Origin: Methylococcales bacterium
GTDB taxonomy: Bacteria > Pseudomonadota > Gammaproteobacteria > Methylococcales > Methylomonadaceae
NCBI GenBank assembly: GCA_023145835.1
Contig: JAGLDH010000049.1
Coordinates: 1-64,000 of the forward strand
Length of the DNA stretch: 64,000 nt
Reading direction: 5' to 3'
The position numbers and the translations under genes were made by a program. Below the pieces are notes generated by a model, which saw only the letters and a program-made list of their open reading frames with translations, was not told the DNA's origin and did not search any database. Positions within the stretch are counted from its first letter, which is position 1, and every line of letters begins with the position of its first letter. Positions 1-64,000 of the stretch are shown piece after piece.

Positions 1-11
1 AAATGACTCAT
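1..11 (-). CDS. First codons of a gene running off the left edge
   Basis: An ATG read on the minus strand at 11-9 opens a frame leaving the window after three full codons (Met-Ser-His). It is preceded by a good ribosome binding site, AGGAG, at 24-20 on the minus strand, eight bases from the ATG. It lies about 100 bases downstream of the minus-strand narK-like gene, so it may be the next gene of the same unit, for example nitrogen assimilation. The product cannot be determined from three codons. Confidence 0.5.
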
Positions 12-107
12 CGATTTTTCTCCTGGATTTTAGGGTAGTGATACAAATATTCTTAATTATAACTAGTTATTTAATGATATTCATTGATGATTATCATTAG
101 ATAAGTT

Positions 108-1721
108 TTACGGGTTGTAAAATTCACCATCTTTACGTAAATAAAACCACCAGTTAATCATAATGCATACAACATAAAAGGCTGCAAACCCCATAAGTGC
201 AACTTCTGGAGTGGTCGCCTTAATCTGCTCACCAAATACTTTAGGAATATAAAAAGCACCATAAGCAGCAACCGCAGAAGTCCAGCCTAAAACGGGCCCT
301 ACTTGTTCTTTAGGAAAAACCTGGGAAATAGTTCTAAAAGTTGAACCATTACCAATTCCTGTCGCTGTAAATAGAATTAAAAATATAATTAGAAAAGGTA
401 CAAAATATTCTTCGGGGGTTGCTGAGTTGTAAGCAGCCTTCATGTAATAGCCCACACCTGCAGCACTAATTACCATAACAAATGAACAAATATGAGTGAC
501 CCATGCTCCCCCAAATTTATCAGCAATCATCCCTCCAACCGGACGGATTAAGGCACCAATGAATGCTCCTGTCCAGGCATACATCAATGCGCTAGGGCCA
601 TTAGGGTTTGGGATGTCGTGGTTCATAACGCCATCGACCATGACATGTTGATAGCCAAAGATAACTTTAATTGCTAAGGGAAAGCACGCAGCAAATCCGA
701 TAAAAGAACCAAAAGTCATGGTGTATATAATGCTCATGACCCAAGTGTGTTTATTATCAAAAATCTTATATTGTCGCCCAAGGCTCTCACCTATCTGACC
801 AGGAATAATTTTTAACAAAGAAACAGTTAATGCAATCACAATAAATAATGCAATTTCTTTTGGGATATTAAAACCTGAACCATGAACAGATTCTGGCAAT
901 ATTAGCCATAAACCAAAAATAGCACTCATAAAACTGATTAACAGCATGCCAGTAATCATACTAAAACTAAGAATAGAGCCGCGTTGGATTGGCGATACTT
1001 GTTCTGTACGAATGTTATTCATACCAAACCAACCTAAGAAGGCAAGGGGAATGAGAAGAATTAACCAGATAAGGCCAGCATTTTGTATATACGTTTCAGT
1101 GCCTGCAGGGATTTTACCTACTAGTGTGCCAGAAGTAGATTTAAGGACCATGGAGTCTCCCCCTAATGAACCAAATAGACCAAAAGTCATAGAAAGAGGA
1201 ATCAGAATTTGCATGGTAGTAACACCAAAATTTCCTAACCCTGCATTTAAACCTAATGCCAACCCTTGTACTTTCTTTGGAAAGAAAAAGCTAATGTTTG
1301 ACATGGAAGATGCAAAGTTCCCCCCACCAAAACCAGAGAGTAAAGCCAAAACCTGAAATACCCAGAATGGTGTGTTTTGATCTCTTAGAGCAAGACCTGT
1401 CCCTAGAGCAGGTATCATTAACAGTGCTGTTGTAAAGAAAATAGTATTGCGACCACCACAAAGACGAATAAAAAAACTACTTGGGATACGTAAGGTAGCC
1501 CCTGTTAATCCAGCAATTGCCATTAAGGTGAATAATTCTGATTTTTCGTAAGGGAAACCAAGGTTCAGCATTTGTACTGTGATAATGCCCCAATATAACC
1601 AAATTGCAAATCCACAGAGTAAACTTGGAATAGAAATCCATAAATTTCTATTCGCAATTTTCTTGCCCTCAGATTCCCAGAAATCTGGATCTTCTACATC
1701 CCATTTTTTTAAATCAGCCAC
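108..1721 (-). CDS. narK: NarK-family nitrate/nitrite transporter (MFS, NNP family)
   Basis: Predicted inner-membrane nitrate/nitrite transporter of the major facilitator superfamily, 537 residues with about 12 hydrophobic segments. The glycine-rich nitrate signature GGGNFASSMSNISFFFP is near residues 134-150, followed by KKVQGLALGLNAGLGNFG, and a second glycine-rich copy (GIGNGSTFRTISQ) lies near residues 455-470. An aromatic/charged N-terminal tail (WDVEDPDFWE) precedes the first membrane segment. Start: GTG at 1721 with GGGAG nine bases upstream. It is divergent from the HPP-CBS gene, and another minus-strand gene starts just downstream at the window edge. Whether it imports nitrate for assimilation or exchanges nitrate and nitrite cannot be told without the missing neighbour. 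Confidence 0.88.
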   Translation of the reverse strand: MADLKKWDVEDPDFWESEGKKIANRNLWISIPSLLCGFAIWLYWGIITVQMLNLGFPYEKSELFTLMAIAGLTGATLRIPSSFFIRLCGGRNTIFFTTALLMIPALGTGLALRDQNTPFWVFQVLALLSGFGGGNFASSMSNISFFFPKKVQGLALGLNAGLGNFGVTTMQILIPLSMTFGLFGSLGGDSMVLKSTSGTLVGKIPAGTETYIQNAGLIWLILLIPLAFLGWFGMNNIRTEQVSPIQRGSILSFSMITGMLLISFMSAIFGLWLILPESVHGSGFNIPKEIALFIVIALTVSLLKIIPGQIGESLGRQYKIFDNKHTWVMSIIYTMTFGSFIGFAACFPLAIKVIFGYQHVMVDGVMNHDIPNPNGPSALMYAWTGAFIGALIRPVGGMIADKFGGAWVTHICSFVMVISAAGVGYYMKAAYNSATPEEYFVPFLIIFLILFTATGIGNGSTFRTISQVFPKEQVGPVLGWTSAVAAYGAFYIPKVFGEQIKATTPEVALMGFAAFYVVCIMINWWFYLRKDGEFYNP

Positions 1722-2005
1722 TTATAGCTCCCAATAATTCAGTATAACAATGTTAAATAACTATATACTAATTTTACTATTTTTTAAGGCCAAAAGCTTC
1801 TATTTTTTTCTTTATATCTATGCGGTAACGTATTGATAAACAAAGTAATAGCTTAGTGTATTACTGGGTTATTCGAGATAATCCTTATTTCTAGTTTATA
1901 TCAATCTAATTTATAAGGGCTTTTAGATTTTTACTTAATTTATAATTTATATTATTGTTTAAGGCTGGTAAATTATGTATTAACTATTTGCTTCGCTATG
2001 TTCAG

Positions 2006-3178
2006 ATGAAAAAAACTAATTTTTTAAAATACTTTGTTATTGATCCTGTTAATTTAAGTATTAAATTTAAACTTCTTTCTCTGCTTTCATGTTTTTGTTC
2101 AATTTTTTTTATTGCGCTAATTACCAAAGTTATTTCACCTTGGCCTGGTTATCCAATGATTGTTGCTTCTATGGGAGCTTCTGCAATCATTCTATTTTTT
2201 ATTCCTAGTAGTCCATTAGCTCAACCATGGCCATTTGTTGGAGGACAAATAGTTTCAGCTATCGTTGGTGTGGCTTGTGCTTTAAATATTCCAGAAGTTT
2301 CTACGGCTGCAGCAACTGCAGTAGGCGGTTCTATTTTCTTGATGTTGCTTTTACGCTGTCTACATCCTCCCGCTGCTGCAACTAGCTTAACCCCCATTAT
2401 GGCTGGAACGTCGATCACATCTCTTGGGTATTCTTTTGTTTTAGTTCCCGTTGCTGTTAATGTGTTTACGATGCTTTTCTTAGTTATTATCATTAACCGA
2501 TGGGTCATGAATAGAAATTACCCTAGCCCTTTACCCATTAAAAAAACATCCCACCAACGGCATACAGTATCCAAACCTAGTCATCACGTTGGGTTTGCGG
2601 AACAGGACTTGAGTTTAGCTATTGAACAAAGTAATGTCTTTATTGATATGACCCAAACTGAGTTAAGTCAGTTACTCACTCAAGCTGAAATAAATTCTTT
2701 TAAAAGACTAAAAGGTAATATTACTTGTGCTGATATTATGATTGAAGAACCTTTTTTCGTTGAATTTGGTACAGAAGTTGAGCAAGCTTGGCAAATTATG
2801 CAGAGTAATAAACTTAAAGCAATGCCAGTCATTGATAGAGCCAAACGAGTGATAGGAATGATTACCTGGAATGATTTTTTCAAGTTTATTGATTTGAATA
2901 CATTTGAAAGTTTTCAGGATAAATTTCGAAAATTTATTCAACGTACTGCTGACGTAAAAGCATCTAAACCAGAGGCTGTTGGTCTTATTATGTCGACAAC
3001 AGTCGTCACATTACTAGACACTACACATATTGCCGAACTTATTTCATTAATGTCCATGCATGGTTATAGGCAGATACCTATTGTCAATTCTGAGCAGCGC
3101 CTTGTTGGAATGGTTTATCAGGCAAATTTAATAGCTGCATTATATAACGAGCAATTAGCTCAAAAACACAAGGTCTAA
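2006..3178 (+). CDS. HPP-family membrane protein with C-terminal CBS pair
   Basis: Integral membrane protein of about 390 residues. The N-terminal half has four to five hydrophobic segments with the family motif (CLHPPAAATS) and the conserved PWPFVGG stretch. The C-terminal half carries two CBS domains (around IEEPFFVEFGTE and VVTLLDTTHIAEL), which usually sense adenine nucleotides. HPP proteins of plants and cyanobacteria have been linked to nitrite transport, and here the gene is divergent from a NarK transporter, so nitrite handling is a reasonable inference. Start: a longer frame opens with TTG at 1955, but ATG at 2006 gives the normal short N-terminus. The hemerythrin gene follows after 7 bases, which suggests co-transcription. 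Confidence 0.8.
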   Translation: MKKTNFLKYFVIDPVNLSIKFKLLSLLSCFCSIFFIALITKVISPWPGYPMIVASMGASAIILFFIPSSPLAQPWPFVGGQIVSAIVGVACALNIPEVSTAAATAVGGSIFLMLLLRCLHPPAAATSLTPIMAGTSITSLGYSFVLVPVAVNVFTMLFLVIIINRWVMNRNYPSPLPIKKTSHQRHTVSKPSHHVGFAEQDLSLAIEQSNVFIDMTQTELSQLLTQAEINSFKRLKGNITCADIMIEEPFFVEFGTEVEQAWQIMQSNKLKAMPVIDRAKRVIGMITWNDFFKFIDLNTFESFQDKFRKFIQRTADVKASKPEAVGLIMSTTVVTLLDTTHIAELISLMSMHGYRQIPIVNSEQRLVGMVYQANLIAALYNEQLAQKHKV

Positions 3179-3185
3179 ATTAGAT

Positions 3186-3608
3186 ATGGAAAATACCAAT
3201 GTTCTAGAATATGAGGCGATTCCTCAAGTAGCGATGGATGCAATGAATGAAGTGCATCGAAATGAGTTGGAAATTGTTAATAAGATAAATTCTGCAATCT
3301 CAGTAAAAGATGAAATAACAATAGATCAATTATGTCAAGAATGGTTGGAACATACTAAAGCACATTTTGATAGGGAAAACTCTTTGATGGAAAAATATAG
3401 CTTTCCTGCTTATCATTGTCATCATGGCGAACATGTTGAAGCTTTGTTAACTTTAGAGTCTCTTATTACTGCCTGGCTAGAGAAACATGATATAGAAGTA
3501 TTAGCCACGTATGTTCAAAAAACATGGCCTAGCTGGTATGTGAATCATATTTCAACCATGGACACAGTAACCTCTACTTTTATTAAAGGGTGTATGTCAA
3601 AAGAATAG
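3186..3608 (+). CDS. Bacteriohemerythrin
   Basis: Single-domain hemerythrin of 140 residues, a non-heme di-iron O2-binding protein of the cytoplasm. The ligand set is visible with family spacing: His24, His60 and Glu64 (HFDRE), His79 and His83, then His121 and Asp126 (HISTMD). In methanotrophs such proteins are thought to buffer or deliver O2 to the methane monooxygenase system; NO scavenging is another proposal. It starts 7 bases after the HPP-CBS stop, so it is probably co-expressed with it. Its length is typical, with no signal peptide or fused signalling domain. Confidence 0.85.
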   Translation: MENTNVLEYEAIPQVAMDAMNEVHRNELEIVNKINSAISVKDEITIDQLCQEWLEHTKAHFDRENSLMEKYSFPAYHCHHGEHVEALLTLESLITAWLEKHDIEVLATYVQKTWPSWYVNHISTMDTVTSTFIKGCMSKE

Positions 3609-3791
3609 GGGGATACAGAAAAAAATTACGATAAATCTTATATTTATTGTTGTATACTTCAATCAGTCGGAGACAGGTGATAGTTAGAATGGGTATCAGT
3701 TGCTAGGCTTTTTAAATAATGGTTTTGTCGTTTCTACCTCAGCGCAAAACCTATCGATTATTTTAATGAGGTGAAAATTGGAGAAATTGAT

Positions 3792-4319
3792 ATGAATAGT
3801 CTTACAGCACTTTCTGTTAGCATTGGGGTTCTAGCAGGACTTGCAACTTTTTTAGCAGTGGGGCCTCTTGCTGGTGTTTTTTTTATATGGGCTCTAACAA
3901 TTGCATGGGCAGCTTATTTTGCTTTAGGGGGTAATGATGAAGCAGCTAAAAATACTGCAGTCTGTGGTGTTTTTGGTGTGGTTATGGCTTGGTATGCTGC
4001 TGTTTTACTAACAAAAATTCCTGCTGATGCAGTTCTTGGTTTTCCTTTGATGGCCGGGATCGTTGTGACTATTTCTGTTATTGTTTCTTGCCTTGCAGCT
4101 AATTTAAAAGTTCTTTCTTGTATACCAGCGACAGTACTTGGCTATTCAGCAACATTTGCTTATATGTTACAAACACCTGATATTCTTACACCGGACGTAC
4201 TTCTTGGTGCCGAATGGAGCAATCCTTTACTGGTGATTTCTTTCTCTTTAATTGCGGGTGTTGGTTTCGGAATTGCCTCTGCGAAATTAGCAGCTAAGTG
4301 GACCACTATTGCTGATTGA
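3792..4319 (+). CDS. DUF1097-like integral membrane protein
   Basis: Small hydrophobic protein of about 175 residues with around five to six membrane segments rich in Gly, Ala and Val. It resembles DUF1097 membrane proteins, whose function is not known. Start: GTG at 3771 would add seven residues, but ATG at 3792 is preceded by GGAG at proper spacing, so I use the ATG. It ends 110 bases before the convergent ispG stop, with a strong hairpin between. It lies 180 bases after the hemerythrin gene, likely with its own promoter. No catalytic motif is seen. Confidence 0.65.
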   Translation: MNSLTALSVSIGVLAGLATFLAVGPLAGVFFIWALTIAWAAYFALGGNDEAAKNTAVCGVFGVVMAWYAAVLLTKIPADAVLGFPLMAGIVVTISVIVSCLAANLKVLSCIPATVLGYSATFAYMLQTPDILTPDVLLGAEWSNPLLVISFSLIAGVGFGIASAKLAAKWTTIAD

Positions 4320-4394
4320 TTTTAATGAATAGTTTTTTGATTAAGTAAGAATGACAACCATGAAGTTTGTCCATTCGTTCTTGATTGTAAAAAT

Positions 4395-4423
4395 TGTAGG
4401 TGCTGAAAATATCAGCACCTACA
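4395..4423. terminator. Bidirectional hairpin between convergent genes
   Basis: A perfect 12-bp stem (TGTAGGTGCTGA / TCAGCACCTACA) with a 5-base loop sits between the plus-strand DUF1097 gene and the minus-strand ispG. It has only short A/T flanks rather than a long T run. Its position between convergent stops makes a shared terminator the most likely role. Confidence 0.7.
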
Positions 4424-4429
4424 AAGTAT

Positions 4430-5650
4430 TTAGTTAACACCATAGTGTGACTCTATATACCTTTCAACTAACTCCTGAAATTCTTCGGCTATTCTGTCGC
4501 CTTTTAAAGTGACTGTTTTTACACCATCTTCATAAACAGGTGCTACAGGGCTTTCTCCCGTACCAGGCAAGCTAATTCCAATATTGGCATTTTTACTTTC
4601 ACCTGGGCCGTTTACAACACACCCCATCACAGCAACTTCCATTTCTTCTACACCTTTGTATTTTTCTTTCCAAATTGGCATGTGAGAACGTAAATAAGCT
4701 TGAATATCTTGTGCTAATTTTTGAAAATAGTCACTGGTTGTTCTTCCGCAACCCGGGCAGGCGATTACCATCGGTGTAAATGAACGAAACCCCATGGTTT
4801 GAAGAATTTCTTGAGCAACAACAACTTCGGTTGTTCTAGCTCCTCCAGGCTCAGGCGTTAGTGAAATACGAATAGTATCTCCAATACCTTGTTGCATAAG
4901 AATAGATAAAGCCGCTGAGGAGGAAACAATTCCTTTAGATCCCATACCTGCTTCCGTAAGGCCTAAATGTAATGCATAGTCACAACGAGTTGATAAATCT
5001 TGGTAGATATTAATCAATTCTTGAACGTTACTGATTTTACAAGATAGAATTATTTTGTCTGACCCTAAACCATACTCCTCTGCTTTAGCAGCACTTTCTA
5101 ATGCAGAAAGTACAATAGCTTCTCGAGTAATAGCAGGAAGTTCTTGAGGCGTATCTTTAAGTCTATTTTCATCTAATAAACGTGTGAGTACTGATTGGTC
5201 AAGACTACCACCATTAACGCCAATTCGAACAGGTTTGTTATATTTGCAAGCAAATTCAATCATCTGTTGAAACTGAGGATCGCGGCTTTTACCACGACCA
5301 ACATTACCTGGGTTAATTCTATATTTGGCTAATGTTTCTGCACATGCTGGATATTTATCTAATAGTTTATGTCCATTAAAATGAAAATCGCCAACAATGG
5401 GAACCGAAAAACCTTTTTGAACTAATTGATTATGTACCTCAGGAACAGCCTTCGCAGCTTCTTCAGTATTAACGGTTACCCTGACCAATTCAGATCCAGC
5501 ATTAGATAGTTCAATGATTTGTTTAACTGTTCCAGCAATATCGGCTGTGTCTGTATTAGTCATTGATTGCACAACAATAGGTGCACCACCACCCACTTTA
5601 ATATTGCCAACTAAGACTTGATGAGTTTGTTTTCTTGGTTTAATAGACAT
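4430..5650 (-). CDS. ispG: 4-hydroxy-3-methylbut-2-en-1-yl diphosphate synthase (IspG/GcpE)
   Basis: Iron-sulfur enzyme of the MEP isoprenoid pathway. It reductively converts methylerythritol cyclodiphosphate to HMBPP and so feeds squalene and quinone synthesis. About 406 residues, cytoplasmic. Visible features are the N-terminal [12 protein letters not shown] substrate-binding stretch, NPGNVGRG, and the C-terminal cluster ligands CPGCGRT and CVVNGPGES. The frame is open 37 codons further upstream (to 5761), but that extension is hydrophobic and unlike the family, so the start is set at the ATG before [11 protein letters not shown]. No clear Shine-Dalgarno is present. The gene stands alone. 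Confidence 0.95.
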
Positions 5651-5827
5651 GTTGATTTTTTCTAAATTAAATGATTCGTACCTTAAGATGCCGAGTGTAA
5701 TTAAGTTGGTAATAGGTGCGCTGAATATTATTTTAATAATTAACAATGGTTTTGAAAACACAATTGACTATCATTTGATAAATAAGCAATAAGAGTTAAA
5801 TATTTATACTGCTTAATTGTACTCTAT

Positions 5828-6031
5828 ATGGTATTGACAGAAGAGCTAAATTGCAAAAGTGGATATAAACAAATTGTAAGAGAACTTATTATTTCATTCA
5901 TTCAGAGTGAGGTAAGTCATCAAAAAGGATTAGGGGAATGTGATTGGAGTATAGTGGAAAAAATTAAACTATGTTATAAAGTGAATTATAATATTATTAT
6001 ATACCAATTATATTTAAAGCTCTATTTATGA
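5828..6031 (+). CDS. Doubtful small ORF (67 codons)
   Basis: Open frame in the 535-base gap between ispG and the 88-residue hypothetical gene. It begins MVLTEELN and has a mixed, moderately polar first half (GYKQIVRELIISFIQSE). It then turns into an AT-rich Ile/Tyr/Leu tail that looks non-coding or frameshifted. No ribosome binding site precedes the ATG. It may be a degraded gene fragment or chance; I recognise no family. The rest of the gap (5651-5827 and 6032-6185) holds nothing I can identify. Confidence 0.2.
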   Translation: MVLTEELNCKSGYKQIVRELIISFIQSEVSHQKGLGECDWSIVEKIKLCYKVNYNIIIYQLYLKLYL

Positions 6032-6185
6032 GATATTCTTAAGTAACAATAGATACAGACGACATAAATGAAAATCTATACATTGATATTAAATAATAAT
6101 CATCCTGTTTGAGTTCTATATCACAGAAAAAGCAGGGGCTTAACGTTAGGATTTAGCAAGTGTATTTTGAAGAGAGGTAAATAAA

Positions 6186-6452
6186 ATGGTTTTATCACGA
6201 CAAGCAAAGCAATCTTTTTTTTCTTGGGTAAAAAAACATTTACTATTGGATAGGGCTGAGTTACGGGGTCATGATGATGTTAGTAAACAAGATGCTCTTA
6301 ATGCAGTAACCATATTAAAAAAATATAAAACAAATGTTCATGATTTTACAGATGGAATTGTTGATTTTTGGCCATTACCCAAAAGAGTGATGGAGCGTTA
6401 TCATATTGATGATGTTGATCAGTTAAATGAATGGCTGGATGATATTTATTAA
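6186..6452 (+). CDS. Small hypothetical protein (88 aa)
   Basis: Soluble, charged 88-residue protein starting with ATG at 6186, preceded by a good purine-rich site (GAGAGG, seven bases away). It contains an aromatic segment DFWPLPKRVMERYHIDD in the C-terminal third and ends in acidic NEWLDDIY. No signal peptide, membrane segment or known motif is seen and I do not recognise the family. It is probably a real gene because of the ribosome site and balanced composition. It lies upstream of the cobalamin-controlled btuB unit but is separated from it by that unit's own promoter. Confidence 0.6.
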   Translation: MVLSRQAKQSFFSWVKKHLLLDRAELRGHDDVSKQDALNAVTILKKYKTNVHDFTDGIVDFWPLPKRVMERYHIDDVDQLNEWLDDIY

Positions 6453-6560
6453 GTCTTAGTTGAGGGGAGGGTGGTAAGGTATTTTTTTTTATATAAAATA
6501 GATGATTAACTTGTCGGTAAGTTCTCTCTAAACACTTTTAAATATAAAAACGCTGCTTTA

Positions 6561-6572
6561 CCCCCCCCCCCC
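6561..6572. repeat. C12 homopolymer tract upstream of the btuB promoter
   Basis: Twelve consecutive C residues in otherwise AT-rich intergenic DNA. The tract ends 10 bases before the -35 box of the promoter assigned to the B12 riboswitch unit. Tracts like this are prone to slipped-strand length change and could alter spacing to any upstream activator site. Confidence 0.9.
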
Positions 6573-6582
6573 AATTAAATGC

Positions 6583-6610
6583 TTGACCAATACAATAAAT
6601 TACCTATAAT
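6583..6610 (+). promoter_or_regulatory. Sigma70-type promoter of the riboswitch-btuB-btuM unit
   Basis: TTGACC at 6583-6588 and TATAAT at 6605-6610 are separated by 16 bases. Transcription would start near 6617, just before the conserved cobalamin riboswitch. This fits a riboswitch-led transcript for btuB. Confidence 0.75.
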
Positions 6611-6626
6611 TCCTCTCCTTCTTTCT

Positions 6627-6850
6627 GGTGTCTACAAATAATTTTGTAGCTTAATAGGGAAGTCGGTGCGTATTTTATCGCTCTTCCGACGCTGCCCCCG
6701 CAACGGTAGATAAGTAAGAAGCAGTCGAATTCCATTGTATCAGTTGATATCGGAAGGTCGCTGTTAAGCGTAAGCACTTATAAGTCCGGAGACCTGCCTT
6801 AAAAGACTATCGCTACAGCAGAGGGCTGTGAACGAGACAGGCAAACAATT
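6627..6850 (+). ncRNA. Cobalamin riboswitch (AdoCbl/B12 aptamer)
   Basis: The conserved core is present: GCTGCCCCCGCAACGGTA at 6691-6708 and the B12 box AGTCCGGAGACCTGCC at 6783-6798. A 5' GGTG segment and a TTGTAG/CTACAA pairing lie upstream (about 6627-6655). The element sits between a strong promoter and btuB; the region after the B12 box (about 6800-6919) can hold the expression platform and ends near the btuB ribosome site. Binding of a cobalamin normally lowers expression of B12 uptake genes. The exact ends are approximate. Confidence 0.93.
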
Positions 6851-6919
6851 GTGTCGTCTATTCTTTGAGTCTTCCCTGTGATTTTTATACTATTTGCGCA
6901 GGATGGCGCAGAGGATTTT

Positions 6920-8752
6920 ATGAATAATTTTTCTAGTTCTATGGTGCTGCTAGGTTTTTCTGGCCTAGTGTTGGCAGTAGAACCGCAATCTTTATCCCCT
7001 TTAACAATTACTGCAACACGTACAGACCAGGATACACGTCTGGTTTCATCAACTCTGATCAATCGAGATGATATAGAGCAGTTACAAGCAAAAACTGTAG
7101 AAGAAGCTTTGCGTGGAATAGCTGGGGTTAATATTGTTAATAATGGTGGGCTGGGAAAAAATACATCTATTTTTTTACGCGGTACAAATTCAGATCATGT
7201 CTTGGTATTAATTGATGGTGTTCGAGCAGGTTCTGCCACTCTTGGTAGCACAGCATTCCATCATTTACCTATGAATGAGATTGATAGTATTGAGGTAATC
7301 CGCGGGCCACGATCTAGCTTGTATGGTTCGGAAGCATTAGGTGGTGTTATCCATATTCGCACACGTAAAGGGGCTGATGTTATTGCCAAACCTTTCTTTA
7401 GTTTTGGAATGGGAAGTCATGACCACTACCAGGTGAGTGCAGGCGTTTCTGGTAATTATAAGGATACGTGGTACAGCCTGAATCTTGGCCATGAAAAAAG
7501 TAATGGTATTGATTCTTGTTCTGGTAGTTCCTCCGAATTTTTTGGTTGCTTTACTGAAGAGCCTGATGCCGACGGTTATCGTAATGAATCAGGGTCTTTG
7601 CGCTTGGGGCACAAGTTTGGTGATTGGTTAACATTGGATGGCCATGCTCTTTATTCAACGGGAGATACTCATTTTGATGGCAGTTTTCAAAATCAGTCTG
7701 ACTTTGTGGAACAAGTCTTTGGTGGGAAAGCTAAGATTCAGGTGACTGATGACTGGGCTTTAACCTTAAATGGAGGTGAAAGTCGTGACCGGTCAATAAG
7801 TGGTCTAGATGGGGTAGAAACAGATTCTTTTAATACCCAGAGAATTTCATTTTCTGCACAAAATGATTTTACTTTTTTAAAGGATCATATTCTGTCACTA
7901 GGCTATGATTATTTGATTGATAAAGTAGATAGTTCCACTTCTTATGATGAATCCTCACGTGATAATCATGCCTTTTACACTCAGTATCAAGGGCAGTATT
8001 TACAACACCAACTTATTCTTGGGTTTCGTCAAGATCATAATGAGCAGTTTGGCCGTCATTCAACATGGAATGCAGCTTGGGGCTATCAATTTAGGAATGG
8101 TGTAGCATTTTCTGCGTCTTATGGTACAGCGTATAAAGCACCCACATTTAATCAACTATATTTTTCAGGTTTTGGAAATGCCAATTTAATTCCAGAACGA
8201 TCTCGAAGCTATGAGATTGGCCTTAGCGGACAACATCCATGGGGTAACTGGTCAATTAATAGTTACTTAACTTATATTAGCAGCCTCATCGCTTTTGATA
8301 GCGATGTAAATCTACCCAATAATATTGATAAAGCTCGTATTGTTGGTGTGGAATTGATGGCAGATACACGAATTTATGATTTTGATATTCGAGCTAACCT
8401 GACGTTACAGAACCCAGAAAACCTAGGAGGTGGAAGGAATAATGGGAATTTATTGGCTCGCCGAGCTGAAGAAATTTTTCGTCTTGATGTTGATCGTCGT
8501 TGGGGTGACTTTGGCTTTGGTACTACTTTAACAGCTGAAGGCAGCCGCTATGATAACCTATCGAATAGTCGTAAAATCGGAGGTTTTGTCATCCTGGGTT
8601 TCCGTGCTGAATATGAATTGTTTGACCAAGTGCGTTTGCAAGCCAAAGTAAATAATATACTGAATAAGCACTATCAAACTGCATCAGGTTATAATCAAGA
8701 TCAATTGAATGTATTCTTTACTATACTTTATAGTCCAGAGTTAGGTATTTAA
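6920..8752 (+). CDS. btuB: BtuB-type TonB-dependent cobalamin receptor
   Basis: Outer-membrane beta-barrel receptor for vitamin B12, about 610 residues, the usual BtuB size. After a short signal sequence ending near LAVEP comes the TonB-box-like TITATRTDQ. The plug domain has RGTNSDHVLVLIDGVRAGS and IEVIRGPRSSLYGSEALGGVI, and a barrel follows to the C-terminus. The frame is open from 6878, but ATG at 6920 has GAGG five bases upstream and gives a signal peptide directly. It is controlled by the cobalamin riboswitch in front and followed 21 bases later by btuM. The extreme C-terminus ends in GI instead of an aromatic residue, which is slightly unusual for outer-membrane proteins. Confidence 0.92.
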   Translation: MNNFSSSMVLLGFSGLVLAVEPQSLSPLTITATRTDQDTRLVSSTLINRDDIEQLQAKTVEEALRGIAGVNIVNNGGLGKNTSIFLRGTNSDHVLVLIDGVRAGSATLGSTAFHHLPMNEIDSIEVIRGPRSSLYGSEALGGVIHIRTRKGADVIAKPFFSFGMGSHDHYQVSAGVSGNYKDTWYSLNLGHEKSNGIDSCSGSSSEFFGCFTEEPDADGYRNESGSLRLGHKFGDWLTLDGHALYSTGDTHFDGSFQNQSDFVEQVFGGKAKIQVTDDWALTLNGGESRDRSISGLDGVETDSFNTQRISFSAQNDFTFLKDHILSLGYDYLIDKVDSSTSYDESSRDNHAFYTQYQGQYLQHQLILGFRQDHNEQFGRHSTWNAAWGYQFRNGVAFSASYGTAYKAPTFNQLYFSGFGNANLIPERSRSYEIGLSGQHPWGNWSINSYLTYISSLIAFDSDVNLPNNIDKARIVGVELMADTRIYDFDIRANLTLQNPENLGGGRNNGNLLARRAEEIFRLDVDRRWGDFGFGTTLTAEGSRYDNLSNSRKIGGFVILGFRAEYELFDQVRLQAKVNNILNKHYQTASGYNQDQLNVFFTILYSPELGI

Positions 8753-8773
8753 AATTATTACAGAGGTATTTTT

Positions 8774-9355
8774 ATGACCCACATTATTCCTGCTCAAATA
8801 AAACCAGGGACAATTGCTTTAATGGTCTTAATGGCTGCAACACGTTTTCATCACTTTGGTAATACAATTTCGCTACCGGATGCTTCCTTGGCGGTATTTT
8901 TTCTAGCTGGCTTATGGTTTGGCGGGATCCTTTTATTTCTGTCTTTATTGTTAGAAGCGGGGTTAATAGATTACATCGCAATTAGCCAATTTAGTGTGAG
9001 TGATTTTTGTATTTCACCTGCCTACATTTTTTTAATCCCTGCTTATGCAGCAGTATGGTTTGGTGGTTATTACTGTAGGGTCTTTGGCAGTCAAAAAATT
9101 GCTCATATAGCAGCACAATTTGTAGTGTTAATTGTTACAGTATCACTCGCTTATTTGATCTCAAATGGAAGTTTTTATTTACTTTCAGATAAATTTACTG
9201 AGACTAGTTGGGGGTATTACACGGCTCATTTTATGAAGTATTATATTTCTTATATTCAATATGCCGTGTTATATACGGTTTCAATATATGCATTCGTACA
9301 ACTTATTCATCAAATAAAATTTTTGAATTCTAGAGAAGAGTTTCCAGAGCTATAA
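8774..9355 (+). CDS. btuM: BtuM-like cobalamin transporter (solitary ECF S-component family)
   Basis: Integral membrane protein of 193 residues with about six hydrophobic segments, directly behind btuB and so under the same riboswitch. Length, N-terminal motif (ATRFHHFGN, LPDASLAVFFLAGLWFGG) and especially Cys79 in SDFCISPAY match what is described for BtuM. In that family a conserved cysteine near position 80 coordinates cobalt and removes the cyano ligand. BtuM proteins are predicted to bring cobalamin across the inner membrane without a dedicated ECF ATPase. No btuCDF genes appear in the window. ATG at 8774 is preceded by an AGAGG site. Confidence 0.78.
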   Translation: MTHIIPAQIKPGTIALMVLMAATRFHHFGNTISLPDASLAVFFLAGLWFGGILLFLSLLLEAGLIDYIAISQFSVSDFCISPAYIFLIPAYAAVWFGGYYCRVFGSQKIAHIAAQFVVLIVTVSLAYLISNGSFYLLSDKFTETSWGYYTAHFMKYYISYIQYAVLYTVSIYAFVQLIHQIKFLNSREEFPEL

Positions 9356-9378
9356 TGATCATTATTTTATTGTTTACG

Positions 9379-9411
9379 ACGTTATTCCGATCAGTTATAT
9401 CGGAGTAACGT
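9379..9411 (+). terminator. Hairpin after btuM
   Basis: A 13-bp near-perfect stem (ACGTTATTCCGAT / ATCGGAGTAACGT, one T-G mismatch) with a 7-base loop starts 23 bases after the btuM stop. No T run follows, so it may act as a 3' stabiliser or a factor-dependent end rather than a classical terminator. Confidence 0.45.
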
Positions 9412-9757
9412 ATCTATCAGCTAAAATAAGCGACTGAATATGTTAGTCCAAAATATTACATGCTTCCTCATATTTTTTGGTTATTAGTGGCTGATGTATC
9501 AAAAAAGCAATGGACTCTCTTATATTAAGTGATTTCTTCCTCATCAGGAATACCTCTACTAATATTGCAGATGCCTTTATAAGCAGTGATTAAATCAGTC
9601 ATTTACCCAAGCTTATGACATTGTTGAAGCAGGCTAACTACTATCAGATAATTTGTTGAGAAAATATTGATCCAAAAACTACTTGGTATCCTTTGTCTGG
9701 ATTTATAGTGTGTATTTTTAATTATTAAAATCAATAAGTTAGGTGTTTTCGGGGTGA
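9412..9757. other. Gene-free stretch, probably decayed coding DNA
   Basis: No frame stays open for long on either strand, and no RNA gene, repeat or promoter was recognised. It lies directly before the AMP-ligase pseudogene. The mixed composition and stop-broken frames suggest further eroded genes of the same locus, but I could not match any fragment to a family. Confidence 0.4.
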
Positions 9758-10195
9758 GTGGGTAGCTCGCTATTCATGACAAAGACATGTTTGATGTTTA
9801 TTAAAATTTTGGCAAACAACTCGTCAGTTATGAGTCATGGTTGGTGTATGGCAGAGAATCTTGCTCTACGAATGAAGGATGGTCGTATTGTTATTTGTGG
9901 ACGAGAAAAAACTATGATTAATATCTCTGGAAATAAGGCATTTTCGGAAGAAATTGAAAGTGTACTCAATAAACATAAAGATATTTAGGATTCACGTTTT
10001 TTTGGTTAAACACATCCTTTGATGGGAGAAATTGTTTGTGCTGAGGTAATTGGTAAAGAAAATATAATTTTAGATGTTGAAGGTGTATTAAGTTTTTGTC
10101 GCAATCAGCTGTCTACTTATAAAATTCCGCAACGATTACAACAAGTCACTCAAATTACTTATACCCAGAGTGATAAATTTAGAAGAACTGAATAA
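9758..10195 (+). pseudogene. Remnant of an AMP-dependent acyl/aryl ligase (C-terminal domain)
   Basis: One reading frame carries the C-terminal domain of an ANL-superfamily ligase. Its hinge-like stretch is MKDGRIVICGREKTMINISG, followed by SEEIESVLNKHKDI. After two in-frame stops (TAG at 9986, TAA at 10004) it continues as MGEIVCAEVIGKEN, LSTYKIPQRLQQV and a degenerate terminal catalytic region (TQSDKFRRTE) before a final TAA at 10193. The large N-terminal domain is missing. Aryl-polyene clusters carry such a ligase to activate the aromatic starter, and polyene-type genes follow 0.9 kb downstream, so this is plausibly the dead ligase of that cluster. Stop-codon readthrough is unlikely given the missing N-domain. 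Confidence 0.85.
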
Positions 10196-10356
10196 GTAAT
10201 ATTTAACAAAAAAAATTGCAGTTAAATATTTTCTAGAATTTTTACTAGAAAATGGAGGTATAAAGTTAATAAATCAGAAATTAATTCTACACTTAATAGT
10301 TACTGGTAGTTTGAATTATAAAACTAATAATACGTACAAAAGGAATTTATACCTGA

Positions 10357-10842
10357 ATGAAATATCTATCACTATTAATCATTTTGTTGATTTCAAATAA
10401 TAGCATGGCAATAAACAATGTTATTGACTCTATTCTTGTCAATAAAACAGAAAAGAAAATGTATCTACTTTCTGATGGACAGAAGGTTAGAGAATTTGAT
10501 GTTGTTTTTGGGGGTAACCCTATAGGACATAAGCAACAACAAGGGGATGAGAAAACGCCGGAAGGAAAATATATACTCGATTATAAAAATGCGGATAGCT
10601 CTTTCTATAAATCAATTCATATTTCATATCCTAATGAAGACGATATCTTTAATGCCAAAATTAAGGGTGTTAACCCAGGGGGATTAATTATGATTCATGG
10701 GCAAAAAAATGGATTGGATAAGTTATCATGGTTATATCAAAGAGTTAATTGGACCAAAGGATGTATTGCCGTTACAAACATAGAAATGGATGAAATTTGG
10801 GCGGCTGTTGAGGTAGGAATTCCTATTGAGATATTACCTTAA
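10357..10842 (+). CDS. Periplasmic L,D-transpeptidase-family (YkuD) protein
   Basis: 161 residues with a cleavable signal peptide (cleavage probably after SMA near residue 18), then a YkuD catalytic fold. The active-site region reads MIHGQKNG and later NWTKGCIAVTN, giving the His and the nucleophilic Cys of the family. The predicted role is cross-linking peptidoglycan or attaching proteins to it. It is a small single-domain version without a LysM domain. Its TAA stop lies inside the TTAA duplication left by the adjoining MITE-like element. It sits between a pseudogene and polyene genes without obvious functional tie. AGGA lies 12-13 bases before the ATG. Confidence 0.82.
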   Translation: MKYLSLLIILLISNNSMAINNVIDSILVNKTEKKMYLLSDGQKVREFDVVFGGNPIGHKQQQGDEKTPEGKYILDYKNADSSFYKSIHISYPNEDDIFNAKIKGVNPGGLIMIHGQKNGLDKLSWLYQRVNWTKGCIAVTNIEMDEIWAAVEVGIPIEILP

Positions 10843-10998
10843 GGAACCTCTGATTAAGTTCAATTATTTTTAGCTTGCTAAAACGGCCGATATTTTCCAC
10901 GAAAATCGGTGCAATAGAATGATTATTACGTCTCACTTCGTGGAAAATAGCAACAGTTTTTTCAGCGCTAAATTCTAATCGACATAATCAGAGGCTCC
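10843..10998. mobile_element. MITE-like element, long copy (156 bp)
   Basis: Non-coding element bounded by imperfect terminal inverted repeats, GGAACCTCTGATTAAGT at the left and its complement (ending CAGAGGCTCC) at the right. It is flanked on both sides by TTAA (10839-10842 and 10999-11002), as expected of a 4-bp target duplication. An internal perfect 13-bp inverted repeat (10891-10903 with 10937-10949, core TTTTCCACGAA) gives a second hairpin. A 65-bp relative lies at 26832-26896. The TTAA (YTAR-type) duplication and GG-first ends resemble IS5-group elements, so it may be moved by such a transposase. No transposase is in the window. Confidence 0.8.
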
Positions 10999-11076
10999 TT
11001 AAGTATAATAATAAAATAAATTTGAAAGAGGGGATTTATTAATGATAAAAAGATATATAAGCAAAGGAATCTAATA

Positions 11077-12303
11077 ATGATGGATCAGAATAATGTCATT
11101 ATTATTGGTGCAGGTCCTGCAGGTAGTGTTGCAGCGGCTTTATTACAAAAAAAAGGACATCAAGTAACGATTATTGAACGAGATATTTTTCCTCGTTTTA
11201 GTATAGGTGAAAGTTTATTACCTCAATGCATGGAATTTATTGAGCAAGCGGGAATGCTTGATGCGGTGAATAATGCTGGTTTTCAACTAAAAGAAGGTGC
11301 TGCTTTTTTATATCAAGACAAACAATCTGCATTTTGTTTTTCTGATAAATTTACCTCTGGTTTTGATACTACTTTTCAAGTGCAACGAGATAAATTTGAT
11401 ACTTTATTAGCAGGTGAAGCACAGCGAATAGGTGTTGAAATTCGCTGGCAAGAAGAAGTTATTGCTGCTGATTTTTCAACCCAAAAACCATGGTTAACAA
11501 TTAAAAAATCTGATGGTACTACTTATCGGGAAGAAGCACTGTTTGTACTTGATGCTAGTGGTTTTGGCAGAGTTTTACCTCGGTTACTTGATTTAGAAAA
11601 ACCATCTGATTTTCCTTGTCGACAATCTTTATTTACTCATATTGAAGATTGTACGACATATTCTGAGTATGACAGATCAAGAGTATTTATTATTGTCCAT
11701 CCTAAGCATAAGGATGTTTGGTATTGGTTAATTCCATTTAGTAATGGTCGTTGTAGTCTAGGTGTTGTTGCTAAACCAGATTTTTTTCAATCGTTAGGTG
11801 ATGATCATCAGCAAATTTTTCAACCTTTAATATTTCAAGAACCTGGATTAGCAAAATTATTAAAAAAAGCTGTGTTTGATACGAAGGTAAGTAGTCTTAA
11901 AGGATACAGTACAAATGTATCTTCCTTATATGGTGAAGGATTTGCTTTATTGGGTAATGCAGGAGAATTCCTTGATCCTGTTTTTTCATCCGGTGTCACC
12001 ATTGCGATGAAATCAGCAAGTTTAGCGGCTGATGTGTTAGATAGACAATTAAATCAGCAAGAAGTCGATTGGAAAAAAGATTTTGCTGATCCTTTACAAA
12101 AAGGTGTGGAAACATTTAGAGCATTTGTGACTGCTTGGTACGATGGCGATCTACAAGATATAGTTTTTTATCATCAACAAAAACCAAATATTAAACAAAT
12201 GATATGTTCTATATTGGCTGGATATGTATGGGATGAGAAAAATCCTTATGTTAAAAACTCGAGCCCTAGGTTAAAAACATTAGCTGAATTATGTCGAGAA
12301 TAA
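11077..12303 (+). CDS. FAD-dependent oxidoreductase, halogenase-like
   Basis: 408-residue flavoprotein with an N-terminal Rossmann motif (GAGPAGSVAAALL, residues 11-23), RFSIGESLLP near residue 40, and DASGFGR plus LLGNAGEFLDPVFSSG for FAD binding. It carries W215-Y-W-L-I-P220, matching the WxWxIP motif of flavin-dependent halogenases, and Lys72 (FQLKEG) where those enzymes have their catalytic lysine. Related enzymes occur in aryl-polyene and xanthomonadin loci; many relatives are annotated only as FAD-dependent oxidoreductases. It is the first gene of a tight set with two ketosynthases, a dehydratase and a ketoreductase (10-base gap to the next). Start: ATG at 11077 after AAGGA. Halogenation is possible but unproven. 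Confidence 0.72.
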   Translation: MMDQNNVIIIGAGPAGSVAAALLQKKGHQVTIIERDIFPRFSIGESLLPQCMEFIEQAGMLDAVNNAGFQLKEGAAFLYQDKQSAFCFSDKFTSGFDTTFQVQRDKFDTLLAGEAQRIGVEIRWQEEVIAADFSTQKPWLTIKKSDGTTYREEALFVLDASGFGRVLPRLLDLEKPSDFPCRQSLFTHIEDCTTYSEYDRSRVFIIVHPKHKDVWYWLIPFSNGRCSLGVVAKPDFFQSLGDDHQQIFQPLIFQEPGLAKLLKKAVFDTKVSSLKGYSTNVSSLYGEGFALLGNAGEFLDPVFSSGVTIAMKSASLAADVLDRQLNQQEVDWKKDFADPLQKGVETFRAFVTAWYDGDLQDIVFYHQQKPNIKQMICSILAGYVWDEKNPYVKNSSPRLKTLAELCRE

Positions 12304-12313
12304 TTAGTTAATC

Positions 12314-13492
12314 ATGAACTTATACTTGAATGATTTAGGGATGTTGTCAGCAATGGGTGCCTGCCGTAAAGAAATTTTTCATCGCTTACAAGCCGGCGAT
12401 AGGTCTGGTTTAATGTTGAATGAGAAATTTGGCTCTCATTCTGTCTATGTGGGTGAGGTACTTGCTAGTTTACCCAGCATAGATAACAAATATAGTGTTT
12501 ACGATTGTAAAAATAATCAATTATTATTAGCTGCATTAAGTCAAATTAAAAGTACAGTCAATTCAATGATTAAACGCTATGGCTCTGATAGAGTTGGTGT
12601 TGTGATAGGAACAAGCACTTCTGGAGTCCGTAATACAGAGTTAGCATTGGCTTCTGTTGCTAAGAATAATATTAAGCCAGAGAAATTTCATTATAAACAG
12701 CAGCAATTAGCGGGTGGGGCGGACTTTTTAGCACATGTTTTGGAAGTGAAAGGGCCTGCATATGCTATTTCTACTGCATGTTCTTCCAGTGGAAAGGCGT
12801 TTGCTTCAGCACGTAGATTAATTAAACTTGGACTCTGTGATGCTGTTGTCGTTGGTGGGGCTGATTCGTTATGCCGATATACAGTCCATGGTTTTGATGC
12901 ATTGGCATCCGTTTCAGAGGGCTTATGCAAACCTTTTGGAAAAAATCGAGATGGCATTAATTTATCAGAGGCGGTTGCTTTGTTTGTTATCAGTAAAGAA
13001 GAAGGCCCCGTGCAACTTAAAGGTATTGGTGCTACGAGTGATGCTTATCATTTTTCTGCCCCAGATCCAGAAGGTGGTGCTGTGATAACTGCAATGCAAA
13101 TGGCTTTATCTGAAGCAAACAAAACTGCAGATGAAATAGACTATATTAATATGCATGGTACTGCAACGCAGTTGAATGATGCGATGGAAAGCAAAGCAGT
13201 GAACCATGTTTTTGGAGATAGCATTGCAGCTAGTTCCTCTAAGGGAATGACAGGGCATGCGCTTGGTGCAGCTGGAGCATTAGAACTAGGAATATGTTGG
13301 ATGTTATTATCAGAAAATGATGAGCAAGGGTTATTAGTCCCTAATATTAATGATGATATTCTGGATGAAACATTATCTTCATTGAATTATGTAAAAAAAG
13401 GGCAAGCCCTAGGGCGGAGAATTAATAACTGTCAGAGTAATTCTTTTGCTTTTGGAGGTAATAACATTTCTATCGCTGTGTCACGAGTATGA
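12314..13492 (+). CDS. Beta-ketoacyl-ACP synthase, ApeO-like
   Basis: Thiolase-fold condensing enzyme of 392 residues, shorter than FabF. The Cys-His-His active site is intact: TACSSSGKA (Cys), INMHGTATQLND (His) and KGMTGHALGAAG (His). The C-terminal SNSFAFGGNN is typical. It overlaps the following dehydratase by 4 bp (ATGA), and the order ketosynthase, hotdog dehydratase, FabG, ketosynthase is that of the apeO-P-Q-R end of aryl-polyene clusters. The predicted role is elongation of an ACP-bound polyene chain. No ACP gene is present nearby, so it must borrow one or use one encoded elsewhere. Confidence 0.82.
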   Translation: MNLYLNDLGMLSAMGACRKEIFHRLQAGDRSGLMLNEKFGSHSVYVGEVLASLPSIDNKYSVYDCKNNQLLLAALSQIKSTVNSMIKRYGSDRVGVVIGTSTSGVRNTELALASVAKNNIKPEKFHYKQQQLAGGADFLAHVLEVKGPAYAISTACSSSGKAFASARRLIKLGLCDAVVVGGADSLCRYTVHGFDALASVSEGLCKPFGKNRDGINLSEAVALFVISKEEGPVQLKGIGATSDAYHFSAPDPEGGAVITAMQMALSEANKTADEIDYINMHGTATQLNDAMESKAVNHVFGDSIAASSSKGMTGHALGAAGALELGICWMLLSENDEQGLLVPNINDDILDETLSSLNYVKKGQALGRRINNCQSNSFAFGGNNISIAVSRV

Positions 13493-13926
13493 TTGATATA
13501 AATGTTGCCGATATCTTGCCGCATGCAGGACAAATGATGTTGTTAGATAAAGTTTTAGAATACGATCAACAAAGAATGGTTGTCGAGACAAAGGTTTGTA
13601 ATGATGGGCTATTTGGTGATGAAAAAACAGTACCTGCCTGGCTAGGTATTGAATATATGGCTCAAGCTGTTGCAGCACATGGAGGGATGATACGTTATCT
13701 TGCAGGCAAACCTATCAACATAGGGTTCTTATTAGGCACGCGTCGTTATAATAGTAATACGTCTACTTTTAACGTGGGTGTTGTTTTAACGGTGACTGTA
13801 GAACGATTGATTGAAGATCAAGGATTAAGTGCGTTTGATTGTCAAATTATAGGAAAAGGAGTCGATGTTTCAGCTAAACTAAATGTTTATCAGCCTAATG
13901 AGATAGATAATCGTATATTTAGTTAA
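13489..13926 (+). CDS. 3-hydroxyacyl-ACP dehydratase-like hotdog protein, ApeP-like
   Basis: 145-residue single hotdog-fold protein. The start DILPHAGQMMLLDKVLEYD has the His-Gly/Ala-x-x-Met pattern of FabZ/FabA-like dehydratases, and WLGIEYMAQAVAAHGG is the central helix with the expected Glu. It would dehydrate the 3-hydroxyacyl-ACP intermediate to build conjugated double bonds. It starts within the stop of the preceding ketosynthase (4-bp overlap), so the two are translationally coupled. A 64-base gap separates it from the ketoreductase. The family match is good; the exact substrate is inferred from the neighbours. Confidence 0.78.
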   Translation: MIDINVADILPHAGQMMLLDKVLEYDQQRMVVETKVCNDGLFGDEKTVPAWLGIEYMAQAVAAHGGMIRYLAGKPINIGFLLGTRRYNSNTSTFNVGVVLTVTVERLIEDQGLSAFDCQIIGKGVDVSAKLNVYQPNEIDNRIFS

Positions 13927-13990
13927 TCTGTAACAAAATAACCCTTGTCGCCTAAAGTTAAATAACATTAAGAATTATTATAAGTAAACA

Positions 13991-14716
13991 ATGAATCAAA
14001 TAGTATTAGTAACAGGCTCTAGTCGAGGGATTGGAAAGGCAATCGCATTGTATTTAGGGGAGAAAGGCTATGATGTTGTTGTTCATTGTAGAAAAAATCT
14101 TGATAAGGCCAATGAAGTCGCTTCAGAAATAAAGGAAATGGGACAATATTCCAGAGTTCTACAGTTTGATCTATCAAATCGGCAGCAGTGTTTTGAACAA
14201 TTAACTCAAGATATAGAACAGAATGGAGCTTATTATGGCGTAGTCTGTAATGCCGGTGTGACAGCAGATAATGCATTTCCCGCATTAACAGGAGAGGAGT
14301 GGGATACCGTTATGACGACTAATCTAGATGGTTTTTATAATGTTTTAAATCCACTGATTATGCCAATGATAAGACGACGTAAACCAAGCAGAATTGTTAC
14401 CTTGTCTTCTGTTTCAGGGATTATGGGAAATCGAGGGCAGGTTAATTATAGTGCTGCAAAAGCTGGTATTATAGGTGCAACCAAGGCATTAGCATTAGAA
14501 TTAGCAAAGCGTAAAATTACAGTTAATTGTGTGGCTCCAGGGTTAATAGATACTGAAATGCTGGGTGAATTGCCACTAGAAGAAATAAAAAAAATGATTC
14601 CACTTCGTCGCGTGGGTGAAGCTAAAGAAGTGGCAGCAACCGTTGCATTTCTATTGTCAGAAGAAGCGGCTTATATTACCCGTCAGGTCATTTCTGTTAA
14701 TGGAGGGCTGTGTTAA
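13991..14716 (+). CDS. fabG: 3-oxoacyl-ACP reductase, FabG family (ApeQ-like)
   Basis: Short-chain dehydrogenase/reductase of 241 residues. It has the NADP-binding TGSSRGIGKAIA near residue 8, CNAGVTADN, and the catalytic Ser/Tyr/Lys set in LSSVSGIMGNRGQ and NYSAAKAG. DTEMLGEL and VISVNGGLC complete the FabG pattern. Its place between a dehydratase and two ketosynthases suggests the ketoreductase of the polyene pathway rather than the housekeeping FabG. Its TAA shares one base with the ATG of the next ketosynthase. Confidence 0.87.
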   Translation: MNQIVLVTGSSRGIGKAIALYLGEKGYDVVVHCRKNLDKANEVASEIKEMGQYSRVLQFDLSNRQQCFEQLTQDIEQNGAYYGVVCNAGVTADNAFPALTGEEWDTVMTTNLDGFYNVLNPLIMPMIRRRKPSRIVTLSSVSGIMGNRGQVNYSAAKAGIIGATKALALELAKRKITVNCVAPGLIDTEMLGELPLEEIKKMIPLRRVGEAKEVAATVAFLLSEEAAYITRQVISVNGGLC

Positions 14717-15939
14717 TGAAACGTGTGGTCATAACAGGGATGGCAGCATTAACACCTATCGGTAATGACTGGGAAACAGTGGCTAGTCATTTAAAAGCAC
14801 AGAAAACAGGTATCCAAAGAATGGAAGATTGGGCTGGGTATGCTGGTTTAAATAATCAAATAGCAGCACCTGTTGATTTTAGTCGTCCCGACCACTATTC
14901 ACGTAAACAAATTCGAGGGATGGGAAGAGTTGCTATGATAGCTACTTATGTTACTGAATTAGCGCTGATAGATGCGGGTTTACTAAATGATCCGTGCTTA
15001 AAAAATGGTCAAACAGGCGTAGCATATGGAAGTTCATCGGGTAGTTTTGAAGGTCTAATAGATTTTACGAGTATGTTATTGAGTAAGGATAGAGGAAGCT
15101 TAAATGCGACATCTTATATTCGTATGATGGGACATACTTGTCCGGTAAATATAGGTTTGCATTTCGGGATAAATGGGCGAATTATTCCTACCTCTAGTGC
15201 ATGTACTTCCGGTAGCCAAGGTATTGGTTATGCTTACGAAACTATTAAATATGGCATTCAATCTATCATGGTTGCAGGGGGAAGTGATGAGCTATCTCCA
15301 TCACAAGCGGCAGTATTTGATACTTTATTTGCTGCAAGTACAAAAAATGACGAACCAGAAAAATCACCACGCCCTTTTGATAGCGATCGAGATGGCTTAG
15401 TCATAGGTGAAGGCGGTGGAACTTTCATACTAGAAGAGAGAGAGCATGCTTTAAGTCGTGGTGCTCATATCTATGCAGAAATTATCGGTTTTGGAACAAA
15501 CTCAGGAGGAGTTCATGTGACACAACCTGATAGTGAAAGTATGCAATTAGCTATGAAATTAGCTCTGCAGGATGCTGGTTTGGAAGCTTCAAAAATAGGC
15601 TATATAAGTGCACATGGTACAGCGACAGAAAAAGGTGATGTGGCAGAAAGCCAAGCAACATCAATAGTTTTTGGTAATAATACACCGATTAGTTCTATAA
15701 AGAGTTATACAGGTCATACCCTAGGAGCTTGTGGGGCAATAGAGGCATGGGCTTGTATCAATATGATGAATGAAAACTGGTTTCACCCCACAGCTAATCT
15801 AGATAATATTGATCGGCAATGTGCTGGTTTGGATCATATCCAAGGTGCTATTCGCAAAATAAACTGTGATTACACAATGAACAATAACTTTGCTTTTGGT
15901 GGAATTAATACTTCACTTGTATTTAAAAAATGTAACTAA
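14716..15939 (+). CDS. Beta-ketoacyl-ACP synthase, FabF-type (ApeR-like)
   Basis: 407-residue condensing enzyme with complete active site: SSACTSGSQG (Cys), SAHGTATEKGD (His) and YTGHTLGACG (His), ending NNFAFGGINTS. It is the larger FabF-like partner of the ketosynthase at 12.3 kb; both occur together in aryl-polyene clusters. Start: a GTG at 14710 is in frame, but ATG at 14716 overlaps the FabG stop (TAATG), the usual coupled arrangement. It is the last gene of this block; the next plus-strand gene, a peroxidase, is unrelated. Confidence 0.84.
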   Translation: MKRVVITGMAALTPIGNDWETVASHLKAQKTGIQRMEDWAGYAGLNNQIAAPVDFSRPDHYSRKQIRGMGRVAMIATYVTELALIDAGLLNDPCLKNGQTGVAYGSSSGSFEGLIDFTSMLLSKDRGSLNATSYIRMMGHTCPVNIGLHFGINGRIIPTSSACTSGSQGIGYAYETIKYGIQSIMVAGGSDELSPSQAAVFDTLFAASTKNDEPEKSPRPFDSDRDGLVIGEGGGTFILEEREHALSRGAHIYAEIIGFGTNSGGVHVTQPDSESMQLAMKLALQDAGLEASKIGYISAHGTATEKGDVAESQATSIVFGNNTPISSIKSYTGHTLGACGAIEAWACINMMNENWFHPTANLDNIDRQCAGLDHIQGAIRKINCDYTMNNNFAFGGINTSLVFKKCN

Positions 15940-16096
15940 TCATTCAAAAAGAAAGAGTGGTTTCAGTAAACGAAGTTAAATTGTTGAAAAAAACAAGTAA
16001 ATTAAGGGTTGTTTTGGATAAAAGATTTACCAATATAGGCTTGATGCCTTACAATTCCAATGCAAACTATAAATAATTATAATATTGGAGGTTAGT

Positions 16097-17101
16097 ATGT
16101 CTAAAATTCATTCGGTGATTGCCGCAATTGCTCTCGCCGGTACAAGTTCAGCGGTATTATCTCAAGCGTTACCAACAACTGCACCAGCACCAGCTGATAA
16201 CCCAACAACGCCACAGAAAGTTGCTTTGGGAAAAATGCTTTTTCATGATCCTCGCTTATCTTCTTCTGGAACTGTTTCTTGTGCGTCTTGCCATAACACA
16301 ATGTTAGGTGGTGAGGATAATCGTGCTGGCTCAGTTGGTGTAGAAGCTCAAGTGGGTGGTCGTAGTGCACCAACTGTCTGGAATGCAGCGTTCAATAAAG
16401 TTCAATTTTGGGATGGACGAGCTGCCAGTTTAGAAGAACAAGCTGCGGGCCCCGTTACCAACCCAATAGAAATGGGTATGAAAAGCTGGAATGACGTAGT
16501 ATCTCGATTAGAAACGATAGAAGGCTATCAAATAGCTTTTAAGAAAGCATTTGGAACAGAAACTATTTCTAAAGACAACGCAACTAAAGCAATTGCAGCT
16601 TACGAAAGAACATTAATTACACCAAATAGTCCTTACGACAAATATGTTAAGGGTGATAAAAAAGCACTCACTGAGCAACAAGTTCGTGGAATGAATTTAG
16701 CTGTGGAAATTGGTTGCACAGGTTGTCATAGTGGGCCTGCATTTAATGGTCCGGGCACATTTCAAAAATTTCCTATTAATTACAATGGATATTTAGAAGC
16801 TCAGTATGACTTTAAGAAAGATACAGGTTTAGCTGAAGTAACAGGTAAAAAAGAAGATGAACATTTATGGAAAGTACCTACTTTACGTAATATTGCTTTA
16901 ACAGCACCTTACTTTCATAATGGCAAGATAAAAACATTGGATAAAGCAGTTAAATTAATGGCTAAGATGCAATTAGATAAAAATTTATCTAAAGAAGAGA
17001 TTTCAGATATTGTTGCTTTCTTAGATGCCTTAACTGGCGAATTTCCAAAACAAGAAATGCCTACATTACCTCCTACAACAGGAACTACTTTCAATAAATA
17101 A
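16097..17101 (+). CDS. Diheme cytochrome c peroxidase (MauG/CCP family)
   Basis: Periplasmic diheme protein of about 334 residues with a signal peptide (cleavage near SQA, residue 23). Two c-type heme sites are seen: CASCH at 62-66 and CTGCH near 207. NPIEMGM and TLRNIALTAPYFHNGK are family motifs, the latter next to the distal heme ligand region. It would reduce H2O2 with electrons from a small cytochrome; a MauG-like modifying role is less likely. Start: ATG at 16097 with GGAGG five bases upstream is chosen over 16085. The C-terminal tail is rich in Pro and Thr. A hairpin follows the stop. Confidence 0.88.
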   Translation: MSKIHSVIAAIALAGTSSAVLSQALPTTAPAPADNPTTPQKVALGKMLFHDPRLSSSGTVSCASCHNTMLGGEDNRAGSVGVEAQVGGRSAPTVWNAAFNKVQFWDGRAASLEEQAAGPVTNPIEMGMKSWNDVVSRLETIEGYQIAFKKAFGTETISKDNATKAIAAYERTLITPNSPYDKYVKGDKKALTEQQVRGMNLAVEIGCTGCHSGPAFNGPGTFQKFPINYNGYLEAQYDFKKDTGLAEVTGKKEDEHLWKVPTLRNIALTAPYFHNGKIKTLDKAVKLMAKMQLDKNLSKEEISDIVAFLDALTGEFPKQEMPTLPPTTGTTFNK

Positions 17102-17108
17102 GGATTGT

Positions 17109-17143
17109 ACCTCAGAATCTAATTCAACTTACGGTTCTGAGGT
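17109..17143 (+). terminator. Hairpin after the peroxidase gene
   Basis: ACCTCAGAA at 17109-17117 pairs with TTCTGAGGT at 17135-17143 across a 17-base loop, directly behind the stop. No T run follows. The gene-free stretch 17102-17534 holds only this hairpin, the nqr promoter candidate and an AT-rich leader. Confidence 0.45.
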
Positions 17144-17300
17144 GTTCTATAGGTTTGGCACAATCAAGGTGGTAATCTTTTTTATTCCCTCTGAATAGTT
17201 CTTTTCCAAGTTTTTCTCTTAATTTCAGTTGTTTTTGATATTTATTAGATTAGTAAGCTGTTATTTTAAATAACTAAAAAATAAGATTGCAAAAGTGAAA

Positions 17301-17328
17301 TTGAACAATTTCTTTTCCACGTTATACT
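17301..17328 (+). promoter_or_regulatory. Candidate sigma70 promoter of the nqr operon
   Basis: TTGAAC at 17301-17306 and TATACT at 17323-17328 are spaced by 16 bases, about 200 bases before nqrA. This would give a long untranslated leader with AT-rich sequence; I see no riboswitch motif in it. Confidence 0.5.
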
Positions 17329-17522
17329 TTAATTTCCTGGTTTTTAAGTAAAGTGTTAACGATAAATTTATTAACTTAAAAACTTTATCCATCAATAACA
17401 AATTTAAATAATTATGCTCATTGAGAAAAAGGGCGATTTATGATGTAATGTAGCAGTTTTAATGTCTTAAAGAGCTTCTTGTTTTCAAGGAGATTTTTTG
17501 CCGCAATTCGTCTGGAGAATAG

Positions 17523-18880
<1,358 letters not shown>

Positions 18881-18881
<1 letters not shown>

Positions 18882-20083
18882 TGTCGGCTAGAGATATTTT
18901 AGATAGCATAGAGCCGCATTTTACGAAAGGCGGCAAATTAGAAAGGTATTACGGTCTCTATGAGATGGTAGACACTTTTATTTATACACCCTCTGATGTA
19001 ACACGCGGCACAACACATGTGCGTGATGGTAATGACTTGAAACGTACAATGACTTTTGTTGTGATTGCAACATTTTTCTGTATTTTGATGGCGATGTATA
19101 ATACAGGTTACCAAGCGAATTTAGCGATTGAAGCGATGGGTCTAAGCGAAACAACAAGCTGGCGTGCCCTTGTAATGAATTGGTTTGGCTACAACCCAAT
19201 GAACCCATTTTCTAACATGGTTCATGGTGCATTATTTTTCCTACCTATTTACTTAGTGACTTTAGCCGTTGGTGGTGTTTGGGAAGTATTATTTGCAACT
19301 GTTCGTGGGCATGAAGTTAACGAGGGTTTCTTAGTTTCTTCAATGTTATACACATTGATTCTTCCTCCCGATATTCCTTTATGGCAGGTAGCACTTGGTA
19401 TTTCTTTTGGTATTGTTATTGGTAAAGAAGTATTTGGCGGAACAGGTAAAAACTTTTTAAATCCTGCGCTAACTGGACGTGCATTTTTATTCTTTGCATA
19501 TCCTGCTGCGATTTCAGGTGATATGGCCTGGGTTGGAGTAGATGGGTATACCATGGCAACACCATTAGGTCTTGCCGCTTCTGGTGGCCTAGATGCAGTT
19601 CATGCTGCAGGTTATGGCTGGTTTCAATCATTCTTAGGGTTTATTCCAGGATCAATTGGTGAAACATCAACCTTAGCAATATTCATAGGTGCAGCTTTCC
19701 TACTTTATACACGAATTGCTTCATATAGAATTATGGGTGGTGTATTAATGGGGATGATAGCAACATCAGTCATGTTCAATATAATTGGTAGTGATACAAA
19801 CCCTATGTTTGCATTTCCTTTTTACTGGCATTTAACTGTTGGTGGGTTTGCGTTTGGTATGGTTTATATGGCAACCGATCCTGTCGGTGCTGCAATGACC
19901 GATACAGGACGTTGGATTTTTGGTGTATTGATTGGTGTTATGGTTGTCTTAGTTCGTGTGGTAAATCCAGCTTTCCCAGAAGGAATGATGTTGTCGATTT
20001 TATTCGCCAATATGTTTGCCCCTGTTATTGATTATTTTGTCGTTCAGGCAAATATTAAGAGAAGGATGAAACGTCATGTCTAA
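18881..20083 (+). CDS. nqrB: Na+-NQR subunit B
   Basis: Membrane subunit of 400 residues with about ten hydrophobic segments. It carries covalently bound FMN on a Thr in the family; here the candidate lies in [10 protein letters not shown] near residues 224-233. [28 protein letters not shown] is the conserved stretch before it. It forms the Na+ path together with NqrD and NqrE and binds riboflavin and quinone. It overlaps nqrC by 8 bp. Confidence 0.97.
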
Positions 20084-20936
20084 TGGAAATTTTAAAGAAC
20101 GTTTAGAAGAAAACCCAAATTATCAAAAAGCTAATGCATACAAAGAGAAGGTTTTAGCATTAGGTAATGACAGTTTAGAAAAAACCATAGCAGTAGCACT
20201 CGCTCTTTGTTTTGTTTGTGCAATTTTGGTTTCATTTGCAGCAGTAGCTTTAAGACCTCTACAGATTGAAAACAAAGCACTAGATATGAAGAAGAATATT
20301 CTTGAAGTAGCCGGTTTATTAGATGAAGGCACTGATATTAATCAAGCATTTTCTGATCAAATAGAAGAAAAGTTAGTTGATATTGAAACTGGCGACTATA
20401 TCGATGATATGGATGTTGTTACTTACGATCAACGTAAAGCTGCTAAAGATCCATCTCAAAACATTAATATCTCAACAGAAGATGATATCGCAAGCATCAA
20501 ACGAAAAGCTAAAATAGCTAAAGTATATTTAGTTAAGAGTGGTGATGTGATTGAATCTATTATCTTACCCATGCATGGCTATGGATTATGGTCAACAATG
20601 TATGGGTTTTTAGCTTTAGAATCTGATGGCCAAACAGTAAAAAGTATTAATTTTTATGATCAAGCCGAAACACCAGGACTTGGTGGTGAGGTTGTTAATC
20701 CAAACTGGCGAGCTTTGTGGAAAGGCAAAAAAGTCTATTCTGAGTCAGGAGACGTTAAACTTGGGCTGATTAAAGGTGTTGTTGATACGTCTAAACCAGG
20801 TTCTGAATATGATGTTGATGGACTGGCAGGAGCAACATTAACTAGTTTAGGTGTTTCTAATCTAGTTAAATATTGGATGAGTAATCAAGGTTTTTCTGCT
20901 TATCTTGATAAAGTTAGAATCGAAGGGGAGGGCTGA
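20076..20936 (+). CDS. nqrC: Na+-NQR subunit C
   Basis: 286 residues with one N-terminal membrane anchor (about residues 39-60) and a periplasmic FMN-binding domain. The ApbE modification site is clear: [13 protein letters not shown] near residue 250, where the last Thr of GATLT is the expected FMN attachment point. It passes electrons between the iron-sulfur and flavin centres of the complex. The local apbE product is the expected transferase. Confidence 0.96.
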
Positions 20937-20938
20937 TC

Positions 20939-21613
20939 ATGAGTGCAGATATAGATACTAAAAAAATATTGACTGAACCATTAGTTAATAATAATCCGAT
21001 TACCTTACAGGTATTGGGAATATGTTCAGCACTAGCGGTAACATCGCAAATGTCAACATCGTTAATTATGGCAGTTGCTTTGACAGCGGTTACAGCTTGT
21101 TCAAGTGCTGCCATTAGTTCGATTAGAAATCATATTCCTGGCAGTATACGTATTATTGTTCAAATGACCATTATTGCGTCTTTAGTCATTGTAGTTGATC
21201 AAATTCTGAAAGCTTTTGCTTATGAAATTAGTAAGCAATTGTCAGTATTCGTTGGCTTGATTATTACTAACTGTATTGTGATGGGACGTGCAGAAGCGTA
21301 TGCGATGAAAAACCCACCAATGGCTAGCTTTATCGATGGTATTGGCAATGGTGCGGGTTACAGCTTGATCTTGATTATTGTTGCATTCTTTAGAGAATTG
21401 TTTGGTTCGGGTAAACTATTGGGAATAGAAATCTTCCCATTAACAAAAGATGGCGGTTGGTATGATCCTAATGGTTTGATGTTATTACCACCCAGTGCAT
21501 TCTTTATTATTGGCTTACTCATTTGGACATTTCGTCAATGGAAACCTGGACAAAATGAAAAAGCTGATTTTAAAATTATGGATATTTCTCATGGTGAAGG
21601 AGGACATCACTAA
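20939..21613 (+). CDS. nqrD: Na+-NQR subunit D
   Basis: Integral membrane subunit of 224 residues with six hydrophobic segments. Conserved stretches are [21 protein letters not shown] at the start, [18 protein letters not shown] with the membrane Cys that ligates the intramembrane iron site, and the GNGAGY loop. It pairs with NqrE in an inverted arrangement. It starts two bases after nqrC, and its stop shares one base with nqrE. Confidence 0.97.
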
Positions 21614-22221
21614 TGAATGAATACGTAAGTTTATTTATTAAAGCGGTTTTCGTAGAAAACTTAGCCTTAGCGTTCTTCCTAGGGATGTGTACATTCCTAG
21701 CGGTATCTAAAAAAATCTCTACAGCAATTGGCTTAGGGGTTGCGGTTATGGTTGTGCAAGTGATAACTGTTCCAGTAAACAACTTGGTTTATCACACACT
21801 GTTAAAAGAAGATGCTTTATCATGGTTAGGTATTACTGGCGTTGATTTAAGCTTTTTAGTACTACTAAGCTGTATTGGTATGATTGCAGCATTGGTACAG
21901 ATTTTGGAAATGATTTTAGATAAATTCTTTCCAACCCTGTTTCATGCATTAGGTGTTTTCTTACCATTGATTACAGTAAACTGTGCGATTTTGGGGGGTA
22001 GTTTATTCATGATTGAACGTGATTACGACTTTACTCAAAGTGTTGTTTATGGTGTTGGTAGTGGTTTTGGTTGGGCATTAGCTATTACAGTAATGGCTGG
22101 TGTACGTGAAAAACTAAAATACAGTGATATTCCTAAAGGTCTTGAAGGCCTTGGAATTACATTTATTAGTGCAGGTCTGATGTCTCTTGGCTTCATGGCT
22201 TTTTCTGGAATCCAATTGTAG
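21613..22221 (+). CDS. nqrE: Na+-NQR subunit E
   Basis: Integral membrane subunit of 202 residues, paralogous to NqrD with opposite topology. The conserved beginning is [29 protein letters not shown], and [15 protein letters not shown] carries the Cys of the buried iron centre. With NqrD it forms part of the Na+/electron route. ATG overlaps the nqrD stop by one base; nqrF follows after 12 bases. Confidence 0.97.
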
Positions 22222-22233
22222 GAAGGAAGAGTA

Positions 22234-23454
22234 ATGCTAGAAATTTTATTGGGCGTAATTTTATTTACGGCGATCGTGATTGCGCTTGTATTTATTATTA
22301 TTGGCGCAAAGAGTAAGTTGGTTGCTTCCGGAGACATCGAAATTGTTGTCAACGGTGAAAAAACTATTCATGTGCCAGCTGGTTCTAAGTTATTAACTGC
22401 ACTGGCTGATAACGAGCTGTTTATCCCCTCCGCCTGTGGTGGCGGTGGTACATGTGGTCAGTGTACTGTGAAGGTACATTCAGGTGGTGGTGAAATTCTA
22501 CCAACTGAGTTATCTCATATCACTAAACGTGAAGCAGCAGAAGGTGAACGTCTTTCATGTCAAGTAGCGGTTAAGCACGACATGAAAATTGATGTTGAAG
22601 ACAGTGTATTTGGTGTTAAAAAATGGGAATGTACGGTTAAGTCGAATAACAATGTTGCCACTTTCATTAAAGAATTGGTATTAGAGTTACCTAAAGGTGA
22701 GGAAATCAATTATCAAGCGGGGGGTTATATTCAGATTGAATGTCCTGCACATATCTCTAAGTATGAAGATATGGATATTGAAGACGAATATCGTGAAGAT
22801 TGGGATAAATTCAATCTTTGGCGTTATGTGTCTAATGTAAAAGCACCCACTTTACGTGCATATTCAATGGCTTCTTTTCCAGAAGAAAAAGAAATAATGC
22901 TAAACGTTCGTGTTGCGTCACCACCTCCTGGTTCACCTGATAGTGTACCTCCTGGTATTATGTCATCGTACATTTTTAATCTTAAGCCTGGGGATAAAGC
23001 ACTTATCTCAGGGCCGTATGGTGAATTCTTTGCTAGAGATACAGATGCAGAAATGGTCTTTGTTGGTGGTGGTGCAGGCATGGCACCTATGAGATCACAT
23101 ATCTTTGATCAATTACGTAGATTAAAATCAACACGTAAAATGACTTTCTGGTATGGCGCACGAAGTAAACGCGAAATGTTTTATATAGAAGATTTTGATA
23201 TGCTTGCCAAAGAAAATGATAACTTTGAATGGCATACTGCTTTATCTGATGCTTTACCAGAAGATAATTGGGAAGGATATACTGGGTTTATTCATAATGT
23301 ATTATTTGAAGAATACATTAAAAACCATCCTTCACCAGAAGATTGTGAGTACTACTTATGTGGACCTCCAATTATGAACTCATCAGTAATTAGTATGCTG
23401 ATAGAAAATGGTGTTGAACCTGAAAACATCATGTTAGATGACTTTGGTGGTTAA
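22234..23454 (+). CDS. nqrF: Na+-NQR subunit F (NADH-oxidising)
   Basis: 406 residues: an N-terminal membrane helix, a plant-type 2Fe-2S domain ([10 protein letters not shown] near residues 69-78 and SC at about 110), and an FAD/NAD-binding reductase domain with RAYSMAS (FAD), [13 protein letters not shown] (NADH) and [10 protein letters not shown] near the end. It is where electrons enter the complex from NADH. AGGAAGG stands before the ATG. It is the last subunit gene, followed at once by a T-rich terminator before apbE. Confidence 0.97.
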
Positions 23455-23464
23455 ATAAATTAAG

Positions 23465-23496
23465 CCATATTTACTTATAATAAATATGGTTTTTTT
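23465..23496 (+). terminator. Rho-independent terminator after nqrF
   Basis: Stem CCATATTTA / TAAATATGG with a 7-base loop is followed by seven T residues. It lies ten bases after the nqrF stop and separates nqrA-F from apbE-nqrM. Confidence 0.8.
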
Positions 23497-23582
23497 ATGT
23501 TTTTTGATTGGGAAGAGAAGCTACTGCTCGATTAATTAGATGAAATAAAAGTTTTTCTTGTTTAATACAGTATAAGTTGATT

Positions 23583-24617
23583 ATGTTTTTAGAAAACCTA
23601 AAACGAGGCTCAGTTTTACTGCTCCTCGTTTTTTTATTGCTTGCTTGTCAGCAACAAATTGAAAAATCTCAATATCCCTTACATTATTCTGATGCAATTT
23701 TTGGGACTAGCTTCACAATAAAAGCATCTTTAATACCTGAATCAGTCAATAGTAATTCAGTAAAAAAACAAATTAAACAACTTCTTGATGGATTAAATGG
23801 ACAAATGTCTACTTATCAACAAGATTCTGCATTGTCACTGATTAACCAAAATATATCATCGGAATGGATCACTGTTTCAGAATCATTGTATGAGGTATTA
23901 AAACAGGCTAATAATATTTCAGAATTATCCAATGGTGCATTTGATATAACAGTCGGTCCATTAGTTAACTTATGGGGGTTTGGTCCAGATGGACTCTCTT
24001 ATACTGCGCCAACAGATGAAAAAATCAAAAAGACATTAGTAAATACTGGCTTTAAGTATTTATTGTTTAATGATGAAAAAAAACAAATCAAAAAAGAAGT
24101 CATCTCGTTATATTTGGATTTATCTGCTATTGCTAAAGGCTATGCAGTTGATCGAGTAGGCTTATTATTAGAAGCCAATGGTATTGAAAATTATATGGTT
24201 GAAATAGGTGGGGAGCTGAGGTTAAAAGGACTCAATATCAACAAAAAACCTTGGCGTATTGCAGTAGAAAAACCAACTACTGATAAACGAATGATACAAA
24301 AAGTTTTGCCCTTAACTGATATATCACTTGCTACTTCAGGAGATTATAGAAATTTTTTTGAAGTAGAGGACATCCGTTTTTCACATACAATTGACCCTCG
24401 TTCAGGTAAACCAATTACACATAAACTAGCATCAATCACTATATTGAGCGATACTACAATGAAAGCAGATGCTCTTGCGACAGCTTTAATGGTATTAGGA
24501 GCAGAACAAGGGTATCAATTAGCCGAAAAAGAAAATATAGCGGCTTTATTTATTATAAAAACAGAGGATGGCTTTGTAGAAAAGGTATCATCATCTTTTG
24601 TAGAAAAACTAAGGTAA
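23583..24617 (+). CDS. apbE: FAD:protein FMN transferase (ApbE)
   Basis: Lipoprotein-type enzyme of about 344 residues that attaches FMN covalently to Thr residues of NqrB and NqrC on the periplasmic side. The signal peptide ends in a lipobox (LLLAC near residue 22). Motifs: GAFDITVGPLVNLWGFGP, DLSAIAKGYAVDRV, GGELRLKG, SGDYRNFF and HTIDPRSGKP. Start: ATG at 23583 is preferred to the in-frame TTG at 23577. Its neighbours nqrA-F and nqrM make the target obvious. Confidence 0.95.
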   Translation: MFLENLKRGSVLLLLVFLLLACQQQIEKSQYPLHYSDAIFGTSFTIKASLIPESVNSNSVKKQIKQLLDGLNGQMSTYQQDSALSLINQNISSEWITVSESLYEVLKQANNISELSNGAFDITVGPLVNLWGFGPDGLSYTAPTDEKIKKTLVNTGFKYLLFNDEKKQIKKEVISLYLDLSAIAKGYAVDRVGLLLEANGIENYMVEIGGELRLKGLNINKKPWRIAVEKPTTDKRMIQKVLPLTDISLATSGDYRNFFEVEDIRFSHTIDPRSGKPITHKLASITILSDTTMKADALATALMVLGAEQGYQLAEKENIAALFIIKTEDGFVEKVSSSFVEKLR

Positions 24618-24622
24618 GTTAA

Positions 24623-24844
24623 ATGATGTATTTTTTAGCAACATTTGGATTTATGCTAATTGTTGTCGTAATAATGGCTATTGGTGTTATCTTTGGCCGG
24701 AGAGCTATTAAAGGATCTTGTGGTGGCACCGGTAATGGAGAGTGTGTCTGTGTTGAAAAATGTGACAAAAAGAAAAAACGAGATGCGGAAGCAGCAGAGT
24801 CTCAAAAAATTGATTTTAATCCTGATCTTTTAAAAAAATCATAG
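24623..24844 (+). CDS. nqrM: NqrM, Na+-NQR maturation protein
   Basis: 73-residue protein with one N-terminal membrane helix and four clustered cysteines in GSCGGTGNGECVCVEKC near residues 32-48. NqrM is needed to build active NQR, probably by delivering iron to the NqrD/E site. It starts five bases after apbE, as in other NQR-containing gammaproteobacteria. The C-terminal tail is charged. Confidence 0.92.
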   Translation: MMYFLATFGFMLIVVVIMAIGVIFGRRAIKGSCGGTGNGECVCVEKCDKKKKRDAEAAESQKIDFNPDLLKKS

Positions 24845-24920
24845 ATTAAAACTTAAAGGTAACTTTATTTCATAAATCTACGTTACTCTGTTTGCTTATT
24901 TTATTGATCTTAATGAGGAT

Positions 24921-25322
24921 ATGATTATGTTAGCAAAAATTACTATTGCAAATTATATGACAAAAAACTTAATGACTGTAAAAGAAGATGCTGATGTTCT
25001 GGCATCTATTAAACAGCTGTTAAGTCACAAAGTTACCTGTGCTCCAGTATTAGATCAGTCGGGGAAATTAGTGGGTATGTTTTCTGAAAAAGATAGTATG
25101 AAAGTTGTTCTTGATGCTTCTTATAATCAAGGAATGAGTGGGAAAGTAGCAGATTTTATGAATAGAAAAATTATTTCTGTTAATGCGGACTCTAGCATTG
25201 TTGATCTTGCAGATAAATTTCAGGACTCATCAGTGAGAAGCTTTCCTGTTTTTGATGATAATAAGTTAGTTGGTATTGTAAGTAGAACTGATGTTTTACG
25301 TGCTTTAGTTTCAATGAAATAA
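24921..25322 (+). CDS. Two-CBS-domain protein
   Basis: 133-residue stand-alone CBS pair. Domain 1 runs from about NYMTKNLMTVKEDADV, domain 2 from DFMNRKIISVNADSSIV to the end; FSEKDSM and VSRTDVLRAL close the two motifs. Such proteins bind adenosyl ligands and regulate partners, but the partner is unknown here. It follows nqrM by 76 bases on the same strand, so it may share the transcript. Two ATGs (24921, 24927) fit the GAGG site; the first is listed. Confidence 0.8.
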   Translation: MIMLAKITIANYMTKNLMTVKEDADVLASIKQLLSHKVTCAPVLDQSGKLVGMFSEKDSMKVVLDASYNQGMSGKVADFMNRKIISVNADSSIVDLADKFQDSSVRSFPVFDDNKLVGIVSRTDVLRALVSMK

Positions 25323-25403
25323 TTTATAAAGAAATTAGAATTATTTTTTATGAGCTTTATAGAAAACAAATGTTTTTTTGTGTTTTGATTTTATTTTAAC
25401 ACT

Positions 25404-26831
25404 ATGCGATTAGAACAAACTTTTTACTGGCATGATTATGAAACTTGGGGATTAAGTCCATCTCTTGATCGACCTTCTCAATTTGCGGGCATACGTACTG
25501 ATATGGATTTTAATATCATTGGTGAGCCTAATATGTTTTATTGTCGTCTGAGTGATGATTATTTTCCTAACGTTGAATCAGCAATTATTACAGGTATCAC
25601 ACCTCAAATTACTCAGGCTGAAGGTGTTTCTGAAGCAGATTTTGCAGCTAAAATAAACAAACAATTTATACAAGTTAATACCTGTGTTGTTGGATATAAC
25701 ACAATACGTTTCGATGAAGAATTTTCCAGAAATATTTTTTATCGAAATTTTTTTGACCCTTATGAATATAGTTGGAAAAATGGCAATTCACGTTGGGATA
25801 TTATTGATTTAGTTCGTGCTACCTATGCATTAAGGCCAGAAGGGATTGTTTGGCCTAAAAATGAACTCGGTTTACCTAGTTTTCGTTTGGAACTATTAAC
25901 TCAAGCGAATGGCATAAGCCATGAGAACGCACATGATGCGATATCAGATGTTTATGCAACAATTGCCATCGCTAAATTAATAAAAAAGAAAGCCCCAAAG
26001 CTATTTGATTATTATTTTAATCTTCGAAATAAAAATAAAGTTAAAGCTTTAATTGATACAAAGCAATTCACACCACTAGTTCATGTTTCAGGTATGTTTG
26101 GAGCAGCTAGGGGAAATACATCCTTAGTGGCTCCCATTGTATGGCATCCAAAAAATACTAATGCAGTTGCTGTCATTGATTTATCCCAAGATGTATCGCC
26201 TTTATTAGAGTTGCCAGTAGATGAAATTAGGCAACGTTTATATACAAAAAAAGATGAATTAGGGGATAAATTACCCATTCCGTTAAAATTGGTACATATC
26301 AATAAGTGTCCTTTTTTAGCAATTGAAAAAACATTATTACCAGAAAATTTAACCCGATTAGGTCTTGATCAGCAGGCTTGTTCTAATAACTTAACTAAAT
26401 TAAAAGCGAATAAAAAAATAGCAAAGATAATTTTAGAAGTGTTTCAACAAGAAAGAGTATTTGATAATAAAGGTAATGTTGATGCTATGTTATACGATGG
26501 TTTTTTTTCTGATAGTGACAAAAGAGGCTTTGAAAAAATCCGTCATTCATCATCACCAGAAAAATTAGCTAATATAAAATTACCGATTAAAGATAAGCGT
26601 TTTTCAACTCTTTTTTTTAATTACCGAGCCAGAAATCACCCTGAATACTTGTCAAAAGCAGAGTTAGTAAAATGGACTAAGTACCGACAATCTATTTTAC
26701 TACCAGAATTACCCAGCTATTTATCTAACCTAAATTTTCTTGCTGAACAATACAAAGATGAGGTTAATAAGGTTGAAATTATTAAAAACCTCTATCAATA
26801 TGCTGAGTCAATCACTGCTGAGCTAGCTTAA
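25404..26831 (+). CDS. sbcB: Exodeoxyribonuclease I
   Basis: 475-residue 3'-5' single-strand DNA exonuclease of recombination and mismatch repair. DEDDh motifs are visible: HDYETWG at residue ~10, VGYNTIRFDEEF near 98, and HDAISDVYATI near 180. The SH3-like and C-terminal helical regions complete the ExoI length. The TAA stop is formed by the TTAA target duplication of the adjacent short MITE, as for the transpeptidase at 10.8 kb. It stands alone between a CBS gene and the convergent glk. Confidence 0.93.
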   Translation: MRLEQTFYWHDYETWGLSPSLDRPSQFAGIRTDMDFNIIGEPNMFYCRLSDDYFPNVESAIITGITPQITQAEGVSEADFAAKINKQFIQVNTCVVGYNTIRFDEEFSRNIFYRNFFDPYEYSWKNGNSRWDIIDLVRATYALRPEGIVWPKNELGLPSFRLELLTQANGISHENAHDAISDVYATIAIAKLIKKKAPKLFDYYFNLRNKNKVKALIDTKQFTPLVHVSGMFGAARGNTSLVAPIVWHPKNTNAVAVIDLSQDVSPLLELPVDEIRQRLYTKKDELGDKLPIPLKLVHINKCPFLAIEKTLLPENLTRLGLDQQACSNNLTKLKANKKIAKIILEVFQQERVFDNKGNVDAMLYDGFFSDSDKRGFEKIRHSSSPEKLANIKLPIKDKRFSTLFFNYRARNHPEYLSKAELVKWTKYRQSILLPELPSYLSNLNFLAEQYKDEVNKVEIIKNLYQYAESITAELA

Positions 26832-26896
26832 GGAACCTCTGATCAAGTCCAATTATTTTTCTGTGCTAAATTCTAATCGACTTAATCAGAGGCTCC
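26832..26896. mobile_element. MITE-like element, short copy (65 bp)
   Basis: It shares its outer parts with the 156-bp element at 10843: left GGAACCTCTGATCAAGTCC with AATTATTTTT, right GCTAAATTCTAATCGACTT ending CAGAGGCTCC. About 90 bases of the centre, including the internal hairpin, are missing. TTAA flanks both ends (26828-26831 and 26897-26900). It folds into one imperfect hairpin and could end sbcB transcription. Confidence 0.8.
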
Positions 26897-26944
26897 TTAA
26901 AAGAAATTAAAACTAAAAAAGCCAAATAACTTAAAAAAAATTTA

Positions 26945-27922
26945 TCAATTATCTGAAAAATAATTAGCGGCTCCAATAAGTGGTATATTCGGATTAAGAG
27001 ATAATTTAATCGAGATTTTGTTGAGAAGTTGTTGAAAGCGACCTTTATCTGAGAAATGATACATAAATTCCCCTGCTTCTAAAGCAGAGCGGATTTTAGA
27101 GCCGATACCCCCACCAATAAAAACACCGCCTGTTGATAAGCATTTAAGCGCTAAATTTCCTGCCTCTGCCGCATAAAGTTCCACAAACAAGCGAACAACT
27201 TCAGCACACACGGGGTCTTTATTATTAATACCTAATTGGGAAATAAGCGCATTTCTATCGACTGTAGGTGAGATATTTTCTATAGCTGAGCATGGCTGGG
27301 AAAAGTTACTTGTTACAAGAAAATCATAAAGATATCCAAAACCATCACCTGAAAGAACTCGCTCCCAACTCACATGTCCATTAATTTGGTTGCGTAAAAA
27401 TAGCAAAAACTGGTCTTGTTGCTCAGTCTGTGGTGCAAAGTCTGTATGCCCCCCCTCGGTTGCAATAGGGTGATGATGTTTTCCATCCCAATAAAGGATT
27501 GCTTCACCTAACCCTGTTCCAGCAGCAATAACAGCAATATTTCCATCTTGATGTTGAGCATTTGGGTTGAGTTCAACCAAATCATCAGCTGAGGTGTGTA
27601 GCATACCTACAGCCATTGCTTCTAAGTCATTTAGCAGTTTTACTTGATGAGTACCTAGTATTTTAGATAGTTCTTGAGAATCAATTACCCAAGGTAAATT
27701 GGTTGTTTGACAACGTTGATTAACAATCGGCCCGGCAATACCAATACAAACCGAATCGATGACCATATCGGGTTGTATAAATTTTGATAAAATATCGTTA
27801 AATTGAGGATAGTTAGCACTGATATAAGTTTGATTAAATTTATTTTGCAAAATACCTTGGCTATTTTTTGTATATAGCGCTAGGGTGGTCTTAGTGCCTC
27901 CTATATCACCTGCCAATATCAT
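26945..27922 (-). CDS. glk: Glucokinase
   Basis: 325-residue ATP-dependent glucokinase of the Glk family (not ROK). The phosphate-binding GDIGGTKTTLAL is at the N-terminus; further motifs are LLNDLEAMAVG (catalytic Asp region), AAGTGLGEA, EGGHTDFAP and GGVFIGGGIGSK. It makes glucose 6-phosphate, here most likely from glucose freed by glycogen/maltodextrin turnover (malQ and glg genes are in the window). ATG at 27922 has AAGGAG seven bases before it. It is divergent from the Hsp70-like gene. Confidence 0.92.
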   Translation of the reverse strand: MILAGDIGGTKTTLALYTKNSQGILQNKFNQTYISANYPQFNDILSKFIQPDMVIDSVCIGIAGPIVNQRCQTTNLPWVIDSQELSKILGTHQVKLLNDLEAMAVGMLHTSADDLVELNPNAQHQDGNIAVIAAGTGLGEAILYWDGKHHHPIATEGGHTDFAPQTEQQDQFLLFLRNQINGHVSWERVLSGDGFGYLYDFLVTSNFSQPCSAIENISPTVDRNALISQLGINNKDPVCAEVVRLFVELYAAEAGNLALKCLSTGGVFIGGGIGSKIRSALEAGEFMYHFSDKGRFQQLLNKISIKLSLNPNIPLIGAANYFSDN

Positions 27923-28131
27923 TGGAAACTCCTTTAATTTAATTGTTTGAATAGCACCGATATTTACTCTGTCTATTATGTCATTAGTAACTAATAAATT
28001 TATTAATTAATGTTGATTATTTTAGGAATTATTGAAATCTAGCTAGATTAATGCAAACTCAAATTACCGATATTTATCTGAAAAGGATAGAATATAGAAA
28101 TATTTTCTATTTTGAATGGTTAAATTAAGCA

Positions 28132-30885
28132 TTGAATAATCAAGTACAGTACTTAGTTGGTATTGATTTAGGCACAACACATACCGTTGTTGCTTACACT
28201 AAAGCAGGTAAATCAATTTCAAATCCTGAGATAAATATTTTTGAAATTGAGCAACTTATTGCACCAGGTGAAGTCGCCTCTCGATCTTTATTACCTTCTG
28301 TCCGTTACCATCCTGCAGAGGGTGAATTATCAGAGGCTGATATTAGTTTTTCTCCAGCAGGTGATAAAGCTATTATTGGAGAAGCGGCTAGATTGCTTGG
28401 AGCTAAAACCCAAGGACGGTTTGTTACCAGTGCTAAAAGTTGGCTTTCTCATCCTTCTGTTGACCATGCTGCTGATATTCTTCCATGGAGTAGCTCTGAT
28501 GAAATCCAAAAGGTTTCACCTATTGATGCCAGTGCGAGTTATTTAGCTCATGTACGAACAGTTTGGGGGCATAAATTTCCTGATGCACCACTAGAAAAAC
28601 AAACCGTCGTGATTACTGTGCCTGCTTCATTTGATGAGATTGCACGCTCATTAACCTTGGAAGCTGCTAAAATTGCTGGTTTAACTGATATTCGTTTGCT
28701 AGAAGAACCTCAAGCTGTTTGTTATGACTGGTTGCGTAGAAACACAGGGGAAATTAAGAAAAAATTAGAAAATGTTCGTTTATTGCTAATTTGTGATGTG
28801 GGTGGGGGGACAACTGATTTAACATTGATAAAAGTTGAGCCAGGAAATGATGAACCAAAGTTGACGCGTATTGGGGTGGGTGATCATCTGATGCTAGGTG
28901 GCGACAATATTGATTTAGCATTAGCTCATTTAGCAGAAAGCCGGATAACTCAAAATGAAACAAAATTATCCGCAGCTGATTTATCGCAATTATTAGAACA
29001 ATGTCGTTTTGCAAAAGAACGATTATTAGCAGATGATGCGCCAGAGTATATTCATGTTACGCTACTAGGGGGTGGTTCAAAATTAATCGGTGGTTCAAGA
29101 ACGGCACAATTAGATAAAAAAGAAGTTAGACATGTTGCTTTGGATGGTTTTTTTCCACTATCAGGCATCAATGACCTACCTGATAAAAAACGTAGTGGGG
29201 TGGTTGAGTTTGGATTACCTTACGCTGCAGAACCAGCAATCAGCAAGCATATCGCAGCATTTTTAAAATTACACAGTCAAGCAGCGGCAGAAGCATTGGG
29301 GCAAAAAAGTACTGCGCCGGATGCTGTTTTACTAAATGGTGGTGTTTTTCGTAGCAAACCGATTACACAAAGAACTTTAGATCTGATTGCTTCATGGAGT
29401 AACCAGAAGCCCGTTTTGTTAGAAAATAAGCACCCTGAATTATCTGTAGCTTATGGTGCTGTCAGTTATGCTATCGCAAGACGTGATAAAAAATTAAAGA
29501 TTGGTGGTGGATCTGCACGAAGTTATTTTTTATTAGTAGACACTGATAAAAAGAAAGAGATTCGACAAGGGATTTGTTTATTGCCTAGAGGAAGTGAGGA
29601 AGGGATAGAAGTTATTTTAAAGGAACAACAATTTTCCTTGCGGATAGGCCAACCTGTTCGATTTCTTTTAGCATCTACAACAGGTGATATAAAATATCAA
29701 CCTGGAGAGTTAGTTGATATTACTGAAGACAGGTTTAACTTTTTACCCCCCTTAGCTGTTGCATTTGAAGGTGAAGATAAAGGTGATATAACAGTGCAGC
29801 TTGCTGTCACTCAAACTGAAGTGGGTACACTTAAAATTCAATGTATTGCTATTGCAGATCATTCGCAACGATTTGATGTTGAGTTTCAAATTAGGAAAAA
29901 AGGAAGGGGCGTGGCTCAAACCAAAGCTGAATTACCCGCAAACTTCAATGATTCGATAGATAAAATTCAAGCTATTTTTGGCTCTAAATCAAAAAAAATA
30001 GACCCAAAAGCAGTAAAAAGTTTACGATCTGGTTTAGAAAAAACCTTAGGTTTGTCACGAGCTGAATGGGAAACTCCTTTACTGAGAGAACTTTTTTCTG
30101 GGTTATTAGAAGGGATGAAATTTCGCCGCCGATCAGAAAATCACGAAAGGGTTTGGTTAAGTTTGGTTGGTTTTTGTTTACGTCCAGGATTTGGTTATCC
30201 TATAGATGATTGGCGTGTAGAACAATTATGGAGAATGTACCCTCAGGTAATTCAGTTTGTTAATGAAAAACAAAACTGGACTGAATGGTGGACATTGTGG
30301 AGGCGGATTGCAGGTGGGTTAAATGCAGAAGCACAAGAAACTATTTTTAAGGATATTTCAAAGTTTTTAAATCCTGCGGCAGCCCGGCAACCAGGATTGG
30401 CAAAACAAGTTAAGATACGTGGGTATGATGATATGGTTCGTCTAGTCGGTGTGCTAGAACGATTATCTATTGATAACAAAAAATTAATTTGTGAGTGGTT
30501 ATTAAAACGGTTACAAAAATCGAATGAACCCAATCAGACATGGTGGGCTGTAGGAAGAATTGCCTCTAGAGTTCCTTTTCATGGTAGTCACCATAATGTT
30601 ATTCCCGCAAACATTGTTTCAGTCTGGTTACAACAGGTTATGGAAGTTGATTGGAAGAAAATACCTCAGGCAGGTTTTTCAGCGACATTAATTGCAAGAA
30701 TGAGTGGAGATAGAGCAAGAGATTTAGATGAGTCTATTCGATTGAAAATTGTTGAAAAATTGAAAAACAGTAAATTACCTGAATCGTGGATAGAAATGGT
30801 AGAGGAGTATAAAGAATTGGATGAGAAGGAAGAAAAACAAGTATTTGGTGAAGCATTACCCCCTGGATTGAAGCTATTATCTTAA
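28132..30885 (+). CDS. Large Hsp70-like protein with C-terminal DUF3731-type extension
   Basis: 917-residue protein. Residues ~1-420 form an Hsp70-type ATPase: GIDLGTTHTVVAYT, VITVPASFDEIARS, LLEEPQAVCYDWL, LLICDVGGGTTDLTLI and LLNGGVFRSK. The rest lacks a normal DnaK substrate domain and carries a long helical region with many Trp residues, as in DUF3731-type Hsp70 proteins. These often come in pairs with a second Hsp70 and a DUF2760 gene, which are absent here. The frame starts with TTG at 28132 with no clear ribosome site. It lies 64 bases ahead of the sterol cyclase on the same strand. The client is unknown. Confidence 0.82.
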   Translation: MNNQVQYLVGIDLGTTHTVVAYTKAGKSISNPEINIFEIEQLIAPGEVASRSLLPSVRYHPAEGELSEADISFSPAGDKAIIGEAARLLGAKTQGRFVTSAKSWLSHPSVDHAADILPWSSSDEIQKVSPIDASASYLAHVRTVWGHKFPDAPLEKQTVVITVPASFDEIARSLTLEAAKIAGLTDIRLLEEPQAVCYDWLRRNTGEIKKKLENVRLLLICDVGGGTTDLTLIKVEPGNDEPKLTRIGVGDHLMLGGDNIDLALAHLAESRITQNETKLSAADLSQLLEQCRFAKERLLADDAPEYIHVTLLGGGSKLIGGSRTAQLDKKEVRHVALDGFFPLSGINDLPDKKRSGVVEFGLPYAAEPAISKHIAAFLKLHSQAAAEALGQKSTAPDAVLLNGGVFRSKPITQRTLDLIASWSNQKPVLLENKHPELSVAYGAVSYAIARRDKKLKIGGGSARSYFLLVDTDKKKEIRQGICLLPRGSEEGIEVILKEQQFSLRIGQPVRFLLASTTGDIKYQPGELVDITEDRFNFLPPLAVAFEGEDKGDITVQLAVTQTEVGTLKIQCIAIADHSQRFDVEFQIRKKGRGVAQTKAELPANFNDSIDKIQAIFGSKSKKIDPKAVKSLRSGLEKTLGLSRAEWETPLLRELFSGLLEGMKFRRRSENHERVWLSLVGFCLRPGFGYPIDDWRVEQLWRMYPQVIQFVNEKQNWTEWWTLWRRIAGGLNAEAQETIFKDISKFLNPAAARQPGLAKQVKIRGYDDMVRLVGVLERLSIDNKKLICEWLLKRLQKSNEPNQTWWAVGRIASRVPFHGSHHNVIPANIVSVWLQQVMEVDWKKIPQAGFSATLIARMSGDRARDLDESIRLKIVEKLKNSKLPESWIEMVEEYKELDEKEEKQVFGEALPPGLKLLS

Positions 30886-30948
30886 AAAATTAAACTAAAA
30901 GTTGGCTCTATCTAAAAATATCATTATAAACATAATACTACCTAAAAT

Positions 30949-33189
30949 ATGCTAGAAGTTAAATCCAGTTGGAAGAATTGGCAATTATTGATCAAAAATG
31001 GCCGGCAAATTTGGGCTTATAAACCAAGTTCTAAAAACCCAGAGGATCACTTGACTAATGCTACATCATTATCTGATGAGGAAATTCAGCAATTTACCAA
31101 AGATTTTTCTTTTGATAATCAAAAAAATCCAAATTCTGGCGATGAGGTATTCAGGCATCAAATTTATAATCAAAATTATAAAAAATTCACTAACTCTCCA
31201 CCTTTTACAAATGACTCAGAACAACAAAAAGTAGTCGATTCTTTAATTAATGGAATTAACTATTTTTCCAGCCTTCAGAATGAGGAAGGTTTTTGGTCAG
31301 GAGATTATGGTGGACCATTGTTTTTATTACCCGGGCTACTATTCGCCTCTTACATAACAGACTCTGCATTTCCAAGACCACATCAGGAATTAATGAAAAT
31401 CTATTTGTTCAATCATCAAAATCTAGATGGTGGGTGGGGTATGCATATAGAGGATGATTCCACGATGTTTGGAACAGTGATGCAGTATGTTTCATTAAGA
31501 ATTTTGGGGTTAGAAAAAGAGGATCCCCGTTTAACTCAAGCCAGAAATTGGATAACAGAAAATGGTGGCGCAACAGGTATACCATCTTGGGGTAAATTTT
31601 ATCTGGCAACGTTAAATTTATTTCATTGGGATGGATTTAATAGTTTATTCCCTGAAATGTGGTTGTTCCCAAAGTGGTTGCCAGTACATCCTTCACGTTA
31701 TTGGTGTCATTCTCGAATGGTGTATTTACCGATGGCATATTGTTATTCACATAGAATTCAAGTGCCTGAGAATGAACTAATTATATCTTTGCGAGAAGAA
31801 ATTTTTGTTGATGACTTTTCTTCTATTGATTGGCCGAAACAAAGAGATAAAGTATGTGAAAAGGATAGCTATACCATTCAATCTCCGGTTCTTAAATGGA
31901 TGAACTTATTTACTAATACCTATGAAAAATTTCATTCTTCATGGATAAGAAAAAAAGCAGTCTCTTATATTCTTGACTATATTCACGCTGAAGATTGTCA
32001 AACAAAATATATTAATATTGGACCTGTCAGTCAAGCTATTAATTCAATATGTGTATGGCATGCACATGGCAAAGATTCAGAGCAATTTCAAAACCATGTT
32101 AACCGATGGTACGACTATTTATGGGTCTCAGAAGATGGTATGAAAATGTCTGGATATAATGGATCTCAGTTATGGGATGTTGCTTTTACAACCCGTGCAA
32201 TATTAGAAAGTGATATAGGTCAATTATTCAAACCAACGATTGAAAAAAGTTATCAATTTGTTGAGAAAATGCAAATTTTAGAACAACATGAAACCCATGA
32301 GCAGTTTTTTAGGCATCCTTCAACAGGAGGCTGGCCTTTTTCAACTGTAGACCACAGTTGGCCAATAGCTGACTGTACAGGACAGGGCGTTAGTACTGTA
32401 TTAAGTATTCATCATTCTGGACTGGTAAAGCCCATTATTACTGAAGAACGTCTAAAAAAAGCAGTGGATGTTATCCTTGGTTTTCAAAATAAAGAGGGTG
32501 GTTGGGCTACTTATGAACTGACTCGTGCACCAAAATGGTTGGAAAAATTAAACCCTTCAGAAATTTTTGCTGACATCATGATTGATTATTCCTGGACAGA
32601 ATGCACTTCAACTTGTATTCATACCTTAATTGAAGCGCACGAAGAATATCCAGATTACAAAACTGAGCAGCTCTATTCAGCCATTGTTCAAGGGCTTGAC
32701 TTTATCATTAAAAAACAAAGAACTGATGGTTCTTGGTATGCAGGATGGGGCGTTTGTTTTACTTATGCTACATGGTTTGCTATTGAGGCATTAACTAAAG
32801 TTCGTAAAATGAAGATTTATGATGTGACTACCTTAGATCAAGCTATCACTAAAGCTAATGAATTTTTAATTAGCAAGCAAAAACCAGATGGTGGTTGGGG
32901 TGAAACTTATAAATCTTGTGCAAATCTGGTTTATACGGAAGCAAATGAGTCGCAAGTAGTTAATACAGCATGGGCATTACTTTCATTAATGGCTGCAGAT
33001 GACAATAATAAAGAGTATATTGACCAAGGAATCCAATTGCTGATAGAAAAGCAAACTGAGCATGGTGATTGGTTGCAAGAAGGAATATCGGGTGTTTTTA
33101 ATTATAACTGCATGATAACTTATAGTGCTTATAGAAACACCTTTCCAATTTGGGCTCTAAATAGATATTACAAGTTATTTTTAAATTAA
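30949..33189 (+). CDS. Oxidosqualene cyclase, cycloartenol-synthase-like active site
   Basis: 746-residue terpene cyclase that would fold 2,3-oxidosqualene into a sterol. It has many QW repeats (for example DGGWGMH, EGGWATYE, DGSWYAGWG, DGGWGETY). The acid motif is ADCT with Asp475, not the DxDD of squalene-hopene cyclase. CHSRMVYLPMAYCYS (His254) and GVCFTYATWFAI also match oxidosqualene cyclases. Product-deciding positions read Tyr403 (GYNGSQ), His469 and Ile473 (DHSWPIADCT), the set found in plant cycloartenol synthase (Tyr410, His477, Ile481). After DCT the usual AE is GQ, which is unusual. Squalene monooxygenase follows 94 bases later. Confidence 0.9.
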   Translation: MLEVKSSWKNWQLLIKNGRQIWAYKPSSKNPEDHLTNATSLSDEEIQQFTKDFSFDNQKNPNSGDEVFRHQIYNQNYKKFTNSPPFTNDSEQQKVVDSLINGINYFSSLQNEEGFWSGDYGGPLFLLPGLLFASYITDSAFPRPHQELMKIYLFNHQNLDGGWGMHIEDDSTMFGTVMQYVSLRILGLEKEDPRLTQARNWITENGGATGIPSWGKFYLATLNLFHWDGFNSLFPEMWLFPKWLPVHPSRYWCHSRMVYLPMAYCYSHRIQVPENELIISLREEIFVDDFSSIDWPKQRDKVCEKDSYTIQSPVLKWMNLFTNTYEKFHSSWIRKKAVSYILDYIHAEDCQTKYINIGPVSQAINSICVWHAHGKDSEQFQNHVNRWYDYLWVSEDGMKMSGYNGSQLWDVAFTTRAILESDIGQLFKPTIEKSYQFVEKMQILEQHETHEQFFRHPSTGGWPFSTVDHSWPIADCTGQGVSTVLSIHHSGLVKPIITEERLKKAVDVILGFQNKEGGWATYELTRAPKWLEKLNPSEIFADIMIDYSWTECTSTCIHTLIEAHEEYPDYKTEQLYSAIVQGLDFIIKKQRTDGSWYAGWGVCFTYATWFAIEALTKVRKMKIYDVTTLDQAITKANEFLISKQKPDGGWGETYKSCANLVYTEANESQVVNTAWALLSLMAADDNNKEYIDQGIQLLIEKQTEHGDWLQEGISGVFNYNCMITYSAYRNTFPIWALNRYYKLFLN

Positions 33190-33283
33190 TGAAAAAACAT
33201 TTATTCCCCCTGTTTTTTTAAAGAAATTTTTTATTATTGTATTAGATTTGCTTGGCCACTTTTTTTAACAAAGTCCTAAACCT

Positions 33284-34645
33284 ATGAATGAAGAATTTGA
33301 TATCTGTATTATTGGAGCTGGAATGGCGGGTGCAACTATTGCCGCATACCTTGCACCTAAAGATATTAAAATTGCTCTAATTGACAGAAGTTTTTCTGAA
33401 AAAAGTAGAATTGTAGGAGAGCTTCTTCAACCAGGTGCAGTTGAAACACTCTCTCAAATGGGGCTTGGACATTTATTGGATGGTATTGATGGCCAAAATG
33501 TATTTGGTTATGCCTTACTACATGAAAAAGAAAGTATTGCTATTCCTTACAATAGAGATACAAGTACAAACTATCTCGGAATGGGATTGCATAATGGCCG
33601 ATTTCTCCAAAAAATAAGGGAATCTGCACTAGAAAATGCTTCTGTTATACAATTTGAAGGAACAGCCACTGAATTAATTGAAAATCAGAAAGGTGTTATT
33701 ACAGGGGTTAAATATAAGGAAAAGACAACTAGAATATCGAGGGAAATTAATGCAAAGCTAACCATCACGAGTGACGGTTTTTTTTCCCACTTTAGGAAAG
33801 CATTAAGTAATAATAAAAAAAGTGTTACTTCATTTTTTGTTGGTTTAGTATTAACCGACTGTGCTTTGCCTTTCTCAAATTTTGGTCATGTATTTTTGTC
33901 TGGATCAACCCCTTTTTTATGTTATCCCATTTCAAGTAACGAAGTTAGGTTACTGATTGACTTTCCTGGTGATACAGCTCCGAAAAGACCTTTTATTATA
34001 AAGTATTTAAAAAATAACGTTGAACCTTATATTCCTGACGGTATGAAAGATAATTTTATTCAAGCTGTCAGTGAAGGAAATTTTAAGGTAATGCCCAATC
34101 ATTACATGGCAGCAAAACCTTTATTCAAACCGGGTGCAGTATTGTTAGGGGATGCTCTAAATATGCGTCATCCTTTAACTGGTGGCGGGATCACAGCTGT
34201 ATTTTCTGATGTAAAAATCCTAGGCACGCATCTATTGAATATGCCGAATTTTAATGATAGTAAATTGATTGAACAGAAAGTTCAGATGTACTACCGAGAT
34301 AGAAAAAATGCTAATACCAATGTAAATATTCTAGCCAATGCTTTATATGAAGTCATGTCGAATGATTCTTTAAAAGATTCTGTCTTTCACTATATTAATC
34401 AAGGTGGGAAGTGTGCATTTGAACCAATATCAATTTTAGCTGGTTTAAATAGAAATCCAAATACTTTAATAAAGCACTTTATTGCTGTTGTTTTGTGTGG
34501 CGTTAAAAAATTATTGAAGGGTAAAATAACCAATTTTCCTAAGGCTTTACGAATGCTGTGGGATGCTTTTAAAATTATTAAACCATTAGCAAAAAATGAA
34601 TTAAGTCTTGCAACAGTTTTAGGTTTAAACAAGCATAAACATTAA
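33284..34645 (+). CDS. Squalene monooxygenase (squalene epoxidase)
   Basis: 453-residue FAD enzyme that converts squalene to 2,3-oxidosqualene, the substrate of the cyclase just upstream. Motifs: GAGMAGATIAAYLA (residues 11-24), the epoxidase-specific GELLQPGAVETLSQMGLG, LGMGLHNGRF, and GDALNMRHPLTGGGITAVFSD for FAD binding. It lacks a clear N-terminal membrane anchor but has a hydrophobic C-terminal part, as in bacterial forms. The cyclase-epoxidase pairing is found in sterol-making methanotrophs. C4-demethylation genes are not in the window. Confidence 0.92.
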   Translation: MNEEFDICIIGAGMAGATIAAYLAPKDIKIALIDRSFSEKSRIVGELLQPGAVETLSQMGLGHLLDGIDGQNVFGYALLHEKESIAIPYNRDTSTNYLGMGLHNGRFLQKIRESALENASVIQFEGTATELIENQKGVITGVKYKEKTTRISREINAKLTITSDGFFSHFRKALSNNKKSVTSFFVGLVLTDCALPFSNFGHVFLSGSTPFLCYPISSNEVRLLIDFPGDTAPKRPFIIKYLKNNVEPYIPDGMKDNFIQAVSEGNFKVMPNHYMAAKPLFKPGAVLLGDALNMRHPLTGGGITAVFSDVKILGTHLLNMPNFNDSKLIEQKVQMYYRDRKNANTNVNILANALYEVMSNDSLKDSVFHYINQGGKCAFEPISILAGLNRNPNTLIKHFIAVVLCGVKKLLKGKITNFPKALRMLWDAFKIIKPLAKNELSLATVLGLNKHKH

Positions 34646-34714
34646 GCTTTTTCTACTTGATTAAAGCAGTACTAAACCTTCAAACTATTTCAGGTGCGAA
34701 GTATAGATTAAATG

Positions 34715-36313
34715 TTATTTAATAATATCCATAGACTTATCAAATAAAGCTGTTTCTACTTCAACAAAACTCAGAATGGTATGGAAAAGATTATCGTGTG
34801 AGTATTTTTTATCACGATTTTTAGAAAGTGCATTCATATCAATTTCATCAAAATTAACACTAGTCCATAAAATGGCAGGAACGTGGCGTTGTGAATCAGG
34901 GGCTACAAAGTTTGGAAGTCCATGCAGGTACAACCCATTCTCACCTAATGATTCACCATGATCACTGACATAAAACATAGCAGCTTCAAAATTATTTTGG
35001 TTTTGTTTAAGCAATGCGATGACTTTAGATAGAAAGTAATCTGTATATAAAATAGCATTGTCATAGGCATTATTAATTTCTTCTATGCTGCAATCTTCAA
35101 GTTGATTAGTTTTACAAACAGGTGTGAATTTTTCAAATTCAGCTGGATAACGTTTATAGTAAGAGGGGCCGTGATTTCCCATTTGGTGTAAAACAATAAA
35201 TAAATCTCCTTGAGGGTGGTCATCTATATAACTTTGAAGATTTTGTAACATGCCAACATCCCTACATTCATCATCACAGATAGTGTTTATTTCTGAGCTT
35301 TTATAACTTTGATATGGAATTCTATCTGCTACCCCTTTAGAGTCTGAATTATTATCTAACCACAAAACATTAACTCCAGCATGTTGGAGTATATCTAAAG
35401 CATTTTCAGTTGAATGGATGATTTCCTTGTTATATTCAGAGGTGTTGTAAAGAGAAAACATACAAGGTACTGATTTTGCAGTTGATGTACCACAACTCCA
35501 AAAATTGGTAAAACTAAGAACGTCTTCTTTTTTTAATAATGGGTTTGTTTCTTTTGAATAACCATTTAAAGAGAATCTGTCTGCTCTGGCAGTTTCACCC
35601 ACGACAAAAATGATTAATTCTCTGTCTTTATCTAGTGTAGAAATCGTTGCATCTAATCCTTTTTTTTGTAGGGTAAGGGTGTTAGATTTAAAAAAACTAC
35701 CAATATACTTCCCAGTTGAAAATATATAATAACTTGGGTTTGCATAGTATCTAAGAGGTTTGTGTTCTCTAAAAAAGGAACTATAAAAATCGCTAAAAGC
35801 AAAAACCAGTGCAAATATACCCATTAATGTTAAGCCAAATAGTTTTATTTTTGAAAAAACTTCTTGCCATCCTGAACTAAAAATTATATTAGCTTTATAA
35901 ATAAAATAAGAAGGAATAACGCCTAAGAATAGGACATATAAAATTAGGTTAGTGCTTAGTAAATCTAAAGATTCAGCTATATCGGTGCTGACTATATTCT
36001 GGATCATTTCATCATTAATAATCGTGTTATAGCTATCCATAAAATAGCTAGCCATAGACGATAATAATAATATAAGGATCATAATAGGCTTTATCGTATG
36101 TCTATAACAAAGCAACGATAAAATAAGGACTATGGCTCCCGTAAATCCTATAATAAGTGATGCCAGAAATCCAATGTTTTTCAGGTTGACGGCATATACT
36201 TTTTCTATATTTGAAAAGAAAGCTATATTCCCAAAAGAGATTAAAAAAATAGCAACTACAATAATAAGATGAGTGCTTGAAATGTTTTTATTAAAAGGGA
36301 AATAGTTTTTCAA
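34715..36313 (-). CDS. eptA: Lipid A phosphoethanolamine transferase (EptA family)
   Basis: 532-residue inner-membrane enzyme with five N-terminal membrane segments (to about residue 175) and a periplasmic sulfatase-fold domain. FVVGETARADRFSLNGYSKETNP supplies the metal-binding Glu, CGTSTAKSVPCMFS holds the nucleophilic Thr, and LHQMGNHGPSYYKRYP and YVSDHGESLGENG the remaining metal ligands. It adds phosphoethanolamine to lipid A phosphates, lowering negative charge. The frame starts with TTG at 36313 and no better start is available nearby. No two-component partner is next to it. Distinguishing it from the other Ept proteins needs alignment. Confidence 0.85.
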   Translation of the reverse strand: MKNYFPFNKNISSTHLIIVVAIFLISFGNIAFFSNIEKVYAVNLKNIGFLASLIIGFTGAIVLILSLLCYRHTIKPIMILILLLSSMASYFMDSYNTIINDEMIQNIVSTDIAESLDLLSTNLILYVLFLGVIPSYFIYKANIIFSSGWQEVFSKIKLFGLTLMGIFALVFAFSDFYSSFFREHKPLRYYANPSYYIFSTGKYIGSFFKSNTLTLQKKGLDATISTLDKDRELIIFVVGETARADRFSLNGYSKETNPLLKKEDVLSFTNFWSCGTSTAKSVPCMFSLYNTSEYNKEIIHSTENALDILQHAGVNVLWLDNNSDSKGVADRIPYQSYKSSEINTICDDECRDVGMLQNLQSYIDDHPQGDLFIVLHQMGNHGPSYYKRYPAEFEKFTPVCKTNQLEDCSIEEINNAYDNAILYTDYFLSKVIALLKQNQNNFEAAMFYVSDHGESLGENGLYLHGLPNFVAPDSQRHVPAILWTSVNFDEIDMNALSKNRDKKYSHDNLFHTILSFVEVETALFDKSMDIIK

Positions 36314-36454
36314 ATCAGGCCAACATGTATAGGAAAGAGGTGTTTTGTGAGGGGCATAAATAACTAATCTATAATAGACAAGTGGAAAACAAAAGTCTAA
36401 TTATTTCCTATTTTAAAAAAGGATTTCTACGATTTTTTTGTTTTTAAGATAAAT

Positions 36455-36607
36455 GGGTACCTCTATTAATGGTGGATGAGAAAATTGAGAACCAAAATAT
36501 TTAAGATCAAGGCGATATTCGCACGTAATAGCAGGCTATTGCGAAGATTTTCAACGCAGAGATTGGATGTTTTGGACTCAATTTTCCATTAATTAATAGA
36601 GGTGCCC
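36455..36607. mobile_element. Second MITE-like family (153 bp)
   Basis: Element with terminal inverted repeats GGGTACCTCTATTAAT and, at the far end, the complement of GGGCACCTCTATTAAT. It is flanked by AAAT on both sides (36451-36454 and 36608-36611), which looks like a 4-bp target duplication. The centre has a strong palindrome (TTCGCA and AATAGC paired with GCTATT and GCGAA, 36518-36545). It holds no coding sequence. It differs from the GGAACCTCTGATT family but has a similar design. Together with short flanks it fills the 301-base gap between eptA and ppnN. Confidence 0.75.
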
Positions 36608-36614
36608 AAATGTT

Positions 36615-37988
36615 TTACTTCACGATTTTATAGCAAGGGATGTAAGCAGAATTACTTGGTAATTTCATTCGCTGTTGTTTTACAAAAGAGGTCAATAAGT
36701 GGTCAACTGGCTCCATAATATCTATGTCTCCAGTGATTTCAAAAAGGCCATGTTGCTCAATCGTCCTAATACCTTCATCTTTTACATTACCTGCGACAAT
36801 CCCAGAAAAAACGCGACGCAAGTTAGCTGCTAATTGATGGGGAGCCTGTTTTTTTTGTAATTTTAAAGCAGCCATATTTTTATGTGTAGGTATGAATGGT
36901 TGCTGAAATTCAGAGCTTATTTTTAGAGACCAGTTAAAGTAATAGGCATCATTTATACTTTTTCTAAACTCTTGAACTTGCTTAATACCTGCTTTCATTT
37001 CTCTAGCAACCCGAGCGGTATCGTCAATGATTATTTTGTAACGCTGTTGAGCTTCAAATCCTAGGGTATCACCAATAAATTGATTAATTTGTTTGAAGTA
37101 ATTTTCGGCAAATTTCGGTCCCGTAAAAATTAATGGAAAAGGGATTTCTGAGTTATCAGGATGTAAGAGAATACCAAGTAGATAGAGAATTTCTTCTGCT
37201 GTACCCGCCCCACCTGGAAAAACAATAATACCATGACCTACACGTACAAAGGCTTCTAGTCGTTTTTCTATGTCGGGCATAATAACTAGGTCATTAACAA
37301 TAGGGTTAGGGGATTCAGCTGCAATAATTCCAGGTTCAGTTATTCCAATGTAGTGACCATTAGATATTCGTTGCTTTGAATGTCCAATAGTCGCTCCTTT
37401 CATTGGCCCTTTCATTGCTCCTGGTCCACAACCAGTACAAATATTCATATCTCTTAGACCAATTTGATACCCCACATCTTTCGTATAAGTATATTCTTCA
37501 CGAGAAATGGAATGGCCTCCCCAACAAACAACAAGTTTTGGTTCTATTTGTTGACTGATAATATTAGCATTTCGAAGAATATGAAAGACGGCATTAGTTA
37601 TGCCATCTGATTGTTCTAAATCAAACTTTGGATTGTCATTAATTTCATCATTAAGATAAATAATATCCCTTAATACAGAGAATAAATGCTCTTTAATACC
37701 TTTAATCATTTTGCCATCAACAAAGGCATTAGCAGGTGCGCCTTTAACCGCAATTTGAATACCACGCTCTTCTTGTATTACCTTGATAGAAAAATCACTG
37801 TATCTTTCTAACAGTTCTTTGCCATCATCAGAACTATTACCGCAATTAAGAACGGCTAATGAACAATTATGGAGTAATTGATACAAGCCCCCTTGACTAG
37901 TGTCGAGAAGTTTGTTGACTTCCGCTCTGGATAAAATGGCTAGATGCCCATCAGGGGAGATAGTTGCGTTTACGGTGGATTCTGTCAT
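36615..37988 (-). CDS. ppnN: Nucleotide 5'-monophosphate nucleosidase PpnN (LOG family)
   Basis: 457-residue enzyme that splits nucleoside monophosphates into base and ribose 5-phosphate; in E. coli it is stimulated by (p)ppGpp. The central Rossmann-like LOG domain has GGHSISREEY, CTGCGPGAMKGPMKGA and FPGGAGTAEEILYLLG. The N-terminal domain and C-terminal extension match the long YgdH/PpnN form rather than short cytokinin-activating LOG proteins. The ATG at 37988 has no clear ribosome site. The stop lies 3 bases from the AAAT duplication of the neighbouring MITE. Confidence 0.92.
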   Translation of the reverse strand: MTESTVNATISPDGHLAILSRAEVNKLLDTSQGGLYQLLHNCSLAVLNCGNSSDDGKELLERYSDFSIKVIQEERGIQIAVKGAPANAFVDGKMIKGIKEHLFSVLRDIIYLNDEINDNPKFDLEQSDGITNAVFHILRNANIISQQIEPKLVVCWGGHSISREEYTYTKDVGYQIGLRDMNICTGCGPGAMKGPMKGATIGHSKQRISNGHYIGITEPGIIAAESPNPIVNDLVIMPDIEKRLEAFVRVGHGIIVFPGGAGTAEEILYLLGILLHPDNSEIPFPLIFTGPKFAENYFKQINQFIGDTLGFEAQQRYKIIIDDTARVAREMKAGIKQVQEFRKSINDAYYFNWSLKISSEFQQPFIPTHKNMAALKLQKKQAPHQLAANLRRVFSGIVAGNVKDEGIRTIEQHGLFEITGDIDIMEPVDHLLTSFVKQQRMKLPSNSAYIPCYKIVK

Positions 37989-38203
37989 GTTGATTGAGAT
38001 TTATATTTTAGTCATGTTTTAAGTCAAGAAGCTTTTTTTTGTTGTAATACTTATGGCTGCAAAGGAATCTTTTAGTCTCATATTAGTAAATCTAAAGAAA
38101 TTTTACTTTGATATTGCTAAGATTAGTATATGAATCATAAATAAATTTCATTCAATTCACTGTTTATGATAGATGATAAATTACGATTAATACAGGCGCA
38201 CTA

Positions 38204-39898
38204 TTGAAGATTCTATCTCATAATGATAATCAAACAGCTTATGATGAAAATAAAACGAGAGAAAAGCATTGCTTAGAATGGTTAAAATCAAAAAAGAAAA
38301 GGGTAGGTTCATTAATTAATACGGTTGCTTTAATTGGGGTTTTTGATGGGCTATTGATTATTATTCAATCAGCATTATTAGCCTTTATTGTTCATCATTT
38401 AATTATAGAAAAACAACCTTGGAACCTGTTACTTGATTATTTTATACTATTGAGTATTGTTTTTATTTTTCGTAGTATTTTTAGTTATTTTATACAAACA
38501 CTGGGTTTTAAAGTTGCAGTTGTTATCAAACGTTCTGTACGTGAGGAATGTTTAAATAAACTTTCAATACTTGGTCCAGCCTATGTTAAACAACATCAGA
38601 GTGGGGCATTGTCATCATCAACATTGGAACATACTGAGGCATTAGAAGGCTATTTTTCTAGATATCTACCTCAGCAAATTATAGTCAGTATTCTACCTTT
38701 ATTTATGATAGCTGCTGTTATGCCTGTCAATTGGGTAGTGGGATTGATTTTTTTGGTGACAGGCCCATTAATTCCATTTTTTATGGCTCTAATCGGAATG
38801 GGGGCTGCATCAGCACAGCGCAATCAATTTTTAGCTATGTCTAGAATGAGTGGATATTTTCTTGACCGACTACAAGGTCTAACAACTCTAAAATTATTTG
38901 GACAAGCAGATGCAGAGCTTAATCGAATCAAGATTATTTCATCGGGTTTTTGTGAAAAAACCATGGATGTTTTACGAATAGCTTTTTTATCATCAGCAGC
39001 GTTGGAGTTTTTTAGTGCAGTTGCAGTTGCATTAGTCGCTGTTTATGTTGGGCTAGGGTTGCTAGGCTTGGTTCGATTTGGCCCTGCTCTTGATATTACT
39101 TTGCAGGAAGCTTTATTTGTATTACTACTTGCACCTGAGTATTTTAATCCATTAAAACAATTAGCCGTTCATTATCATGATAAAGCCGCTGCAGTAGGGG
39201 CTGCAGACCATATTCTAACTTTATTAGAAAAACAGGCTGTTTTTTATAAACCCAACAGACAAACTGAAGATTCAGCATTTAGTATTGAGTTAAAAAATGT
39301 ATCTAAATCTTATCAACAAAAACCTGTTATTAAATCGTTAAATCTACAAATTAAACCGGGAGAAAAAATAGCCATCATTGGTGAATCGGGTGTAGGTAAA
39401 ACGACGCTATGTAATTTGTTGTTGGGGTTTGAGCAGGTGACAGATGGAACAGTATTCATTAATGGTGAATTAGTTAATCAGCAACATGCGATCAACAATA
39501 TAGCTTGGGTTGGCCAACAACCTACCATTTTTTATGCAACGATTAGCGATAATATTAGCTTATTGAATATGGAGATTACTAAACAACAAATTATTGATGC
39601 GGCTGATTCAGCAGGCGTTACAGAATATAGTCAACATTTAGAGAATGGTTTGCACACTTTAATAGGAGAAAATGGCTATGGCCTGTCTGGAGGGCAAGTA
39701 CAACGAATTGCCTTAGCTAGAGCATTTGTTAAAAACGCACCAATTGTCTTATTAGATGAGCCCACCTCTCATTTAGATCAAGAAAATAAAATAATGCTGA
39801 TAGAGAAAATTGAACGTTTATTTAAAGATAAAACGCTTATTATCGTTAGCCATGATTCTGAAATAATCAAAAGAATGGATAGAGTGGTTTCCTTATAA
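38204..39898 (+). CDS. cydD: CydD, ABC transporter subunit for cytochrome bd assembly
   Basis: 564-residue fused membrane/ATPase half-transporter. Six membrane segments precede the ATPase, which has Walker A GESGVGKTT, signature LSGGQVQRIALARAF and Walker B IVLLDEPTSHLD. CydDC acts at the inner membrane in redox/heme homeostasis needed for cytochrome bd. It starts with TTG at 38204, with a polar N-terminal tail before the first helix. Followed 16 bases later by cydC. The oxidase genes cydAB are not in the window. Confidence 0.92.
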   Translation: MKILSHNDNQTAYDENKTREKHCLEWLKSKKKRVGSLINTVALIGVFDGLLIIIQSALLAFIVHHLIIEKQPWNLLLDYFILLSIVFIFRSIFSYFIQTLGFKVAVVIKRSVREECLNKLSILGPAYVKQHQSGALSSSTLEHTEALEGYFSRYLPQQIIVSILPLFMIAAVMPVNWVVGLIFLVTGPLIPFFMALIGMGAASAQRNQFLAMSRMSGYFLDRLQGLTTLKLFGQADAELNRIKIISSGFCEKTMDVLRIAFLSSAALEFFSAVAVALVAVYVGLGLLGLVRFGPALDITLQEALFVLLLAPEYFNPLKQLAVHYHDKAAAVGAADHILTLLEKQAVFYKPNRQTEDSAFSIELKNVSKSYQQKPVIKSLNLQIKPGEKIAIIGESGVGKTTLCNLLLGFEQVTDGTVFINGELVNQQHAINNIAWVGQQPTIFYATISDNISLLNMEITKQQIIDAADSAGVTEYSQHLENGLHTLIGENGYGLSGGQVQRIALARAFVKNAPIVLLDEPTSHLDQENKIMLIEKIERLFKDKTLIIVSHDSEIIKRMDRVVSL

Positions 39899-39914
39899 TA
39901 ATGGTATTTATAGA

Positions 39915-41597
39915 ATGAAAGATCTATTGTTTTTTCTAAAATTATTTATACCTTACAAAAAATGGTTAATAGTAGGTATTTTTTTAGCTTTTTTAACGTC
40001 AGTTGCTTCAATTTCTTTGCTCACACTTTCCGGGTGGTTTATTACATCCTCTGCTATTGCAGGCATTATGGCTCCAGATGGCGTTGCAATTACATTTAAT
40101 TTTATGCAACCTGCTGCTGAAATCCGTGCTTTAGCTATCGTGCGTACTTTGGGTCGTTATGCTGAACGAGTGGTCACACATGAAGCTACTTTCCAAGTAT
40201 TGGCAGAAATTCGTTGCTGGTTTTTTAGACAATTAATTCCTCTTTCTCCAGGGCGACTAGCAATGCAACGAAGTGCTGATTTATTGAATGGAATTACTCA
40301 AGATATAAACCTCCTTGATTCGTTATATTTAAGGTTGTGTTCACCTGCTTTAGTTGCTTTATTCGGTAATGGAGCTGTTGTAATTTTTATCGGCTATTAT
40401 TCTGTACAAATTAGCTTAATTGTTTCTATTATGTTGTTCATGACTGCCGTTTTTATTCCTTGGCTATTTAATCGATTAAGTCAACACAGCGCAAAAAAGA
40501 GTGTTGAGCATTCGGCAAGCTTTAAAGTAAAACAAATTGAAATTTTGCAAGGTATTGCAGAGCTGAGTGCATTTAATGCATATGAGCGATATAAAACAGA
40601 ATTACTCATTGTTTCTGAACAAATGTTGGAAATGCAGATAAAAAACAACCAACTAACATCATTATCATCAGCCATTACAATATTTTTATCTTTAATAACA
40701 TTACTCATTACACTTGTTTTAGGAAGTAATCTATTTCAACAAGGTGAAATTTCTGGTGCTGATTTAGCGATGATAAGTTTTTGTGTGCTCGCTGTTTTTG
40801 AATTAGTGACACCTTTATCGGCAGCAATACAGCTATTACCTAAAACACAAACAGCAGCAAAGAGAATTAGAGCAATTACCAACCTAACACCTGTTATAGC
40901 AGATCCACCAAAAGCAACCCTTGCTCCAAAAACAGGGGGAATAAACATTTATAATCTTAGCTTTCGTTATTTAGATAATACTGACTGGGTATTAAATGAT
41001 ATTAATTTGACGATTCCACAAGGCAGAAAAATTGCTATTGTAGGAAAAAGTGGAGAAGGTAAAACGACTTTGTTACAGTTAATGATGCATTTTTATGATC
41101 CACAAAAGGGGAGCATCACCTTTGGTGGAAAAAACTATAAAGAGTTTTCATTTGATCAATTTATGCATCAGTTTTCAGTCCTCTCTCAACGAACCCATTT
41201 GTTTTCTGCAACGATAAAAGAAAATTTATTGATTGCTAAACCAACAGCATCAGAAATGGAAATTAAACAAGCTATAAAAATGGCTGGACTTGACAATTAT
41301 ATTAGCAATTTACCTGAAGGAATTAATTCTTGGATAGGTGAAAATGGTGCTCAAGTCTCAGGAGGGGAGGGGAGAAGAATCGCCTTGGCTAGAGTGTATT
41401 TAAAAAATACGTCTATCATATTGTTGGATGAACCAACAGAGGGGCTGGATAAGGAAACAGAACAAGATGTATTAAATACATTAGAAAAAATAGCTCAGAA
41501 AAAAACCTTAATTATGGTAACTCATAAGAAGGCTGGATTAAGATTGGTAGATGAAACGTATGAAATTTGTAAAGGTAAATTAGTTCCTTCAGGTTAA
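39915..41597 (+). CDS. cydC: CydC, ABC transporter subunit for cytochrome bd assembly
   Basis: 560-residue partner of CydD with the same layout. Membrane segments contain the LTLSGWFITSSAIAG stretch typical of CydC. The ATPase has Walker A GKSGEGKTT, an atypical signature VSGGEGRRIALARV (Glu-Gly-Arg-Arg instead of Gln-Arg) and Walker B IILLDEPTEGLD. It forms the CydDC heterodimer. It converges on rbgA with only 31 bases between the stops. Confidence 0.92.
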   Translation: MKDLLFFLKLFIPYKKWLIVGIFLAFLTSVASISLLTLSGWFITSSAIAGIMAPDGVAITFNFMQPAAEIRALAIVRTLGRYAERVVTHEATFQVLAEIRCWFFRQLIPLSPGRLAMQRSADLLNGITQDINLLDSLYLRLCSPALVALFGNGAVVIFIGYYSVQISLIVSIMLFMTAVFIPWLFNRLSQHSAKKSVEHSASFKVKQIEILQGIAELSAFNAYERYKTELLIVSEQMLEMQIKNNQLTSLSSAITIFLSLITLLITLVLGSNLFQQGEISGADLAMISFCVLAVFELVTPLSAAIQLLPKTQTAAKRIRAITNLTPVIADPPKATLAPKTGGINIYNLSFRYLDNTDWVLNDINLTIPQGRKIAIVGKSGEGKTTLLQLMMHFYDPQKGSITFGGKNYKEFSFDQFMHQFSVLSQRTHLFSATIKENLLIAKPTASEMEIKQAIKMAGLDNYISNLPEGINSWIGENGAQVSGGEGRRIALARVYLKNTSIILLDEPTEGLDKETEQDVLNTLEKIAQKKTLIMVTHKKAGLRLVDETYEICKGKLVPSG

Positions 41598-41628
41598 GTT
41601 GGAACTAATACATCTGGGCTACAACAAA

Positions 41629-42552
41629 TCATGTCACATTCTTCTTCCATTTTTGTTTACGCGCTTGTTTTTTTTCTGCTTTCTGTTCTTTTATAAGTGT
41701 TAGTTCAATCAATTCTGTTTCGATCATCTCAGGCGTTTCTAAAGTGATTTGGCCTATTGCTCCTGATCGAAGTTCGGAAATGAGTATTTTACTGGTTTTT
41801 TCAATATCAATTTGGTTTCCAGCTCGTAAACAACCTCGTTTTTTACCAATAAACTCCATTAAGTCAGCTTCATTATCGGGGAGAATATCAAGTTGAAAAC
41901 GTTTTTGTATCTCTTCAGGATAGTACTGTAATAAATATTCTGCGGTGAAATAAGCGACATCATTGTAGACCATTGCGGTATCTTTTATAGCTCCTGTTGC
42001 AGCTAGCCGGTAACCACTATTTTGGTTTTCTACATTAGGCCATAAAACACCTGGTGTATCAGATAAGATAATGTTATCTTTTAGTTTGATACGTTGTTGA
42101 CGCTTGGTAACAGCTGGTTCATTACCTGTTTTGGCAATAATACGATCTGCAAGAATATTAATGATGGTTGATTTCCCAACATTAGGAATACCCATAATCA
42201 TTGTTTTAATGGTTTTGTCATTGCTTCCTTTTTCAGGAATCATCTTCTGACAGAGTTGAGTAATTAATTTTATTTTTTCTGGCTGCTGAGTTGTAATAGC
42301 TAGTGTTTTAACACCTTGCTCTTGCTCTAAATAGGTTTGCCATTGCTGTGTGAGCATTGGGTCAGCTAAGTCTGTTTTACTTAACACTCTAATACAAGGT
42401 TTTTTACCTCTTAATGTAGAAAGCAAAGGGTTTTGACTACTAAATGGAATGCGTGCATCAAGTACTTCAATAATTAAATCAATTTTTGGAAGTACTTCTT
42501 TAATTTCTTTGTTGGCCTTGTGCATATGGCCGGGATACCACTGGATGTGCAT
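41629..42552 (-). CDS. rbgA: Ribosome biogenesis GTPase YlqF/RbgA
   Basis: 307-residue circularly permuted GTPase involved in late assembly of the large ribosomal subunit. The permuted motif order is visible: LSKTDLAD (G4) comes before GIPNVGKSTIIN (G1), then DTPGVLWP (G3). The beginning IQWYPGHMHKANKEI is the family N-terminus. The C-terminus ends in a lysine-rich tail suited to RNA binding. ATG at 42552. It stands alone, convergent with cydC and divergent from the DUF1289 gene. Confidence 0.92.
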   Translation of the reverse strand: MHIQWYPGHMHKANKEIKEVLPKIDLIIEVLDARIPFSSQNPLLSTLRGKKPCIRVLSKTDLADPMLTQQWQTYLEQEQGVKTLAITTQQPEKIKLITQLCQKMIPEKGSNDKTIKTMIMGIPNVGKSTIINILADRIIAKTGNEPAVTKRQQRIKLKDNIILSDTPGVLWPNVENQNSGYRLAATGAIKDTAMVYNDVAYFTAEYLLQYYPEEIQKRFQLDILPDNEADLMEFIGKKRGCLRAGNQIDIEKTSKILISELRSGAIGQITLETPEMIETELIELTLIKEQKAEKKQARKQKWKKNVT

Positions 42553-42717
42553 GATTTTATTTAGTCATTCAAAAATAAATATTTTACCTTATTTATTTAT
42601 TGTTTTTTGAAAGATGTTGTAGATATTGTTTTGGTCTTGACCTTATTCAGTTTTTTACTATCATTAAGATTGTAAGCTAATGATAATTAAAAATAAATAA
42701 TTATAAGTTTGTAAAAT

Positions 42718-42900
42718 ATGGCAGAGTTGGAATCCCCTTGTGTAAGAAAATGTTGTTTAAATGAAAATGATATTTGCCTTGGATGTTTTAGATCATTAAC
42801 TGAGATTACTCAATGGACTTCAGTGAATGAGGGTGCAAGGAAAGAGTTTTTGAAAAATTCAGCTAAACGAAGGTTGCAGAATAATTCCAATAAATGGTAA
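42718..42900 (+). CDS. DUF1289-family small protein
   Basis: 60-residue protein with the family pattern of cysteines: SPCVRKCCLNENDICLGCFR, then EITQW and a basic C-terminus. The cysteines suggest metal binding (Zn or Fe-S), but no function is established. It lies just upstream of the promoter of the miaB operon. No strong ribosome site is seen before the ATG. Confidence 0.85.
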   Translation: MAELESPCVRKCCLNENDICLGCFRSLTEITQWTSVNEGARKEFLKNSAKRRLQNNSNKW

Positions 42901-42920
42901 ATAATGTATTATGAGTTGTA

Positions 42921-42947
42921 TTGTAATAACTAATAATAGGCTATAAT
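42921..42947 (+). promoter_or_regulatory. Candidate promoter of the miaB operon
   Basis: TTGTAA at 42921-42926 and a perfect TATAAT at 42942-42947 with short (15-base) spacing. Transcription from here would include the leader hairpin that follows. Confidence 0.45.
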
Positions 42948-42963
42948 GCTTGCCATTTTTCAC

Positions 42964-43006
42964 CCAGTTATTCGCTCTAAAAAAATAGAGCTAACTGGAA
43001 TTTTTT
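42964..43006 (+). promoter_or_regulatory. Leader hairpin with T run ahead of miaB (possible attenuator)
   Basis: CCAGTTA + GCTCTA pairs with TAGAGC + TAACTGG (a TTC bulge on the left arm, A-rich loop) and is followed by AATTTTTT, ending seven bases before the miaB ATG. It has the shape of an intrinsic terminator but lies between the likely promoter and the gene. It could instead end transcripts from the DUF1289 gene. Confidence 0.55.
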
Positions 43007-43013
43007 AAAATAT

Positions 43014-44366
43014 ATGACGAAAAAGCTATTTATACAGACTAACGGTTGCCAAATGAATGAGTATGATTCTGATAAGATGCGGGATGTACTCCAGGCTTCT
43101 CACGGAATGGAATTGACAGAAACGCCTGAAGAAGCGGATGTTTTACTTCTAAATACATGTTCAATTAGAGAAAAAGCACAGGAGAAAGTATTTTCTGCTG
43201 TTGGGCGCTGGCGTAAGATTAAAAATAAACGCCCCGATGTTATTATTGGTGTGGGTGGTTGTGTTGCTAGCCAAGAAGGAGCGGCAATTCAAAAGCGTGC
43301 GCCTTATGTCGATATTGTGTTTGGTCCACAAACATTGCATAGATTACCCACATTACTAGATCAAGCTAGAGAAACTAAACGGCTTGTTGTCGATATTTCA
43401 TTTCCAGAAATAGAAAAGTTTGACTCTTTACCAGAGCCAAGAGCAGAAGGACCAAAAGCTTTTGTTTCAATTATGGAAGGATGTAGTAAATACTGTACTT
43501 TTTGTGTTGTTCCTTACACACGTGGAGAAGAAATAAGCCGCCCATTAAATGATGTGATTTCTGAAATTTCTTCATTAGCAAAACAGGGCGTAAGAGAAAT
43601 TAATTTATTAGGACAAAATGTTAATGCATATCGAGGCGATATTGACGAGGGTGAAGTCGCTGATTTTTCATTATTGTTACATTATGTTGCCGCTGTTGAT
43701 GGTATAGATCGAATTCGTTTTACGACATCTCATCCGGCTGAGTATACGGATGATATTATTGAGGCTTTTGCTGAGATACCTAAGTTAGTTAATCATTTAC
43801 ATTTACCTGTGCAAAGCGGCAGTAATAATATATTATCCAAAATGAAACGAGGATACACTCGTGCTGAATATATTGATATTATGAATAAGATGAAAGCAGT
43901 GCGCCCGGGTATCAGCTTATCATCCGATTTTATTATCGGTTTTCCTGGTGAAACAGAAGAAGAGTTTGAAGATACTTTAGCGTTAATTGAAGAAGTTGGT
44001 TTTGATTTTTCTTATAGTTTTATTTATAGCGCGCGCCCAGGAACACCTGCTGCAGAACTTGAAGATTGTATCTCTGAAGAAACGAAAAAACAACGTCTTG
44101 ATAAATTAAAAAAACGACTTAATGAAATGACGATGGTTATTTCAAAAAATATGGTTGATACGGTTCAAACTGTTCTTGTAGAAGGCATTTCAAAAAAGAA
44201 TCCTTTGCAAATGACGGGCAGAACAGAGAATAATCGTGTGGTTAATTTTACGGCTCATCCTCGATTGGCAGGGCAGTTTGTTGATGTTATGATTACTGAA
44301 GCATTACCTAATTCCTTAAGAGCTCGCTTAGTCGAGTCGTCAGTGGATAAAATATTAAAATATTAA
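43014..44366 (+). CDS. miaB: tRNA-2-methylthio-N6-dimethylallyladenosine synthase
   Basis: 450-residue radical SAM methylthiotransferase that modifies A37 of tRNAs. The N-terminal domain binds one 4Fe-4S cluster (Cys in [21 protein letters not shown] and VGGCVASQ). The radical SAM cluster motif is [15 protein letters not shown], and a TRAM domain ends the protein ([13 protein letters not shown]). First gene of the miaB-ybeZ-ybeY-corC unit, as in many gammaproteobacteria. A leader hairpin precedes it. Confidence 0.96.
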
Positions 44367-44384
44367 AAAAATAAACCTACAAAA

Positions 44385-45371
44385 TTGACAGATTCAATTT
44401 TTTCTCAAGAAATCACCTTATTACCTGCTGATAACAGCCGTTTGTCTAATTTTTGTGGCCAGTTTGATGCGCATTTGCACCAAATCGAAAGCCGCTTAAA
44501 AGTGGAAATAGCAAATCGAGGTAATCAATTTAAAATCACCGGTTTTTCTAATGCAGTTAAATCTGCTTGTGTTGTTATGCAAAAACTTTTTGACGCTACA
44601 AATGAAGAAACAATCACTCCTGAACATGTCCATTTATCCCTGCAAGAATCTAGTGTAGATCAGTTATTAGAAAATAATGCTAATCAGCAGACGTCTGGAA
44701 TAGATACGGTATTTATTAAAACTAAACGGGGCGTTATAAAAGGTCGGGGTGAAAACCAACAAAACTACTTAAAAAAAATATTATCACATGATATTAATTT
44801 TGGAGTTGGGCCAGCAGGGACAGGGAAAACTTATTTAGCGGTTGCCTGCGCAGTTGAAGCACTTCAGACTGAAAAGGTTAGGCGAATTATTTTAGTCCGT
44901 CCTGCAGTTGAAGCAGGTGAAAAACTAGGTTTTTTGCCGGGAGATATGGCACAAAAAGTAGATCCTTATTTACGTCCTTTGTACGATGCCCTTTATGACA
45001 TGCTAGGCATTGAGAAAGTAGATAAACTAATAGAGCGTAATGTCATAGAAGTGGCTCCTTTAGCATTTATGAGAGGACGAACTTTAAATGATTCATTTAT
45101 TATTTTAGATGAAGCTCAGAATACAACGACTGAGCAAATAAAAATGTTTCTGACTCGTGTTGGCTTTGGTTCAACAGCTGTAGTAACAGGAGATGTGACA
45201 CAAATTGATTTACCTACTGAAAAAATGTCTGGGTTAAAACATGTTTTAGAAGTTTTAAAAGACACTGATGGCATTAGTTTTACTTTTTTTGGAGCGAAGG
45301 ATGTCGTTAGGCACCCACTTGTTCAACGTATTGTTGTGGCTTATGAACGTTACGAGAAAAAAAATAGATAA
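44385..45371 (+). CDS. ybeZ: PhoH-like ATPase YbeZ
   Basis: 328-residue PhoH-family ATPase with an N-terminal KH-like region. Walker A is GPAGTGKTYLAV, Walker B FIILDEAQNTT, then VVTGDVTQIDLP. It works with YbeY in rRNA processing and ribosome quality control. The frame opens with TTG at 44385, 18 bases after miaB, and has a weak ribosome site. ybeY begins two bases after its stop. Confidence 0.93.
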   Translation: MTDSIFSQEITLLPADNSRLSNFCGQFDAHLHQIESRLKVEIANRGNQFKITGFSNAVKSACVVMQKLFDATNEETITPEHVHLSLQESSVDQLLENNANQQTSGIDTVFIKTKRGVIKGRGENQQNYLKKILSHDINFGVGPAGTGKTYLAVACAVEALQTEKVRRIILVRPAVEAGEKLGFLPGDMAQKVDPYLRPLYDALYDMLGIEKVDKLIERNVIEVAPLAFMRGRTLNDSFIILDEAQNTTTEQIKMFLTRVGFGSTAVVTGDVTQIDLPTEKMSGLKHVLEVLKDTDGISFTFFGAKDVVRHPLVQRIVVAYERYEKKNR

Positions 45372-45373
45372 AA

Positions 45374-45829
45374 ATGAATGTAATTGATGTTCAGATTGTA
45401 TCTCAGTCTGAAGAAATTCCTACTCAAGAACAATTTCAATATTGGGTTGATGCAATTCTCACAAATAGTTCAGAAAACTCAGAAATTGTCATTCGTATTG
45501 TTGATGAACCAGAAATGATTCAATTTAATCATAAATATCGGAATAAAGAAGAGGCCACAAATATATTAAGTTTTCCCTTTGAAATACCTGATGGAGTAAA
45601 AAGTAACTTTTTAGGTGATTTATTAATTTGTACCCCCATTATTGAGAAAGAAGCACTATTACAGAATAAAGAATTGGATCATCATTGGTCTCATATGATT
45701 GTTCATGGAGTACTTCATTTATTAGGTTATGATCATATTGATAATCATGAAGCTGAAGAAATGGAAGCATTAGAAATTAAGATTTTAAAAAAAATAAACA
45801 TAGAAAACCCATATCAGGAGACAAACTAA
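45374..45829 (+). CDS. ybeY: Endoribonuclease YbeY
   Basis: 151-residue metal-dependent RNase of 16S rRNA maturation and 70S quality control. The zinc-binding motif HMIVHGVLHLLGYDH with the three histidines is complete and followed by acidic HEAEEMEALE. The NILSFPFE and FLGDLLICTP segments match the family. It sits directly between ybeZ and corC, two bases from each. Confidence 0.95.
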   Translation: MNVIDVQIVSQSEEIPTQEQFQYWVDAILTNSSENSEIVIRIVDEPEMIQFNHKYRNKEEATNILSFPFEIPDGVKSNFLGDLLICTPIIEKEALLQNKELDHHWSHMIVHGVLHLLGYDHIDNHEAEEMEALEIKILKKINIENPYQETN

Positions 45830-45831
45830 CT

Positions 45832-46683
45832 ATGTCTGACGAGAAACCCCCAAGTAGTCAGCCCCAACAAAAAGGTTTAATAGACCGTATCGGACAGTTC
45901 TTGACTGGAGAGCCACAAGATCAAAATGATCTGATGGAGATATTACAAGAAGCAGAGGAAAAACATCTTATAGATGCGGATGCCTTATCTATGATTGAAG
46001 GTGTTTTGCAATTTTCTGAAATGCGTGTCAGAGATATTATGGTGCCACGTGTTCAAATGAATGTTATTCATAAAGATGATGAATTAAAAGCCATTTTTCC
46101 TTTAGTTGTAGAGCTTGGTCATTCACGATTTCCTGTGATAGAGGATGATCGTAGTAAAATTGTTGGGGTTTTGCTCGCAAAAGATTTATTGGTTCATGCG
46201 TTAAAAAATAAAAAAATACTGGTCTCAGATATTATGCGACCCGTTAGTATTGTGCCTGAAAGTAAGCGACTCAATGTTTTGTTAAAAGAATTTAGGACAG
46301 ACCGAGATCATATGGCGATTGTTATTGATGAATACGGCATGTCTGCTGGTTTAATTACTATTGAAGATGTTCTTGAGCAAATTGTAGGTGAAATTGAGGA
46401 TGAGCATGATGCTGAAGCGCCAATTGAAGAAGAATATATTAAGAAACAAAGTGATAATAAATACATAATTAAAGCAATAACAACAATTGATGATTTTAAT
46501 GAATATTTTTCATCAGTGATAAAGGATGATGAGCATGAAACGATTGGTGGTTTTGTTATTCATCAGCTAGGCCATATGCCTAAAAAAGGGGATAAGTTAG
46601 AATACGATAGTTTTCGCTTTGAAGTACTGCATGCAGATAACCGAAGACTTAATTTATTGAAATTAAGGATACTAGATGATTAG
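45832..46683 (+). CDS. corC: CorC/YbeX, CBS-domain protein
   Basis: 283 residues: a short polar N-terminus, two CBS domains (RDIMVPRVQMNVI, and SDIMRPVSIVPES) and a CorC_HlyC domain with IGGFVIHQLGHMPKKGD. It is soluble, without the DUF21 membrane domain. It is linked to Mg2+/Co2+ homeostasis and ribosome function. It closes the miaB unit. In many relatives lnt follows; here a hairpin and the convergent glgA follow. Confidence 0.93.
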   Translation: MSDEKPPSSQPQQKGLIDRIGQFLTGEPQDQNDLMEILQEAEEKHLIDADALSMIEGVLQFSEMRVRDIMVPRVQMNVIHKDDELKAIFPLVVELGHSRFPVIEDDRSKIVGVLLAKDLLVHALKNKKILVSDIMRPVSIVPESKRLNVLLKEFRTDRDHMAIVIDEYGMSAGLITIEDVLEQIVGEIEDEHDAEAPIEEEYIKKQSDNKYIIKAITTIDDFNEYFSSVIKDDEHETIGGFVIHQLGHMPKKGDKLEYDSFRFEVLHADNRRLNLLKLRILDD

Positions 46684-46745
46684 TGATTAAAAAAATATGA
46701 GCTTATACTCGTTTTGTATATGTTGTTAATTGCGTTATTAATCAG

Positions 46746-46779
46746 CACTGTTTCTATTAACTGTGACAGAGAAACAGTG
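46746..46779. terminator. Hairpin between corC and glgA
   Basis: CACTGTTTCT at 46746-46755 pairs with AGAAACAGTG at 46770-46779 over a 14-base loop. It lies between convergent stops and probably serves both sides. Confidence 0.55.
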
Positions 46780-46811
46780 ATGAAAAATTGATTAAATAAA
46801 AGTTTATCCTG

Positions 46812-48245
46812 TTATATTTCCTCGTATAGAGCTAAATATTGTTTTGCACTATTTTCCCACGAAAAATCTTTATTCATAGCGGCAACTTGAATCTTTTTCC
46901 ATGTTTTTTTGTCGTGATATAAAAGCATCGCTCTTTTTATGGCCTCTAATAAAGCACCATAGTTAGCTTCTTTAAAACAAATGCCAGTAGCCGTGTTATT
47001 AGATAGACTTTTGGGTAGCGCATCTTCTATGGTATCCGCTAACCCCCCCGTTTCTCTTACGATAGGGATAGTACCGTAACGCTGACTATACATTTGATTT
47101 AAACCACAAGGTTCAAAGCGAGAGGGCATAAGGAATATGTCAACACCGGCTTCTATTTGATGAGCAAGGGCTTCATCATAGCCAATAGTAACTGAAATTT
47201 TCTTTGGATACAGTCTTGAATAATTAAATAGTTTTTGCTCAACACTTTTATCACCACTACCGAGTAAAACGAGTTGCAATGGCATATTGACCATTTCATC
47301 TAAACAGTCAAGAAGAAGGTCAACCCCTTTTTGTTCAACTAGTCGGCTAATTAATCCAAATAATGGAACAGATTTATTAACAGGAAGTGACGATCTAGCT
47401 TGTAACGATGTTTTATTGATTATTTTTTTATCAAGGGAATCAATATCATAAGGCTCACTAATAGAATCATCTTCGGCTGGGTTCCATTGCTCAAGATCCA
47501 TCCCATTGATAATGCCTGTTAAAATTTCATGCTTATGACTTAATAAACCTTCTAAACCATAGCCAAACTCTGGTGTTTGTATTTCAAGCGCATAAGTAGG
47601 ACTGACAGTAGTAATCCTATTCGCATAAGCAAGCCCACCTTTGATAAAAGAAAGCATGTCATGAAACTCAACACCGTTAGGGTGCCATAATTGTTGAGGT
47701 AAATTAAGATCAAAAAATGTAGTTTCGGGAAACATGCCCTGATAAGCCATATTATGAATAGTAAAAACTGTTGATGGCGTATTGCTTTCAACTGATAATA
47801 ACGCAGGTACTAATCCAGTTTGCCAGTCATTGCAATGTACAACATCAGGTTGCCAGTTCAAATGGGCTCTATTCATTGAAATTTCTACGACTATTCTACA
47901 GAACAATGTGAAACGATCGGCAATATCATCCCACGGGTTACCCACCTCATCTACATACGGATTTCCAGGGGTATCAAACAATGTAGGGCAATCAACTAGC
48001 CATACGGTTACATTACTATTAGGTAAAATAGTTTCCAAAATATTTGCATCTTGATTATTAACTCTAACTGTACTTATAAAATGAATATCTTCTGTTTTTT
48101 TTAATGACTGATAGTTAGGTAATACAATTTTTATATCTTGAGAAAGTTCTGATAAAGCACGAGGTAAACTGCCGGCTACATCTGCAAGTCCACCCGTTTT
48201 AATTAATGGATGGACTTCACTGCATGCAAAAAGTATTTTTTTCAT
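46812..48245 (-). CDS. glgA: Glycogen synthase (ADP-glucose type)
   Basis: 477-residue GT5 enzyme that extends alpha-1,4-glucan from ADP-glucose. The N-terminal [13 protein letters not shown] binds ADP-glucose; WLVDCP, HNMAYQG, and the C-terminal [17 protein letters not shown] and [10 protein letters not shown] complete the active site. Its ATG overlaps the stop of glgB by 4 bp, so the two are co-translated on the minus strand. glgC and malQ are divergent from this pair. Confidence 0.96.
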
Positions 48246-50494
48246 AATTTTAATATGATGCCAGCTAATGGAGGAAGAGTAAGGCTAACTGAATGAGGTA
48301 GGTTCATCCAAGGAGTTGGTTCAGAATGGACATTTGCATTTCCTCTGTTGCTGCCATTGTAATAGCTGGAGTCAGAGTTAAAAATTTCAGTGTAATATCC
48401 TTCTGACGGCACACCGATGCGGTAGTTTTCTCGAACAACAGGTGTGAAATTTAGGATGATAATAAGTTCTTCATTGTCTGTTTTGCGTCTAAAGCTAATG
48501 ATTGAATGATTAATATCATGGCAATCTATCCATTCAAAGCCTTTATGATCAAAGTCATGTTGAAACAATGCGGGGTGATCTATGTAAACGTTATTCAAAT
48601 CCTTAACTAATGTTTGAAGACCCTTATGGTGAGGGTAGTCAAGAGTATACCAGTCTAATGGTTGATTAAAATTCCATTCTGTTCCTTGTCCAAACTCACA
48701 CCCCATAAAGAGTAACTTTTTGCCCGGATAAGTAAACATAAAAGTATACAGTAGACGTAAGTTCGCAAAGCTTTGCCATTCATCTCCTGGCATTTTATTT
48801 ATCATGGAGCCTTTGCCATGGACAACTTCGTCGTGAGAAAAGGGAAGAACAAAGTTTTCAGAAAAAGCGTACAGCATACCAAAAGTTAGATTGTCATGGT
48901 GATGCATTCTATGTACTGGATCTTGTTGCATATATGAAAGCATATCGTGCATCCAACCCATATTCCATTTCATTGAAAAGCCAAGTCCTCCTGTCCAGGT
49001 AGGACGAGTAACTTGTGGCCAAGACGTAGACTCTTCTGCTATAACAACCGTTCCAGGGTGTTGTTCATGCGTTATTGTATTCATGTGCTTCATGAAATCG
49101 ATAGCTTCAAGATTTTCATTGCCACCATACATATTAGTAACCCAGTCGCCTTCTTCACGAGAATAATCTAGGTAGAGCATAGAAGCAACAGCATCTACTC
49201 TTAATCCATCAAGATGGTATTCTTCTAACCAAAAATTAGCACTCGCTAAAAGGAAGTTTTTAACTTCATTTCTGCTGTAATTATAAATTAATGTACCCCA
49301 ATCTCGATGTTCACCTTTACGTGGGTCTTCATGTTCATAAAGTGCTGTACCATCAAATTGAGCAAGGGCAAAACTATCTTTTGGAAAATGAGCAGGTACC
49401 CAATCGAGAATAATGCCAATGTTGTTTTGGTGACAAATATCGACAAAATAGCGAAAATCATCAGGTGTTCCATGACGACTGGTTGGGGCAAAATAGCCAG
49501 TGGCCTGGTATCCCCAAGAAGCATCTAATGGATGTTCAGTGATGGGTAACAATTCTATATGGGTAAACCCCATATATTTAACATAATCAATTAAATCAAC
49601 AGCAAGGTCTTTATAATTAAGGAAATTACCTTGATCATCTCGTTTCCATGAGCCAAAATGCACTTCATAAATAGACATGGCTTCATTAATCCAGTTATGA
49701 TTTTTACGCTGATCCATCCATTTGGCATCTAACCATTTATAACTGGTTTCATCAGCAACAATAGACGCTGTTTGTGGACGGAATTCAAATTCTTGACCAT
49801 AAGGATCCGTTTTGACCTGAATTTCATTGCTTTTACTGCTTAAAATTTCAAATTTATAAGTACACCCGACAGCAATGCCCGGGATAAATATTTCCCAAAT
49901 GCCACTGCTACTTAAATTACGCATTGGATTGCAACGGCCGTCCCAACGATTAAAATCACTAACAACACTGACTCTTTGAGCATTTGGAGCCCAAACAGCA
50001 AAATAGACACCTTCAATTCCATCTATTGTGTGTATATGAGCGCCTAATTTTTTATAGATATGCCAATGATTACCAGAGGAAAATAGTTGCTGATCAAATT
50101 CTGGTAGTACGGAATCAAAAGTATAAGGGTCATAACTCAGATGTTCATTTTGATCTTTATCTGTCCAAACAAGTTGATAGTGTTCTGCTAGGTCATCTTT
50201 TATTGATTGATAATAAAAAAAATCAGAATTAGGAATTCTTTCGAGTTTAGGTCCATTAGATCCAAAACTGATTGTTTCTGCGTAAGGCGAATAGACAGTA
50301 ATGGTGATAACATCATTATGGGTATGGCGGCCTAAAACTGAAAAAACATCATGGTGCCTCGCTTCCGCAATACTGATCAAATCAGCATTGCGCTGCCTTT
50401 CTTCGAAAACATTTTCCTTGGTCGTAATCGTTTCTTTTTTAACTGTAGGTACTTTATTACCCGTAATTGATTTTTTTATTATTTTTTTGTTCAC
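48242..50494 (-). CDS. glgB: 1,4-alpha-glucan branching enzyme
   Basis: About 750-residue GH13 enzyme that makes alpha-1,6 branches in glycogen. It has an N-terminal beta-domain, CBM48 ([21 protein letters not shown]) and a catalytic barrel: [18 protein letters not shown] with the nucleophilic Asp, VVIAEEST with the Glu acid, and [13 protein letters not shown] with the third carboxylate. The frame is open to a TTG at 50509, but GTG at 50494 is preceded by GGGGT at good spacing. The extra first 35 residues are Lys/Thr-rich and not conserved. It is coupled to glgA. Confidence 0.95.
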
Positions 50495-50667
50495 TTTGCA
50501 ATACCCCAATATGAGTAGACTGTAGTAGAATAGACATCAACGAATGTTAACAAATTTTCAAGGTTATGATTGAATAAATTAGACTTTACGGGAATTACGT
50601 TACAATTTTTTTCGTTTTTAATCCAAATAATAATAAAAAGACATGTTTTCAAGATAAGGGGTCGAAT

Positions 50668-51951
50668 ATGCCAGATTCAAAAAAACCACATCACGAACGT
50701 TTTGTTAGCCAGTTGACACGGAACACAGTAGCTTTGATCTTAGCGGGTGGACGAGGGACGCGATTAAATAAAATGACGGACTGGCGTGCAAAGCCAGCTG
50801 TTCCATTTGGTGGCAAATATAGAATCATTGATTTTCCTTTATCAAATTGTATTAATTCAGGTATTCGAAGAATTGGAATTCTTACTCAATATAAAGCAGA
50901 TCCTTTGATTAAACATATTCAGCAAGGCTGGGGATATTTAAGAGGAGAGTTTGGTGAGTTTATTAATTTAATGCCTGCCCAACAAACAGCTCAAGGAGGA
51001 GGGTGGTATGAAGGTACTGCCGATGCAGTTTATCAAAGTATTGATATGTTACGCAGCCAAAATTGTGAACATGTATTAATTCTTGCAGGTGACCATATCT
51101 ACAAAATGGATTATGGCGCAATGCTTGCCGACCATGTTCAACAGGATGCGGATTTAACAATAGGTTGTCTCGAAGTTTCTCTTGAAGAAGCGAAAGACTT
51201 TGGAGTTATGCATGTTGATGAAAACAGGATTGTTCATGCTTTTGTTGAAAAACCAGAAAATCCACCCTGTATCCCAGGACGGACTGATGTTGCTTTAGCA
51301 TCGATGGGTATTTATATTTTTAATACAGAATATCTTATTGAACAGCTAATTAGAGATGCTGAAACCACTGGATCAACTAGAGATTTTGGGCATGATATTA
51401 TTCCTGCCGTTATTGATGATCATACTGTTAATGCTTATCCATTTTTAAACTTACAAGGAGAGCAAAGTTACTGGCGTGATGTAGGTACAATTGATGCATA
51501 TTGGTCGGCTAATATGGAGTTAATTGGTGTTAACCCTGATCTGAATTTGTATGATAAAACTTGGCCTATTTGGACATATCAAGAACAAAACCCTCCTGCA
51601 AAATTTATTTTTGATGATGAAGATGATAGACGAGGCCAGGCAATTGATTCTATGGTAGCGGGTGGTTGTATTATTTCAGGCGCTTCTATTAAACATTCCT
51701 TGATCTTTTCAAATGTTAGAGTTAACTCTTATTCTGTCGTTCAGGATTCGGTTATATTGCCAGAGTCTATTATTGGGAGACATTGTCGTATTACGAAGGC
51801 AATTATTGAAAAAGGTTGTCATTTACCTGAAGGTACGATTATCGGAGAAGATAAAAAAGAAGATGAGAAAAGGTTTTTTGTCAGTCCAGATGGAATTGTT
51901 TTAGTCACACCTGACATGTTAGGACAAGAAAGACATCTCGTTAAAAAATAA
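50668..51951 (+). CDS. glgC: Glucose-1-phosphate adenylyltransferase
   Basis: 427-residue ADP-glucose pyrophosphorylase, the committed step of glycogen synthesis. LILAGGRGTRLNKMTDWRAKPAVPFGGKYR is the nucleotide/activator-binding start, and further motifs are WYEGTADAVYQS, LAGDHIYKMDY, FVEKPENPP (substrate Lys) and YWRDVGTIDAYW. A left-handed beta-helix ends the protein. AAGGGG lies nine bases before the ATG. It is divergent from glgBA and followed 108 bases later by malQ. Confidence 0.96.
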   Translation: MPDSKKPHHERFVSQLTRNTVALILAGGRGTRLNKMTDWRAKPAVPFGGKYRIIDFPLSNCINSGIRRIGILTQYKADPLIKHIQQGWGYLRGEFGEFINLMPAQQTAQGGGWYEGTADAVYQSIDMLRSQNCEHVLILAGDHIYKMDYGAMLADHVQQDADLTIGCLEVSLEEAKDFGVMHVDENRIVHAFVEKPENPPCIPGRTDVALASMGIYIFNTEYLIEQLIRDAETTGSTRDFGHDIIPAVIDDHTVNAYPFLNLQGEQSYWRDVGTIDAYWSANMELIGVNPDLNLYDKTWPIWTYQEQNPPAKFIFDDEDDRRGQAIDSMVAGGCIISGASIKHSLIFSNVRVNSYSVVQDSVILPESIIGRHCRITKAIIEKGCHLPEGTIIGEDKKEDEKRFFVSPDGIVLVTPDMLGQERHLVKK

Positions 51952-52059
51952 TAATACAGTGTAAGTTAATGACACTTTGATTTTGTAACCTATTTTAATG
52001 TCTACTGAATTAACAGAAGTTTTTATAATAGGTTATATAGACTAAATTTATGAGAAAAA

Positions 52060-53544
52060 ATGACTGGGCAGTTAAATAAGCGTAGAGCAGGAGTATTACT
52101 TCATATTTCATCTTTACCAAATAGTGGAGAAAATGGCGACTTCGGGCAAGAAGCTTATAATTTTATAAATTTTCTTTCTGATTCAGGGGTTACTGTGTGG
52201 CAAACACTTCCTTTAGGAATGCCCCATGGAGATGGTTCTCCCTATCAATGTTTATCAGCTCATGCTGGCAACCCTGCATTTATAAGTACTCAATGGGTAG
52301 AAGATAAGGGGTGGTTACAAACGACGGAACTGGGAACAGAGGAGTGCCATAAATGTCATGCTGGTAATGCTTTTGGAAAAAGTTGCTTAATAGCTAAAGC
52401 TTATTCTGGGTTTCAATCTCTTGCAAATAAAGAAGATAAAGATGGTTTTGAGCAATTTTGCAAAGATAAAGCGAGTTGGTTAGATGATTTTGCTTTGTTT
52501 TTTTCACTTAAACAAGAGTTCGGTGGAAAATGTTGGAATCAGTGGCCAACTTCTCTGAAAAATAGAAATACCAACGCTGTTAAGGAAGCAACTCAACGAT
52601 TAAAATCATTAATTGAAAGTGTAAAGTTTGAACAATTCATTTTTTTCAAACAATGGAATGAACTTAAGTCCTATGCTAAGGAAAGAGGCGTTCTTTTATT
52701 TGGTGATATTCCCATTTTTGTCGCATATGACAGCTCTGATGTTTGGGCAAATAGAGATGTATTTAAACTCGATAAAAACGGTGATATGTCAGTTGTTGCA
52801 GGAGTACCACCTGACTATTTTTCAGAAACAGGGCAGCGATGGGGTAATCCGCATTATGATTGGAATTATTTAAAGAAAACCGGTTTTAAATGGTGGATTG
52901 ATAGAATTAAAACTCAAAATGAATTGTTTGATGTTTTACGAATTGACCATTTTAGAGGGTTAGAGTCAGCTTGGGAAATACCTGAAAATGAAGATACTGC
53001 TATAAATGGACGGTGGGTTGTCGCTCCAGGTAAAGCATTATTGAAAGCTGTTTTAAAAAAATGTACTTCTATTTCTTTAGTTGCTGAAGATCTTGGAATT
53101 ATTACCGATGAAGTTGATGCATTAAGGAATGAATTTAATTTACCCGGTATGAAAATAATGCAATTTGCATTCGATGGTAATCCAGATAATTTTTATTTAC
53201 CTCATAATCATGTGAAAAATAGCGTTGTATATACAGGAACGCATGATAATGATACAACTTTAGGCTGGTTTAATTCGATTAATGATGATGAGAAACGTCG
53301 AATTTATGAGTATTTAGGTTTTTCTAGTCTTTCTATGCCATCAGTATTAGTTGGCGCAACATTAGCATCTGTAGCAAATTTGGCAATTATCCCAATGCAA
53401 GATATTTTAGAGCTAGACTCAGAGCATAGAATGAATATTCCGGGCACTAGTGAAGGTAATTGGCATTGGCGCTTTGAATGGAGTCAACTTTCAGAAGATA
53501 AAGCAAAGCGTCTACATCACTTGATTAAACTATTTGGACGGTAA
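52060..53544 (+). CDS. malQ: 4-alpha-glucanotransferase
   Basis: 494-residue GH77 amylomaltase that transfers maltodextrin segments and frees glucose, which the local glucokinase can phosphorylate. RAGVLLHISSLPN at the start, GDIPIFVAYDSSDVWAN, DVLRIDHFRGLESAW (nucleophilic Asp), VAEDLGIITDEV (acid Glu) and YTGTHDNDTT (third Asp) are all present. Length is typical of the short bacterial form. It converges with xoxJ across a strong hairpin. Confidence 0.95.
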   Translation: MTGQLNKRRAGVLLHISSLPNSGENGDFGQEAYNFINFLSDSGVTVWQTLPLGMPHGDGSPYQCLSAHAGNPAFISTQWVEDKGWLQTTELGTEECHKCHAGNAFGKSCLIAKAYSGFQSLANKEDKDGFEQFCKDKASWLDDFALFFSLKQEFGGKCWNQWPTSLKNRNTNAVKEATQRLKSLIESVKFEQFIFFKQWNELKSYAKERGVLLFGDIPIFVAYDSSDVWANRDVFKLDKNGDMSVVAGVPPDYFSETGQRWGNPHYDWNYLKKTGFKWWIDRIKTQNELFDVLRIDHFRGLESAWEIPENEDTAINGRWVVAPGKALLKAVLKKCTSISLVAEDLGIITDEVDALRNEFNLPGMKIMQFAFDGNPDNFYLPHNHVKNSVVYTGTHDNDTTLGWFNSINDDEKRRIYEYLGFSSLSMPSVLVGATLASVANLAIIPMQDILELDSEHRMNIPGTSEGNWHWRFEWSQLSEDKAKRLHHLIKLFGR

Positions 53545-53559
53545 CAGGTTATAGATTAT

Positions 53560-53595
53560 ATATTGTAGAACAGGTTCAAATTTGTTCTACAATAT
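53560..53595. terminator. Strong hairpin between malQ and xoxJ
   Basis: A perfect 13-bp stem (ATATTGTAGAACA / TGTTCTACAATAT) with a 10-base loop stands between convergent stops and should end transcription from both sides. Confidence 0.7.
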
Positions 53596-53609
53596 CCATC
53601 AACTTTGAA

Positions 53610-54467
53610 CTAATCATCATCCTTACGAATAGTTTGTTTAGGAATGGGGAGTAAAGGGATTTTGTATTTAGCCATAAGGCTCTGTATTTGACTGAAGTTA
53701 TCATCAATTAATTTTTCTAATATTTCTTTTCGTTTATTATCACCATATCTGACCCCCATAGCCATAGAATAATCAAACTTCATTCCTGGAGTAGATTCCA
53801 TAGAAATTACCTTATAAGTATCTTTGGGACTTTTAGAAATAACAAATCCTGCCATTGGCCCCCATAGAATAACCATATCAATTTTTCCAGCTTTTAGGTC
53901 ATGATCTATTTTCATTGCAACATTGTTTTCATCATCCCCTGTCATAGTTTGATAAGGAATACCCTGTTCGAGAAGACCACTTTTTTGTAACCAGGTTGTA
54001 CCAGGGCCGCGGTCAAACATAGCAATTTTTAATGATTCCTCTCTTTGTAAAGAGAGGTTTTCTAGTTGGGATGGTTGCGTAATATCATCCCATCCTCGTC
54101 CTTTTGCGATAATAAGCACATAGGTTGAATGATAGTAAGGTTTCGTCGTTTTAGCAAAATCAAAACCTACAGGAAGCCCCATGACCACATCACATTTATA
54201 TTGCTCAGTATTATCAATTTGTGATTTTAAAGTATTTCGAATAAAACCTATACGCTGTGGAAACCAATAATATTCCAATTCTTGATTTAATTTCTTAGCA
54301 AATAATGCAGCAATTTTATTTTCAAAACCATCTTTAGCTTTTGTGGAGTAAGGAGGGTGTAATGGATCTGCACAGACTCTAAATTTTTCTTCAGCAAACA
54401 CTGAAAATGAAAGAGAAGCTATGTATAACGCTAATGCTGGTTTTACAAAAGATAAAAATAATTTCAT
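53610..54467 (-). CDS. xoxJ: XoxJ/MxaJ-type periplasmic binding protein
   Basis: 285-residue periplasmic protein of the solute-binding family 3 fold. It has a signal peptide (cleavage after VFA, residue 25) and then the start typical of methanol-dehydrogenase-associated proteins, FRVCADPLHPPYSTKAKDGFENKIA. GLPVGFDFAKTTKPYYHSTYV and GKIDMVILWGPMAGF match the same group (quinoprotein dehydrogenase-associated binding proteins). Its role is thought to be activation of XoxF rather than transport. xoxF lies 7.7 kb away on the same strand, and two signalling genes and a repeat protein separate them; normally xoxF and xoxJ are adjacent. No dedicated cytochrome (xoxG) is visible between. Confidence 0.82.
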   Translation of the reverse strand: MKLFLSFVKPALALYIASLSFSVFAEEKFRVCADPLHPPYSTKAKDGFENKIAALFAKKLNQELEYYWFPQRIGFIRNTLKSQIDNTEQYKCDVVMGLPVGFDFAKTTKPYYHSTYVLIIAKGRGWDDITQPSQLENLSLQREESLKIAMFDRGPGTTWLQKSGLLEQGIPYQTMTGDDENNVAMKIDHDLKAGKIDMVILWGPMAGFVISKSPKDTYKVISMESTPGMKFDYSMAMGVRYGDNKRKEILEKLIDDNFSQIQSLMAKYKIPLLPIPKQTIRKDDD

Positions 54468-54524
54468 TGGTAATGATTAATAAAAAATTGATTTATTTAG
54501 GATAGTTGCATTATATACTTTTTA

Positions 54525-56963
54525 TTAAAAAACATTATCTAAAGGTATCGGTTTACTGTAATGATACCCTTGAGCATAGTCCACACCAATATTGATTAAT
54601 ATTTCAACAATATCCTGATTTTCAACAAACTCGGCAATCGTTTCTTTACCCATAATTTGACCAATTTCATTAATTGATTTAACCATAGCTCTATCAACAG
54701 GGTCTGCCACAATATCTTTAACAAACATACCATCTATTTTAAGAAATTCAACAGATAGGTTTTTTAAATACGCAAATGAGGATAAACCACTTCCAAAGTC
54801 ATCAAGTGAAAACCTGATACCTATTTCTTGAAGGTTATTTATCAGCGATTGAGCTTGGACAAGATTATTAATAGCTGCAGTTTCTGTAATTTCAAAAATG
54901 AGTTTTTGAGTTGGAAACTGTAACTTTTTAATCAAATTAATGATAAATGAGTGGATTTTATTATCCGCTAAAGTTTGTCCAGAAAGGTTAATACTAAAAC
55001 AATCTAAGGACTCTAAATGCTCTGGGTTGTTAGAAAACCAAGTTAATGTATGCTCAATAACCCAACAGTCAATTTTTGTGGCTAAACTGAAACGTTCAGC
55101 AGCTGGGAAAAATACGCCTGGAGGAATAACGGCTCCAGATTTATCGATTAATCGTAATAATATTTCACATTTCCCTTTAACATCAGATTTTTTTAGAGAT
55201 TCAATTTGTTGAGCATAAAGACAAAATTGGTTATTTTTAAGTGCATACTCAATTTTAGACACCCATTGAATTTCACCTGATTGTTGATTTAAATATTTAT
55301 CATCTTTCTGAAAAATATAAATTTTATTACGCCCTGTATTTTTAGCAGCATAACATGCAGTATCTGCAAATTTTAAAACTTTATTTGCATCATCACCTTT
55401 TTTAAAGCTTACCAACCCTATACTTGCACCTACTTTAAAGGTATATTCATGCCATAAAAGCTGATAATTATTAATAATATCTTGAAGTTTTTCTGCTATT
55501 TTCTCTGCTTGTTTCTGTTCACAATGTGACAGAATAAGTGCGAATTCATCACCTCCTAGTCGTGCCAAGATATCTTGTTTACGACCTACAAGTTTCATTT
55601 GTTTGCCTAATTGGCGTAATAATTCATCACCGGCTAAATGTCCAGCTGTATCATTAACAATTTTAAATCGATCCAAATCTATAAAACACAGAGCATGTTG
55701 ATCTGTTTCTATTGATTCACGTAGGAGAGAACTAAGGTGTGTTTCAAACTCATGTCGGTTAATTAATCCTGTTAATGGATCATGGCTAGCACGATAAGAA
55801 ATTTCTTCAGATAACGCTTTTGCTTCAGTTATATCTTCTTGAATAGAAATGTAATGAGAGATAAACCCTGACTCGGAAAAAATAGGCGAGATAGACCCTT
55901 TTGCCCAATATAAACGACCTTTTTTCTTTTTATTTTGAAGTATGCCGGTCCATGTTCGACCTGATTTTATAGTCTTCAAAATATCTTTATAGACTAAAGG
56001 GTCTGTTGTTCCTGAGCATAAAATATTTATATTACTCCCAACGATTTCTTTGTATGTAAAGCCTGTAATGCTTTGTATTTGGGGGTTAACATAATCAATA
56101 ACACCTTCAAGGTCAGTCATAATAACGAGGTGAGGGCTTTGTTTAACAACGGTCGATAGTTTATTTAGTTCTTCCTGTTTTTTGAGTCGTTTAGAAATAT
56201 CTCTAATAGTATAAGAATAAAATCGCTGATTATTAACTATCCATGCTGAAAGTGTGATTTCTAATGGAAAAATAACCCCATCTTTTTTTATTCCATTAAA
56301 TTGACGTATTCCTTTGTTTATTGAGCCAATATCAGCTTTATTAATATCTTTAAATTCTTGATTATGTTTAGCCGCATACTCTTCAGGAATTAAATTAACA
56401 AAGGGTTTGTTGACTATTTCTTTTTTGGTATAACCAAAAATACGACACGCTGCTTGATTCCAAAAAGTAATATTACCTTGGTCATTAATTGAAATAATGG
56501 CATCATTTGCAGAGTCTGCAATAGCATGAAAACGTTCTTCATTTTCTCTTAATGATTTTTCAGCATGAATTTTTTTAATTAAGACATTGAGTCGGTGCTC
56601 TAATAAATGCCAATTAACTGGCTTATGAATGTAGTCTTCAGCACCTGATTTAAATGCTTTATCAATCGCTGCATTATCATCTAAAGCTGTCACTAATATG
56701 ATGGGAATATTTTTTATATTTTCATTGCTAGCCTGTTTTAGTTTTTGACAGGCCTCAAATCCATCAACCTCCGGCATAGAACCATCCATCAAAATAATTT
56801 GAGGTTGTTCTTTTTCTTTATAACAAATATCAACGGCTTGTTGGCCGTTTGTTGCGGTGATAACGTTGTAACCAATGTTTTCAAGAGTTTTAGTTGTAAT
56901 AGCACGCACTATACTGTCATCTTCAGCAACTAAGATTAGTGGTTTTGATGAATTTTTAGTCAT
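54525..56963 (-). CDS. Response regulator with PAS-PAS-GGDEF-EAL domains
   Basis: About 812-residue cytoplasmic c-di-GMP protein. Order: receiver domain (LVAEDDSIVRA, phospho-acceptor Asp in LMDGSMP, about residues 7-120), PAS 1 (about 145-260), PAS 2 (about 275-385), GGDEF (RLGGDEFALIL, intact) and EAL (motif reads EILLRL; DDFGSG and KIDGMFV intact). Both cyclase and phosphodiesterase activities look possible. Start: ATG at 56963 is preferred over an in-frame TTG at 56987; neither has a clear ribosome site. It follows the hybrid kinase by 45 bases on the same strand, so the receiver may be that kinase's target. Confidence 0.9.
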   Translation of the reverse strand: MTKNSSKPLILVAEDDSIVRAITTKTLENIGYNVITATNGQQAVDICYKEKEQPQIILMDGSMPEVDGFEACQKLKQASNENIKNIPIILVTALDDNAAIDKAFKSGAEDYIHKPVNWHLLEHRLNVLIKKIHAEKSLRENEERFHAIADSANDAIISINDQGNITFWNQAACRIFGYTKKEIVNKPFVNLIPEEYAAKHNQEFKDINKADIGSINKGIRQFNGIKKDGVIFPLEITLSAWIVNNQRFYSYTIRDISKRLKKQEELNKLSTVVKQSPHLVIMTDLEGVIDYVNPQIQSITGFTYKEIVGSNINILCSGTTDPLVYKDILKTIKSGRTWTGILQNKKKKGRLYWAKGSISPIFSESGFISHYISIQEDITEAKALSEEISYRASHDPLTGLINRHEFETHLSSLLRESIETDQHALCFIDLDRFKIVNDTAGHLAGDELLRQLGKQMKLVGRKQDILARLGGDEFALILSHCEQKQAEKIAEKLQDIINNYQLLWHEYTFKVGASIGLVSFKKGDDANKVLKFADTACYAAKNTGRNKIYIFQKDDKYLNQQSGEIQWVSKIEYALKNNQFCLYAQQIESLKKSDVKGKCEILLRLIDKSGAVIPPGVFFPAAERFSLATKIDCWVIEHTLTWFSNNPEHLESLDCFSINLSGQTLADNKIHSFIINLIKKLQFPTQKLIFEITETAAINNLVQAQSLINNLQEIGIRFSLDDFGSGLSSFAYLKNLSVEFLKIDGMFVKDIVADPVDRAMVKSINEIGQIMGKETIAEFVENQDIVEILINIGVDYAQGYHYSKPIPLDNVF

Positions 56964-57008
56964 TGTTAAATTTTTTCTATTAATCAATTGAGCTATTAAA
57001 ATTGAATT

Positions 57009-60000
57009 TTACTTTTTTGACAATATTTTAACGGTCTGCTTAGAAATATTTTCAAGTCTTTTAATTAAGTCATCATCAGGTTTTTTATTTTTATTTGATT
57101 GCTTTTCTATTGACCCTAATATGTCATACAAAGCTTCTGCTCCTATTGTGCCAGAAGCCCCCTTTATTTTATGTGCAATATTAGTAAGTTGTTGCAAATT
57201 ATTTTCTAGACAGGCTTTTTTTATCGTATCGACGGCTTCATTGACTGCTTTAGTATATTCTTTAATAATAGTGCTAAAGCTTTCTCCCACTGCTTTTTCT
57301 TGATCTAGAAAATGATTCTGATTGATAATCGTTATTTGATTGTCTTTTTCTTCTATTTCACCCTCAGGTTTTGATGTTTTTTTATAATTAACCCATTTTA
57401 AAATAGTCTCTTTTAAATCGTTGCTTTTAAAGGGTTTAGCTATATAGTCGTTCATTCCTGACCTTAAACATTTTCTTTGATCTTCTTTCATAGCATCTGC
57501 TGTAACTGCTATGATAGGCGTTTTGGCATCATTTGTTTGACGAGATCTAATCGCCATTGTTGTTTCAAAACCATCCATAACAGGCATATGACAGTCCATT
57601 AAGATAATGTCATATTCTTTCTTATCTAATGCTTCTAAAACCAATCGTCCATTTTCAACACATTTTACCTCAGCACCTAGCATTTCAAGCATATTAACAA
57701 TAACTTCCTGATTAATATCAAAATCTTCAGCGACAAGTATTTTTATTTCTGATAAATGACATTCGTTAATCTTTTGTATTTTAGGGGGAGGGGGGCTTAT
57801 AGGTAATGTCTGTGAAAAAATACGTTGGCATAAACCAAATAATACAGATTGTTTAACGGGTTTAGAAATTACTTGTACAACATTAGGTAATCCGGCTCGT
57901 TGAATTTCTGCACTGTCATACCAAGAAGAAAGAATAATAATCGGAATATTTTTTAGTTCCTCATTTTTGGCCATTGTTCTAGCAACTTCTAAACCATCCA
58001 TTTCTGGCATCATGTAGTCTAATAAAACTAATTCGATAGGAGATCCTGATTGTTGAGCTTTTTTTAATCTTATTAAGCCTTCTTTTCCGCTACTGACTGC
58101 ATCAGAAACTATATATATTTTTTCTAATTGCGCAATAATAATTTGTCGATTAATTTCATTATCATCAATGATGAGAATGTGGTGATCAGAATTAAACTCT
58201 AGATCTTTTGTATCATAACTGCATAAGTTTTGCTCTTCTTGTTTTCCAAGTGATAGTTCAACCCAAAAAGTTGAACCAACTCCAAACTCACTTGTTACTC
58301 CAGTTTTCCCCTTCATTAATTTTACAAGCCGCTCTACAATAGATAAGCCTAATCCACTCCCTCCATATTTACGAGTGGTTGTTCCATCAGCTTGAACAAA
58401 TGGCTGAAATAAATCATCTATAGAGTCTGGTTTAAGTCCTATTCCTGTATCGTTAACTTCTATCCGTAATTTTACAGAGTTAGTTTCTTCATGCAAGCAA
58501 GTAATCTTAATTTCAATATATCCCTGTTCTGTAAACTTTACTGCATTTCCTATTAAATTAACTAGAATTTGCCTTAGTCTAATTGGGTCGCCAATTAAAA
58601 ATAAGGGTTGCGTAGTCGGTTGAAAATGAGCCATCATTTCTAGCCCTTTTTGTTGAGCTAAAGGAGCAAAGGCATCAATAGTTTCAAATAAAATTTCTTC
58701 TATATTCAAATCAATAGATTCTAACGTTACTTTACCGGCTTCTATTTTTGATAAATCAAGAATATCATTTAAAATATTAAGTAAAGATTCTCCCGAACGA
58801 TAAATAATATTGGCATAATTTTGCTGTTGTTCAGAAAGTCCAGTTTGTAATAGTAGTTCTGTCATACCCAATACACCATTCATTGGTGTTCTGATTTCAT
58901 GACTCATCGTGGCTAAAAATTCTGATTTATAACGACTTGCTTGCTCTAATTGGTGAGCTTTATATTCTATTTGTTTTTTTGTTGATTCTAGGATAATATT
59001 TTTTTCTTCAATTTCTTTTTTTTGCTTTTCCATATCAAAAGCACTGTTTGCAATTTCATCATTCCTACGTTGCAACTCTGTTTTCTGAGCTTCAAGTTCA
59101 CTTGTCTGCTGCTGTGTCTGTTGTAATAAAGCTTTAGTATGCGTCCTATTTTCTGCTGTCAAAATACTAATTGCTATTGTTGAAGAAATAGCTTTTAAAT
59201 AGTTTTGTTGGATTTCTGAAAAACCGCCCAATGAACCTACTTCAATAACAGCAATGACTCTGTTGTTATTAATTAATGGGAAAACAATAATGGTTTGCGG
59301 TTTTTGTTTACCAAGACCTGACGTTATTTGAATGTAGTCCTCGGGTACATTCGTAAACCGAATCATCTTTTTTTCTAAAGCAGCTTGTCCAACAATACCT
59401 TGACCTACTTTAATTCTTTTGTTGATATGACTCGTATCTTCAAAAGCATAACTTGCGCATAAATGTAAAATTCCTTTTCGATCCAAAATATAGGCAGCAC
59501 CAATTTGAGCTTCAATGTATTTGCAGATAAAAAACAGACTGTTTTTAGCAATTTTATCGACTGTTAGCTCACCTTGAATACAATCGCTTAATTCGGCTTG
59601 TCCTTTCTGAAACCAATTTTGTAAATTTGCCTCTTCAGTTGCAATACGGAGTGACAAGGTCATTTTTTCTAAGGCTTCACCTAATCCTGTTTTTCTAAGT
59701 GATGGAGGAAGTGTTGCTTCAGATAACGCTCCTTTGGCAATTGATTCTGCATGAGCGATAGTCAATCGCATCGCACTTTGTAATTCTTCTTCAGAGTTTA
59801 CAATTTCAGTCACTTCATCATATGCATTATAATTGATTTTTCCTTCGGACATTTTTCCTAAAGAAAGTTGTTTTAAACGTTCTGAAACATCTGATAAAGT
59901 TAACGTAATATTATTAACAAATTGCCGGGCAATTAACCAAGAAATGATGACTACCAGAAAAATAGATAATAAAAAAATGGTAGTAAATCGAGATAAAGGA

Positions 60001-60956
60001 GCTAGTGTTGCATCCTTATCACTAAAGATAAATAGTTTCCAGCGCCTCTGTTCATTTTCGGGTAAAACAGTTATTTCTTTAAAGGTAACAATGTCTTGAG
60101 TATTTTTATAAACACCTTTTAAGGAGTGGGTTGCTTGTAAAAAAAGTTCATTTTCATCTATATCTAATGAAAAGTTATGGTTTAATAACCAACCAAAGGT
60201 TTTCTCTTTATTAGGGTGAAATAAATATTGCCCTTCTTCATTTGTTAAAACGATTTTATCTAACGTACTTTCTGTTTCTGAGGTAAGAAGAACATTTAGC
60301 AGAGAGTCTCCAAACATACTCACTATTAAAACACCGCGGGTTATGTCATCTTGATCAACAACAGGTGTGGCAATTCGAAGAATAGGGGTTAGGGGTTTAA
60401 TCACACGTCCTTTTTCTTGATTTAAATCCATTATAGAGAAGTTAACTTGCGACTTTTTAAGAAGCATCGTTTGTTTAAAATATTCTTTATTGGACTTATC
60501 TTGTAATTCCATCTCTGTTTTTATGGTCGTTATTCCAGCCCCTTTATCATAATTGACACAAATTTCTTCCATACCATTTTGGCCAATAAAGCAGACTTGT
60601 AAATAGCTTTGTTTAGATTCTAGAAGTGAAACAAAAGCATCAGAAACTCGGTTTTGCCACAAGTTTTTTTTCTTAGCTTCATTGAGTTTACTCCATTGTA
60701 AATATCGCTCCATTGTATAAAAATCAGATAAAAACTGTAAATCTTTAGGGACTTCTTGTAGCTTAATTAAAATGCTATCTGATAATCTATCTAGTTCATC
60801 ATTTTGTTTTTGTAAGGCGTTATCATAAAGACTTTGAGCTGTTGTGGTGTAACCAAAATAACCAACAACAACTAAGGGTATAGCCATAGAAATAAGTAAA
60901 ATCAAACTAAATTTAAACTTTAGCGTATATTTATTGCCGGTGAGTATTTTCTTCAT
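57009..60956 (-). CDS. Large hybrid sensor histidine kinase with phosphorelay domains
   Basis: 1315 residues, inner membrane. It has a first helix at about 16-36, a large periplasmic sensor (dCache-like, to about 325) and a second helix near 330-350. Next come a HAMP-like linker, a GAF domain (about 450-600) and a coiled coil rich in Gln/Glu. HisKA follows ([15 protein letters not shown], His near 685), then the ATPase domain ([19 protein letters not shown]). Two receivers follow ([19 protein letters not shown]), and a C-terminal HPt domain (AHKIKGASG). The BarA-like layout suggests a multistep relay ending at a separate regulator, plausibly the GGDEF/EAL protein next door. The periplasmic ligand is unknown. 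Confidence 0.92.
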
Positions 60957-61011
60957 TTGATTTTTATATCTATTTTTAGAGCTATTTGTATTTGATGATT
61001 AATTTTTTTCT

Positions 61012-61935
61012 TTAATAATCTAAATTTTTAATTTTCTTAAATTTCCTTAAAATCCAACCCAAAATTTGTAAGGTATCTGCTGGCTGTTTATCACTATAAA
61101 TATTGGCCGGGGGAGTTATTTGATTATTTAGGTTTAAATACGCTTTAATAGGTTGAACTCCTGAAATGATAATACCTGTCATATTAAATACATCGTTAGA
61201 TGTAATCTCTTTCTTTTTGAGTGTAGATATATCGATAAAATCAACACCCGCTATTGCCTGTAAACGTTGGATTTCTTTAATGATTTCTATTGCTGAATTA
61301 AAGGCATCAGATGCAGTTACATTATTCTTTCTCTCGGGGGGGGTCGTACGATCATGTATATTTAACTTTGCTAGTATTGTGTTCAAATCTTCTAAAACTC
61401 GCATACTTTGTGCAAAAGCAAAAGAAGGAGTAAACGGTTTACCATTAATACTATCCATTTGAATAGAGATAGTGTTCATTAAGTGATAAACATCAGCAGG
61501 GGTTTTGTCCTTTTGGGGGGGTATTTGAGAGGCTTTTTTAGTAATACCTTGTCTATCTTTAAAAATAGCTAATTCTGCCAAAATACGCTGTGTTTGCTCA
61601 TAAACTAACCCAGGGTCTAACTCTTTTACAGGTTCTAAATCAGACACTGTTATTCTAGGTAATTGGTGGTTCTGACGTAATATATTTATTTTTATAAAAA
61701 TTTCATAGCTTTTTTGCCATACATGACGAGGCTTGAAATGAAGATTAAATTGCTGGGGTATTTTAGTTTTAGGGGCATTAAGATGAGCTCTAATAACCTC
61801 AACTTCCTGCTTTATTTTTAAAGCTTGGGTATAAACATCGGAAGGTGTGTACTCATAAAAGGCCTGACACACAGAACTAAAGGAGAGTAATAAGTGGAAA
61901 ATAATCGCAGGAACGTGATTTTTTAATTGGAGCAT
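61012..61935 (-). CDS. Secreted protein of eight ~38-residue repeats, unknown family
   Basis: About 307 residues with a signal peptide (cleavage near CQA, residue ~25). The mature part is built of eight units starting near residues 30, 69, 108, 145, 169, 207, 245 and 284. The consensus is roughly T-P-S-D-V-Y-x2-A-x2-I-x2-E-(I/L)-x2-I-x-A-x-L-N, a helical pattern. Spacing is 37-39 except one unit of 24. Linkers often contain Pro-Pro, two of which are coded by C7 and C8 runs. It lies 55 bases ahead of the hybrid kinase on the same strand, so it may be a partner of that periplasmic sensor. The frame extends to a TTG at 61947; ATG at 61935 is preferred. I do not recognise the family. Confidence 0.75.
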   Translation of the reverse strand: MLQLKNHVPAIIFHLLLSFSSVCQAFYEYTPSDVYTQALKIKQEVEVIRAHLNAPKTKIPQQFNLHFKPRHVWQKSYEIFIKINILRQNHQLPRITVSDLEPVKELDPGLVYEQTQRILAELAIFKDRQGITKKASQIPPQKDKTPADVYHLMNTISIQMDSINGKPFTPSFAFAQSMRVLEDLNTILAKLNIHDRTTPPERKNNVTASDAFNSAIEIIKEIQRLQAIAGVDFIDISTLKKKEITSNDVFNMTGIIISGVQPIKAYLNLNNQITPPANIYSDKQPADTLQILGWILRKFKKIKNLDY

Positions 61936-62053
61936 TATCTTAAGCAATATCTTATATGTATCTATTAAATATAGCTTATATTATTATTTTGGTTTTTTTA
62001 TTTGCCTAAACTATTGATTGTTATAAATAGCTTATTTAAGAAGATGTTGAGCA

Positions 62054-62061
62054 GGGGGGGG
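62054..62061. repeat. G8 tract upstream of the repeat-protein gene
   Basis: Eight consecutive G residues (poly-C on the coding strand of the repeat-protein gene), about 120 bases before that gene's start and close to the xoxF terminator. The rest of 61936-62136 shows no other feature. Confidence 0.8.
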
Positions 62062-62136
62062 AAGTGAGTTATCGGGGTGGTTGTTTGAATAAAATTAATA
62101 AATTATTCCAAAAATTGGAGGGGAATAATTTTATAT

Positions 62137-62178
62137 AAAAAAACCCCAGTTAGATAAAATAACTAACTGGGGTTTTTT
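62137..62178. terminator. Rho-independent terminator after xoxF
   Basis: ACCCCAGTTAG at 62143-62153 pairs perfectly with CTAACTGGGGT at 62163-62173. The stem is flanked by A7 and T6, so it is a strong terminator in both directions. It lies 30 bases behind the xoxF stop and separates xoxF from the signalling genes downstream. Confidence 0.92.
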
Positions 62179-62208
62179 GGGTTAAATCAATATAACAGGT
62201 AGATTGAC

Positions 62209-64000
62209 TTATTTACCAGGTAAAGCAAATACAGTAAATGTACCACCTAGTTTAGTAAAAGAGCTTAAGCTTCTGTACGCGCCAACAGCACCCAAACCTT
62301 CAGAGTTTGAATCATCTTCACCAGAATCAAGTCCTGCAGCGATACCGATACCAGCCCAGCCACCAATACCTGATAATACGCCAACATACTGCTTACCTTT
62401 GTAAGACCATGTGTTTACGTTACCGATAATGCCAGAAGGTGTTTTGAATCTATACAATTCTTTACCTGTTTCAGCATCAACCGCTTTCAAGTAACCTTCT
62501 AATGTACCATAGAATACGATATTACCAGCTGTTGCAACAGAACCAGACCATACAGAGAATTGCTCTTTGTTAGACCATTTGATTTTACCTGTTGTCGCAT
62601 CCCATGCAGTGAATTGACCTAGATTAGTTGAACCATCAGGTTTACCTGTCATTACATCTCCACCTGCAGGCATCATAGTCAATGTAGCACCAACATAGGG
62701 TTGACCCGCAGTGTATGAAACTTCAAAAGGTTCATAATCCATGCATAAGTGGTTACCAGAGATGTAGAACAAACCAGTTTTTGGAGAGAAAGAAACTGGC
62801 TGTTGGTTTTTAGACCCTAGCGCAGCAGGACATACACCCTCTGTATTCTCATCTTCACCATTTTGCTCAGTACTCATCGCAGGAACAACTTGAGGACGAC
62901 CCGTCTTCATATCAACATGTGATGCCCAGTTTACTGTTTTATCAAATTTTTCAGCAACTAATAGCTCACCTGTTACACGATCAAGCGTGTAACCAAAACC
63001 ATTACGGTCAAAATGCACAAGAACTTTACGCATTTTACCGTCGATTTTTTGGTCAACTAAAACAGTTTCGTTGATACCGTCAAAATCCCACTCATCATGT
63101 GGCGTCATTTGGTAAACCCATTTAACTTCACCTGTGTCAGCATCACGAGCCCATAAAGACATAGACCACTTGTTGTCACCAGGACGTTGAGTTGGGTTCC
63201 AAGTGGAAGGGTTACCAGAGCCGTAGTAGACAAGGTTTAATTCAGAGTCATAAGAATACCAACCCCATGTTGTTCCACCACCAATTTTCCATTGGTCGCC
63301 TTTCCAAGTGCTAGTACTTGAATCTTTTCCAACTAACTGAACTTTACCGTCTTTCCAAGAAGTTGTTTTTTTCTCGTTGATTAAAGTATCGCCATCAGGC
63401 CCCATACTGTAACCTTTCCATGCCAATTGACCTGTTTTCATGTCATAAGCAGCTAAGAAACCACGAACACCAAACTCGCCACCCGCAATACCTGTTATTA
63501 TTTTATCTTTTACAACTAAAGGTGCTTGAGTGTTGGTCATTCCTAATTTAGGGTCACCATTTTGTACGCTCCAGATACGTTGACCTGTTTTAGCATCTAA
63601 TGCAGTTAATACCGTATCAGATTGTTGAAGAAATATTTTTCCATCACCATAAGCTAAACCACGGTTAACAGTGTCACAACACATAACAGGGATTGTGACA
63701 TCTGCATCCATTGTTGGAGTGTATTCCCAAATAACTGATTGTGTTTCTTGGTTAAGTGCGTAAACAGTGTTAGGGAAAGGTGTGTGGATATAGATAACAT
63801 CACCAATAACCAATGGGCCACCTTCGTGCCCACGAAGTACACCAGTAGAAAAAGACCAGGCTGGTTGTAGGTTTTTAACGTTTTTTTCGTTAATTTGATC
63901 TAATTCACTGTAACGAGTCCCCTTGTAGTTACCAAGAGCAGTCGCCCAGTTAGCAGGGTTTTTCGTTAAGTTTTCAACAGCGCTGTTTGCAGTTGACACT
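62209..64000 (-). CDS. xoxF: Lanthanide-dependent methanol dehydrogenase XoxF (5' end outside the window)
   Basis: PQQ-containing periplasmic alcohol dehydrogenase; 597 residues are visible and the signal peptide lies beyond the right edge. The eight-bladed propeller signature is seen in repeated W/DxxTG motifs. [10 protein letters not shown] has the adjacent cysteines that form the unusual disulfide ring over PQQ. The metal site reads [12 protein letters not shown]: the second Asp (DFD) is the lanthanide-coordinating residue of XoxF, where Ca2+-type MxaF has Ala. It oxidises methanol to formaldehyde or formate and passes electrons to a cytochrome c. Codon use looks more GC-rich than its neighbours, as expected of a highly expressed gene. 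A strong terminator follows. Confidence 0.95.

Follow-up and report, generated by a model that had tools for sequence, protein, structure and literature searches.

A predicted cycloartenol synthase related to the lanosterol-type cyclases of methanotrophs

The 64,000-nucleotide stretch of Methylococcales DNA analyzed here (hereafter "the window") encodes an oxidosqualene cyclase with Tyr, His, and Ile at the three positions that distinguish cycloartenol synthases from lanosterol synthases. The His and Ile residues are absent from all 77 distinct same-family relatives that cover these positions, and genes for a P450, an 8,14-reductase candidate, and an SdmA-like protein were not found in the host genome. 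These observations support the cycloartenol-type product that had been suggested in the initial annotation, and we consider it likely that the protein is a working bacterial cycloartenol synthase with cycloartenol as its main and final product. We are evenly divided on a more specific proposal, according to which two single-base changes would have reversed a lanosterol-type enzyme in a methanotroph that holds only a cyclase–epoxidase pair and whose end product would be a cyclopropyl sterol.

The features of the window that bear on this interpretation are as follows.

28132..30885, + strand: Hsp70-like protein, 917 aa; HscA/DnaK matches far below cut-offs; ends 63 bp before the cyclase
30949..33189, + strand: oxidosqualene cyclase, predicted cycloartenol synthase; 746 aa, TIGR01787 and 1w6k matches, intact ORF
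32155..32157, + strand: Tyr403 (human T381, Arabidopsis CAS Y410); Tyr in 70 of 70 family proteins aligned
32353..32355, + strand: His469, codon CAC (human C449, CAS H477); Asn or Gln in 77 of 77 distinct family relatives covering the site
32365..32367, + strand: Ile473, codon ATA (human V453, CAS I481); Val in 77 of 77 distinct family relatives covering the site
32371..32385, + strand: catalytic Asp475 motif DCTGQ, with Gly-Gln replacing Ala-Glu; G and Q unique among 64 relatives covering the site
33284..34645, + strand: squalene epoxidase, 453 aa, partner of the cyclase; PF08491 at 278.8 bits against a cut-off of 20.1

The assignment of positions 30949-33189 to an oxidosqualene cyclase, as first annotated, is borne out by an open reading frame that starts with ATG and carries 0 internal stops, and by a profile search in which the protein scores 670.6 bits with TIGR01787 (squalene/oxidosqualene cyclases; cut-off 322.7) over residues 100-741. 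Scores with TIGR03463 (2,3-oxidosqualene cyclase; 638.5 bits, below its own cut-off of 851) and TIGR01507 (squalene-hopene cyclase; 252.7 bits, below the cut-off of 431.1) fall short, and human lanosterol synthase (1w6k) matches at 700.6 bits. Oxidosqualene cyclases are marked by a DCT(A)E acid motif with partner cysteines, and squalene-hopene cyclases by DxDD. The acid motif of the window cyclase is of the DCT type with partner cysteines, not DxDD, and has the tail GQ rather than AE. By alignment, its residues D475, C476, C552, and H254 correspond to the human catalytic residues D455, C456, C533, and H232. A second cyclase of the host genome (contig C112) is only 24% identical to this protein and is a squalene-hopene cyclase by TIGR01507 (873.9 bits against 431.1).

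Comparison with the nearest relative (L030) gives dN of 0.174 against dS of 2.46, or a dN/dS of about 0.07 with dS near saturation; dS was inestimable against the other five relatives compared. This ratio indicates that the gene is probably under purifying selection. A structure model of the protein has a mean pLDDT of 69.3, falls below 50 at residues 443-472, and is of low confidence around the active site.

Residues 403, 469, and 473 of the cyclase read Y, H, and I within DGMKMSGYNGSQL and STVDHSWPIADCTGQG, and D475 is the Asp of DCT; in the alignment these four positions equal 381, 449, 453, and 455 in human numbering. The surrounding motifs, KMSGYNGSQ and TVDHSWPIADC, closely match the Arabidopsis CAS1 motifs KMQGYNGSQ (406-414) and TADHGWPISDC (474-484) that contain Tyr410, His477, and Ile481, as printed in PMC7060231. 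CAS1 numbering was taken from these printed motifs. The proposed equivalence of Tyr403, His469, and Ile473 with the three plant residues agrees both with the residues read in the frame and with the CAS1 motifs.

Relatives were collected with six short peptide patterns of the protein, chosen outside the deciding stretch and run against 84,980 species genomes. The scan returned 66 cyclases, mostly from organisms with methanotroph names, and 64 of these cover the site. At the deciding columns they have Tyr (64), Asn or Gln (37 and 27), and Val (64). Column 478 holds A in 60 and S in 4, and column 479 holds E in 59 and K in 5, with G478 and Q479 present in none. The GQ that had been flagged as an unusual replacement for AE after DCT is therefore unique in this set. 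Besides the window cyclase, 79 distinct cyclases of the same family were counted, where copies alike over the last 400 residues were treated as one and only part of the 83 cyclase-bearing genomes was read letter by letter. The 77 that cover the site divide into Y/N/V (44) and Y/Q/V (33), and His or Ile occurs at the two latter columns in none of them (0/77). One Y/N/V representative is the cyclase of Methylobacter luteus (L068), a species for which C-14-demethylated sterols are reported (Wei et al., PMC4919349, Table 3).

Because all 77 covering relatives also have Tyr, Tyr403 is uninformative within the family, and His469 and Ile473 are the diagnostic pair. Thus, where the initial annotation had named three deciding residues, His and Ile hold up as distinguishing residues and Tyr does not. 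Its description of Thr as the typical lanosterol-type residue fails for methanotrophs, whose lanosterol-type cyclases have Tyr. Lanosterol-type methanotroph cyclases sharing all three residues, which it had named as contrary evidence, did not appear (0/77 with His or Ile).

The classification of these residue sets relies on published links to product. Among the bacteria tested by Wei et al. in 2016, V453 wholly tracked lanosterol and I453 cycloartenol, as reported in PMC4919349. According to PMC5101207, cycloartenol synthases are invariably Y,H,I and lanosterol synthases vary, with V third; one later sentence of that paper, presumably in error, gives the cycloartenol synthases as Y,H,V. The same source describes an oomycete Y,N,V cyclase for which lanosterol was the only product detected, and states that its Y,N,V to Y,H,I mutants could not be expressed. 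On the basis of the rules in these two papers, we treat Y/N/V and Y/Q/V as lanosterol-type and the Y/H/I of the window cyclase as cycloartenol-type. The window cyclase has Tyr, His, and Ile at human positions 381, 449, and 453, as cycloartenol synthases do, and has Ile473 in place of the Val found at human 453 in methanotroph lanosterol synthases. As the oomycete mutants could not be expressed, the two changes may or may not be enough by themselves to switch the product. The corresponding CAS1 mutations are H477N and I481V. A search for literature on H477N, I481V, and cycloartenol together found none, and we recognized no methanotroph or Methylococcales cycloartenol synthase in the open-licence literature.

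The window cyclase differs at 6 of 265 columns that are invariant across 56 full-length relatives, and V473I is among the six. When each relative was put to the same test, the most divergent (L045 and L046) likewise showed 6 private changes. Thus, the changes are ordinary in number and unusual only in place. Their placement was assessed at 46 positions that correspond to the active site of the human enzyme and its neighborhood. Departures from the family majority occur only at human 449, 450, 453, 458, 459, and 705. The change at 705 is common to 23 of 70 relatives, and the other five cluster around the catalytic Asp within 11 residues (window residues 469-479). Three of these, S470, G478, and Q479, differ both from family relatives and from the cyclases of Methylococcales family f5, discussed below, and might affect the specificity or the rate of the enzyme. 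The His469 and Ile473 codons are each one base removed from those of near relatives (CAA/CAG to CAC, and GTA to ATA).

In the interpretation that we favor, the neighboring squalene epoxidase makes 2,3-oxidosqualene, whose epoxide would be protonated by D475 with C476 and C552 to start the cyclization cascade. His469 and Ile473 beside Tyr403 would then favor loss of a C19 proton to yield the 9,19-cyclopropane, rather than the C8-C9 double bond of lanosterol. Cycloartenol would be the end product of the pathway, as no CYP51, 8,14-reductase candidate, or SdmA-like protein was found. In evolutionary terms, a lanosterol-type (Y, N/Q, V) cyclase–epoxidase pair closest to that of another methanotroph genus would have acquired His and Ile by single-base changes and so come back to the triad that a second Methylococcales family (f5) still has.

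The epoxidase gene starts 94 bp after the cyclase gene, and this adjacency is also seen in relatives (the epoxidase constitutes our family F3). The encoded protein is 72-73% identical to the epoxidases of L003, L152, and L027, and 62-64% identical to the other same-family rows compared. Cyclase and epoxidase are the only sterol genes inside the window. The Hsp70-like gene upstream, which is probably unrelated to the sterol pathway, holds the place that CYP51 and the 8,14-reductase candidate occupy in many relatives. There, the common order is CYP51-ferredoxin, a 200-aa protein, cyclase, and epoxidase, to which some relatives add a reductase, a Rieske protein, an MMPL transporter, and a periplasmic binding protein. 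A promoter scan yielded fewer sites than were found in shuffled sequences.

Elsewhere in the window, a phosphoethanolamine-lipid A transferase of the EptA kind (34715-36313, - strand) lies convergent to the sterol genes and scores above the general profile cut-off and well below the cut-offs of all MCR models listed. At 11077-15939, a tryptophan-halogenase-like FAD enzyme and a pair of ketoacyl synthases are encoded near one another, in a region that resembles an aryl-polyene or flexirubin type pigment cluster. At 17535-23451, genes resembling those for a sodium-translocating NADH:quinone reductase (Nqr) lie in a row, as judged from four of six ORFs scanned.

The host genome (G000) is 95.6% complete in 245 contigs, and searches of it returned 0 P450 family proteins, 0 CYP51, 0 8,14-reductase (Bsr) candidates, 0 SdmA-like proteins, and 0 BstB-like proteins. 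Of the downstream part of the methanotroph sterol pathway (CYP51, 8,14-Bsr, SdmAB), the searches for CYP51, Bsr, and SdmA thus found nothing; judged by the completeness, any one locus could be missing by chance with a probability of a few per cent. Among the matches listed and with fragments included, 79 of the 83 family genomes with a cyclase show a CYP51 match of at least 60% identity, and 76 of 83 a Bsr candidate match. The four genomes lacking such a CYP51 match are the host genome, G060 (with a 454-aa cyclase piece where a contig ends), G153 (66% complete, with one weaker CYP51 match at 1.2e-26 outside those listed), and G157 (71% complete). Among solved structures, the query matches 6mcw best (757 bits) and is on this basis a CYP51. 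The 200-aa protein, which has no match in Pfam, NCBIfam, or PDB, was taken as the Bsr candidate because an 8,14-sterol reductase, Bsr, is described beside known sterol genes in PMC13277303. With the NCBIfam SdmA model, the Rieske query reaches 366, below the cut-off of 600, and is thus called SdmA-like, not certified SdmA.

The missing genes differ in weight. SdmA-like proteins are absent from 9 of 28 genomes searched, including the host genome and the g7 genomes G015-G017, in a search that reached members as distant as the 40-43% matches in genus g18; this weakens the loss as specific support. BstB-like proteins are lacking in 9 of 14 genomes, which makes that loss uninformative. Because so many relatives are without them, these two absences lend weak support. 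From the genes not found (CYP51, the 8,14-reductase candidate, and the SdmA-like protein), we infer that cycloartenol is probably the end product. A similar situation is described for other bacteria that make cycloartenol. Fluviicola taffensis and Methyloceanibacter caenitepidi are given as being without downstream genes in PMC4919349, and so are the Myxococcaceae in PMC12004948, except for a C-24 reductase in Cystobacter. Wei et al. also report C-14 demethylation and C-24 reduction homologues from C. fuscus, which makes cycloartenol (PMC4919349), and the two sources disagree on its C-14 demethylase. The gene absences in our host thus seem to resemble those of other bacterial cycloartenol makers, which mostly lack downstream genes. 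The host carries pmoA and is therefore very likely a methanotroph.

Within the host genus (9 genomes), only G193 has another cyclase match at E <= 1e-60. This is a 254-aa piece that begins at residue 494 and is 71% identical to the window cyclase; it lies outside the deciding site, and no congener sharing the deciding residues was found. The CYP51 and 8,14-reductase candidate of G193 have 81-89% identity with their genus g18 counterparts. This likeness may mean that the contigs are foreign or that a normal lanosterol pathway exists elsewhere in the genus. Another congener, G196, carries a CYP51 fragment (L160, G196:C163) that shares 99% identity with the CYP51 of a Bathymodiolus methanotroph symbiont and is probably bin contamination. 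Viral contigs gave no cyclase match, and plasmids gave only distant cyclases (best 34%). The cyclase matches of two relatives, G053:C101:15069-17300 and G062:C1:670423-672654, are each reported with one internal TAG.

Outside the host's own family (f1), both f5 cyclases that were read (2/2) have Y/H/I, with the acid motif DCTAL.

L117 (G308), 5971-8355: f5 cyclase, divergent to a squalene epoxidase
L118 (G312), 1645-3984: f5 cyclase, divergent to a squalene epoxidase

G308 is without P450 and pmoA matches and G312 has both, its P450 being 52-58% identical to the family CYP51. We therefore set aside a strict coupling between Y/H/I and loss of CYP51, which G308 fits and G312 does not. In family f4, 17 of 33 cyclases were read, and all have His and Val, with the first column unsurely aligned.

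The window cyclase groups with genus g7 cyclases (L003, L027, and L030) with a support of 99 in a larger quick tree. In a more careful tree, built from 33 selected rows after removal of the trait columns (residues 400-406 and 455-485) and with a bootstrap that is not fully settled, the same grouping received 100/100. Together these sequences join Methyloprofundus-type cyclases at 96/95, amid lanosterol-type sequences; known bacterial cycloartenol synthases lay outside the tree. Full-length identities to the relatives range from 63 to 70%, and the window cyclase is 70-74% identical to g7 (74% over 645 residues of L030) and 63-68% to the others of the 66. In an RpoB tree (796 aa in the host genome), the host genus falls inside the family, with G118 of g17 (95) and with g18 (88). 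PpnN, encoded on the window contig, is 80-81% identical to its counterparts in congener G195 and in G140 (g18) and 62-64% to those in G015 and G016 (g7). Since the cyclase–epoxidase pair is closest to g7 and PpnN to the congener and g18, these affinities suggest that the pair was transferred between lineages. In G015, the contig that bears the pair is separate from that of CYP51 and the 8,14-reductase candidate. The contig of G195 breaks off shortly after PpnN, before the insertion site comes into view. With Y/H/I in f5, His and Val in f4, and the window cyclase nested among lanosterol-type sequences, a simple history would have H/I replaced by N-or-Q/V where f1 began and regained in the window lineage. 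A natural reversal from lanosterol to cycloartenol synthesis in that lineage is thus likely, though not proved.

It might be argued instead that the window cyclase kept an ancestral Y/H/I and that the other same-family cyclases changed to N or Q and V. The f5 triad (2/2) would fit such retention, and an alternative in which the 14 other family cyclases used form a single clade has a log-likelihood lower by 8.0 and is not rejected by an AU test (p 0.127). However, the 100/100 grouping with three lanosterol-type proteins and the 96/95 placement inside the larger group argue against it, as does the position of the host genus inside the family in the RpoB tree. We therefore regard retention as unlikely, but as an explanation to be taken seriously. 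A further concern is the product itself, which might be lanosterol, parkeol, or a mixture if the lanosterol-type scaffold together with S470, G478, and Q479 overrides the two residues. These three residues match neither relatives nor f5 cyclases, the sole enzyme that we found reported as changed from Y,N,V into Y,H,I could not be expressed (PMC5101207), and some bacterial cyclases do make mixtures, such as the lanosterol and parkeol of the Gemmata enzyme (PMC4919349). Nevertheless, Y/H/I or I453 is reported in these sources for cycloartenol synthases only, one apparent misprint aside, and the remaining positions compared are those of the family. A mixed or shifted product therefore seems rather improbable to us.

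The same five clustered changes, taken with the genes not found downstream, could also be read as noise in a gene released from selection after its pathway was lost. We find decay of this sort hard to accept for an intact 746-aa frame beside an intact epoxidase gene, with dN/dS near 0.07 against L030 and 259 of 265 invariant columns kept; moreover, the two key changes land exactly on cycloartenol-type residues. An assembly or binning artefact that brought in a contig or gene from another organism might account for a cyclase and epoxidase nearest to g7 and not to the host genus. This explanation strikes us as scarcely credible, because the contig carries PpnN-CydD-CydC in the order of congener G195 (80, 69, and 66% identity), GC remains steady at 0.32-0.38 along the 64-kb window, and a chimera would not create a triad absent from all relatives. 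The distance of PpnN from its g7 counterparts points the same way, although the protein is as close to G140 of g18 (81%) as to the congener. Thus, a working cycloartenol synthase remains our preferred interpretation.

If this interpretation is correct, not all methanotrophs build their sterols on lanosterol, a point that bears on how 4-methyl, 8(14)-, and possibly cyclopropyl sterols are read as biomarkers of aerobic methanotrophy. The cyclase would also serve as a natural test of how few changes it takes for a lanosterol synthase to revert to a cycloartenol synthase, and its 70-74% identical lanosterol-type relatives offer a ready pair for swap experiments. Furthermore, it would add a case in which an I453-type cyclase accompanies the absence of a downstream pathway in bacteria.

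Among known systems, the lanosterol-type cyclases of Methylobacter, Methylomonas, and Methyloprofundus, which we presume to be the "Group 2d" of Wei et al. 2016, are alike in full-length identity (63-70%), catalytic residues, and the cyclase–epoxidase pair. They differ in having Y/N/V or Y/Q/V, mostly DCTAE (a few DCTSE or DCTAK), and a CYP51 match in 79 of 83 genomes, whereas the window cyclase has Y/H/I and DCTGQ in a genome where CYP51 was not found. The f5 cyclases of G308 and G312 share the triad and the adjoining epoxidase, but are about 50% identical, carry DCTAL, are divergently oriented, and in G312 occur with a CYP51-like P450. Arabidopsis CAS1 has Tyr410, His477, and Ile481 within nearly the same motifs (PMC7060231), whereas the window cyclase groups with methanotroph cyclases. 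Cycloartenol synthases are already known in other bacteria, and the published ones do not group as one clade (PMC4919349). Those of Stigmatella, Cystobacter, Fluviicola taffensis, and Methyloceanibacter caenitepidi are likewise of the I453 type with few or no downstream genes, as described in PMC4919349 and PMC12004948, but by these descriptions they belong to other phyla or classes and to other branches of the cyclase tree.
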